Below, piece after piece: positions 1-33,061 of a DNA stretch of 33,061 bases. Origin of the DNA: Candidatus Thalassospirochaeta sargassi. GTDB taxonomy: Bacteria; Spirochaetota; Spirochaetia; UBA9216. The stretch's first letter is position 1, and the number at the start of each line of letters is the position of its first letter. The stretch is from positions 1-33,061 of the forward strand of contig JAQQAL010000019.1 of the NCBI GenBank assembly GCA_028532855.1, written 5' to 3'. Below the pieces are notes generated by a model. That model had not been told where the DNA came from and made no database searches. It worked only from the letters and a program-made list of their open reading frames with translations. The position numbers were made by a program, and so were the translations under genes.

Positions 1-45
1 TACAGGGTCTTTACTGTTTTTGATAAGTTGGTAGTATGTATACAT
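1..45 (-). CDS. Transposase N-terminus, left IS copy (truncated by window edge)
   Basis: The start codon is at 45-43 on the minus strand, preceded by AAGGAAGG about 6 bases upstream. The 15 visible residues begin MYTYYQLIKNSKDP and run off the window. The same start is at 33018 in the right copy. It is called a transposase because it is the first ORF inside a sequence that behaves as an IS end. The residues are too few to identify a DDE family, though they resemble the N-terminal helix of helix-turn-helix/integrase-type transposases. Confidence 0.6.
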   Translation of the reverse strand, partial: MYTYYQLIKNSKDPV

Positions 46-140
46 GGTTCCTTCCTTGGGTTGGTTTTTTGTGTAACCCTATGCTGCCCGATTTCGTTGA
101 TCTTGGGCAACAGGGGGGAACCATGTTTCTTCTCTGATCA
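1..140 (-). mobile_element. 5' end of an insertion sequence, left copy (partial)
   Basis: Bases 2-140 are the exact reverse complement of 32923-33061 at the other edge, 139 of 139 bases. The shared sequence stops abruptly at 140, after TGATCA; beyond it the two flanks are unrelated, so this is a mobile element boundary. The element begins TGATCAGAGAAG. On the minus strand it has a leader of about 95 bases, a strong AAGGAAGG ribosome site and the first codons of an ORF reading out of the window. A 10-bp inverted repeat (42-51 with 117-126) covers the start codon. The family cannot be assigned because only the end is present. Confidence 0.85.
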
Positions 141-195
141 CCAGTAATTTTCGATTCCTCTTGATATATCCGGGAAATCGTCGGATTATAAAGGC

Positions 196-1590
196 ATGAA
201 AAAGATTGCAGTAAAATTCGGCGGCTCAAACCTGAAAACAAAAGAGGACATCAGCAAGATTATCAAGACTATAAGAGCCTATGACAGGCCGCTGGCAATT
301 ATTGTTTCAGCCTTCTACGGCATTACCAGCTACCTGATTGAGGGGTTGCAGAATATTCAAAATGATGAAGCCCATGTGAGATCAATGATAGAATACCTGA
401 AAAATCTAAAGCGTGAGGCTCTTGAAGAGAATATTGCTGACGGAAAAAAAAGATCGGAAGCCTATGAGAAGGTTAAGATACGTCTTGAAGAGCTGCATAA
501 ATATCTGCTTGGCATTCACTATATCGGGGAAGTCCCTGATTTTGTTGAGGAGAAGGTTTTGAGTTACGGAGAGAAACTCAGTTCGCTGATGCTGTCACAG
601 ATTCTGCAGTCCCGCGGGATAGACGCGGTTGAAGCGATGCCCGAAGATATCGGGCTTATTTCGGACGGTGAGTATTCAAATGCATCAATAAATTTCCCGG
701 TTTCAGAGAAATCTGTTAGCTCTGCACTCTCCGGTGATAGAATCTATATCATTCCCGGATTTTATGCTGTTTCGAAGGATGGGCGGATAAATCTCCTGGG
801 CCGTGGCGGCAGCGACTACTCTGCGGCCGCGATTGCCCGGTGTGTAGGAGCGGAATCGCTTGATGTCTGGAAGGATGTAAACGGTTATATGTCGGCCGAC
901 CCCGGATTGATCCCGGAGGCAAAACGAATAGATAGCCTGTCATACAGCGAGGCTGCAGAGCTTTCATACTTCGGCGCGAAGATTCTTCATCCTCGAACAG
1001 TAGAACCGCTGCTTGAGAACAAAATACCGGTAAGAATCTTCAATATAAATAATGCCGGCAGCATAGAACCTCTCACGGTCATTGGAGATCCTGATACAGA
1101 GAATGGTAAAAATGCAACCCTGAAAAGCGTTACCTACAGTGACAGTTTTGCCATTTTAAAACTGGAAGGAGCCGGGGTTGGTATAAAAGAGGGAATCCTT
1201 GCCGAGGTGACCGGGCTGTTTATCAGGAGCAGAATAAATATTAAATCAGTCGTGACCTCTCAGACTGCAATAAACATATACCTCGATTCGCCCGATCTGC
1301 GGGCAGCGGCAAGTATGCTTAAAGCTCAGATGCCACAGGCTGTAACAACAGTATCGGCTCAGGATAATCTTTCAATTATAGCGCTGGTTGGAGACGGGCT
1401 GGTTCATTCCCGGGGGCTTGCCTACAGGATGGTAGGAGCAGTTGCCGAACAGGGTATAGATATGAAAATTGTCTCAGTGGGCGCCAGCGACTCAGCTGTA
1501 TACTGTGTTGTTGACAGGCCTGATCGAGAGGCAGCTGTTAAGGTTATACACGAGGCTTTCTTCAGATGTAGGTCACCCGACACGTTTTAG
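196..1590 (+). CDS. lysC: Aspartate kinase (aspartokinase)
   Basis: This enzyme phosphorylates aspartate to aspartyl-4-phosphate, the first committed step of lysine, threonine, methionine and diaminopimelate synthesis in the cytoplasm. The 464-residue protein is a normal length for a monofunctional enzyme. The N-terminal amino-acid-kinase domain has KFGGSN at residues 7-12 (usual form KFGGTS) and the nucleotide/substrate segment GRGGSDYSA at 202-210, followed by KDVNGYMSADP and AKILHPRT. Two ACT domains follow at about 318-380 and 391-455, so allosteric feedback by an amino acid is expected. There is no homoserine dehydrogenase domain. The start lies only 55 bp from the left IS end, the ribosome site is weak (AAAGG, close to the ATG), and no good promoter is visible, so the IS may have displaced its upstream region. 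The 3' end overlaps the convergent 76-aa gene by 18 bp. Confidence 0.93.
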   Translation: MKKIAVKFGGSNLKTKEDISKIIKTIRAYDRPLAIIVSAFYGITSYLIEGLQNIQNDEAHVRSMIEYLKNLKREALEENIADGKKRSEAYEKVKIRLEELHKYLLGIHYIGEVPDFVEEKVLSYGEKLSSLMLSQILQSRGIDAVEAMPEDIGLISDGEYSNASINFPVSEKSVSSALSGDRIYIIPGFYAVSKDGRINLLGRGGSDYSAAAIARCVGAESLDVWKDVNGYMSADPGLIPEAKRIDSLSYSEAAELSYFGAKILHPRTVEPLLENKIPVRIFNINNAGSIEPLTVIGDPDTENGKNATLKSVTYSDSFAILKLEGAGVGIKEGILAEVTGLFIRSRINIKSVVTSQTAINIYLDSPDLRAAASMLKAQMPQAVTTVSAQDNLSIIALVGDGLVHSRGLAYRMVGAVAEQGIDMKIVSVGASDSAVYCVVDRPDREAAVKVIHEAFFRCRSPDTF

Positions 1591-1803
1591 AACATGCCGG
1601 CTGTCATAAACCGTAAAGGTATTATCCTTCTCATTATATCTAGCCATTGCACTGTCTGTGAAATAAAGCTTGTCCAGTGTTTCCCAATACGTTTTGTTTC
1701 TGGAAAACACTTCCGTGTAGACTGTGTATTCCTCAACAAGATACTCTTTTCCCTCTGTGTCGAGGGCCCGAAAGGTAGCGGTTAATGTTGTTCGTGTATT
1801 CAT
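1573..1803 (-). CDS. Small conserved-looking protein of unknown function (76 aa)
   Basis: I do not recognise a family. The frame stays open upstream to 1905, but those extra codons only translate the palindromic sites. The ATG at 1803-1801 has a good AAGAAGG site 8 bases upstream and gives 76 residues beginning MNTRTTLTATFRALD. The protein looks beta-rich, with many Thr, Tyr and charged residues, a central GKEYLVEEYTVYTEV segment, no membrane segment, no signal peptide and no cysteine. It is transcribed divergently from the 180-aa unknown gene at 1938, across two near-identical palindromes, so the two are probably co-regulated. Its last 18 coding bases overlap the end of lysC on the opposite strand. 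Confidence 0.65.
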   Translation of the reverse strand: MNTRTTLTATFRALDTEGKEYLVEEYTVYTEVFSRNKTYWETLDKLYFTDSAMARYNEKDNTFTVYDSRHVLKRVG

Positions 1804-1852
1804 AAGTTTACCTTCTTGATGAAATAATATCTTACGGCCAAACTCATGTATA

Positions 1853-1904
1853 TGACACGAAAGTGTTATTGAGTTCATCAGCTGTCTATGACACGATAGT
1901 GTCA
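1853..1904. promoter_or_regulatory. Pair of 16-bp palindromic operator-like sites in a divergent promoter region
   Basis: TGACACGATAGTGTCA at 1889-1904 has perfect 6-bp arms around GATA. A near copy, TGACACGAAAGTGTTA, is at 1853-1868 with one mismatch in the right arm. The two starts are 36 bp apart and the pair lies between genes starting at 1803 (minus) and 1938 (plus). The symmetry and spacing suggest binding of a dimeric regulator at two sites. I could not find the motif elsewhere in the window, and no adjacent gene is an obvious cytoplasmic repressor. Confidence 0.6.
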
Positions 1905-1937
1905 TTATTTTTCACAACAACTTTTTTAGGAGAAGAA

Positions 1938-2480
1938 ATGGTAAAGCAGAACAAAACCAAAACATTTACAACTGAGGCCTGGTATAAGATTACGGATACC
2001 ATTGCTAATGCTTTTCATCTGGAAGCAATGGAGCTGGCACGCTACAGAGAAAACAAAACGGCAAAACTTATAGCAGCAATCCCGTTTATAGCCGGCTGCA
2101 GGCAGCCACTGCGCACAGCTGTGGCTCATGTAGCCGTCTATCAGCTGGCTCGACGTGAGGCAAAAGATATCTTCCTTCATGATATAGATGATGATGCCTC
2201 AATAATGGACAGGCTTTTTGAGGGTTCAAGCTTTAACGGTGGAGATGAGAGGATAATAAAGCATGGCATGAACCTTCTTGCCCTTCAGATGATAAGGGGA
2301 TATGCAAAAGACTGGAGCGATGATATTATGCATATGAAATATAATCCTCTGGTACATCGGAGCTGGAACTTTGAAGCGGAGGAAGAATCCCTTATCAAGG
2401 AGATTAGGGCTATAGACTGCCCCGAGATGGATGCGGTGATGAGCCTGAATGATGTAGATGGCTATTGGGACGCAGGTTAA
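1938..2480 (+). CDS. Protein of unknown function (180 aa)
   Basis: I do not recognise a family. The frame is open from 1863, but the ATG at 1938 has the strong site TAGGAGAAGAA just upstream, giving 180 residues. The protein appears soluble and mostly helical. The N-terminal half has a basic helical segment (ELARYRENKTAKLIAAIPF, then a CRQPLR turn and a helix ending YQLARREAKD). The C-terminal half is acidic and aspartate-rich (HDIDDDAS, DDIMHMKYN, the EAEEESL helix). It has no signal peptide and no obvious catalytic motif. The stop overlaps the start of the membrane LuxR-type gene by 23 bp, so the two are probably translationally coupled. It could be a partner or cytoplasmic effector of that regulator, which is inference from gene order only. 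Confidence 0.75.
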   Translation: MVKQNKTKTFTTEAWYKITDTIANAFHLEAMELARYRENKTAKLIAAIPFIAGCRQPLRTAVAHVAVYQLARREAKDIFLHDIDDDASIMDRLFEGSSFNGGDERIIKHGMNLLALQMIRGYAKDWSDDIMHMKYNPLVHRSWNFEAEEESLIKEIRAIDCPEMDAVMSLNDVDGYWDAG

Positions 2481-3306
2481 GCACAGCAGTGAGTTCCCGG
2501 TTCAGAAAAAGGTAGCCCTACTAGTGTCGGCAGCCGGTTTTCTTATTTCCCTGATAAATCTTTTCAGTTATCTGGGTGATTTCTCAGCAGGTGAAGCAAT
2601 ATTAAAACCGGCTGTATTATTAATGTTCTTCACTTCATTTCTAACTCTCATCAGCGGTCTTATAGATCATCCATTATTCAGATTTATTCAGATTTTTCTT
2701 GCCCTTTTTACGGGGACAATAGCAATCCTTGATACCTACAACTCTATTCATGGTCTGGGCCTGGTACTGCTTGGGGTCTTTCTTGCATTCAAATACGGAT
2801 TTTTCAGACAGAAAGCTATCCTGAAATCAATAATTATTCTGATTTATGTATTCTCCCTCGAGATGGTTTCAGCTCACCTTGACGATAGGGAAGCCGGGAT
2901 AATGTACGGCCTTGATTCAGTAATCTACCTGACGATATTTATTGTGGTATCTTATATCATCTATCAGGATGAAATTACAGCTTACATCATGCGTAACAAG
3001 GAGATTGAGGATGAGCTGTCTGTACTAGAGGCTGAGAGATTACAGCTTGCCGGCAGAATGGAACTCCTCGATTCCAGAATTGCCGCACTTACAAAGCCAG
3101 TTGATCTAGACAAAATGGGTCTTACTGCGAAAGAATTTGAGGTACTGGAAGCCCTTATCCTTTATCGTGAAACCGAACACGAGTTGGCTGATCGATTAGG
3201 TATGTCTTTTCATACGATAAAAAATCATTTCAGACATATCAGGGATAAACTCGGTGTCGACCGGCGTGAGGATATTATTGAGATGTGCAGGAATAATTTT
3301 ATATAA
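2458..3306 (+). CDS. Membrane-anchored LuxR-type transcriptional regulator
   Basis: The 282-residue protein has two parts. Residues 18-170 contain about six hydrophobic helices (roughly 18-38, 50-68, 74-92, 98-113, 121-138, 150-169) with no recognised ligand-binding fold. A charged coiled-coil linker spans about 178-212. Residues 221-280 form a LuxR/GerE-type helix-turn-helix (GLTAKEFEVLEAL, then ELADRLGMSFHTIKNHFRHI). It probably binds DNA while held in the cytoplasmic membrane and responds to a membrane or envelope signal. There is no phospho-acceptor receiver domain. The ATG at 2458 lies inside the end of the 180-aa gene with no clear ribosome site, consistent with coupling. Only 8 bp separate its stop from the convergent fsa gene. 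Confidence 0.8.
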   Translation: MAIGTQVKHSSEFPVQKKVALLVSAAGFLISLINLFSYLGDFSAGEAILKPAVLLMFFTSFLTLISGLIDHPLFRFIQIFLALFTGTIAILDTYNSIHGLGLVLLGVFLAFKYGFFRQKAILKSIIILIYVFSLEMVSAHLDDREAGIMYGLDSVIYLTIFIVVSYIIYQDEITAYIMRNKEIEDELSVLEAERLQLAGRMELLDSRIAALTKPVDLDKMGLTAKEFEVLEALILYRETEHELADRLGMSFHTIKNHFRHIRDKLGVDRREDIIEMCRNNFI

Positions 3307-3314
3307 ACAAAAGC

Positions 3315-3980
3315 CTAAAAATCCAGGTCGTAGATCCCTTTTCCGTCAATAAGAAATGTTTCAATACTTGAGTCTGTCATAGGGTGTTTAATAAGCTGCA
3401 TCAGCAGTTCGGGGCTGATCGTCGCCGAATGGCATCCATCCATACTGATGCGGTAAATTTGATCGACGGTTTTAAAGCTGGCGGCAAGTACCTTCGTATT
3501 CAGATTAAATTCACTCATGTTTATTACAATATCATTGACTACATCTATTCCGCGCGAAGCAATATTGTCGAGGCGGCTGACGTAGGGTGCAACATAATCT
3601 GCTCCTGCCTTTGCTGCCAGGAGTGCCTGCTGCTGCGTGAAAATTGCAGTTGCTGTGACGTTGATTCCGGCATCCTTGAGTATCCTCATTGCTTTTAGGC
3701 CCTCGAAGGTAACAGGAATTTTTGTGTAGTAGTTGTCGCCTAGTTCAAAGTAGTTCTTGTATTTTCGGGCTTCCTTAACAATTTCATCAGCATCTTCGCT
3801 TATGACCTGTATATGGATAGAACCCCTGTCTACAATATCGGCAATTTTACCTACAGCCTCTGTCAATTTGAGCCCTGATCTTTTTAGGATAGTCGGGTTT
3901 GTTGTGACTCCGCAAAGTGGGAGGTATTCAAAAAGAGTTTTCAGTTTTTCTATATCTGCTGTGTCCGCTAAATAATCCAT
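3315..3980 (-). CDS. fsa: Transaldolase-family enzyme, fructose-6-phosphate aldolase type
   Basis: The 221-residue class I aldolase matches the short transaldolase-like family (MipB/TalC/FSA, about 220 aa). The Schiff-base lysine is K87 in YYTKIPVT. Other family landmarks are VTTNPTI (N28), TATAIFTQQQA, and S168 in LAASFKT. At two positions known to separate FSA from true transaldolases it carries Q58 (IQVIS) and Y133 (APYVSRLD), both FSA-like; short transaldolases usually have Glu and Phe. It may therefore split fructose-6-phosphate into dihydroxyacetone and glyceraldehyde-3-phosphate rather than exchange dihydroxyacetone groups. It appears monocistronic. No Shine-Dalgarno sequence is evident before the ATG. 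Automatic pipelines would probably call it transaldolase. Confidence 0.85.
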   Translation of the reverse strand: MDYLADTADIEKLKTLFEYLPLCGVTTNPTILKRSGLKLTEAVGKIADIVDRGSIHIQVISEDADEIVKEARKYKNYFELGDNYYTKIPVTFEGLKAMRILKDAGINVTATAIFTQQQALLAAKAGADYVAPYVSRLDNIASRGIDVVNDIVINMSEFNLNTKVLAASFKTVDQIYRISMDGCHSATISPELLMQLIKHPMTDSSIETFLIDGKGIYDLDF

Positions 3981-4052
3981 GTTTTAGTTTAACGAATCGA
4001 TAAAAATATATCAACTGACAAACGGACTTCAGGAGCGAAAATAGGTGTTTAA

Positions 4053-4068
4053 TATGAATAAATTCATA
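4053..4068. promoter_or_regulatory. 16-bp palindrome between divergent fsa and Nudix genes
   Basis: TATGAATAAATTCATA has perfect 7-bp arms separated by AA. It lies 73 bp before the fsa start (3980, minus) and 35 bp before the Nudix-ASCH start (4103, plus). That is a reasonable operator position, but the sequence is AT-rich and could be chance. Confidence 0.3.
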
Positions 4069-4102
4069 GCGTAAAACTGAAAAATATTGTTAGAATAAGT
4101 TT

Positions 4103-4933
4103 ATGGAAATACTGGATATATATGATGAGCAAAGAAAAAAGACAGACAAACAGATAGTGCGTGGAACATCTCTTCTTCAGGGTGAATACTTTCTTGTTAT
4201 TCATGTATGCATACTGAGCCCGGATAATCTGATGCTGATTCAACAGCGTACGGATTTTAAACCGGGCTGGCCGGGGAAATGGGACTTCAGTGTAGGCGGA
4301 ATTGCATCGGCCGGAGAGAACAGTTATGAGGCAGCAAGACGTGAAACCCTTGAAGAACTTGGACTTTCAACTGAGCTGATTATGCAGCGCCCCCAGTTTA
4401 CTATAAACTTCAGCAGGGGCTTCGATGATTACTTCATCATAAAGGACGATATTGATATAACGGAATTGAGGCTTCAGGAAGAAGAGGTTCAGGATGTCAA
4501 ATGGGCGTCGAAGGCTGAGATAGAAGCAATGATAGAGCAGGGTGATTTTATTCCATATAGAAAAGGCCTGCTTGATTTGATATTTGATATGCAGGACGGG
4601 CGGGGGGCTCAGTATATCAAGCCGCCGGAAAAGATTACATTTTTTGAACGGCTTATACCGTTTATTGAATCCGGTAAAAAGACAATAACTATCCGTGATG
4701 AATCAGAGAGCCATTATGTACCGGGTAGCAGGGTAGCAGTACACGTTCTGGAGAGCGACCTGCTTGTATGTTATATAGACATTGTGTCCATTGAGCAAAT
4801 AAGCTTTGATGATATAAATGAGAGTCACGCTGAGCAGGAGCACATGGATTTGCCTGAGCTTAAGAAGCTTATCCGGGAGATTTATCCTGAGAAAGATAAA
4901 TTCTATGTTATAAAATATACATTATGCAAATAA
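4103..4933 (+). CDS. Nudix hydrolase fused to a YqfB-like N4-acetylcytidine amidohydrolase (ASCH) domain
   Basis: Residues 1-165 are a Nudix hydrolase of the IPP-isomerase-like type (DIYDEQ..., GEYFLVIHV, WPGKWDFSVGG). The Nudix box spans residues 66-88: G66, E72, R80-E81, E84-E85, G87, with Thr82 where an aliphatic residue is usual. Residues 176-276 match E. coli YqfB closely, including KKTITIRDESESHY, SHAEQEHM, ELKKLI and YPEKDKFYVIKY. YqfB hydrolyses N4-acetylcytidine to cytidine and acetate; its catalytic Lys21, Thr24 and Glu74 correspond to K193, T196 and E246 here. YqfB is normally a free protein of about 103 residues, so this is a fusion. A two-step cleaning or salvage of acetylated cytidine nucleotides is a plausible inference. 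The stop overlaps the next GNAT gene by 10 bp. Confidence 0.88.
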   Translation: MEILDIYDEQRKKTDKQIVRGTSLLQGEYFLVIHVCILSPDNLMLIQQRTDFKPGWPGKWDFSVGGIASAGENSYEAARRETLEELGLSTELIMQRPQFTINFSRGFDDYFIIKDDIDITELRLQEEEVQDVKWASKAEIEAMIEQGDFIPYRKGLLDLIFDMQDGRGAQYIKPPEKITFFERLIPFIESGKKTITIRDESESHYVPGSRVAVHVLESDLLVCYIDIVSIEQISFDDINESHAEQEHMDLPELKKLIREIYPEKDKFYVIKYTLCK

Positions 4934-5781
4934 AGAATCTTGAGAACTGCAGCAAACAGCAGTTGTATAAAGCCTTTCTGAGTGCCTTCCAAGATTATGA
5001 AATTAAAGTTGATATGTCTTTTGAGCAATTCAAATCAATTACATGGTCTAAAGATTTTAAGCCCTGTCTGTCGGTCGGCAGTTTCGAAAATGAAGAATTA
5101 ACTGGTTTTGTTTTTACCGGCGTTAGAACCAGGAAGGGCAGTATGTCGGCATATGATATAGCTACCGGTGTAACAGCCGGCAGCCGAAACATCGGTATTG
5201 GTTCGGTTCTGCTTGAGCACCTGCTTGTGACACTTAAATCTGCTGGCGTATCAAATTTCTTTCTTGAGGTATTAGAAAAAAATAGCGCTGCACGTCACCT
5301 TTATGAAAAATACGGGTTTGAAATCTGCCGCCGTTTAGAATGTTTCTGGAAGGATACCGACGCTGTAAAAAAACAGCCCATGCCGGAAACCGGTCTAGCG
5401 ATTGGACATGATTCGTCAGCAGTCAAAGACCTTGATCCCGTATTATTCCATTCTTTTGAACCGGCCTGGCAGAATGAGTTTGCTACCTGGCTCAATCTAA
5501 TTGAGGAGCATGAGCTTGTAACACTGAGTGATGGTGATAAAGTTATCGCCTATGCGATAGTGCACAGCACGGGCGGGACTGTTCTCCAGTTCGGCATACA
5601 CCCTGAGCACCGAGGACAATCGGTAGAGAAACAACTCATCAGTCTTCTGGCTGAGCGGACAGAAGCAGAAAAAATGCGTTTTATAAATATGGAAGAAGGC
5701 AGTCCGCTTTGTGCTTTTTTAAGGGAGCAGGGTTTCAATAACGATATAAATCAGTATGAAATGGTGTATTATTTCAAGTAA
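4924..5781 (+). CDS. Double-GNAT N-acetyltransferase
   Basis: The 285-residue protein has two GNAT-like halves. The first (about 1-145) contains an acetyl-CoA pyrophosphate loop, R88-N-I-G-I-G93, followed by a helix and the typical ending NSAARHLYEKYGFE. The second (about 160-285) has a degenerate loop (HPEHRGQSVEKQL, lacking the GxG/A pattern) and the ending LREQGF, so it is probably structural. The substrate is unknown; residues near the N-terminus do not match a named subfamily. The gene starts inside the end of the Nudix-YqfB fusion, so the two are made together. An acetyl-transfer enzyme next to a deacetylase domain is suggestive, but GNAT neighbours are common and the link is inference. 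Confidence 0.85.
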   Translation: MQIKNLENCSKQQLYKAFLSAFQDYEIKVDMSFEQFKSITWSKDFKPCLSVGSFENEELTGFVFTGVRTRKGSMSAYDIATGVTAGSRNIGIGSVLLEHLLVTLKSAGVSNFFLEVLEKNSAARHLYEKYGFEICRRLECFWKDTDAVKKQPMPETGLAIGHDSSAVKDLDPVLFHSFEPAWQNEFATWLNLIEEHELVTLSDGDKVIAYAIVHSTGGTVLQFGIHPEHRGQSVEKQLISLLAERTEAEKMRFINMEEGSPLCAFLREQGFNNDINQYEMVYYFK

Positions 5782-5795
5782 GTAGTTTTTTTTAA

Positions 5796-5867
5796 AGCCA
5801 GAACGGGGAATCGAACCCCGGACCTACGCTTTACGAGAGCGTTGCTCTACCGCTGAGCTATTCTGGC
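5796..5867 (-). tRNA. tRNA-Thr (anticodon CGU)
   Basis: The minus strand folds into a complete cloverleaf. The 7-bp acceptor stem is GCCAGAA with TTCTGGC, and the D arm is GCTCAGCGGTAGAGC. The anticodon stem ACGCT/AGCGT encloses loop CTCGTAA, so the anticodon is CGT (CGU), reading ACG threonine codons. The T arm is CGGGGTTCGAATCCCCG and the discriminator is T (plus-strand a at 5796). The CCA end is not encoded. The gene stands alone between the GNAT and Usp genes, opposite to both. Confidence 0.95.
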
Positions 5868-5992
5868 CCGCTGAGTTGCCTCAACTGAAAGTGATAATAC
5901 AAAAAAACCGCCTGTGCTTCAAGCATAAAGTTTTTATCGCAAAGCCTTTTTTTTCGGAGCTGCAAATATTATATTAATATAGGGGGAAAGTT

Positions 5993-6418
5993 ATGGTTAA
6001 AAGAATCCTTATTGCGATTGACGACCAGGCTCCCGATGCCTGTCTGGTCGGAAAGGGCATTGAACTTGCAAGACAGCTTGATGCCGAATTGGGGCTGACG
6101 GATATTGCAAGGCTTTCAGTCGGTTATATTGAGGCTGGCATTTACCCGACTGATCTGGAAGATATAGACCGGCAGCGGGCTGAAAAAACAGTCGAACGGA
6201 TAAAGGAACAATATCCCGATATAGATTTTGCCGAGTTTGAATCGGTAGGTGACCCTGTAGAAGAGCTCAGAACTATAATCACTGATTGGAAACCTGATAT
6301 GCTGGTTGTCGGCCACCACAAACATTCAATAATTCAACGGCTTTCGGAAAACAATAAAGAACGCAGGATAATAAATCAGCTGAATATCCCGGTTGTTGTT
6401 TTTCCGTGTGATTCATAA
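5993..6418 (+). CDS. Universal stress protein, UspA-like (non-ATP-binding type)
   Basis: The 141-residue protein is a single Usp domain. It starts with the KRILIAIDD strand, has the DMLVVGHHKHS strand-turn near residue 105 and ends with IPVVVFP. The ATP-binding pattern of MJ0577-type proteins (G-x2-G-x9-G-S/T) is absent. The GHHKHSIIQRL segment instead resembles E. coli UspA (GHHQDFWSKL), which does not bind ATP. It probably acts as a cytoplasmic dimer in stress or growth-arrest adaptation; the exact role is not visible. The ribosome site AGGGGGAAAG is strong. It stands alone, after the tRNA gene and before a membrane AraC regulator. Confidence 0.85.
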   Translation: MVKRILIAIDDQAPDACLVGKGIELARQLDAELGLTDIARLSVGYIEAGIYPTDLEDIDRQRAEKTVERIKEQYPDIDFAEFESVGDPVEELRTIITDWKPDMLVVGHHKHSIIQRLSENNKERRIINQLNIPVVVFPCDS

Positions 6419-6446
6419 AATATCGGACTTCGTTGAATTTTTCATG

Positions 6447-6498
6447 CCGGTATGTGATAATAATTCAAACTATAAAGGTCTGTTCATAATCACACCGG
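6447..6498 (+). promoter_or_regulatory. Leader inverted repeat overlapping a Shine-Dalgarno region
   Basis: CCGG-TAT-GTGAT at 6447-6458 can pair with ATCAC-A-CCGG at 6489-6498, with a loop of 30 bases. The second arm ends within the GGAGG ribosome site (6497-6501) of the downstream TTG-start regulator gene, so the fold could reduce its translation. The stem is short and interrupted. Confidence 0.25.
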
Positions 6499-6513
6499 AG
6501 GTCTATACATAAA

Positions 6514-7575
6514 TTGATAAACACTGAGATTGTTACTGTTCTTGCGAATATATCATTTGTAGTATCTATAATATTTTTCTTTTTTGCTGTTATTCAGTTA
6601 ATCAATGAGAATAAGCCGCTCTCAAATTATTTTCTATCCGTGGTATTTTTTGCAGTAGGTATTCAATGCCTGTCCTTCTGGCTTTATTTTAGGGTCAGCC
6701 CACTGTTTGAGAGATATTTTTACTATTCGGACACGGCCGTTCTTTTTCTGATAGGACCTTTTCTGTATCTATTCTTTATATACATCACGAGTGATACCCC
6801 AATTACATTAACGACCTGGCTGCACACAGTACCTTTTTTTGTGTCGTTGTTGATTATTGAGGGTATTAATCTGTTATATCCTGTTCTAGCAGAGAAGAGG
6901 GGATTGATAGTTATCAAAATAATAACAACCCTGTCCTATCTTTCATTATTTTTATATGTGGCGATGATATTCAGATTACTTCGTTTATATTACCAAAAAC
7001 TGAAGACTTCTGAGATTAAAACCCTGATCCATATAATTATCTGTTCCCTTGTTTTTTCGGTTGCGCTTCTTCTCTCTGAGACCCTGTGGCCGAATCTGCA
7101 ATATATAGGTCATTTAGCTTTTCTCTTAATCCCGATGTCTTTCATCTTTTTCCTGATACGTTATCCTGCTTATTTTAACAAGGCACAGGAGGAATCCCAG
7201 GAAATCAGGTATCGCAATTCACAGCTGGGAAGTGTAAATAAAGAAGAGGTTGTTGCCGGTCTTGATGCTCTTTTAAAGCAGGAAAAAATCTACATAGACA
7301 GGACTGTCACTTTAAGTAATCTGAGTAGCAGATTAAACATATCCTCTGCTCAACTTTCGGAGTTTCTTAACAGCCAATACGGGACAAATTTCAATAATTT
7401 CATTAATTCTTACAGAATTGAAGAAGTAAAAAGAATTTTGAATAACAGTCCTGATACAAATGTACTCGAGACCGCTTTTAATTGCGGCTTTAATTCAAAA
7501 TCAGCCTTTAATACGAATTTTAGAAAGTTTACCGGTCTCACGCCGTCAGAGTACAAAAAGAAGGTTTCTTCATGA
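6514..7575 (+). CDS. AraC-family regulator with N-terminal multi-pass membrane domain
   Basis: The 353-residue protein has about 210 residues of strongly hydrophobic sequence, probably 6-7 transmembrane helices, then an AraC-type DNA-binding domain at about 262-352. That domain has two helix-turn-helix units (LSNLSSRLNISSAQLSEFLN and VLETAFNCGFNSKSAFNTNF) and the closing FRKFTGLTPSEYKK. It is a membrane-tethered one-component regulator of a type frequent in spirochetes and Bacteroidota; the signal is unknown. The start is TTG at 6514 with GGAGG 12 bases upstream, rather long spacing, and a possible leader hairpin reaches that site. No ATG start is available nearby. A large hairpin without a U-tract follows the stop directly. 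Confidence 0.82.
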   Translation: MINTEIVTVLANISFVVSIIFFFFAVIQLINENKPLSNYFLSVVFFAVGIQCLSFWLYFRVSPLFERYFYYSDTAVLFLIGPFLYLFFIYITSDTPITLTTWLHTVPFFVSLLIIEGINLLYPVLAEKRGLIVIKIITTLSYLSLFLYVAMIFRLLRLYYQKLKTSEIKTLIHIIICSLVFSVALLLSETLWPNLQYIGHLAFLLIPMSFIFFLIRYPAYFNKAQEESQEIRYRNSQLGSVNKEEVVAGLDALLKQEKIYIDRTVTLSNLSSRLNISSAQLSEFLNSQYGTNFNNFINSYRIEEVKRILNNSPDTNVLETAFNCGFNSKSAFNTNFRKFTGLTPSEYKKKVSS

Positions 7576-7613
7576 GAAGTGTTCTGATTGCTGATCTGAT
7601 CAGCATACACTTC
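7576..7613 (+). other. Two-tier stem-loop directly after the membrane AraC gene
   Basis: Outer arms GAAGTGT (7576-7582) and ACACTTC (7607-7613) enclose a second palindrome, GCTGATC-T-GATCAGC (7590-7604). The structure starts at the first base after the stop codon. No T-run follows, so it is not a standard intrinsic terminator. It could be an mRNA 3'-end stabiliser or a DNA-binding site. The rest of the 315-bp gap to 7890 holds only the doubtful 43-codon ORF. Confidence 0.4.
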
Positions 7614-7720
7614 AGCGACAAAGCATAAAATCGTGATTCGTCTGTATAGGATTTAAGTAATTGCGTTTATCATGTAATATATAACTGTGAAGCGTTTTTT
7701 AAATCTTATAAGAGTTTAGA

Positions 7721-7852
7721 ATGCTCAATATCAATGGAATTGATGAAATCTCTCTGATTGACGGAGATGCGTATCCGATTAATTCTGAGGAATTTCTCGA
7801 AAACGCCCCGGGGTCTTTTTCTCAGAATAAGGATGATGCTGTCCGATTATGA
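7721..7852 (+). CDS. Possible 43-aa small ORF (doubtful)
   Basis: A short ORF starts at ATG 7721 and ends with TGA at 7852. Its product begins MLNINGIDEISLIDGDAYPI and is acidic, with no membrane segment. A weak AAGAG lies about 9 bases upstream. It fills part of the gap between the two AraC genes. It may be a small protein, the remnant of a longer gene or chance; I recognise no family. Confidence 0.25.
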   Translation: MLNINGIDEISLIDGDAYPINSEEFLENAPGSFSQNKDDAVRL

Positions 7853-7890
7853 GAATATACAGGGGATATGCAGATTAAAATATTATTATT

Positions 7891-8793
7891 TTAATAATCT
7901 CCGGAAACTGTTATTCCATAATTAGCCCTGTAGTAGCGGGGCGATAGACCCTTGTACTGTTTGAAACTCTTCGAAAAGTGAAACTCGCTGTAAAAACATA
8001 GCTTGTCTGATATCTCGTAAATAGGCATGACCGTACTGATAAGCATAGAAGATGCTGCTTCAATCTTCAGTCTTGTAAAATACTTCATGGGGGTGGTGTT
8101 CATCTTCTTGCTGAACAGCCGTATAAAATACGACTTGTTCAGTTTCAACTTGTCGGCCAGTTCCTCAAGTGTCAGCTTGTTAAATACATTGTTCTGCATA
8201 ATACGCAGAGATCTCTCAATATGTGAGTTACTCCCGTCCGAGTAATGAAAATCCCCGCTGTCATCGGTGAGCATATACAGAAATGATATAAACTGATGAA
8301 TCCCTGAGTTTACCCGCGCCCTATTATGCGAAAGAAATTTATCCTTCAGTTCCTCAAAAAAGAATCTGTAATTGGTTCCTATGTTACAGTTTTTGTGGTG
8401 ACTGTCAATTTCGGCCAGCAGCTCCAGAAAATCGCTGTCGTCCCCCACAATTCTAAACAGAATAGCGTAGTAGGTGATAGGGTTGGTTCTTGATGCTGGC
8501 ATAACCGTATGAATCTCTCCCGGCGAACTGAAGAACACCGCTCCCGGTTGAAGCTGTCGTGTAACCCCTGCATTCTTAAACGAACCCTCACCCTGAATAA
8601 AGTAGTGCATCTCCCATTCATCTTCTCGGTGAGTATGCGTTCTACTATGCCACCTGATTTGATCATCATCCTGGAGCAGATAAACAAAAACCGCATCACT
8701 TATATTAATTTGCAAAATATACCTCTTAAAAAATCTATAATTCATCCAGCCTGATGCAAAATTTATAGTAAAAGTTATGTCAATTATATACAT
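7891..8793 (-). CDS. AraC-family regulator with cupin sensor domain, probable xylose-operon regulator
   Basis: The 300-residue protein has an N-terminal cupin-like sensor (about 40-130: HTHREDEWEMHYFIQGEGSF, then LQPGAVFFSSPGEIHTV) and a C-terminal AraC DNA-binding domain (about 195-292: KLTLEELADKLKLNKSYFIRLFSKKM and PIYEISDKLCFYSEFHFSKSFK, ending GLSPRYYRANY). The HTHxxxxE pattern and later His are typical of sugar-responsive AraC proteins. It is divergent from xylB with only 77 bp between starts, so xylose-dependent activation of xylBA and autoregulation are likely. The start at 8793 is supported by GAGG five bases upstream; an internal ATG at 8745 is possible. Spirochete relatives more often have a ROK-type XylR, so the regulator type is worth noting. 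Confidence 0.85.
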   Translation of the reverse strand: MYIIDITFTINFASGWMNYRFFKRYILQINISDAVFVYLLQDDDQIRWHSRTHTHREDEWEMHYFIQGEGSFKNAGVTRQLQPGAVFFSSPGEIHTVMPASRTNPITYYAILFRIVGDDSDFLELLAEIDSHHKNCNIGTNYRFFFEELKDKFLSHNRARVNSGIHQFISFLYMLTDDSGDFHYSDGSNSHIERSLRIMQNNVFNKLTLEELADKLKLNKSYFIRLFSKKMNTTPMKYFTRLKIEAASSMLISTVMPIYEISDKLCFYSEFHFSKSFKQYKGLSPRYYRANYGITVSGDY

Positions 8794-8870
8794 GAATCCT
8801 CAATACCGTCCATATTAGCAGCCGGGAAAACACCTTAAACTGTAAACACTGAAAAAACGCAGGAGGGCAT

Positions 8871-10364
8871 ATGAACACGGTTCTTGGAATCGATATGGGA
8901 ACACAGAGTGTCAAGTTCCTTGTCTATGACTATGAAACAAAAACAACCGTCGCGACTGTACAGCAGAAACTCAATATTATAACTGACGCAGACGGGACCA
9001 GCGAACAGAAAGCAGAGTGGTGGATAGAAGCTGCGAAAAAATGTGCTGATGAAATAAGCAGTGATATTAAGAAAACTGTAAGGGCAGTGGGTGTATCGGG
9101 CCAGCAGCACGGATTTGTGCCTGTAGATGCCGAAGGTTCACCGCTGTATAACGCAAAACTGTGGAACGATGTTTCAACAACGGCCGAGTGCGCCGAGATA
9201 ACCGAGCGCTTCGGCGGCGAAGAGAAACTCATTGCCGAGGTAGGTAACAAGGTGCTGCCCGGGTATACAGCGCCTAAAGTGCTTTGGCTCAAAAAGCACA
9301 AACCGGAAATTTACAGCAAGCTTGCACATATCCTGCTGCCGCATGATTATATGAACTTTTTTCTCACCGGTGAATACACTGCCGAATATGGAGACGCATC
9401 AGGCACCGCCTTCTTTGATGTACGCAAACGATGCTGGTCTGAAAGTGTTCTGCGCGCAATTGACCCGGAGCGAGACCTTCTTTCCTGCCTGCCAAGACTT
9501 AAAGCAGCAGATGATCTCGCCGGATTCGTAACTACGGAGGCTGCCTACTACTTCGGCATCCCTGAAGGCACACCGGTCTCAACTGGGGGCGGCGACAACA
9601 TGATGGGGGCAGTAGGCACCGGAGCCGTGCGTGAAGGCGTGCTTACAATGAGCCTCGGCACTTCCGGTACCATTTACGTATACGGCGATACCCCCCTTAT
9701 AGATCCAGAGGGAAACCTTGCAGCATTCTGCTCGTCTACCGGAGGCTGGCTTCCGCTTCTATGTACAATGAACTGCACGGTAGCCACTGAACAGATGAGG
9801 GCCTTGTTCGATATGCCGCTGGACGAACTCAACTCCAAGGCAACTGCTGTGCCGCCTGGAGCAGACGGGATAATTGTGCTGCCGTACTTCGGCGGAGAGC
9901 GCACCCCAAGTATGCCGAACGGTCGCGCTGTAATCGCCGGCATGAACATGAACAATGTTTCAGAGGCCGGCATCCTGCGTGCCTCTATGGAGTCCGCCGT
10001 GTTCGGTCTCAAACTGGGCTTCGAATCACTTGCGTCACTCGGTGTAAAAACCAATGAGGTGAGGCTTATAGGCGGCGGGGCCAAATCCGCGCTGTGGCGC
10101 AAAATAACCGCAGACGTGCTTGATGCAAAGGTTGTAACACTTGCTGAAGAAGAGGCTGCAGCCCTCGGAGCCGCCCTTCAGGCCCTGTGGGCGCTGAAAA
10201 CATCAGAGGATGGTTATACCGACCTTACAGCAATTACAGATGAACACATCAAATTGAATGAAGAAGAAACCGTACTTCCCGGGCCTGAGGCGGTTAAGAT
10301 CTATGAAGATGTATACGCAGAATATAAGGAATATCTGGAACTTCTGAAACCGAAGTTTCTTTAA
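8871..10364 (+). CDS. xylB: Xylulokinase (FGGY carbohydrate kinase)
   Basis: This enzyme phosphorylates D-xylulose to xylulose-5-phosphate for the pentose phosphate pathway. The 497-residue FGGY kinase has the N-terminal phosphate loop GIDMGTQSVK with D8, the GQQHG motif at 78-82, and the catalytic Asp (D242) in GGGDNMMGAVGTGAV; in E. coli XylB these correspond to Asp6 and Asp233. SLGTSGTIYV and GGGAKSALW complete the ATP-binding domain. The ribosome site is CAGGAGGGCAT. It is first in the operon, ahead of xylA, with a 59-bp gap. The xylose-isomerase partner is strong evidence for xylulose rather than another FGGY substrate. Confidence 0.93.
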   Translation: MNTVLGIDMGTQSVKFLVYDYETKTTVATVQQKLNIITDADGTSEQKAEWWIEAAKKCADEISSDIKKTVRAVGVSGQQHGFVPVDAEGSPLYNAKLWNDVSTTAECAEITERFGGEEKLIAEVGNKVLPGYTAPKVLWLKKHKPEIYSKLAHILLPHDYMNFFLTGEYTAEYGDASGTAFFDVRKRCWSESVLRAIDPERDLLSCLPRLKAADDLAGFVTTEAAYYFGIPEGTPVSTGGGDNMMGAVGTGAVREGVLTMSLGTSGTIYVYGDTPLIDPEGNLAAFCSSTGGWLPLLCTMNCTVATEQMRALFDMPLDELNSKATAVPPGADGIIVLPYFGGERTPSMPNGRAVIAGMNMNNVSEAGILRASMESAVFGLKLGFESLASLGVKTNEVRLIGGGAKSALWRKITADVLDAKVVTLAEEEAAALGAALQALWALKTSEDGYTDLTAITDEHIKLNEEETVLPGPEAVKIYEDVYAEYKEYLELLKPKFL

Positions 10365-10423
10365 AAATTGTTTTTATTCAATAAATAGATATCGCCATTA
10401 AAGGCGGAAAACAGGAGATACAT

Positions 10424-11767
10424 ATGGCAAATGATTTTTTTACAGGTAACAAAGAGTTCTTTCCGGGGATAGGAAAGATTAAGTATGAAGGTCCGCAATC
10501 GGATAATCCGCTTGCGTTTAAGTTTTACGATTCGAACAAGATGATAGGCGGCAAGAGTATGAGGGATCATCTGCGCTTTGCAATTGCATACTGGCATTCC
10601 TTCTGCGGAGACGGAGCCGACCCCTTCGGCGGTACAACTCATTTTTACCCCTGGAATAAAGCTGCTGATCCTATGGAAGCCGCAAAAGACAAGCTTGACG
10701 CCGCATTTGAGTTCTTTACAAAGATAGACGCATCATACTGGTGTTTTCATGATAAGGATATTGCTCCGGAAGGCGGCAGCCTTGCTGATTTTGAGAAAAA
10801 TGTCCAGACAATTACAGCGCTTGCAAAAGAGCGGCAGAATGCAACTGGTATGAAATTACTCTGGGGTACCGCAAATCTTTTCAGTCATGAACGATATATG
10901 AACGGAGCCTTCACCAATCCCAACTTTGAGGTAGTAACCTACGCTGCGGCACAGGTAAAGGCTGCCATTGACGCTACTGTTGAACTCGGTGGTGATGGGT
11001 ATGTTTTCTGGGGCGGTCGAGAGGGTTATATGAGCCTGCTTAATACGAATATGAAACGGGAAAAAGATCACCTGGCAAGGGCTCTTGAAATGGCTAGAGA
11101 CTACGGTCGGAAGGCGGGTTTCAAGGGACAGTACATGATTGAACCCAAACCGATGGAACCCACCAAACATCAGTATGATTTTGACACAGAAACTGTAGTA
11201 TCATTTATCAAGAATAATGGTTTTGAGGATGATTTCAGGGTAAATATTGAAAACAATCACGCAACCCTTGCCGGACACACATTCTGGCATGATCTTCAGG
11301 TTGCCGTTGATGCCGGTCTTCTGGGCAGCATTGATGCTAACCAGGGCGATTATCAGAACGGTTGGGATACTGATCAGTTTCCGACAAACGTATTTGAAGC
11401 AACAAGGGCCATGATGGTTGTTCTCGATAACGGCGGGCTAGGCAAGGGAGGTCTTAACTTTGATGCGAAACGCAGACGTAATTCGACTGACGCTGAAGAT
11501 CTGTTTATTGCTCACATAGGTGGTATGGACACATTTGCTCTCGGCCTTGAGGCGGCATATAAGGTTAAGAATGAATCATCAATTCCTACCATGCTTAGGG
11601 ACAGGTATTCATCATTTGATACAGGTGCCGGAGCAGATTTTGAGGCAGGTAAGTTCAGTCTTGAAGATCTTCAAAAGGCTGCATTCAATACAGCCGAGCC
11701 TGAAACCCTCAGCGGTAAGCAGGAACTATATGAGAATATAGTTAATTCAATGATCTACGGAAAATAG
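10424..11767 (+). CDS. xylA: Xylose isomerase, class II
   Basis: This enzyme interconverts D-xylose and D-xylulose, the entry step of xylose use. The 447 residues fit class II enzymes, which have an N-terminal extension relative to class I. All family metal and catalytic residues are visible: H109 and D112 (CFHDKD), E240 and K242 (IEPKP), E276 and H279 (IENNHA), D304, D315, D317 and D347 (LNFDAKRRR). They lie at a constant +8 offset from the Thermotoga neapolitana numbering. VFWGGREGY at 194-202 is a class signature. The ribosome site is CAGGAG, a few bases before the ATG. A short CGCC/GGCG hairpin at 10393-10406 lies in the gap after xylB. A strong terminator follows the gene. Confidence 0.96.
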
Positions 11768-11810
11768 TCAGAACCTCCTATACGGGATTTTCAAACACCT
11801 CCTTTTTTTG

Positions 11811-11846
11811 AGGGCTGAAGTATTTGATTTCAGCCCTCTTTTTTTG
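11811..11846 (+). terminator. Rho-independent terminator of the xylBA operon
   Basis: AGGGCTGAA (11811-11819) pairs perfectly with TTCAGCCCT (11829-11837) across a 9-base loop, followed by CTTTTTTT. It lies 43 bp after the xylA stop. The remaining 122 bp before flgF contain no recognisable promoter. Confidence 0.9.
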
Positions 11847-11968
11847 TCTACGAATTATAACCAAAATGTTTTCCGAAGAAAAACATTCCGCTTAAGACAT
11901 TTTTTCAGTTACCGAAGATTAAAGTGAGACCCTGTAACAGATATGTGCGGGGGCTTTTGGGAGGAAAA

Positions 11969-12814
11969 ATGCTTAGAGGTTTATACACCGGCGCCAGCGG
12001 AATGCAGGCTCAGATACATAAAATGGACGCACTGTCCAACAATCTCGCAAACGTTGATACTACAGGATATAAAAAGGATACCTCAGTACAGAAGGCATTT
12101 CCCCAAATGCTCATTCGCAGAATGAATGATGAAGTTTATAAATATCCCTTTGGTTCAGTTGATACAACTCCCGTTGTAGGAAAACTCGGAAGCGGTGTGG
12201 AACTGAATGAGATTTATACTCAGTTTGACCAGGGTTCGTTGAAAGAAAGCGGAAATCCGTTTGATATTGCTCTTGACGGGAAGGGTTTTTTTACAGTCGA
12301 TACGCCCACAGGTGAGCGCTACACCAGAAACGGGACATTTATGATAGATAATAACGGTCTACTTGTTACAAAGGAAGGATTGCCTGTTCAGGGTGAGAAC
12401 GGAAACATTTATCTTAAGCTGAATAATTTTGTTCTTGATAAGCAGGGGCAGATTTGGCAGAACGCCGATCTTGCAGATGACCCCGAGCGTCTTGTTTCAA
12501 TGAAAGAGAATGACTGGGAGAATCTTGAGCTTGTTGATACGCTCAAGATTGTTGATTTTACCAGAGACAGGTATCTCAAGAAACAGGGCAGCTCTATGTG
12601 GATGGAAACCGATGAATCAGGTGCTCCCAAGAGTGTCGCTCTTGGATCTAACACTAAGACAATTCAGGGATTTTTAGAGAAAGCCAATGTTAACCCGGTG
12701 ACTGAAATGGTTGCAATGATTTCAGTAAACCGTGCATATGAAGCTAATCAGAAAGTCATTACAACTCAGGATGAATTGACCGATACATTAATTAACAGAG
12801 CCGTTAGGGTATAG
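11969..12814 (+). CDS. flgF: Flagellar basal-body rod protein, FlgF type
   Basis: This is a rod/hook-family protein that polymerises in the proximal rod of the periplasmic flagellum. The ATG at 11969, preceded by GGGAGGAAAA, gives 281 residues; an in-frame ATG at 11924 lacks a ribosome site and adds non-homologous residues. The N-terminal rod motif is MLRGLYTGASGMQAQ...LSNNLANVDTTGYKK. The central part has FDIALDGKGFFTVDTP and YTRNGTF. The C-terminal motif NPVTEMVAMISVNRAYEANQK is shared by FlgF and FlgG. It is read as FlgF because a second, more FlgG-like gene follows 12 bp later. Both lack signal peptides, as expected for export by the flagellar secretion system. Confidence 0.9.
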   Translation: MLRGLYTGASGMQAQIHKMDALSNNLANVDTTGYKKDTSVQKAFPQMLIRRMNDEVYKYPFGSVDTTPVVGKLGSGVELNEIYTQFDQGSLKESGNPFDIALDGKGFFTVDTPTGERYTRNGTFMIDNNGLLVTKEGLPVQGENGNIYLKLNNFVLDKQGQIWQNADLADDPERLVSMKENDWENLELVDTLKIVDFTRDRYLKKQGSSMWMETDESGAPKSVALGSNTKTIQGFLEKANVNPVTEMVAMISVNRAYEANQKVITTQDELTDTLINRAVRV

Positions 12815-12826
12815 GGGTAGAAAATT

Positions 12827-13621
12827 ATGATGAGATCATTATATACGGCAGCTTCCGGAATGACCGGGCAGCAGTACAACATCGATACAATTTCAAATAA
12901 TCTTTCAAACGTTAATACAACTGGATTTAAACAGAACCGTGTTGATTTCGAAGATCTCCTGTACCAGACAACAAGAACGGCAGGAACTCCCGCAACTGAG
13001 CTGACGGTCACTCCGGTTGGTGTTCAGGTAGGTCACGGTGTAAAGGTTGCAGCAACACAGAAAATGTATACCCAGGGAGCTCTCCAGAATACCGGAAATA
13101 TATCCGATCTTGCCATTGAGGGTGAGGGTTTTATGAGGGTTATGCTGATTGACGGCACCTACGGTTACACTCGTGACGGTTCGCTTAAAATTGATTCAAA
13201 CGGTCAGCTTGTAACATCTCAGGGATACAGATTGATGCCGGATGTAGTTTTACCCGAGGGATTTGTTCGTGAATCACTTACCATATCACAGGACGGAAGA
13301 ATCACTGTAAAGATTGCCGGTAATGATGACCCTATACAGGTCGGACAGATGCAGCTTTTCAGATTTGTTAATCCGGCAGGGCTTAATGCAATAGGTGAGA
13401 ATCTTTTAAAAGTAACAAATGCATCAGGCGATCCGATAGGCGGCAGGCCTGGATTCGACGGAATGGGGTCGATACAGCATAAATTTCTTGAAATGTCGAA
13501 TGTTTCGGTAGTACAGGAAATGGTAAATATGATTGTTGCACAGAGGGCTTATGAGCTTAACTCAAAGGCTATTCAGACCTCAGATTCAATGCTTCAGATA
13601 GCAAACAACCTAAAGAGGTAA
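12827..13621 (+). CDS. flgG: Flagellar distal rod protein FlgG
   Basis: The 264-residue protein is a standard FlgG length. The N-terminal motif is MMRSLYTAASGMTGQQ with ISNNLSNVNTTGFKQNR. It has the DFEDLLYQTTRTAG region typical of FlgG, LAIEGEGFMRV, YTRDGSLKIDSNG, and the C-terminal helix SVVQEMVNMIVAQRAYELNSKAI. It forms the distal rod that crosses the peptidoglycan and, in spirochetes, connects the motor to a hook lying in the periplasm. It is co-transcribed with flgF and the rod-binding protein (gaps of 12 and 5 bp). Confidence 0.95.
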   Translation: MMRSLYTAASGMTGQQYNIDTISNNLSNVNTTGFKQNRVDFEDLLYQTTRTAGTPATELTVTPVGVQVGHGVKVAATQKMYTQGALQNTGNISDLAIEGEGFMRVMLIDGTYGYTRDGSLKIDSNGQLVTSQGYRLMPDVVLPEGFVRESLTISQDGRITVKIAGNDDPIQVGQMQLFRFVNPAGLNAIGENLLKVTNASGDPIGGRPGFDGMGSIQHKFLEMSNVSVVQEMVNMIVAQRAYELNSKAIQTSDSMLQIANNLKR

Positions 13622-13626
13622 GATAG

Positions 13627-13947
13627 ATGGCAGTAACCGATGCAGCGAGTCTGCAATATAATAATTCAATGCTAAATTCTACTCTCAGCAATGCGAAGAG
13701 CGGCAGGATGTCAGAGCTTGACCAGACAAAGCTCAAGGAAGCATGTCAGGATTTTGAAGCTCTGTTTATAAAACAGATGCTTGATACAATGCGCCAGACT
13801 GTCAGTAAATCCGGTATGCTGGATGGCGGTATGGCAGAGGATGTATTTGAAGATATGCTTTATGACGAATATGCACAGTCAATGGCAAAAACAGGAAATT
13901 TCGGTATCGCAAAGATGATGTATTCTGAAATGTCAGGGCTTCTTTAA
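13627..13947 (+). CDS. flgJ: Rod-binding protein (FlgJ N-terminal-domain homologue)
   Basis: The 106-residue protein matches only the rod-capping N-terminal domain of FlgJ: LKEACQDFEALFIKQMLDTM, then GGMAEDVFEDMLYDEYAQSMAKTGNFGIAKMM. The C-terminal muramidase domain of enterobacterial FlgJ is absent, as is usual in spirochetes, so peptidoglycan cutting must be done elsewhere. It probably chaperones or caps rod assembly. It is last in the flgF-flgG unit. No intrinsic terminator follows, only a very AT-rich 249-bp spacer before the sigma-factor gene. Confidence 0.88.
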   Translation: MAVTDAASLQYNNSMLNSTLSNAKSGRMSELDQTKLKEACQDFEALFIKQMLDTMRQTVSKSGMLDGGMAEDVFEDMLYDEYAQSMAKTGNFGIAKMMYSEMSGLL

Positions 13948-14094
13948 AAAAATAAGAATAAATTTAAAAAATTTATAATTTACACTGAAAAAAAATTTGA
14001 AAGTGTTATTATTTAAGAATAACAGTACTATTTTATTATTCCACTATGTATAAAAAAGTGTACAATCCTCGACGTTTTAAATCTGATTTTTTTT

Positions 14095-14112
14095 GTAATA
14101 ATCTATTATTAC
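14095..14112. promoter_or_regulatory. 18-bp palindrome upstream of the sigma-54 promoter (possible enhancer site)
   Basis: GTAATAAT-CT-ATTATTAC has perfect 8-bp arms and lies about 80 bp upstream of the predicted start of the sigma-factor transcript. That is a usual distance for a sigma-54 activator site. The surrounding 13948-14158 spacer is very AT-rich, so chance symmetry is possible. Confidence 0.35.
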
Positions 14113-14158
14113 TTATCATATAACAATTTACCCTATTTATAATTGTTTTTGTTGTCTT

Positions 14159-14174
14159 TGGCACATATTTTGCA
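14159..14174 (+). promoter_or_regulatory. Sigma-54 (RpoN) -24/-12 promoter of the sigma-factor gene
   Basis: TGGCACATATTTTGCA matches the sigma-54 consensus TGGCACG-N4-TTGCA with one change. The invariant GG (14160-14161) and GC (14172-14173) are separated by exactly 10 bases. Predicted transcription starts at about 14184-14187. That leaves a very short leader that still includes the GAGG ribosome site (14185-14188) for the ATG at 14197. Confidence 0.72.
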
Positions 14175-14196
14175 TGCATATTATGAGGTGATGCAG

Positions 14197-15036
14197 ATGA
14201 CAAAGAGAACTGAGGTGCAGGATAGTGCCATTAAATCGTATTTCAGACAGATACAGAAGTATCCCCTGCTGGACTTTGAACAGGAAATTGAGCTTTCTAA
14301 AAGAATACAGTCGGGTGATGATACAGCACAGAAAACACTGGTAGAATCTAATCTTCGGCTGGTTGTTAAAATAGCAAAACCATATGTAAGCAAAGATATG
14401 AGCTTCCTTGATGTAATTCAGGAAGGTAATCTAGGCCTTATGAAGGCAGCGGAAAAATATGATTTCAAAAAGAACGTAAGATTTTCGACTTATGCCGCAT
14501 GGTGGATCCGGCAGGCTATTGTAAGAGCAATATCCAATAAAAGGAGACCGATACGGCTCCCCCATAGAAAAGAAGAAATTATAAGAAAGATAAAGCAGGC
14601 ATATTATTCTCTCAGCCAGATTTATAGTCGCGAGCCGACTACAGAGGAGATTGCTGAAGAACTGAAGATTGATGTTAATGAGCTTACAACAATTATTCAG
14701 ATGAGCGGTGATATTGTATCTCTTGACGCTGAAATAAATGAAGATTCAGGCACGCTTATAACAATGTTTGAAGATAAGTCTTTTGAACCGGCAGCAGCCG
14801 TGTTCAATAAATTCATGCGTGCAGACACCCTGAAATCAATGGATATTCTTGGTGAGAAAGAAAGACAGGTTCTCCTCTACCGATATTCTTTCTATGACGG
14901 GAAAAAATACACTTTGAAGAAGATAGGAGATAAATTCGGCATTTCTCCGGAAACAGTCAGGCAGATTGAGATGAGAGCACTGAAAAAACTAAGTAAAGAA
15001 TCTGAAAAACTGCGTGAGTATGTTTACACCGGTTAA
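14197..15036 (+). CDS. Alternative sigma-70-family sigma factor (group 2, RpoS/RpoD-like)
   Basis: The 279-residue factor has regions 1.2 to 4.2 and no region 1.1. Region 1.2 is at about 10-40. Region 2 is at about 48-117, with the core-binding and -10 motifs MSFLDVIQEGNLGLMKAAEKY and RFSTYAAWWIRQAIVRAI. Region 3 is at about 125-200. Region 4 is at about 205-270, with a helix-turn-helix TLKKIGDKFGISPETVRQIEMRAL. The ATG at 14197 has GAGG eight bases upstream; ATGs at 14191 and 14143 are too close to the ribosome site or overlap the sigma-54 promoter. The size and layout resemble Borrelia RpoS. The gene may be a sigma-54-controlled regulator of stress or motility functions. The next gene begins 43 bp later. 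Confidence 0.88.
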   Translation: MTKRTEVQDSAIKSYFRQIQKYPLLDFEQEIELSKRIQSGDDTAQKTLVESNLRLVVKIAKPYVSKDMSFLDVIQEGNLGLMKAAEKYDFKKNVRFSTYAAWWIRQAIVRAISNKRRPIRLPHRKEEIIRKIKQAYYSLSQIYSREPTTEEIAEELKIDVNELTTIIQMSGDIVSLDAEINEDSGTLITMFEDKSFEPAAAVFNKFMRADTLKSMDILGEKERQVLLYRYSFYDGKKYTLKKIGDKFGISPETVRQIEMRALKKLSKESEKLREYVYTG

Positions 15037-15079
15037 AATCAGATTGACGAAAAAGTGTTTTAGTACTACCTTCTAAACA

Positions 15080-16066
15080 GTGAGTGATAAAAAGAAAACA
15101 AAAAGGGGTTTAAGTCTTAAGGGGCTTAAACCCTATTATATTATTATAGGAATAATTATTGTCCTGCTTATTATTATTCTCTCAATGATTAAGAATGTAA
15201 GGCCTGAACCGGCAGAAGAGGTTTATGAAACCTATATTGATCTGGGGCCTGCAGAAACTGCAGTTCCGGAGCATGAAACCTCTACTATCGAAGAAACAGT
15301 GCCGGTAGAATCAGTACCGTCTATTGAGAGAAATCCTGCTTCAATACCTGAAATACCTGAAGTTGAGGACGGTTATACAATGGCTTTTATAATCGATGAT
15401 GTAGGAAACAGTATAGAACAGCTGAAACCCTTCCTTGAGATACCTTACCCGGTAACATTTGCGATAATGCCTGATAGAAAATATACCAGGGAATGTGCTA
15501 CAATGATAAAGGCAGCCGGCAAAGAAATTATACTTCATCAGCCGATGGAATCAGTTGGTGGGGCGGATCCCGGAAAATCGGCAATATATACCGATATGAG
15601 CGAGGCGGAAATTAGAAAAACGCTGGAGCACAACTTTAAGCAGCTTCCCCAGGCTTCCGGGATGAATAATCATATGGGTTCGGCTGCAACTTCGGACGAA
15701 CGGGTTATGAATATAGTAATGGATTATCTGTCGGAGAATGATCTTTTCTTCCTCGACAGTTTTACAATATCAACTAGTCTCGGCAAAGAGGCTGCTAAGA
15801 AGTCTGAAGTCGACTTTATAAAAAGGAATAGTATGTTTTTAGACAATGAAAATGATCATGCATCAATACAGAATGCTATTAACGAAGGAAAAAAAGCAGC
15901 TAAAAAGAACGGACATGCCGTCATGATAGGCCATGTCATGACTGGAGAACTCGCCGAGATAATGCTTGATCTCTATCCAAATTTTATTGAAGACGGCTGT
16001 AGTCTCAAGGAAATTTCCGAACTTTTTATTGAAATGAATTCTTTGGCTGGAGTTGAAGAAGAATAA
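15080..16066 (+). CDS. Divergent polysaccharide deacetylase family protein (YibQ-like)
   Basis: The 328-residue protein has a short basic cytoplasmic N-terminus, one transmembrane helix (about 20-42) and an acidic Pro/Glu-rich linker to about residue 95. A divergent polysaccharide-deacetylase domain follows: MAFIIDDVGNS, PVTFAIMPDRKYT, KEIILHQPME, MNNHMGSAATSD, FFLDSFTIS and AVMIGHVM. The family is related to NodB-type deacetylases; its substrate is not established. It is probably anchored in the inner membrane with the domain in the periplasm. The start is GTG (15080) with no clear ribosome site. It ends one base before the tsaD ATG, so the two are coupled. Confidence 0.85.
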   Translation: MSDKKKTKRGLSLKGLKPYYIIIGIIIVLLIIILSMIKNVRPEPAEEVYETYIDLGPAETAVPEHETSTIEETVPVESVPSIERNPASIPEIPEVEDGYTMAFIIDDVGNSIEQLKPFLEIPYPVTFAIMPDRKYTRECATMIKAAGKEIILHQPMESVGGADPGKSAIYTDMSEAEIRKTLEHNFKQLPQASGMNNHMGSAATSDERVMNIVMDYLSENDLFFLDSFTISTSLGKEAAKKSEVDFIKRNSMFLDNENDHASIQNAINEGKKAAKKNGHAVMIGHVMTGELAEIMLDLYPNFIEDGCSLKEISELFIEMNSLAGVEEE

Positions 16067-16067
16067 C

Positions 16068-17081
16068 ATGCTTGTCCTGGGAATTGAAAGTTCTTGCGAT
16101 GAATGTTCTGCTGCTGTTGTAGAAGACGGTAGAAAGATTCTTAGCAATAACATTGCTACACAGATTGAAATTCATAAGGAATATGACGGTGTTGTACCGG
16201 AAATAGCCTCACGAACCCATACAGAATGGGTAAAAGGCGTAGTAGAGAGTGCATTGACAGAGGCCGGCACCGATCTTGCTAAAATTGACGGTATTTCAGT
16301 TACAAACCGTCCTGGCTTAATAGGTTCGCTTATGGTAGGTCTTTCGTATGCAAAGGGGCTTTCTCTTGCATCGGGGATCCCCTTCATTGGAATTGATCAC
16401 ATCCTTGCCCATCTGTATTCGGCAAGACTCGAGCATGATATAGAATATCCTTTTATAGGTCTTATTGTCTCCGGCGGACATACGATAATATCGGTTGTAC
16501 GTGATTTCGATCATATTGAAGTAATGGGAACAACCATCGATGACGCCTGCGGTGAAGCCTATGACAAGGTTGCAAAGCATTACGGTTTCGGATATCCGGG
16601 AGGCCTGATCATCGATCAGATGGCTCAGAAAGGTGACGACAGGGCTTTTAGTTTTCCAGACCCGTCTCTGCATAAGGGTGAACATCGATATGACGTATCT
16701 TATTCCGGTTTAAAGACTGCGGTAATAAATCAGATTGATCAGTTTCATAATGAAGGTTACGAAAAATCAGAACATAATATTGCCGCGTCATTTCAAAAGG
16801 CTGCTATTACTATGCTGATGAAACGTCTATTCAAGGCTTCGTCGGATACAGGAATTTCCCGGGTAGTCGCCGGCGGGGGCGTTGCTGCAAACTCCTACCT
16901 GCGTTCTATGCTTAGAGATAAGAATAATCTTGAGGTTTACTTTCCTTCAATGGAGCTTTGCACCGATAACGCTGCTATGGTAGCAGGACTGGGATATCAT
17001 TATCTGAAACGTGGAGACCGTTCAGGTTTTGACCTCAGCGCCGGTTCAAGGGTTGAGGGTTTTAGAAAGAAATATCCTTAA
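16068..17081 (+). CDS. tsaD: tRNA N6-threonylcarbamoyladenosine transferase TsaD
   Basis: This is the catalytic subunit that transfers threonylcarbamoyl to A37 of ANN-decoding tRNAs, working with TsaB, TsaE and TsaC. The 337-residue protein begins with the family hallmark MLVLGIESSCDECSAAVV. It has GVVPEIASRTH, the metal ligands H111 and H115 in HILAHLYSA, LIVSGGHT, DDACGEAYDK, GGGVAANSYLR and the metal Asp in CTDNAAM. ATG 16068 gives the canonical N-terminus; a TTG at 16053 would add five residues and overlap the deacetylase. The ribosome site lies in GAAGAAG at the end of the upstream gene. A hairpin 25 bp downstream serves the opposite strand. Confidence 0.96.
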   Translation: MLVLGIESSCDECSAAVVEDGRKILSNNIATQIEIHKEYDGVVPEIASRTHTEWVKGVVESALTEAGTDLAKIDGISVTNRPGLIGSLMVGLSYAKGLSLASGIPFIGIDHILAHLYSARLEHDIEYPFIGLIVSGGHTIISVVRDFDHIEVMGTTIDDACGEAYDKVAKHYGFGYPGGLIIDQMAQKGDDRAFSFPDPSLHKGEHRYDVSYSGLKTAVINQIDQFHNEGYEKSEHNIAASFQKAAITMLMKRLFKASSDTGISRVVAGGGVAANSYLRSMLRDKNNLEVYFPSMELCTDNAAMVAGLGYHYLKRGDRSGFDLSAGSRVEGFRKKYP

Positions 17082-17096
17082 AACAGCCCGCAGTAT

Positions 17097-17122
17097 AAAA
17101 AAAGAGCATCTTAAAAAGATGC
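17097..17122 (-). terminator. Rho-independent terminator of the acetate-transporter gene
   Basis: Read on the minus strand, GCATCTT (17122-17116) pairs with AAGATGC (17112-17106) across a 3-base loop and is followed by a T-rich run (TCTTTTTTT). It lies about 30 bp past the transporter stop, between the convergent transporter and tsaD genes. Confidence 0.8.
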
Positions 17123-17151
17123 CCACCTTAAAAAGAATTGAAGAATTTTGC

Positions 17152-17718
17152 TTAATGAACCATCCCCAGGGGCAGAACTGTCTTTCCGTAGACCTCGTTA
17201 AGTACAAGTGCAATTGCAGTGTAAAAAGCAGATGCACCGCAGAAGATCCCCTCAAATCCGGTGATTATCTTAAGGGTGTGATTACCCGTCCAGTCGCCGA
17301 TAGCAAGCAGAACGAAAAGAATTGTAAGGCTCATGAAGATTGTCTGGTGCGCTCTGCTTATTTTAAGTGTACCAAAGAACATGCAGAGGGTGAAAAGTCC
17401 CCATATAAGCAGATAAAACCCCATGTCGAATGCTGCCGCCGGGGCGACTGCGTCTGCCGGGAGAAGCATCAGGGCAACGAAAGAAAGCCAGAAGAATCCA
17501 TACATGGTAAATGCAGTAGCACCGAATGTGTTGTTAACCTTCCATTCCTGAATACCTGCGATAACCTGGGCGAGACCACCGACGAAAATTCCCATCCCGA
17601 GAATCATTGATTCCAGCGGATAAAACCCCGCGTTATGCATATTCAACAATATTGTAGTCATACCGAAACCAAGCAGACCTAAGGGGGCCGGATTACCGTA
17701 TCCGTGAGCTTGAGACAT
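17152..17718 (-). CDS. Acetate uptake transporter family protein (SatP/GPR1-FUN34-YaaH)
   Basis: The 188-residue protein has six hydrophobic helices and the family signature NPAPLGL at residues 9-15 before helix 1. It belongs to the AceTr family, whose E. coli member SatP is a succinate-acetate/proton symporter or channel in the inner membrane. In a fermenter it could move acetate in either direction. The ATG at 17718 has the strong site GGAGGAAGAT; codons upstream to 17775 overlap the aldolase terminator and are not part of the gene. The gene follows the aldolase gene on the same strand but is separated from it by a terminator, so it needs its own promoter or read-through. Confidence 0.9.
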   Translation of the reverse strand: MSQAHGYGNPAPLGLLGFGMTTILLNMHNAGFYPLESMILGMGIFVGGLAQVIAGIQEWKVNNTFGATAFTMYGFFWLSFVALMLLPADAVAPAAAFDMGFYLLIWGLFTLCMFFGTLKISRAHQTIFMSLTILFVLLAIGDWTGNHTLKIITGFEGIFCGASAFYTAIALVLNEVYGKTVLPLGMVH

Positions 17719-17756
17719 ATCTTCCTCCGTATCAAAAAGTGAAAATCTTATTGCAC

Positions 17757-17785
17757 ATAAAAAACCGCTGCTCAAAGAACAGCGG
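17757..17785 (-). terminator. Rho-independent terminator of the aldolase gene
   Basis: On the minus strand CCGCTG (17784-17779) pairs with CAGCGG (17769-17764) across a 9-base loop, followed by TTTTT. It lies about 50 bp after the aldolase stop and just upstream of the transporter start. Confidence 0.8.
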
Positions 17786-17832
17786 CAAATATTGATGTGT
17801 TAATGATTTATAACCTTAAAAGGTTATTTTGT

Positions 17833-18825
17833 CTATGCCTGATTAGCAGATCCGAGAACATTGATGTTCTTGGCTTTGTAAATTTCCTTGAGAGATTCAC
17901 GTGCGGGTGAAAGGTACTGACGCGGATCAAAATGAGACGGATTTTCCGCCATATGTTTTCTGATAGCCGCAGTCATCGCGAGACGACCGTCAGAGTCAAT
18001 GTTAATCTTACATACAGCTGATTTGGAAGCTGTTCTGAGCTGTTCCTCAGGGATTCCGACAGCGTCCTTTAGTGCACCGCCGTTTTCATTAATAATCTTT
18101 ACCTGATCCTGCGGAACTGAAGAAGAACCGTGAAGAACAATGGGGAAGCCGGGAAGCTTTTTTTCAATTTCTTCAAGAATGTCGAATCGCAGCGGAGGGG
18201 GTACAAGTATTCCTTCGGCATTTCTTGTGCACTGTTCGGGTGTGAACTTGTTTGCACCATGTGAAGTCCCGATTGAGATAGCGAGCGAGTCTACACCGGT
18301 CTTTGATACGAAGTCGATAACTTCCTCAGGCTGGGTGTAGGTTGATTTCTCAGCTACGACATCGTCTTCTATGCCGGCAAGAACACCTAATTCGCCTTCT
18401 ACTGTTACATCATGCTGGTGAGCGTACTCAACAACTTTTTTGGTCAATGCAACGTTTTCTTCATAAGGATGATGCGAACCGTCGATCATAACAGAGGAAA
18501 AACCGTTGTCGATACATTCTTTACAGATTTCGAAATCAGCACCGTGATCAAGATGCAGAACTATAGGAATTTCATATCCTAGTTCTTTCGCATATTCAAC
18601 AGCGCCCTTAGCCATGTTTCTCAATAGGGTACCGTTTGCATATTTTCTTGCACCGGCGGAAACCTGTAATATTACGGGGGATTTTGTTTCAACACATGCC
18701 TGGATAATCGCCTGCATCTGTTCCATGTTATTGAAGTTGTAAGCGGGGATTGCGTATCCGCCTTCAACAGCCTTTGCAAACATATCTTTAGTATTTACAA
18801 GGCCAAGTTCTTTATATGATGTCAT
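17833..18825 (-). CDS. fba: Class II fructose-1,6-bisphosphate aldolase
   Basis: This zinc-dependent glycolytic and gluconeogenic enzyme cleaves fructose-1,6-bisphosphate to dihydroxyacetone phosphate and glyceraldehyde-3-phosphate. The 330-residue protein carries the class II signature VLHLDHGAD (catalytic D93, zinc H94), TVEGELGVLAG, the second zinc histidine H189 in GTSHG and the third H232 in VLHGSSS. NIDSDGRLAM closes the barrel. It resembles the class IIB (Gram-positive-like) form. The ribosome site is AAGGAGTGCAGAAGT before the ATG. It has a recognisable sigma-70 promoter at 18864-18892 and its own terminator, so it is monocistronic. Confidence 0.95.
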   Translation of the reverse strand: MTSYKELGLVNTKDMFAKAVEGGYAIPAYNFNNMEQMQAIIQACVETKSPVILQVSAGARKYANGTLLRNMAKGAVEYAKELGYEIPIVLHLDHGADFEICKECIDNGFSSVMIDGSHHPYEENVALTKKVVEYAHQHDVTVEGELGVLAGIEDDVVAEKSTYTQPEEVIDFVSKTGVDSLAISIGTSHGANKFTPEQCTRNAEGILVPPPLRFDILEEIEKKLPGFPIVLHGSSSVPQDQVKIINENGGALKDAVGIPEEQLRTASKSAVCKINIDSDGRLAMTAAIRKHMAENPSHFDPRQYLSPARESLKEIYKAKNINVLGSANQA

Positions 18826-18863
18826 ACTTCTGCACTCCTTTAAGTTTGGTTGATATCGCTTTC

Positions 18864-18892
18864 AGGTTAATCACAGATGTTTATGATGTCAA
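18864..18892 (-). promoter_or_regulatory. Sigma-70-type promoter of fba
   Basis: On the minus strand TTGACA (18892-18887) is separated by 17 bases from TAACCT (18869-18864). The -35 is perfect and the -10 keeps the most conserved T, A and final T. It lies about 40 bp upstream of the aldolase start. The remainder of the gap to 18992 shows no clear ribosome site for the divergent gene. Confidence 0.5.
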
Positions 18893-18991
18893 GGTAAACA
18901 AAAGTCAATTGAACGTTATCTAATGATATTGGGAAAGAAAATTGACCAGTCAAGCTTGCATAATTTACGCCATGCGGATAGCATTGAATTA

Positions 18992-19897
18992 ATGAAGTTT
19001 TCAAGCCTGTTTTTATTTATGCTAATCATTTTTCTAATACCTCTCTTTTCGGCCGTGGCTGCCGACATTACACTTATTACCGATCAGTACTGGAATAGTA
19101 TTCTTGAGGCTGAGCTAAATAGTGACCCATTGAGAGAGTTTATCGATGAGATAAGAAACAGCATCGCGTTTTTGTCATCCTCAAAGCTTCGTTTGCCTGA
19201 GGGGGGTGTTGAGAGAGTGATAGTTGACATAGGCCCAACAATGAGCATTGATGCTCTGGAGAATGCTGTCCCTGCTGGTGAGGGGATAATAATTCTGAGC
19301 CCGCTTTATGCGGTTTATGGCTGTGAACTGGCTTCTAATAATCCCGAAAGCTTTTTTATTATCGCAGGAGACAATGAATCGTCTGAATGTTCAGCGGCTA
19401 ATATTGCCTTTTTCCGTTTTGATTATACCGATGCATGCCGTGAAGCGGGGGTTAGGGCTGCAGGAATGAATGTAGTGACCGCTGTAATGCTCTATAAGGG
19501 AAATGAATATTATTCGGCGCGGGGAGAGTCATTTATAGAAGGTTGGGTAAGTATTAGAAATATTGATGAGCTTTTTATAACTGAATTTGCCGATATAAAG
19601 GATGTAGAGTCTGATATGATCGATGAATTCGAGGATTATACTATAAAAGAAAGCGGTCTTGCCGTAGTTTTCGCAGGACCGCACAACGGTACCGTCCTTG
19701 ACAGGTTTGACGGCAGTGAGGTAAAGCTTGCGGGTGAGTATTTAGACAGCTGGACGCGGACCGGCTATAAGACCTGCATGTCGGTGGAGCTCGGACCATC
19801 ATTGATTCTGGGTGAAATCCTAAAATCTATCAGAGCCGATACTTACACAGTCGGCGGCATCATTAAGGCTGAACTTTTTTTCTATGACGAACAATGA
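18992..19897 (+). CDS. Secreted protein of unknown function, periplasmic-binding-protein-like
   Basis: I do not recognise a named family. ATG 18992 yields 301 residues starting with a signal peptide (MKFSSLFLFMLIIFLIPLFSAVAA, cleavage near 24). An in-frame ATG at 18923 would put 23 polar residues before it, so the later start is preferred, though neither has a clear ribosome site. The body alternates hydrophobic strands and helices (VERVIVDIGPTMSID, GIIILSPLYAVYG, SFFIIAGDN, GLAVVFAGPHNGTVLDRF). ARGESFIEGW resembles the fold of basic-membrane-protein/LacI-like sugar- or nucleoside-binding proteins. No lipobox cysteine follows the signal, so it is probably soluble in the periplasm. Its stop is only 14 bp before the flaA promoter. 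Confidence 0.7.
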   Translation: MKFSSLFLFMLIIFLIPLFSAVAADITLITDQYWNSILEAELNSDPLREFIDEIRNSIAFLSSSKLRLPEGGVERVIVDIGPTMSIDALENAVPAGEGIIILSPLYAVYGCELASNNPESFFIIAGDNESSECSAANIAFFRFDYTDACREAGVRAAGMNVVTAVMLYKGNEYYSARGESFIEGWVSIRNIDELFITEFADIKDVESDMIDEFEDYTIKESGLAVVFAGPHNGTVLDRFDGSEVKLAGEYLDSWTRTGYKTCMSVELGPSLILGEILKSIRADTYTVGGIIKAELFFYDEQ

Positions 19898-19911
19898 TTA
19901 TAGAAAAAGAT

Positions 19912-19940
19912 TTGACAAACATATTCGTAAGAAATATAAT
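19912..19940 (+). promoter_or_regulatory. Consensus sigma-70 promoter of the flaA operon
   Basis: TTGACA (19912-19917) is separated from TATAAT (19935-19940) by exactly 17 bases, a perfect match at all 12 consensus positions. It lies 53 bp before the first flaA start. This predicts strong, housekeeping-sigma transcription of the sheath proteins rather than sigma-28 control. Confidence 0.88.
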
Positions 19941-19992
19941 TCAGAATGTCTAGCATTTTGTGACTTTTGTACTACATTAAGGAGTAAAAATA

Positions 19993-20712
19993 ATGAAACG
20001 AGGTAGCATCCTTTTCCTGTGTATTTTACTCGCCATGGCTTTTGTTATTCCATCGACGGTTTTTGCCGACGAATCAACAGAAAATCTGGTTTCCACGGTT
20101 GTCGAAAGCTTCGACCCGGCTGACAGAACCAGCGATTGGCTTGTATTGGGCAGTAAATTTATAACCGAAGGTTACCCGAAGCAGATTTATGCCGAAGCCT
20201 GGCCTGAAGCACTTTGGGGATATAACACTGAGCAGAATGATTATCAGGTCCTGGGTATTAACGCCAGATTCGACCGACAGGGATATAATTATCTTGAGAT
20301 TATCCCTGTTGTAGACGCTGAGGCTGAAGAGTGGGAACATAATCCGATTCCTATGAAGGGCAGAGTAAAACGATTCGACTGCTGGGTATGGGGGTCAGAA
20401 TATGATTACAGTATCGAAATGCATCTGATGGATTATAATGGTATCAACTGGGTTCTTCCGCTGGGAAATCTCAAATATACCGGGTGGAAAAACCTGGCGG
20501 TTGAAATACCGAATTATATTCCTCAGGCAACAAAATACATACCTTATTACAAGCAGATGACATTCGAAAAACTTGTAATCTGGACTGCTCCTCAGGAATC
20601 AGTTCATGAATATTATGTATATATCGACCAGCTCAAGATTCTGACTGATATGTTCGAGTCAAGATTTGACGGTGATACATTGACCTGGCCTGAAAGAGTC
20701 GATGAAATGTGA
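19993..20712 (+). CDS. flaA: Flagellar filament outer-layer (sheath) protein FlaA, first copy
   Basis: FlaA proteins form the sheath around the FlaB core of spirochete periplasmic flagella. The 239-residue protein has a Sec signal peptide (MKRGSILFLCILLAMAFVIP..., cleavage after VFA near residue 25), unlike the FlaB flagellins that use the flagellar exporter. The mature part has the FlaA family pattern: FDPADRTSDWLV, YLEIIPV, the RVKRFDCWVWGSEYDYSIEMHLMDY strand pair, GNLKYTGWKNLAVEIPNYIPQ and YVYIDQLKILTD. The ribosome site is AAGGAG. It has a perfect promoter and is followed 8 bp later by a second flaA. It and the second copy are clearly homologous but diverged. Confidence 0.92.
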   Translation: MKRGSILFLCILLAMAFVIPSTVFADESTENLVSTVVESFDPADRTSDWLVLGSKFITEGYPKQIYAEAWPEALWGYNTEQNDYQVLGINARFDRQGYNYLEIIPVVDAEAEEWEHNPIPMKGRVKRFDCWVWGSEYDYSIEMHLMDYNGINWVLPLGNLKYTGWKNLAVEIPNYIPQATKYIPYYKQMTFEKLVIWTAPQESVHEYYVYIDQLKILTDMFESRFDGDTLTWPERVDEM

Positions 20713-20720
20713 GGTGAAGA

Positions 20721-21440
20721 ATGAGAAATTCTATAAAAAAAACACTAATTATACTAATTATACTTGCCGTATCTGCGACAGGGGTATTTGCTCAGAGCAG
20801 GGTCGGCGAGCCGGATCCTTCCCAGATAGGCGTTGATACTGCTCAGCAGGAACTTCGCGAGATTTCAATATCAAAATTTGAAGATGCGGGGATGTGGAGA
20901 AGTCAGATGCCGCGCGATGCTGGTATTACTTCTGTAAGAAAGATTAAGGGAAGCCCTCTTGATAAAGAGCCTATAGAAGGTGAAGAGGAAGTAGGTATAC
21001 AGGAAGCAGATGATTACGTACTTGGTGTAAGAGCGAACTTCTACAAGAGATCAGTCACCTCTTTTTCAATTCTTCCCTCAAAACCGATGGCCGTTGAAGG
21101 TATCTGCAAGACTGTATCAGTCTGGGTTATCGGAAGAAATACTGATCATATGCTGAAGCTTTTAATTAAAGATCAGTTTGGAAACAGGGCAGAGGTTACC
21201 ATGGGAAAACTCAACTTTGCCGGCTGGAAAAAGATGACAGTAGCTATTCCTACACATATCGTTCAGAAAGACTATCACTATGCTAACAAGATGGGAATTG
21301 AAATTCTCGGTTTCAGGGTTGATTGTGATCCGGCAGAAACCTACGGTGCCTACTACATCTACTTTGATGATCTCAGAGCTACTACAGACCTTTTTACTGA
21401 AAACAACAGAGACGTTGATGATATAGCAGACGTCTGGTAG
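20721..21440 (+). CDS. flaA: Flagellar filament outer-layer (sheath) protein FlaA, second copy
   Basis: The 239-residue paralogue of the upstream gene also has a Sec signal peptide (MRNSIKKTLIILIILAVSATGVFA, cleavage after residue 24). Family landmarks are ISKFEDAGMWRSQMP, SFSILPSKPM, CKTVSVWVIGRNTDHMLKLLIKD, GKLNFAGWKKMTVAIPTHI and YYIYFDDLRATTDLF. Relative to the first copy it carries an acidic insert around residues 80-95. The ribosome site is GTGAGGTGAAG. The two gene products may occupy different parts of the filament or form a mixed sheath. It is followed by the OmpA-domain gene only 5 bp later, with a terminator just inside that gene. Confidence 0.92.
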   Translation: MRNSIKKTLIILIILAVSATGVFAQSRVGEPDPSQIGVDTAQQELREISISKFEDAGMWRSQMPRDAGITSVRKIKGSPLDKEPIEGEEEVGIQEADDYVLGVRANFYKRSVTSFSILPSKPMAVEGICKTVSVWVIGRNTDHMLKLLIKDQFGNRAEVTMGKLNFAGWKKMTVAIPTHIVQKDYHYANKMGIEILGFRVDCDPAETYGAYYIYFDDLRATTDLFTENNRDVDDIADVW

Positions 21441-21445
21441 GTTTG

Positions 21446-22681
21446 ATGTATAAGCAATTTACAGGGTTCCTTCTGCGAAGGAGCCCTTTTTTTATTTTTA
21501 CCTTCCTGATGTGTATCAACGGTCCTTTCTGTCTTTATGCAGATACTGAAGAGGGGATTCTTTTCAGCTTCGGAAGCAGCAGCAAGTTGAAAATAACCGA
21601 GCGTTCTAATGTAAGTGTATACGAGAACGGGGTTTTTAAAGGGCTGACATATAACGAGTCGAGGGCTGTGCTTGAATACATGTGGCGTGAGGATGGTTTT
21701 TCGCAGTATTCAGGAAATTATTATGTTTATGAGGCATCCAGAAAGGATACCAGACTTATTGCAAACCCACTTAACCTTAACGAGATCTGTACTATAGAGA
21801 TAAGTGACAGGGGAGTGTACCGAACCGAGCCGGAAGCAGTTGTTCCGGTTCTGCGCAGTTTTCCGGTGTTCCCTGAAAAAGGAATCCAGGCGGGAGACAG
21901 CTGGCGGGATTACGGTGAAAGAATAGTGGATCCTGAAAACAGTGGGACCTTTACCAGGGTCAGGTTTTTTTGCGAGTACCGCTACCAGGGCATAGAAAAT
22001 GGTCGAAGCGGTACCAAACACGTAATAAACGCGCAGTATGCAATGCGATACGATCCCGGTGATTCAGCTTTAGCAGATCCTTCTCTTGATAAGATATCCG
22101 GCAGACATGTTGTAAACATCTATATAGACGTAGATGATAGATCATCCATATTTATAAGAGATAAGCTTGATGAACAGTATAATTATTCAGATGGTAAAAT
22201 TCTTCGGCATACCGGCTTTATTCTTACCTGGTATAATGATGTAATAGGACTCGACAGGACTGAGATTACAGAGAAAACGAAGAAAAGCATCGATGAGTAT
22301 GATATTAAAGATGTTGATGTGATTGAGAAGGACGAGGGCATTGCTTTGAGTATCAACAGTCTTCATTTTATTCCTGATTCTCCGAAGCTTCTAGCGGGAG
22401 AAAATGCAAGACTGAAAGATATCTATGGATTACTGTCAGAGCTCGATCTATCGAAGATCCTGGTGGTCGGGCATACAGCAGATGTCGGAAGCATTGAAAG
22501 TCAGAATGAACTGTCGAAGCTGCGTGCGCTAACTGTAATAGAAAAACTAACAGATATGGGGATGAACCCGTCCATGTTTATGTACGAAGGCCGGGGAGGT
22601 GATGAGCCGGTTGCAGATAACGGGACTGATGAGGGGCGAGCTGCAAACCGGCGTGTAGAATTGATCCTGCTTGACGATTAA
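21446..22681 (+). CDS. OmpA-domain envelope protein
   Basis: The 411-residue protein starts at ATG 21446 (a TTG three bases earlier is less likely). The signal peptide is KQFTGFLLRRSPFFIFTFL... cleaved near LYA (about residue 33). Residues 35-290 are a beta-rich region of unknown fold. An OmpA/MotB C-terminal domain (about 300-408) follows: IFLP-like LHFIPDSP, LVVGHTADVGS, LSKLRALTVIEKL, EGRGGDEP and GRAANRRVELILL. GHTADVG is a common variant, and the Arg in NRRVE that contacts diaminopimelate is kept, so it probably binds peptidoglycan from the periplasm or outer membrane. It follows the flaA genes, which might suggest anchoring near the flagella, but an intrinsic terminator lies within its signal-peptide codons. 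Confidence 0.87.
   Translation: MYKQFTGFLLRRSPFFIFTFLMCINGPFCLYADTEEGILFSFGSSSKLKITERSNVSVYENGVFKGLTYNESRAVLEYMWREDGFSQYSGNYYVYEASRKDTRLIANPLNLNEICTIEISDRGVYRTEPEAVVPVLRSFPVFPEKGIQAGDSWRDYGERIVDPENSGTFTRVRFFCEYRYQGIENGRSGTKHVINAQYAMRYDPGDSALADPSLDKISGRHVVNIYIDVDDRSSIFIRDKLDEQYNYSDGKILRHTGFILTWYNDVIGLDRTEITEKTKKSIDEYDIKDVDVIEKDEGIALSINSLHFIPDSPKLLAGENARLKDIYGLLSELDLSKILVVGHTADVGSIESQNELSKLRALTVIEKLTDMGMNPSMFMYEGRGGDEPVADNGTDEGRAANRRVELILLDD
21463..21493 (+). terminator. Intrinsic terminator/attenuator inside the OmpA-domain gene
   Basis: AGGGTTCCTTC (21463-21473) pairs with GAAGGAGCCCT (21477-21487) over 11 bp with one G-U pair and a 3-base loop, then a run of seven T (21487-21493), A and five more T. 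This is a textbook Rho-independent terminator. It lies 22 bp after the second flaA stop and within codons 6-16 of the next gene. Confidence 0.85.
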
Positions 22682-22701
22682 AAGATGAGTGACCTGGAAT
22701 C

Positions 22702-23487
22702 TCAGGATATTCTGAATAGGGTCTCAAAGTTGGTTTTAACCGCTGCTATAAGCTCAATGAGAGGTATACCGCGCAATTCTGCTATACAGCTGTAGGTGTA
22801 TCCGATATGACCTGGATGGTTTCGCTTGCCCCGAACCATCTGCGGGCTGAGGTACGGAGCATCGGTTTCAATGAGCAGACTGTCTAAGGGTACTGCCGCA
22901 GCCGATTCTTTGATAACTCCGGCATTTTTGTAGGTGACGTTTCCCGCAAATGATATGTTATATCCCAAGTCTATAAATTGCTGCGCGGTTTCCGGTGAAT
23001 ATGAATAACAATGAATAATACCAGCTCGATCGACGCGGTTTTCATCAAGCAGTTTCAGGGTCTCCGCTTCTGCATTACGGCTGTGAATAATTACCGGCAG
23101 ATTAAGGCGGTTTGCAATGTTTATCTGTCTTTTTACAAGCTCAGCCTGTAGTTCGAAGCTCCCGTAATCATGATAAAAATCGAGACCAATCTCACCCAGA
23201 GCAACAGCCTTATTATCGTTGATAAGGGTCTGTTCAAGATATTCAAGCTCAGATTCGAGGTCGTCAGAATTGCATTGAGATGGATAATATCCGTGGGCTG
23301 TATATAGCCCTTTAAGCTCTGCGGCGGTTTTTATGCGGTCTTCGAAGTTATCAGCGTTAATGCCTATATCAAGTGCATAAACTAGTCCTTCATCAAAACT
23401 ATGTTTTATTAAATCCATATACGGCATTTCAAGCTTTTTCATGTGAAAAAGATGAAAATGTGAGTCTAACATGTTTTCTTTCAGCAT
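22702..23487 (-). CDS. tatD: TatD-family metal-dependent hydrolase
   Basis: The 261-residue TIM-barrel protein belongs to the TatD DNase-like amidohydrolase family. Expected metal ligands are visible: H10 and H12 (LDSHFH), Glu in ALGEIGLDFYHD, His in VIIHSRNA, His in IIHCYS, and Asp in LIETDAPYL. Members have 3'-5' DNase activity in several species, but the physiological role is unsettled. The start overlaps the stop of the upstream GGDEF/HD-GYP gene (TGATG), so they are translationally coupled. The gene converges with the OmpA-domain gene 20 bp away, with no terminator visible between. Confidence 0.92.
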   Translation of the reverse strand: MLKENMLDSHFHLFHMKKLEMPYMDLIKHSFDEGLVYALDIGINADNFEDRIKTAAELKGLYTAHGYYPSQCNSDDLESELEYLEQTLINDNKAVALGEIGLDFYHDYGSFELQAELVKRQINIANRLNLPVIIHSRNAEAETLKLLDENRVDRAGIIHCYSYSPETAQQFIDLGYNISFAGNVTYKNAGVIKESAAAVPLDSLLIETDAPYLSPQMVRGKRNHPGHIGYTYSCIAELRGIPLIELIAAVKTNFETLFRIS

Positions 23488-25403
23488 CAGCCTTGTTTTT
23501 CCTTTATGAATTGAATGAATCTACCGGCTATTTCAGGATCAAATTGTTTGCCGGAGCATCGGCGTATTTCATTAGCCGCCTCTGTAAATGACAGGCTCGG
23601 CTTGTAGGTTGATCCGTTAATAAGAAGTTCCCAGGTATCGATTATAGAAAATAGTCTGCAAAGAAGGGGAATATCTTTTCCCTTGAGTCCTGAAGGATAA
23701 CCCTGTCCGTCCCATCTTTCATGATGATGAAGGATTAGATCAGCCACGGAGGAATAATCAGGAATAGCTTTTGTTATTCGATAACCTATAATCGGGTGCT
23801 GTTTTATCTCGTCATATTCTGTTTCAGAGAGTCTGTCGCTCTTTGACAAAATCTCGTTTGAAAGCCTGATGTTTCCGATATCATGAAGCAGGGCAAGATT
23901 CTTTATTTTTTTAACAGAGTCCTTAGGCAGGTTTAAGAATACTGCAAAATCAATTGAAAGTTTAATGCAGTTTTCTGTGTGATTTTTGGACTGCTGACCG
24001 TGTATCTGCATTGAGTTTAAAATATCGGAAATAAGAGTATTCAAATGTTCTGTGCGTCTTTCAAGCTTCATGTCATACATGCGCTTGTCGGCCAGTTTTA
24101 TAATATCATCGATTGTCTGTGAATTATCTGTTCTTTCAGCGCTTCCGATGGATACGCTAGGTCTGGCGAATATATCGTCAAAATGACGTTCAAGACATGC
24201 CCTGCGGATTCTCTCGGATAATTTTTCTGCTTTTTCCCTCGGACTTTTTGGGAGTATGATAGCAAACTCATCACCGCCTGTACGGGCGATTACATCGCTT
24301 TTTCGACAGTTAGCTGATAGAATGTTTGAGACTGCCAGAAGCAGCTTATCGCCGAAGTCGTGTCCGAATGCGTCGTTTATCAATTTAAGGCTGTTAACAT
24401 CAATCACAAGAATTGATGTCGGAAGTGATTCCCGGGATTGATCAATTCGGTTACATTCCTCTTCAAAGTAAGCCCTGTTATAGAGCCCGGTAAGTTTATC
24501 ATGAAAACTTCGATGAAGTATTTCCTTTTCGCGGCTCTTATGTGTGCTTATATCGCGTATGATACAGACTGTTTCAGTGTCGGTTGTCTGAATAAACCTG
24601 CAGTCATAAAATTTTTCAGTCTTACCTGATTTATCAACATATTCAAAGTTACGCTGTACGCCCTGTTCTGTAAGCATATCGCAGTTTGTCATAATCATCC
24701 CGGAAAGTTCAGGTGAAAATACTTCTGTAACCATGCGGCCTTCAGGGTACTCGATATTACTTAGGACATTAAAATCAGCTGCCGGATGGTAATCCAGTAT
24801 TTTACCTTCATTATCGATGATGAGCAGAAAGTCAGGAATAAGATCCAGAAGGGCGCGGGCACGCTGCTGACTTCTTTCAAGCGCGCGCTCAACATCCTTG
24901 CGCATCGTAATATCAAGTTCGATCTCGATGGTCCCAGTCATTTTCCCATTGTCATCAATTACCGGTTGGGATGAAACAAGGATAGTTGTACCGTCAGGAT
25001 GAGAAACCTCTTCTTTCCATGGCCAGTTTGTTTTGATAGTTGTCTCAACCGGACAGGACGGGCAAGGTTCACTGCGGTTATACCAGACTTTATAGCATGT
25101 CTGACCAATTATATCATTGATACTAACCTTATCCCCAACATTTCGAAGACCTGCATCATTAATCCATTTTATTTTGTAGTCAAGATCCAGATAACAGACT
25201 TTTTCAACAAGGCTGTTCAGAATCTGTTCTTTTTCGCGCTCTGATTCATTCATTGATTCAAGGATTACGGAATTTAGAAATTCTCTTTTATTGAAACCGG
25301 TTGCCTCTGACTCAACATCACTGGATTCAATTTTTTCATTGAGTTCTTTCAGTTGTTTTCTAATAGCATCTATGCCGTCGTGAAATGGCAGTATTTTCAT
25401 CAA
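23487..25403 (-). CDS. PAS-PAS-GGDEF-HD-GYP cyclic-di-GMP signalling protein
   Basis: The 638-residue soluble protein has an N-terminal coiled coil (about 10-65) and PAS 1 (about 65-168), with CPSCP at 114-118. PAS 2 is at about 180-286. GGDEF spans about 297-450, with intact GGDEF at 376-380 and an inhibitory site R367-x-x-D370. The HD-GYP domain is at about 465-635. The synthase half looks active. The HD-GYP half keeps H507-D508, H536, HHH 559-561, GYP 568-570 and D589. However, the usual HDxGK lysine is Asn511, and the later DxxDA segment is DTWELL. It could both make and degrade c-di-GMP under PAS control, for example of motility. It lies 47 bp after the exporter operon on the same strand without a terminator. 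Ribosome site weak. Confidence 0.88.
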   Translation of the reverse strand: MMKILPFHDGIDAIRKQLKELNEKIESSDVESEATGFNKREFLNSVILESMNESEREKEQILNSLVEKVCYLDLDYKIKWINDAGLRNVGDKVSINDIIGQTCYKVWYNRSEPCPSCPVETTIKTNWPWKEEVSHPDGTTILVSSQPVIDDNGKMTGTIEIELDITMRKDVERALERSQQRARALLDLIPDFLLIIDNEGKILDYHPAADFNVLSNIEYPEGRMVTEVFSPELSGMIMTNCDMLTEQGVQRNFEYVDKSGKTEKFYDCRFIQTTDTETVCIIRDISTHKSREKEILHRSFHDKLTGLYNRAYFEEECNRIDQSRESLPTSILVIDVNSLKLINDAFGHDFGDKLLLAVSNILSANCRKSDVIARTGGDEFAIILPKSPREKAEKLSERIRRACLERHFDDIFARPSVSIGSAERTDNSQTIDDIIKLADKRMYDMKLERRTEHLNTLISDILNSMQIHGQQSKNHTENCIKLSIDFAVFLNLPKDSVKKIKNLALLHDIGNIRLSNEILSKSDRLSETEYDEIKQHPIIGYRITKAIPDYSSVADLILHHHERWDGQGYPSGLKGKDIPLLCRLFSIIDTWELLINGSTYKPSLSFTEAANEIRRCSGKQFDPEIAGRFIQFIKEKQG

Positions 25404-25450
25404 TAACTAATTTAATAAATTTCCTTAAAATAATCCACAGGTAAGCATTT

Positions 25451-26734
25451 TTACTCGTATCGAAGGGCTTCATGAGGTATAAGTTTTGCCGCGCGGGCAG
25501 CCGGGTAGAAGCCTGAGAGCAGTCCGGTCACAAGTGAGAGTATAACCGCAGCGGCGGCTGTTCCCGGATCCATTATAACAGGCCAGGAGGCGGCTTTACC
25601 AATGATAAATGCTGCAAGAACCGACAGGCCCAGCCCGCCTAAGCCCCCGCCCCCGCAAAGTATCAGCGTCTCGATTAGAAACTGCAGTCGTATATCGGAT
25701 TCCCTGGCCCCGAGGGCCTTACGTATGCCTATTTCACGCGTGCGTTCTTTTACCGAGACAAGCATTATATTCATGATGCCTATGGCGGCAACCAGCAGTG
25801 CTATGCCAGCGAGCACTGCAACTCCAATTGTAATTGTTGTTATAACAGTGTTTATCATTTCAAGTTGTTCCTTCATTGAAGTAACACTGAATTTATCTGT
25901 CTGCTCGTTCCATTTACCATGATTGCGAGCCAGCACCCTTAGGATCTCGGATCGGGCCCTTGGTATATCTTCAATTGAAGTGGCCTTTGCCATTACATCC
26001 CAGTAGCTGCCGTCTCCGCCGAAAAGACGCTTGAACAATGATATAGGAACTACAAAGGCATTGTTAAATGTTTCATCAGGGTTTGAAAGTGATACAGTGT
26101 CTGTTTTTTCCTTATATTCAAGAACGCCTACTATTTTGACCGGGACACCGAAAGCCCTGATGTATTGTCCTACAGCGTCGGAATCGGGGAAAAACTCTTC
26201 TTTAATCAAATGTCCGATTATAGCGACCTTTTCCTGCCGTTCAACCTCGTCAGTGGTCATGATCCGGCCTGATTCAAGTTTCACATCGACATATTCTATA
26301 TAGGCCTCCGTAGTGCCGGTAACGGTAAGCTGCTTTTCCCTGTCTCCGGCTTTGAGTTCGGTTTTCATTTGCTGAAGAGGGGCTATTGCAGTCAGGTGGG
26401 GCGCATATTCTTCAAGATCCTCTATGTCCCGAGCGCTTAGTGTGTCAATTTTATAAGAGCGGTTTAGGCTGTATGCCTCCCAGTTTATACCGATCTGAAG
26501 AGCAGTGGGACTTAAGCCCTCAAATTCCTTCATTATTATTGAGCGACCGCCGGCTCCGGCTGCAAGCACCGTAATAACTGATGAAATGCCTATTACAATA
26601 CCAAGAAGGGTAAGAACAGTTCTTGATTTATTTGAGATGATTGCGGATCCTGCTTCTGTGAGTAGGTTGTTGACTTTTACCCGATTTTTTCGTTTGCTGT
26701 TTTTATCCTGATTTACGCTGTTTCCTGCTGTCAT
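25451..26734 (-). CDS. ABC transporter permease, MacB/FtsX type (second permease)
   Basis: The 427-residue protein has the MacB layout. A cytoplasmic N-terminus is followed by transmembrane helix 1 (SRTVLTLLGIVIGISSVITVLAAG, about 39-62) and a periplasmic MacB-PCD domain to about 290. Three helices at the C-terminus form an FtsX domain ([54 protein letters not shown]). The ribosome site is AGGAGGTATCT. It ends the exporter operon, 9 bp after the paralogous permease. The pair probably forms a heterodimer powered by the ATPase at 27955. It acts as a mechanotransmission-type exporter through the adaptor and outer-membrane channel; the substrate is not evident. Confidence 0.9.
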   Translation of the reverse strand: MTAGNSVNQDKNSKRKNRVKVNNLLTEAGSAIISNKSRTVLTLLGIVIGISSVITVLAAGAGGRSIIMKEFEGLSPTALQIGINWEAYSLNRSYKIDTLSARDIEDLEEYAPHLTAIAPLQQMKTELKAGDREKQLTVTGTTEAYIEYVDVKLESGRIMTTDEVERQEKVAIIGHLIKEEFFPDSDAVGQYIRAFGVPVKIVGVLEYKEKTDTVSLSNPDETFNNAFVVPISLFKRLFGGDGSYWDVMAKATSIEDIPRARSEILRVLARNHGKWNEQTDKFSVTSMKEQLEMINTVITTITIGVAVLAGIALLVAAIGIMNIMLVSVKERTREIGIRKALGARESDIRLQFLIETLILCGGGGLGGLGLSVLAAFIIGKAASWPVIMDPGTAAAAVILSLVTGLLSGFYPAARAAKLIPHEALRYE

Positions 26735-26743
26735 AGATACCTC

Positions 26744-27958
26744 CTAGGCATCTGAACGGAGCGCTTCAACCGGCATCAGCCGCGACGCTTTCCATGCCGG
26801 ATATATTCCGAAGACAAGACCTATAAATGTAGAGATACCAAGGGCTCCAGCGACTATGACGAAGCTCAGCATGAACTTCCATTCAAGAATACTGCAGACA
26901 ACTGCAGCGAGCACTGCGCCGAAGAATACACCGGTAGCGCCGCCGATAAGGCAGAGGACGATTGCTTCAATAATGAACTGAACTACTATGTCTGTTTTTG
27001 TTGCACCTACTGCCATCCGTATGCCTATCTCCCTTGTCCGCTCGGTCACCGCAACAAGCATAATATTCATTATCCCAAGGCCTCCCACTACGATTGAAAT
27101 AGCTGCAATAACCGTCACGAGGGTAGTGATAATGTTCAGAATCCTGTCAATCATTCCAACAAATGAATCAAGACGCTGCACCCTGAACCTCGGAAGATCT
27201 CTAAGCAGACCATATTTTTTTTCAAGATATGAATTAATTCGCTCTTCGGCGATCTCTACGTTTTCAATTGAATCGAATTTAAAAAGATAGATCCAGTATT
27301 TTACAAAATTACCGCCCCAGATTTTTGCGCCCACAAGACTGTCTGGTATGAAGATTGTATTGTTGTCGGAGCCGTCCGATAGGAGCATATTGTTGGCTCT
27401 TTCGGTGACACCAATGACGGTGTAATTTCTTTCAGACAGCCTGATAACCTTTCCCAGCGGGTCCTCATCTTTGAACAGCCTGGCGGCGATATCCGGCCGG
27501 ATAACGCAGACCCGCTTTCTGAGGCTGATATCCTGTTCGATAAATGTACGGCCCTTTTCAATTTTGGAATCGAACATTTCAAAATGCCCGGGACCTACAC
27601 CTAAAACCTGTGCTTCCTTTGATTCTCCCATATAGGCGGCTGTATAGGTTTCAGAAAAGAGGGTGCCGGAAGACTGAAGGCCGGGCAGGGCCTGTTTGAA
27701 GAATTTGATGTCTCTGCCGTCCATAAGTATACGTGATTCACCCTTCAGATAGGAGTTTCCGTCAACCTGAACCCATAACAGGGTTGAGCCGTAACGGCCT
27801 ACCTCGCTGCCGACTGAATCGCGGAATGCGAGCCCTATAACGGATATAGCAATGAGGCAGCCGACACCGAAATTGATACCCAGGATGGTTAGAACCGCCC
27901 GAATTTTATTTCCGCCCATTACGGAAATCGATTCGCGCAGCCCCTCGGTAATTTTCAT
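26744..27958 (-). CDS. ABC transporter permease, MacB/FtsX type (first permease)
   Basis: The 404-residue permease is paralogous to the next gene. It has an N-terminal helix ([28 protein letters not shown]), a large periplasmic domain with the MacB-PCD pattern ([37 protein letters not shown]) and three C-terminal helices with [30 protein letters not shown]. The start overlaps the stop of the ATPase gene by four bases (ATGA), so expression is coupled. Having two permeases rather than one fused MacB with an ATPase indicates a heterodimeric transporter. Efflux of a drug, peptide or lipid-like compound are all possible. Confidence 0.9.
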
Positions 27959-28752
27959 TCAACACTCTCCTGACTTTTATGAACATTCGAGTGCAGCGAC
28001 ATCGCTTCTTCCAGGTCCTGCTTGTTCAGGTCGGCAAGGTTGCGGATAGCCGCTGCGGCGTTTGCCGGTTTTTTAACCGCTTCATCGCCGTGAATCTGTC
28101 CGTCGCGCAGATGGATAATTCTTTTGCCGTGAAGGGCAATGTCCATTTCGTGGGTGACCATTACGATGGTCGCCCCTTCCTCATGGAGCTTCTGAAACAG
28201 GGCCATGATATTCAAACCGGTTCGCGAATCTAGGTTGCCTGTCGGTTCGTCTGCAAAGATGATGCTGGGACTGTTTACAAGCGCCCTCGCTATGGCCACA
28301 CGCTGACGCTGACCACCCGACAGTTCATTAGGCTTATGGCCGGCCCTGTCGGAGAGTTCAACCCGGTCGAGTGCTATGTCTGCCATGCGGCGGCGTTCCT
28401 TCGCGGAATAGCCCGAGTAGATGAGCGGCAGTTCTACATTCTTTCGTGCCGATATTCGCGGCAGCAGGTTGAAAGTCTGAAAGACAAAGCCTATCTGTTT
28501 ATTACGTACTGCCGCAAGCTGTTCATCTGCAAGCCCTGATACGTCTTTGCCGCCGAGATGGTAGCTGCCTGCAGACGGTCTGTCGAGACAGCCGATAATA
28601 TTCATAAGGGTTGATTTTCCGGAGCCTGAAGCTCCCATAATGCAGAGGAAATCATGCTCGCTTATATCAAGGCTGACTCTGTTCAGGGCACGGACCTCAA
28701 TGTTGCCCATTTTGTATATTTTATCTATGTCTCTAAGCTCTATTATAGCCAA
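27955..28752 (-). CDS. ABC transporter ATP-binding protein, MacB/LolD type
   Basis: The 265-residue cytoplasmic ATPase has Walker [10 protein letters not shown] (40-48), Q-loop Q92, the signature LSGGQ (144-148), Walker B IIFADEP with D168 and E169, D-loop GNLD, and H-loop H201 in VTHEMD. All catalytic residues are intact. It has the LolD/MacB-subfamily features ([28 protein letters not shown]). A basic/acidic tail of about 35 residues extends past the usual end ([13 protein letters not shown]...), possibly a partner contact. It is co-transcribed with the adaptor gene (14-bp gap) and overlaps the first permease by four bases. Confidence 0.95.
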
Positions 28753-28766
28753 AATTAACCTGCCTG

Positions 28767-30080
28767 TTATTTATCTTCGTTTTTATTCTTTTTATTTTTT
28801 TCATCGGCGAGCATCACTTCCATCCCGTCTTCGACGCCGGGTACCCGCCCCGAAAGAATCAATTCTCCGGCTGCCAGCCCATCGGTTACCTCAATATTTT
28901 CAATGTCGAGTATGCCTGTCTCGATTCTCCGTTTTTCTACCTTGAAATATCCGGGGTTTTCAGGGTCTTCATCTTCAAGGGGGATTAGAACAAAAATGTA
29001 TTTTTCATTCTCTTCAATGAAGTAGGCTTCTACCGGGATTGCCGGCTGCTGCAGCCTTTTATCTACTATGATGAAAATAGAAGCGCTTGCCCCGATTCTA
29101 GCCGCACCATCAGGGTTTTCAAGCAGGTCCACCTCAATTTCGCAGACTCTCGAGTCTCCGACCTTTCTTATTATTGGTGCGATTTTAGAAACTCTGCCTG
29201 CTATTTCAGTGCCCAGGAAGGAATCGGATATTATCTTCACTTCCTGTCCGGTTTTAATGTATGAAAGATCGACCTCGTCTATCATAGCCTCAACAATGAG
29301 CTGTTGTTCATCATGAATCTCCGCCATCAACATTCCGGGTTCCACAACAGAATTTTTGTCTACATTAAGGGCGGTGAGAGTTCCGCCGGAGTCGGTTTTA
29401 ATTTCATAGTATTTGAGGTTTTTCAGGCTTATATCGTAATCTGAAAGAGCCTTCTTTACCTCGGGCGAAGATTCAACTATTTCATCATCGGTTTTAAAAT
29501 TATTTATCCGGTTGTCATCAAGTTCTCTGCCCTCTCTGAAGTTCAGTTTCTGTCTTGCAGATTCAAGGGTTTCTTCTGCAATTATCAGCTGTTCTTCAAC
29601 AAGTTTTAGTTCTTCATCGCTTACCGAACCGATTTTATGCAGCTCTGAGGTCCTTTCCCATTCACGTTCGGTCTGGGCCCAGCCTGCAAGGGCGCTTGAA
29701 TATGCTCCTCGAAGGTTCAATAACTCTGATCTGACTATCATTCTTGCATTGATAACTGCGTTCTCAGCATTTATAAGATTGTTTTCAAGGCTTTCACGAT
29801 TAAGCCTGATGATGATGCTGTCTTTCTCTATGAGTTCCCCCTCTTCGGCGGTAACCTCATCAACCGATGCTGAAACAGCAGCAAATATCCGGGTGTACTC
29901 CCTGGAGTTTATATCACCATTGGCAGTGACCTCACGGATAAAATCCTGCAGTATCACATCAACTGCGCTTACTTCCATTGGTCTTTGACGGTTTTTTGAA
30001 ATTATGCTGACTGTCACAATTGCTGCAATCACAGCTAACACAACTGCGAATATTATTATCTTTTTTCTGTTCATATTCAC
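28767..30080 (-). CDS. Periplasmic adaptor (HlyD/MacA-type membrane fusion protein)
   Basis: The 437-residue protein has an N-terminal membrane anchor (about 5-27, [20 protein letters not shown]). It has half-lipoyl segments around 60-80 ([26 protein letters not shown]) and 230-265 ([24 protein letters not shown]). A helical hairpin lies between (about 90-225), and beta-barrel and membrane-proximal domains follow. It links the MacB-type permeases to the outer-membrane channel. It shares a four-base overlap with the TolC-like gene (stop at 30077, start at 30080). A lysine- and glutamate-rich tail ends the protein. The inner-membrane pump partner is identified by gene order and family. Confidence 0.92.
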
Positions 30081-31564
30081 GCTCCTTCGGATATTCCTGT
30101 CAGCATGCCCAAATCTATGCCAAGCATTCTGTAGACAGTCAGTACATTGATGTTGTAGTCAATCTTGTTCAACAGAATAGAGAGCCTTGCATTCTCAAGA
30201 ACAGCCTGAAGTTCTATAAGTTCTTTCTGAGTAATGTGCCCGAGTTCAAGTTCAAGCCCGCCTTTCTCAAGGTCGAATGCCGCAGTTTCTTCCTGTAGAG
30301 TGTAGATGTCGTTAAGTTTGCCTGAAAGCTCAATGCTGTCCAGGAGAATCTGCAGGTTGGCAGCAGCTATCTTGCGCTGTTCGCTCATATCATCCTCGAG
30401 CTTTGCAGCCCGACTTTTTTTTAGTTCGATATTCTTTTTAGCAGCATTGCCATCGACCACAGGCATCGACAGGCCTATTGAAAGACTTAAAGAATCGGTA
30501 AAACCTGCTTGGCTGATTCCGCTTGTAATACTGTAGCTGCTGTCGGCATAGAAACTCCAGGCTGCTTCCTTTTCCGCCAGGATTACATCAGCTTCGGCCG
30601 AGCTTTTTTGTTTGGCAATAATTCCGCTTTCGGGGTTCCCCTCATAAAGCAGACTGCGAAGTTCGTCTATTTCAAAAGAGAAGGGCAGCATCTCAATATC
30701 CACTGCATCGGGATCAAGGTCTATCTCTATTCCATAAAGAATGCTGATTCTCTCACGTGCGGATGTATATGCCCGCTCCGCCTTAAGCTGGTCGGCTTCG
30801 GCCTGAAGCCTAGCCGCAGTAGCTGTATTCAGCTGGGCTGAGGTCCACATGCCGAGGCTGTGTTCGCGCCGCATGCGTTTTTCATATTCGGTATTTGCCG
30901 TTAGCCGGGACTGTACCAGTTCGAGTCGATAGGCTGACTGCATAAGGCTGTAATAATCGGTGACGGCGGCAATAATCAGACTATTGCGGCTGTCACACCA
31001 GGCAAGTCTACTTATTTCAAGGCTGTCATTAATCTGACGGCGGGCTGCATCGTATGCTTTTCCAAAATAGAGGGGCTGAGTGAGCCCCAGTGAGAAATAA
31101 AGATAGTTGCTGTATTCAGTATCCTCTGCAGGGCTGAGGTAATAGTTAGACTCTTCAATACCTTCTCCAGTTATTGTGTTGCTGAAGCTGCCGCTTAGGG
31201 TCCCCGCTGAGGGCAGAAGCTGTGAAATCGCAAGCGAGGGGGTGAGAGAGAAACTGTAATTGTTTTTAATCTCAATGTCATAGGTCTGCTCAGGCGACGC
31301 CGCCGGGCTTGTAGACAGGAAAGAATTGGTTCCGCTGCCGTCCAGGCCTGCACTAATCTGCGGATATAATGACGAACGGGAAATATCGTACTTCAGCAAA
31401 CCTGCTTCTATTTCCGCTTCATTGGATGCCCAGGATCTGCTGTTGAGCTGCTGCGCGCGCAGTATCTCATTTAGAACCGGATCATTAAACGAAATATCAT
31501 CTATAGCCCATAGCCCCAAGGGCGCAGGTAAAAGCAGGATTAAAACAACAACAAGTTTTTTCAT
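30077..31564 (-). CDS. TolC-family outer-membrane channel protein
   Basis: The 495-residue protein has a signal peptide (MKKLVVVLILLLPAPLGLWA, about 20 residues) and two repeated outer-membrane-efflux domains of TolC type. The first has long helices around PVLNEILRAQQLNSRSWASN and YPQISAGLDGSG, with the second related repeat near AEADVILAEKEAAWSFYADSSYSITSG. LSLSIGLSMPVVDGNAAKKNIELKKSRAAKLEDD is the typical barrel-to-helix turn. It should form a trimeric conduit crossing the outer membrane for the exporter. The ribosome site is GGAGAAGAAATAAG. It is separated by 21 bp from the Yip1-like gene and overlaps the adaptor gene. Confidence 0.92.
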   Translation of the reverse strand: MKKLVVVLILLLPAPLGLWAIDDISFNDPVLNEILRAQQLNSRSWASNEAEIEAGLLKYDISRSSLYPQISAGLDGSGTNSFLSTSPAASPEQTYDIEIKNNYSFSLTPSLAISQLLPSAGTLSGSFSNTITGEGIEESNYYLSPAEDTEYSNYLYFSLGLTQPLYFGKAYDAARRQINDSLEISRLAWCDSRNSLIIAAVTDYYSLMQSAYRLELVQSRLTANTEYEKRMRREHSLGMWTSAQLNTATAARLQAEADQLKAERAYTSARERISILYGIEIDLDPDAVDIEMLPFSFEIDELRSLLYEGNPESGIIAKQKSSAEADVILAEKEAAWSFYADSSYSITSGISQAGFTDSLSLSIGLSMPVVDGNAAKKNIELKKSRAAKLEDDMSEQRKIAAANLQILLDSIELSGKLNDIYTLQEETAAFDLEKGGLELELGHITQKELIELQAVLENARLSILLNKIDYNINVLTVYRMLGIDLGMLTGISEGA

Positions 31565-31585
31565 CTTATTTCTTCTCCGAGCCTT

Positions 31586-32347
31586 TTAGACGATGGATGC
31601 AAATATCAAACTGATGCCTATCATCAGGGCTGCGGCAAGTATTGTTATTCCTATCGCCTTATTTCCGGGTAATGAAAGAGAAAATCTCATAGCAAAATAA
31701 AGGTAAATAAAATATATCCAGTTGAATATGTCGGTAATTGAATCTATGAGGGTATATAATAAAATGCTGAGTTTGCCCGGAGCAAAAAGTACTGCCAGGC
31801 TTACGGGTGAGGTTATGGCCCATTGCATGTCTTTCGCGTACTGAACCCTCGAAAGAAGTCTTTCATAATCCGACATAAGAGTAATGCCGTTTTTAATAAT
31901 TGCCTGTATTGAGGAGACTGCTGCCAGAAAAACCAATATTTTGAACAGGTGTTTGAATGAGGGTTTTGAACCGAAAATCCTGGTGAGAATCAGCAAAAAT
32001 AAGGTATTTACCAAAAGCATCAAAAAGAATGTAAAGGCACCGCCTACTGTTGAACTAAGCATGGTAAAAGTACGCATACGCCCGGAGTGAAGCTGTTCCT
32101 GCATCACTTCAAGCTGCTCAGCACTCATCTCAGTGCCTCTTTCGGCAAGGGTATTTATCTGGACCCTGCCGAGGGCTTCAGTATATGTCTCACTGCCTAT
32201 TATAGGCATTAGCATCAGCATACCGGCAAGAACCAGAACTACGATAGAGAGCACAGGGAGGATAATGGGTGTCTGAGGGGTAAGATCACTGAAGCCCTCT
32301 GTCGGTGAGATAAAAAGCCTTGTCCATAAAACGAAAGTTTTTTTCAT
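31586..32347 (-). CDS. Yip1-family membrane protein of unknown role
   Basis: The 253-residue protein fits the Yip1 family: an N-terminal WTRLFISPTEGFSDL motif (LF..P..aF) before five hydrophobic helices (about 30-50, 100-125, 135-155, 180-200, 225-250). A long charged loop (about 60-95) lies outside the membrane. Bacterial Yip1 proteins have no established function. The ribosome site is AAAGGATGG. It is first in a minus-strand unit with the TolC-like, adaptor, ATPase and permease genes, so it may take part in assembling or regulating that exporter. That is inference from position. Confidence 0.8.
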   Translation of the reverse strand: MKKTFVLWTRLFISPTEGFSDLTPQTPIILPVLSIVVLVLAGMLMLMPIIGSETYTEALGRVQINTLAERGTEMSAEQLEVMQEQLHSGRMRTFTMLSSTVGGAFTFFLMLLVNTLFLLILTRIFGSKPSFKHLFKILVFLAAVSSIQAIIKNGITLMSDYERLLSRVQYAKDMQWAITSPVSLAVLFAPGKLSILLYTLIDSITDIFNWIYFIYLYFAMRFSLSLPGNKAIGITILAAALMIGISLIFASIV

Positions 32348-32453
32348 TTTTCCATCCTTTTTGGTTTCTGATAATAAATACAGTTTATCCTATAAATTAT
32401 TCATATAAAATTAAAAAATCACAATATTAGTGTACTAAAAAAGTAGAACACAA

Positions 32454-32482
32454 ATGTTGCAACCATAAAGCCAAACTGTCAA
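32454..32482 (-). promoter_or_regulatory. Possible promoter of the exporter operon
   Basis: On the minus strand a perfect TTGACA (32482-32477) is followed after 17 bases by CAACAT (32459-32454), only a partial -10 match. It lies in the 159-bp gap between the DsrE-like and Yip1-like genes and would give a leader of roughly 100 bases. The rest of that gap is AT-rich with no other clear signal. Confidence 0.3.
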
Positions 32483-32506
32483 CATTCTTTTAACAGTTTA
32501 AATCTT

Positions 32507-32851
32507 CTATATTGTTACTATTTCGTATCCATTTCCGATATATTTGGATATAGAGGGATGGCCGAGCAGATCAGCGTCAATTTCAAGGCCGAGTTCAGCA
32601 GCCTCATTAAGTGTCCCCATCTTGTTTGCGCATGCACGGCAAACCGAAATAACACCCGCGTCTTTAAGCTTAAGCCATATCGCCTTGAATGGGTTCTGAT
32701 CCGATTCAAGTACGGGAATCAGCTTTGTAGACTGTCCTTCTATTATCACCTTCACGTCCCAGCCCCTGGAAATCATTTCATCCGCGTTGAAAAGAGCATG
32801 AGCAAAACACATAAGTTCTCCGGTAAATCCGAAAAATGCAATTTTTTTCAT
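32507..32851 (-). CDS. DsrE-like small cytoplasmic protein
   Basis: The 114-residue protein resembles the DsrE/DsrF-like family of small cytoplasmic proteins. It starts with KIAFFGFTGELMCFAHAL, then WDVKVIIEGQSTKL, VISVCRACANKMGTLNEA and a GHPSISKYIGNGYEIVTI ending. The two cysteines C71 and C74 (CxxC) match the redox or persulfide position of related proteins. Cys15 is a third. Function is not established; a role in sulfur handling is a family-level guess. The ribosome site GGAGGAAAT is strong and a promoter (32875-32903) lies just upstream. It is the last complete gene before the right IS end. Confidence 0.82.
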   Translation of the reverse strand: MKKIAFFGFTGELMCFAHALFNADEMISRGWDVKVIIEGQSTKLIPVLESDQNPFKAIWLKLKDAGVISVCRACANKMGTLNEAAELGLEIDADLLGHPSISKYIGNGYEIVTI

Positions 32852-32874
32852 ATTTCCTCCGTTTACTATGAAGC

Positions 32875-32903
32875 ATATTAGGATATAGCTTGCTGTACGT
32901 CAA
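32875..32903 (-). promoter_or_regulatory. Sigma-70-type promoter of the DsrE-like gene
   Basis: On the minus strand TTGACG (32903-32898) is separated by 17 bases from TAATAT (32880-32875). It lies 24 bp before the ATG at 32851, so the leader is about 17 bases. The -35 is only 20 bp from the IS boundary at 32923. Confidence 0.6.
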
Positions 32904-32922
32904 ATTAAAAAAAAGATATAAT

Positions 32923-33061
32923 TGATCAGAGAAGAAACATGGTTCCCCCCTGTTGCCCAAGATCAACGAAATCGGGCAGCATAGGGTTACACAAAAAACC
33001 AACCCAAGGAAGGAACCATGTATACATACTACCAACTTATCAAAAACAGTAAAGACCCTGT
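32923..33061 (+). mobile_element. 5' end of an insertion sequence, right copy (partial)
   Basis: This is the 139-bp inverted copy of 2-140, identical at every base. It begins TGATCAGAGAAG at 32923, directly after a unique AT-rich flank, and contains the transposase start at 33018. An inverted repeat (ACATGGTTCC at 32937-32946 with GGAACCATGT at 33012-33021) covers the start codon. A second inverted pair, TGCCC with GGGCA, lies between. Because this is the same end as in the left copy, no target-site duplication can be read. Confidence 0.85.
33018..33061 (+). CDS. Transposase N-terminus, right IS copy (truncated by window edge)
   Basis: The ATG at 33018 has AAGGAAGG about 6 bases upstream and the visible residues begin MYTYYQLIKNSKDP, identical to the left copy. 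The start codon lies within a 10-bp inverted repeat, which could mask it in read-through transcripts. The remainder is outside the window, so the family and catalytic residues cannot be seen. Confidence 0.6.
   Translation, partial: MYTYYQLIKNSKDP

Follow-up and report, generated by a model that had tools for sequence, protein, structure and literature searches.

The window, that is, the whole stretch of DNA analysed (33,061 nucleotides of contig JAQQAL010000019.1), comes from Candidatus Thalassospirochaeta sargassi, whose genome comprises 3.8 Mb in 53 contigs and is rated 100% complete. It contains a gene that joins a Nudix hydrolase module to a YqfB-type N4-acetylcytidine (ac4C) amidohydrolase domain. 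The features of this locus are the following.

4103–4933, + strand: Nudix-YqfB fusion gene, 276 aa; stop-free frame with the Pfam domains NUDIX and ASCH and a match to the NCBIfam YqfB equivalog
4103–4612, + strand: Nudix module, residues 1–170; alignable over its whole length with stand-alone Nudix proteins about 172 aa long, 43–52% identical
4298–4366, + strand: Nudix box GIASAGENSYEAARRETLEELGL, residues 66–88; pattern Gx5Ex7REx2EExGU
4589–4624, + strand: linker MQDGRGAQYIKP, residues 163–174; the Nudix tail passing into the YqfB N-terminus, with low model confidence
4602–4607, + strand: GGGGGG, 8 nt ahead of the old start position; possible remnant ribosome-binding site of an ancestral yqfB
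4625–4927, + strand: YqfB-type ASCH amidohydrolase domain, residues 175–275; NF003443 match, seven invariant residues
4924–5781, + strand: GNAT acetyltransferase-like protein, 285 aa; acetyltransferase matches in both halves

Upstream of the fusion gene, on the opposite strand, lies a transaldolase/fructose-6-phosphate-aldolase-like gene (3315–3980). Further along, positions 11924–21440 of the window carry flagellar basal-body rod genes, a sigma-70 family factor, TsaD and two FlaA (filament-sheath) genes, a spirochaete-type motility neighbourhood. The FlaA proteins, together with the affinity to Treponema proteins, point to a spirochaete.

The fusion frame is single and unbroken from the ATG at 4103 to the TAA at 4931–4933, and the one frame of the opposite strand that was translated over 4103–4933 contains several stops. 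The Pfam search assigns NUDIX to residues 34–144 (E 2.2e-14) and ASCH to residues 178–274 (E 1.5e-18). The Nudix hydrolase box Gx5Ex7REUxEExGU is complete, the first U being Thr, and is found exactly at the residues given for it in an earlier, sequence-only reading of this 276-aa frame. Such domain matches, together with the Nudix box and the predicted catalytic residues, are incompatible with chance. At the level of sequence, the fusion and the integrity of both the domains and their catalytic residues are established, and what is seen is two known enzyme families, with active sites predicted to be intact, in a genuine and apparently rare fusion.

The C-terminal half matches the NCBIfam equivalog NF003443, “N(4)-acetylcytidine aminohydrolase”, over residues 175–275 (E 6e-41, 139 bits versus a cut-off of 93). 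In a phmmer search of the PDB, residues 175–273 align without gaps to residues 3–101 of E. coli YqfB (1TE7, 7.7e-24; 9KYF, 1e-22). The sequence-only reading had described an ASCH domain similar to E. coli YqfB along its length, with counterparts of Lys21, Thr24 and Glu74 at K193, T196 and E246; both the 99-residue alignment with the equivalog score and the residue mapping bear this out. All seven invariant residues of the family are present (E. coli YqfB residue first): Lys21/K193, Thr24/T196, Arg26/R198, Asp27/D199, His70/H242, Glu74/E246 and Tyr89/Y261. These E. coli residues are 100% conserved and have been mutated: K21A, T24A and R26A are inactive, and E74A, H70A and Y89A show lowered activity (PMC6972931). 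Foldseek with the AlphaFold2 model likewise matches the C-terminal half to E. coli YqfB with and without ac4C (9KYF, 9KYH).

While the C-terminal 100 residues are about 48% identical, without gaps, to E. coli YqfB (1TE7, 9KYF–9KYH; NF003443), the E. coli protein and the other homologues compared are stand-alone proteins of about 103–110 aa, and here the domain forms the C-terminal half of a chain of 276 aa. The form typical of the family, a small stand-alone monomer, is not part of the equivalog model, and the protein studied here departs from it by its fusion to Nudix. Hence membership is claimed for the C-terminal domain, in a new architecture: this domain belongs to the YqfB-type N4-acetylcytidine amidohydrolase family, and hydrolysis of ac4C is its predicted activity. 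Enzymes of this type take a wide range of N4-acylcytosines, the acyl group being aliphatic, aromatic or heterocyclic; no binding of tRNA or ssRNA was seen in vitro, and their authors prefer free acetylated nucleotides to RNA as the substrates (PMC9599836). No tests of phosphorylated cytidines as substrates are reported in the YqfB studies consulted, among them PMC6972931 and PMC9599836.

The Nudix fold of the N-terminal half is supported by the AlphaFold2 model and by Foldseek matches to Nudix structures. The stand-alone homologues of this module come from the Bacillota, Treponema and other spirochaetes, the nearest being Treponema and Bacillota proteins. A profile of the subfamily searched against the PDB yields DR_0079 of Deinococcus radiodurans first (1.1e-12), then YfcD (1.3e-12), then isopentenyl-diphosphate isomerases; Foldseek likewise puts DR_0079 on top (8.0e-11), followed by YfcD. 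DR_0079 (1Q27, 2O5F) is thus the top match by both profile and fold, but the identity over the fold alignment is only about 22–23%, and it has Asn at the last Gly of the Nudix box, where the fusion has the canonical Gly. As summarised in PMC5389931, citing Buchko 2008, DR_0079 prefers cytosine (deoxy)ribonucleoside di- and triphosphates. A cytosine-nucleotide preference of the Nudix half is suggested by this relationship.

E. coli YfcD (2FKB) has a comparable score over most of the module (residues ~5–146). Orthology to YfcD was rejected, as the module scores 51 bits against the NCBIfam YfcD equivalog cut-off of 152. We know of no substrate of YfcD. Since it scores equal to DR_0079, the Nudix substrate cannot be read from the sequence. 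An isopentenyl-diphosphate isomerase was also rejected: the module has SVGG in place of SVCG, the catalytic Cys being Gly, and its box is of the hydrolase type with a complete REx2EE.

The mean pLDDT of the fusion model is 79. The block means over Nudix residues 1–160 are mostly 81–97, with one block at 73; the ASCH part is at about 50–85, and the values fall below 50 at residues 168–182, in the linker region. Because the linker and the relative placement of the domains are of low confidence, the model lends no support to channelling between them.

Aligned with the ATG start of the same-genus stand-alone yqfB, the junction has an ATC codon (Ile172, 4616–4618, + strand), and the relatives of this genus have GGAG or AGGAG where the fusion has GGGGGG. 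Hence the stretch 4602–4618, GGGGGG-N8-ATC, resembles the decayed Shine-Dalgarno sequence and start codon (ATG to ATC) of an ancestral yqfB. Low-level separate initiation of YqfB may occur here. No in-frame ATG, GTG or TTG that might serve to initiate a separate YqfB lies between 4592 and 4624, the Nudix stop has been lost, and both domains are in the same frame with no indel. An assembly or sequencing artefact merging two genes would agree with the occurrence in a single genome of 53 contigs and with the separate genes in relatives, but no single sequencing error can account for the loss of both the Nudix stop and the yqfB start. We consider an artefact highly improbable, and the fusion looks real. 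The sequence-only reading had named, as grounds against its proposal, separate genes in other genomes and a sequencing error in this one; the former are indeed observed, whereas the latter is contradicted by the double loss.

In two genomes of the same genus (G297 and G298) and one of the same family (G301), YqfB is a stand-alone gene of about 104 codons, 63–67% identical to the fused domain. In the YqfB tree the fused domain joins the same-genus stand-alone proteins with modest support (SH-aLRT 80), and the fused copy is the sole YqfB equivalog of the genome. In the other sampled members of the family there is no orthologue of the Nudix subfamily, their matches belonging to a different Nudix group. 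Based on the grouping of YqfB with its genus and the lack of a Nudix orthologue in the sampled family members, an acquired Nudix gene probably joined the native yqfB.

The same observations agree with a fortuitous fusion, in which a horizontally acquired Nudix gene inserted just ahead of the native yqfB, the intervening stop and start codons disappeared, and each domain acts by itself, its substrates having nothing to do with those of the other. We regard this as a serious possibility, somewhat short of an even chance. The affinity of the YqfB half to its own genus and family, the position of the Nudix half among Treponema and Bacillota proteins, the look of a decayed boundary in the same-frame junction, and the single occurrence all speak for it. 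On the other hand, both catalytic domains have stayed intact despite the 33–37% divergence of the fused YqfB from its nearest relatives.

Among the genomes sampled, the fusion is found in one only. The sequence-only reading had proposed to look for the same domain order in other genomes, and none was found: there is no second copy in 393 genomes of the same phylum, in the whole order (7 genomes), in 398 Bacillota or in 398 proteobacterial genomes. Here the Bacillota set is the phylum of Mammaliicoccus and the proteobacterial set that of an “uncultured proteobacterium” contig, the phylum names being taken from the titles of the centre contigs. Further, plasmids, phages and viral contigs gave no match covering both halves, no relative was found in IMG/VR, and our literature search found no work relevantly coupling an ASCH domain with Nudix. 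YqfB above the NF003443 cut-off is seen in 25 of the 398 proteobacterial genomes, always stand-alone in open frames of 104–153 aa, in none of the 398 Bacillota genomes, and, among the 393 genomes of the same phylum, in none besides the fusion genome. With a single-genome occurrence, there is no sign of selective conservation of the Nudix-YqfB arrangement.

Two observations made in the same searches concern the halves separately. A YqfB homologue of about 39% identity is encoded by Vibrio phage 1F273_PE003 (L045:1–336), at the end of the 14.6-kb genomes of tail-less Vibrio phages (Vinavirales) and near a ParD-like antitoxin gene; it is possibly phage cargo. In a genome of the same class (L017:52–2019, complement), Nudix is N-terminal to a large protein whose C-terminal part, by eye, is similar to PLP-dependent transsulfuration enzymes.

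The downstream GNAT gene starts within the end of the fusion gene, with an overlap of 10 nt (ATGcaaaTAA), which makes it probable that the two are co-transcribed and translationally coupled. The start is supported by the homologue in the same-genus genome G298, since that protein begins at the aligned residue. Pfam finds Acetyltransf_1 at residues 38–132 (4.3e-17, two stretches) and a weak Acetyltransf_6 at 196–255. The G298 homologue is 50% identical and stands alone, away from Nudix and YqfB; hence a conserved GNAT operon was rejected. By eye, it is situated near toxin-antitoxin-like genes.

Moreover, four relatives of the Nudix subfamily, 42–50% identical to the module, are fused to GNAT acetyltransferase domains.

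L031:4314–5495: GNAT-Nudix fusion, Treponema sp. UBA4873
L005:904–2004: GNAT-Nudix fusion, genome of the same class
L091:1483–2478 and L092:1015–2001: Nudix-GNAT fusions, two Bacillota

These proteins share with the fusion studied here the Nudix subfamily and the presence of a second fused domain, but there the partner is an acetyltransferase and here a deacylase. Judging from these architectures and the overlapping GNAT gene, the subfamily seems to have a tendency to pair with acyl-adding or acyl-removing enzymes, and its fusions to GNAT suggest a broader or different role. Given the different GNAT types and the isolated position of the G298 homologue, this pattern is a lead only. A fortuitous fusion leaves unexplained both the repeated joining of this subfamily to acyl-transfer domains and the overlap with the GNAT gene.

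Another explanation is a detoxification module, in which Nudix, YqfB and the coupled GNAT would act together on aminated or acylated compounds from outside the cell that resemble nucleotides, cytosine nucleoside antibiotics being one example, and not on ac4C. It draws on the overlap with its conserved start, on the GNAT fusions of the close Nudix relatives, on the broad range of N4-acylcytosines taken by YqfB enzymes (PMC9599836) and on the failure to find an ac4C writer in the genome. However, this GNAT is not of the type found in the fusions, the homologue in G298 is located apart from Nudix and YqfB, both Nudix and GNAT domains are very common, and no specific resistance or defence family is matched. 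We consider this explanation unlikely. A defence system was rejected as well, the only match, to a PADLOC candidate (1.1e-7), being weak and of a general Nudix kind.

As for the writers of ac4C, neither the TmcAL family (PF05636) nor the TmcA/NAT10 acetyltransferase domain (PF13718) was detected in the fusion genome or in six relatives; the same searches were positive in control genomes, B. subtilis and E. coli among them. At that, several of the genomes concerned do keep a YqfB-type enzyme. The sequence-only reading had suggested turnover of ac4C-modified RNA as a possible origin of the acetylated cytidines; for RNA of the cell itself this idea loses ground, because no known writer was found and the published YqfB enzymes bound neither tRNA nor ssRNA. 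The remaining sources are scavenged ac4C, other N4-acylcytosines or a writer of a kind not yet known. Since no known writer is detectable in the genome, a scavenged substrate is more likely than a self-made one.

The protein is most likely bifunctional. The best-supported single mechanism, close to even with a fortuitous fusion, is that the two domains share a substrate. We tentatively propose, at somewhat less than even probability, that the fusion is a bifunctional sanitation and salvage enzyme for N4-acylcytosine nucleosides and nucleotides. The YqfB domain would deacylate N4-acylated cytosine nucleosides; judging from the E. coli enzyme, Thr196 would be the nucleophile, Lys193 the base and Glu246 the acid, and Arg198 would be essential. 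The Nudix domain would cut the phosphate chain of its nucleotide substrates, keeping them out of RNA and passing on the monophosphate; di- or triphosphates of cytosine nucleosides, acylated ones included, are the most likely substrates. The substrate would be scavenged, either as ac4C from the RNA of other organisms or as other N4-acylcytosines. We infer both activities, the Nudix substrate and the common substrate pool; two full-length domains joined in frame, with no separate YqfB equivalog, fit a shared pathway.

Pyrophosphate cleavage followed by deacetylation of acetylated cytidine nucleotides had already been put forward in the sequence-only reading. Its domains and residues stood, and the activity is plausible. 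The idea is somewhat strengthened by DR_0079 being the best solved relative of the Nudix half by profile and fold, but stays at the level of inference, given the equal score of YfcD and, in the YqfB studies consulted, no reported tests of phosphorylated cytidines. A stricter version, in which the protein is dedicated to the sanitation of N4-acylated cytosine nucleotides in two steps, possibly helped by the coupled GNAT, in a lineage with no known writer, we consider doubtful.

If true, it would connect an ac4C deacylase with the cleaning of the nucleotide pool, a link not known before. To our knowledge, the recycling of ac4C from RNA decay and the exclusion of ac4CTP from RNA are largely unstudied. 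The keeping of YqfB in a lineage with no known ac4C writers is a separate puzzle. The cellular substrate of YqfB is debated, and its fusion with a relative of a cytosine-nucleotide hydrolase points at nucleotides; being a natural fusion, it provides a single purifiable protein in which this idea may be tested.

Follow-up and report, generated by a model that had tools for sequence, protein, structure and literature searches.

The window (the whole stretch of 33,061 nucleotides that was analysed, from Candidatus Thalassospirochaeta sargassi) carries on its plus strand two consecutive genes for flagellar filament outer layer proteins, flaA1 (19993..20712; PF04620, 4.2e-28) and flaA2 (20721..21440; PF04620, 3.4e-39), the latter ending in the stop codon TAG at 21438-21440. 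Upstream of the pair, a consensus sigma-70-like promoter (TTGACA-N17-TATAAT, 19912..19940, plus strand) was found as a pattern match only, with 12 of 12 hexamer positions matching. A 324-codon open reading frame on the same strand (18923-19897), located 5' of flaA1, has a hydrophobic stretch on its N-terminal side and gave no Pfam or NCBIfam match. flaA2 is followed by the gene of an OmpA-domain envelope protein (21446..22681, plus strand; hereafter ompA), which was assigned from the open frame, a Pfam match in its C-terminal part (PF00691, 4.9e-14, residues 308-402) and an ATG that keeps its position in 4/4 congeners. When searched against solved structures, the protein matched the generic C-terminal OmpA domain only (Tpn50, 3oon, being among the hits). 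Its signal peptide is encoded by MYKQFTGFLLRRSPFFIFTFLMCINGPFCLYA (21446..21541, plus strand), with the cleavage site placed by eye.

The first codons of ompA contain a stem-loop at 21463-21487 of the plus strand (AGGGTTCCTTC-TGC-GAAGGAGCCCT; 11 bp, six of them GC, and a 3-nt loop), which is directly followed by seven T at 21487-21493, the first T doubling as the last base of the stem. The stem is separated from the flaA2 stop TAG by 22 nt (21441-21462), and counted from ATG 21446 as codon 1, the stem-loop with its T run occupies codons 6-16 (the stem-loop codons 6-14). The first-pass annotation had given the same stem, loop, T run, codon range and distance to the second flaA stop, all of which matched the sequence exactly. 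It had further claimed that the amino acids encoded across the hairpin form a valid signal peptide, and by eye and hydropathy the hydrophobic core does begin in the U tract, which supplies its opening Phe-Phe codons. The frame from 21446 to 21493 has no in-frame stop codon, and the terminator thus sits inside an open frame, as in a translation-dependent attenuator, in which the reading frame covers or abuts the terminator.

With a GC-rich stem, a short loop, an immediate U tract and a conserved position behind flaA2, the element has the features of an intrinsic (Rho-independent) terminator. In a terminator scan of 14000-33061 it was listed first among 30 terminator-like sites (11 pairs, 6 GC). 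Folding of 21420-21530 (z -2.34) gave the complete hairpin in the minimum-energy structure as well as in the centroid, and revealed no competing antiterminator; the isolated stem has an energy of -17.0 kcal/mol. Among 2000 dinucleotide shuffles of the 120 nt 3' of the flaA2 stop, one contained a site of equal quality. A bidirectional terminator was ruled out, since the stem is not preceded by an A run that would give the minus strand a U tract.

As a background, terminators were collected on both strands of 433 kb (20 sampled stretches plus the window). This yielded 36 terminators, eight of them in long open frames and three within the first 60 codons, namely the 21463 hairpin, a weak one in L174 and one in L170, where the real start probably lies after the hairpin. 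At L174:10681 (G003), a gene for an exported protein has a weaker hairpin (11 pairs, 4 GC) and a T run in its signal peptide codons. The window holds a second hairpin of 13 pairs at 15105-15134 (plus strand), in codons 9-18 of an open frame from GTG 15080 and just 5' of a membrane segment; it occupies the same place in four of five genomes of the genus (own included), has no U tract and is missing from G002 as well as from G006 of the family.

Selection on the hairpin and its tie to flaA2

Selection on the hairpin was analyzed in four congeners (G000, G001, G003 and G004, the window's genome included). Within the hairpin, the codon was identical at 7 of 7 conserved residues; in the mature protein this held for 30 of 192 (Fisher p 5e-6), and third positions were identical in 9 of 11 versus 45 of 371 cases (p 5e-7). 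Among 399 windows of 11 codons, conservation peaks at codons 7-17, and the signal peptide is strongly diverged among the four congeners save for the hairpin codons. Because protein selection alone leaves the identical codons unexplained, these patterns are read as RNA-level selection: judged by sequence comparison, the hairpin is under selection for RNA structure inside a coding region, and the overlap is beyond chance. The ompA frame as a whole is under protein-level constraint, as residues are kept at codons whose third positions are poorly conserved.

The 3' ends of flaA2 genes were surveyed across the class, in which 222 of 394 genomes gave flaA2 matches at E<=1e-40. Among the best 130 loci of these matches, 22 have an OmpA-domain gene next to flaA2 and 108 have another context; one of the latter (L043, with 33 nt of tail) was left out, leaving 107. 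In this set of best loci, 85 of the 107 of other context had a terminator-like hairpin that begins no more than 120 nt past the flaA2 stop. Under a stricter rule it was found in 77 of these 107 (shuffle mean 0.85) and in 20 of the 22 ompA-adjacent loci (shuffle mean 0.35). None of ten OmpA-domain orthologs located away from flaA2 had the hairpin; L027, L028 and L030, whose matches begin inside the protein, and L026, which is cut by a contig end, were left out of these ten. Since the hairpin is kept behind flaA2 in either context and is missing from the ten non-adjacent orthologs, the terminator evidently belongs to flaA2, whether or not ompA is next. The survey and the congener comparison thereby strengthened the earlier proposal of a terminator-like element tied to flaA, and the comparison did the same for an envelope gene that lies behind it and has its signal peptide coded by the hairpin.

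Spread of the overlap

An embedded hairpin, with the reading frame starting before it and using it as signal-peptide DNA, was found in 15 of the 22 ompA-adjacent loci and in six families: five species of the window's family (four of its own genus), one locus each in f2, f5 and f16, four in f6 and three in f25. Six of the 22 have their start after the hairpin, and L042 is ambiguous. A 23rd adjacent locus, L017, stems from the first survey and is of the separate kind. Stem sequences vary between families and the U tract is read in all three phases; in the embedded loci the residues that it encodes, FF, FL, LF or the like, open the hydrophobic core.

Several of these assignments have a weak point. 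L048 (f16) has a strong stem and just three T in a row, i.e. no U tract; L058 requires a TTG or GTG start; the start of L062 lies inside flaA2; L040 has a TTG 3' of the hairpin that is in principle usable as a start; and L131 (G036) has an in-frame ATG inside the hairpin, 62 nt past the flaA2 stop. This internal ATG of L131 would by itself yield a good signal peptide.

On a tree of 32 proteins, at least four changes between the embedded and other states were counted, and both kinds stand side by side in two families. The tree does not include L026, L027, L028 and L030, and L042 was coded as separate although its only canonical start, a GTG, precedes the hairpin. A single origin of the overlap was ruled out by these changes; as reconstructed, it was gained or lost several times and is not required for the flaA2–ompA pair. 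Such overlaps may arise easily, as a poly-U tract would encode Phe, Leu, Ile or Val in any frame, and residues such as Arg, Gly and Pro, for which the GC-rich arms code here, should be tolerated in the n-region of a signal peptide.

Probable readthrough of the terminator and its possible control

All four congeners, counting the window's genome, have ATG 21446 in the identical position. In two of them (L032 and L033) there is no ATG, GTG or TTG from the hairpin to the mature region, and in our judgement a usable signal peptide would be lost from the later ATG of the window (codon 22) and from the later TTG codons of L034; signal peptides were judged by eye and hydropathy, not by a dedicated predictor. 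An internal promoter near the end of flaA2 appeared as a weak pattern match only (21234-21262), and no block of codon conservation was seen in the last flaA2 codons (same codon at 4 of 18 conserved residues, codons 217-236). A promoter located 3' of the hairpin would not restore ompA expression, because its transcript would have neither the start codon nor the signal peptide. Transcripts starting past the hairpin thus miss both, those starting before it cross the terminator, and readthrough is therefore needed: as far as the DNA tells, every mRNA for the exported OmpA-domain protein must pass the terminator. As the frame is under protein-level constraint and hence presumably expressed at some level, readthrough must take place to some extent. 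None of our inferences is stronger, and it holds regardless of how readthrough would be controlled.

The reading that we favour, and consider moderately probable, is that the intrinsic terminator of the flaA operon lies within the start of ompA and acts as an attenuator through partial readthrough. By sequence, the OmpA-domain gene starts between the flaA2 stop and this hairpin, with stem and U tract encoding its signal peptide. RNA polymerase would mostly halt at the hairpin, and the fraction that reads through would provide the ompA mRNA; that most flaA transcripts end here, as had been suggested in the first-pass annotation, is plausible. The terminator would thereby attenuate ompA expression, in a fixed or weakly tunable way, and hold the level of the OmpA-domain protein low compared with FlaA. 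A ribosome starting from ATG 21446 on a terminated transcript would come to the end of the mRNA without encountering a stop codon and would depend on ribosome rescue; a tmRNA is encoded in the genome (G000:C52:37563-37924, 148.8 bits). The weak ribosome-binding site of ompA would fit this scheme, since non-stop translation on terminated mRNA is best avoided.

Attenuation by readthrough is likely, and regulation of it by translation is possible but minor. Under such translational regulation, ribosomes starting at ATG 21446 or ending flaA2 would block folding of the hairpin, so that ompA expression reports translation status, and we regard this as unlikely to be the main mode of control. Of the 15 embedded loci, 10 have a start-to-stem spacing of 14-18 nt, about the reach of an initiating ribosome. 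As a proof of coupling this spacing was rejected and is suggestive only, the other five loci having 5, 5, 5, 11 and 50 nt. The Shine-Dalgarno match of ompA in the window is weak (-6.4 kcal/mol), coupling to flaA2 being possible, and the binding sites at embedded starts are weak in general, with a median of -3.5 kcal/mol in the 15 loci compared with -10.0 kcal/mol for flaA2 (best of several candidate starts), which may point to inefficient ribosome loading. A weak site does not mark embedding, as no significant difference from the separate loci was obtained (median -3.5 vs -5.5, p 0.33, 15 vs 5 loci). The 22 nt between flaA2 stop and stem are also ordinary for the genome, in which 19 sampled terminators have 18-125 nt (median 29), and in six of the 15 embedded loci this distance is 45-53 nt, beyond the reach of the flaA2 ribosome.

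In an E. coli study (PMC4824070), terminators located within the initial 100 bp of a coding region were judged by the authors to be efficient. When placed 30 bp inside the open frame of a second cistron, a terminator lost just ~10% of its efficiency to translation of that frame. The upstream protein decreased to roughly half of its level, an effect that the authors attribute to non-stop translation of the terminated mRNA. At short distance, a ribosome ending the upstream gene did repress the terminator, the TE at 17-18 nt being ~0.12 or ~0.8 depending on the series, and ~0.9 beyond 30 nt (PMC4824070). Going by these values, the flaA2 stop at 22 nt from the stem would fall within the zone of partial repression, and a ribosome finishing flaA2 would be a better candidate for such repression than one starting at 21446. 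Of the earlier idea that ribosomes from 21446 hold the hairpin open, the geometry is retained, whereas the poor Shine-Dalgarno match and the ~10% loss in the E. coli work (PMC4824070) leave it weak.

Alternatively, the overlap could be passive, with a full terminator into which the gene has crept, so that ompA is barely expressed and the overlap has no regulatory role. Such an overlap would cost little, poly-U being hydrophobic in any phase; it has been gained or lost repeatedly on the tree, and the flaA2 terminator is there with or without ompA. Nevertheless, we hold this to be quite improbable, as the protein-level constraint on ompA implies expression and, with no usable start past the hairpin, expression implies readthrough. 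A real start after the hairpin (another or non-canonical codon with its own promoter, the hairpin lying merely in a 5' UTR) agrees with the post-hairpin starts of 6 of the 22 adjacent loci and with rare start codons that the sequence allows, but was rejected as the main reading and is very improbable given the ATG at +6 in all four congeners, the two congeners without a later canonical start before the mature region, the hydrophobic core starting in the U tract and a flaA2 end whose codon conservation gives no hint of an internal promoter.

Relation to known systems and significance

Attenuation by partial readthrough between neighbouring genes is reportedly exemplified by frd-ampC of E. coli, in which a partial intergenic terminator separates the cistrons and the hairpin is said to precede ampC. 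The flaA2–ompA arrangement resembles it in that the terminator of an upstream operon would limit a downstream gene, and differs in that the hairpin lies within the coding region and encodes a signal peptide.

As with the pyrBI attenuator, a translated frame overlaps the terminator and ribosome effects are possible. In pyrBI, however, that frame encodes a short leader peptide, and its pause sites enforce coupling (PMC4824070), whereas the frame here is the gene itself. A similar layout was engineered in plasmid W48 (Li et al. 2015, PMC4824070), in which the frame of a second cistron enters an intrinsic terminator ~30 bp past its start; that construct is synthetic and was studied in E. coli, while the present case is natural and conserved and its expression would need readthrough. 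In arfA of E. coli and brfA of B. subtilis, a terminating hairpin inside the open frame likewise gives non-stop mRNA, but the truncated product is the active protein (PMC8012679, in part). Here the U tract ends after just 16 codons, which encode part of the signal peptide only, and the OmpA domain lies at residues 308-402.

RNA 3' ends internal to open frames are common in the spirochaete Borrelia burgdorferi and in E. coli, and the portions of these 3'-end studies considered here mention no conserved dual use as terminator and signal peptide (PMC10319736, PMC7815308). Keyword matching of titles and abstract starts in a limited library found no terminator used as signal-peptide DNA. Gene prediction and terminator prediction, each used by itself, would reveal only half of the overlap.

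A broader formulation, to which we give somewhat less than even credence, is that of a dual-coding element in at least six families, which would be selected at both levels, with its leak setting the ratio of FlaA to the OmpA-domain protein and non-stop peptides, from starts on terminated mRNAs, passing to tmRNA, and of terminators beside genes for exported proteins as a general raw material for signal peptides. The compatibility of signal-peptide coding with U tracts would have a concrete reason in what such tracts encode. As embedded and separated versions occur in sister species, they offer a natural replicate test of terminator function in the first codons of a gene. For the spirochaetes, the arrangement suggests a possible fixed-ratio control of flagellar sheath versus envelope proteins.
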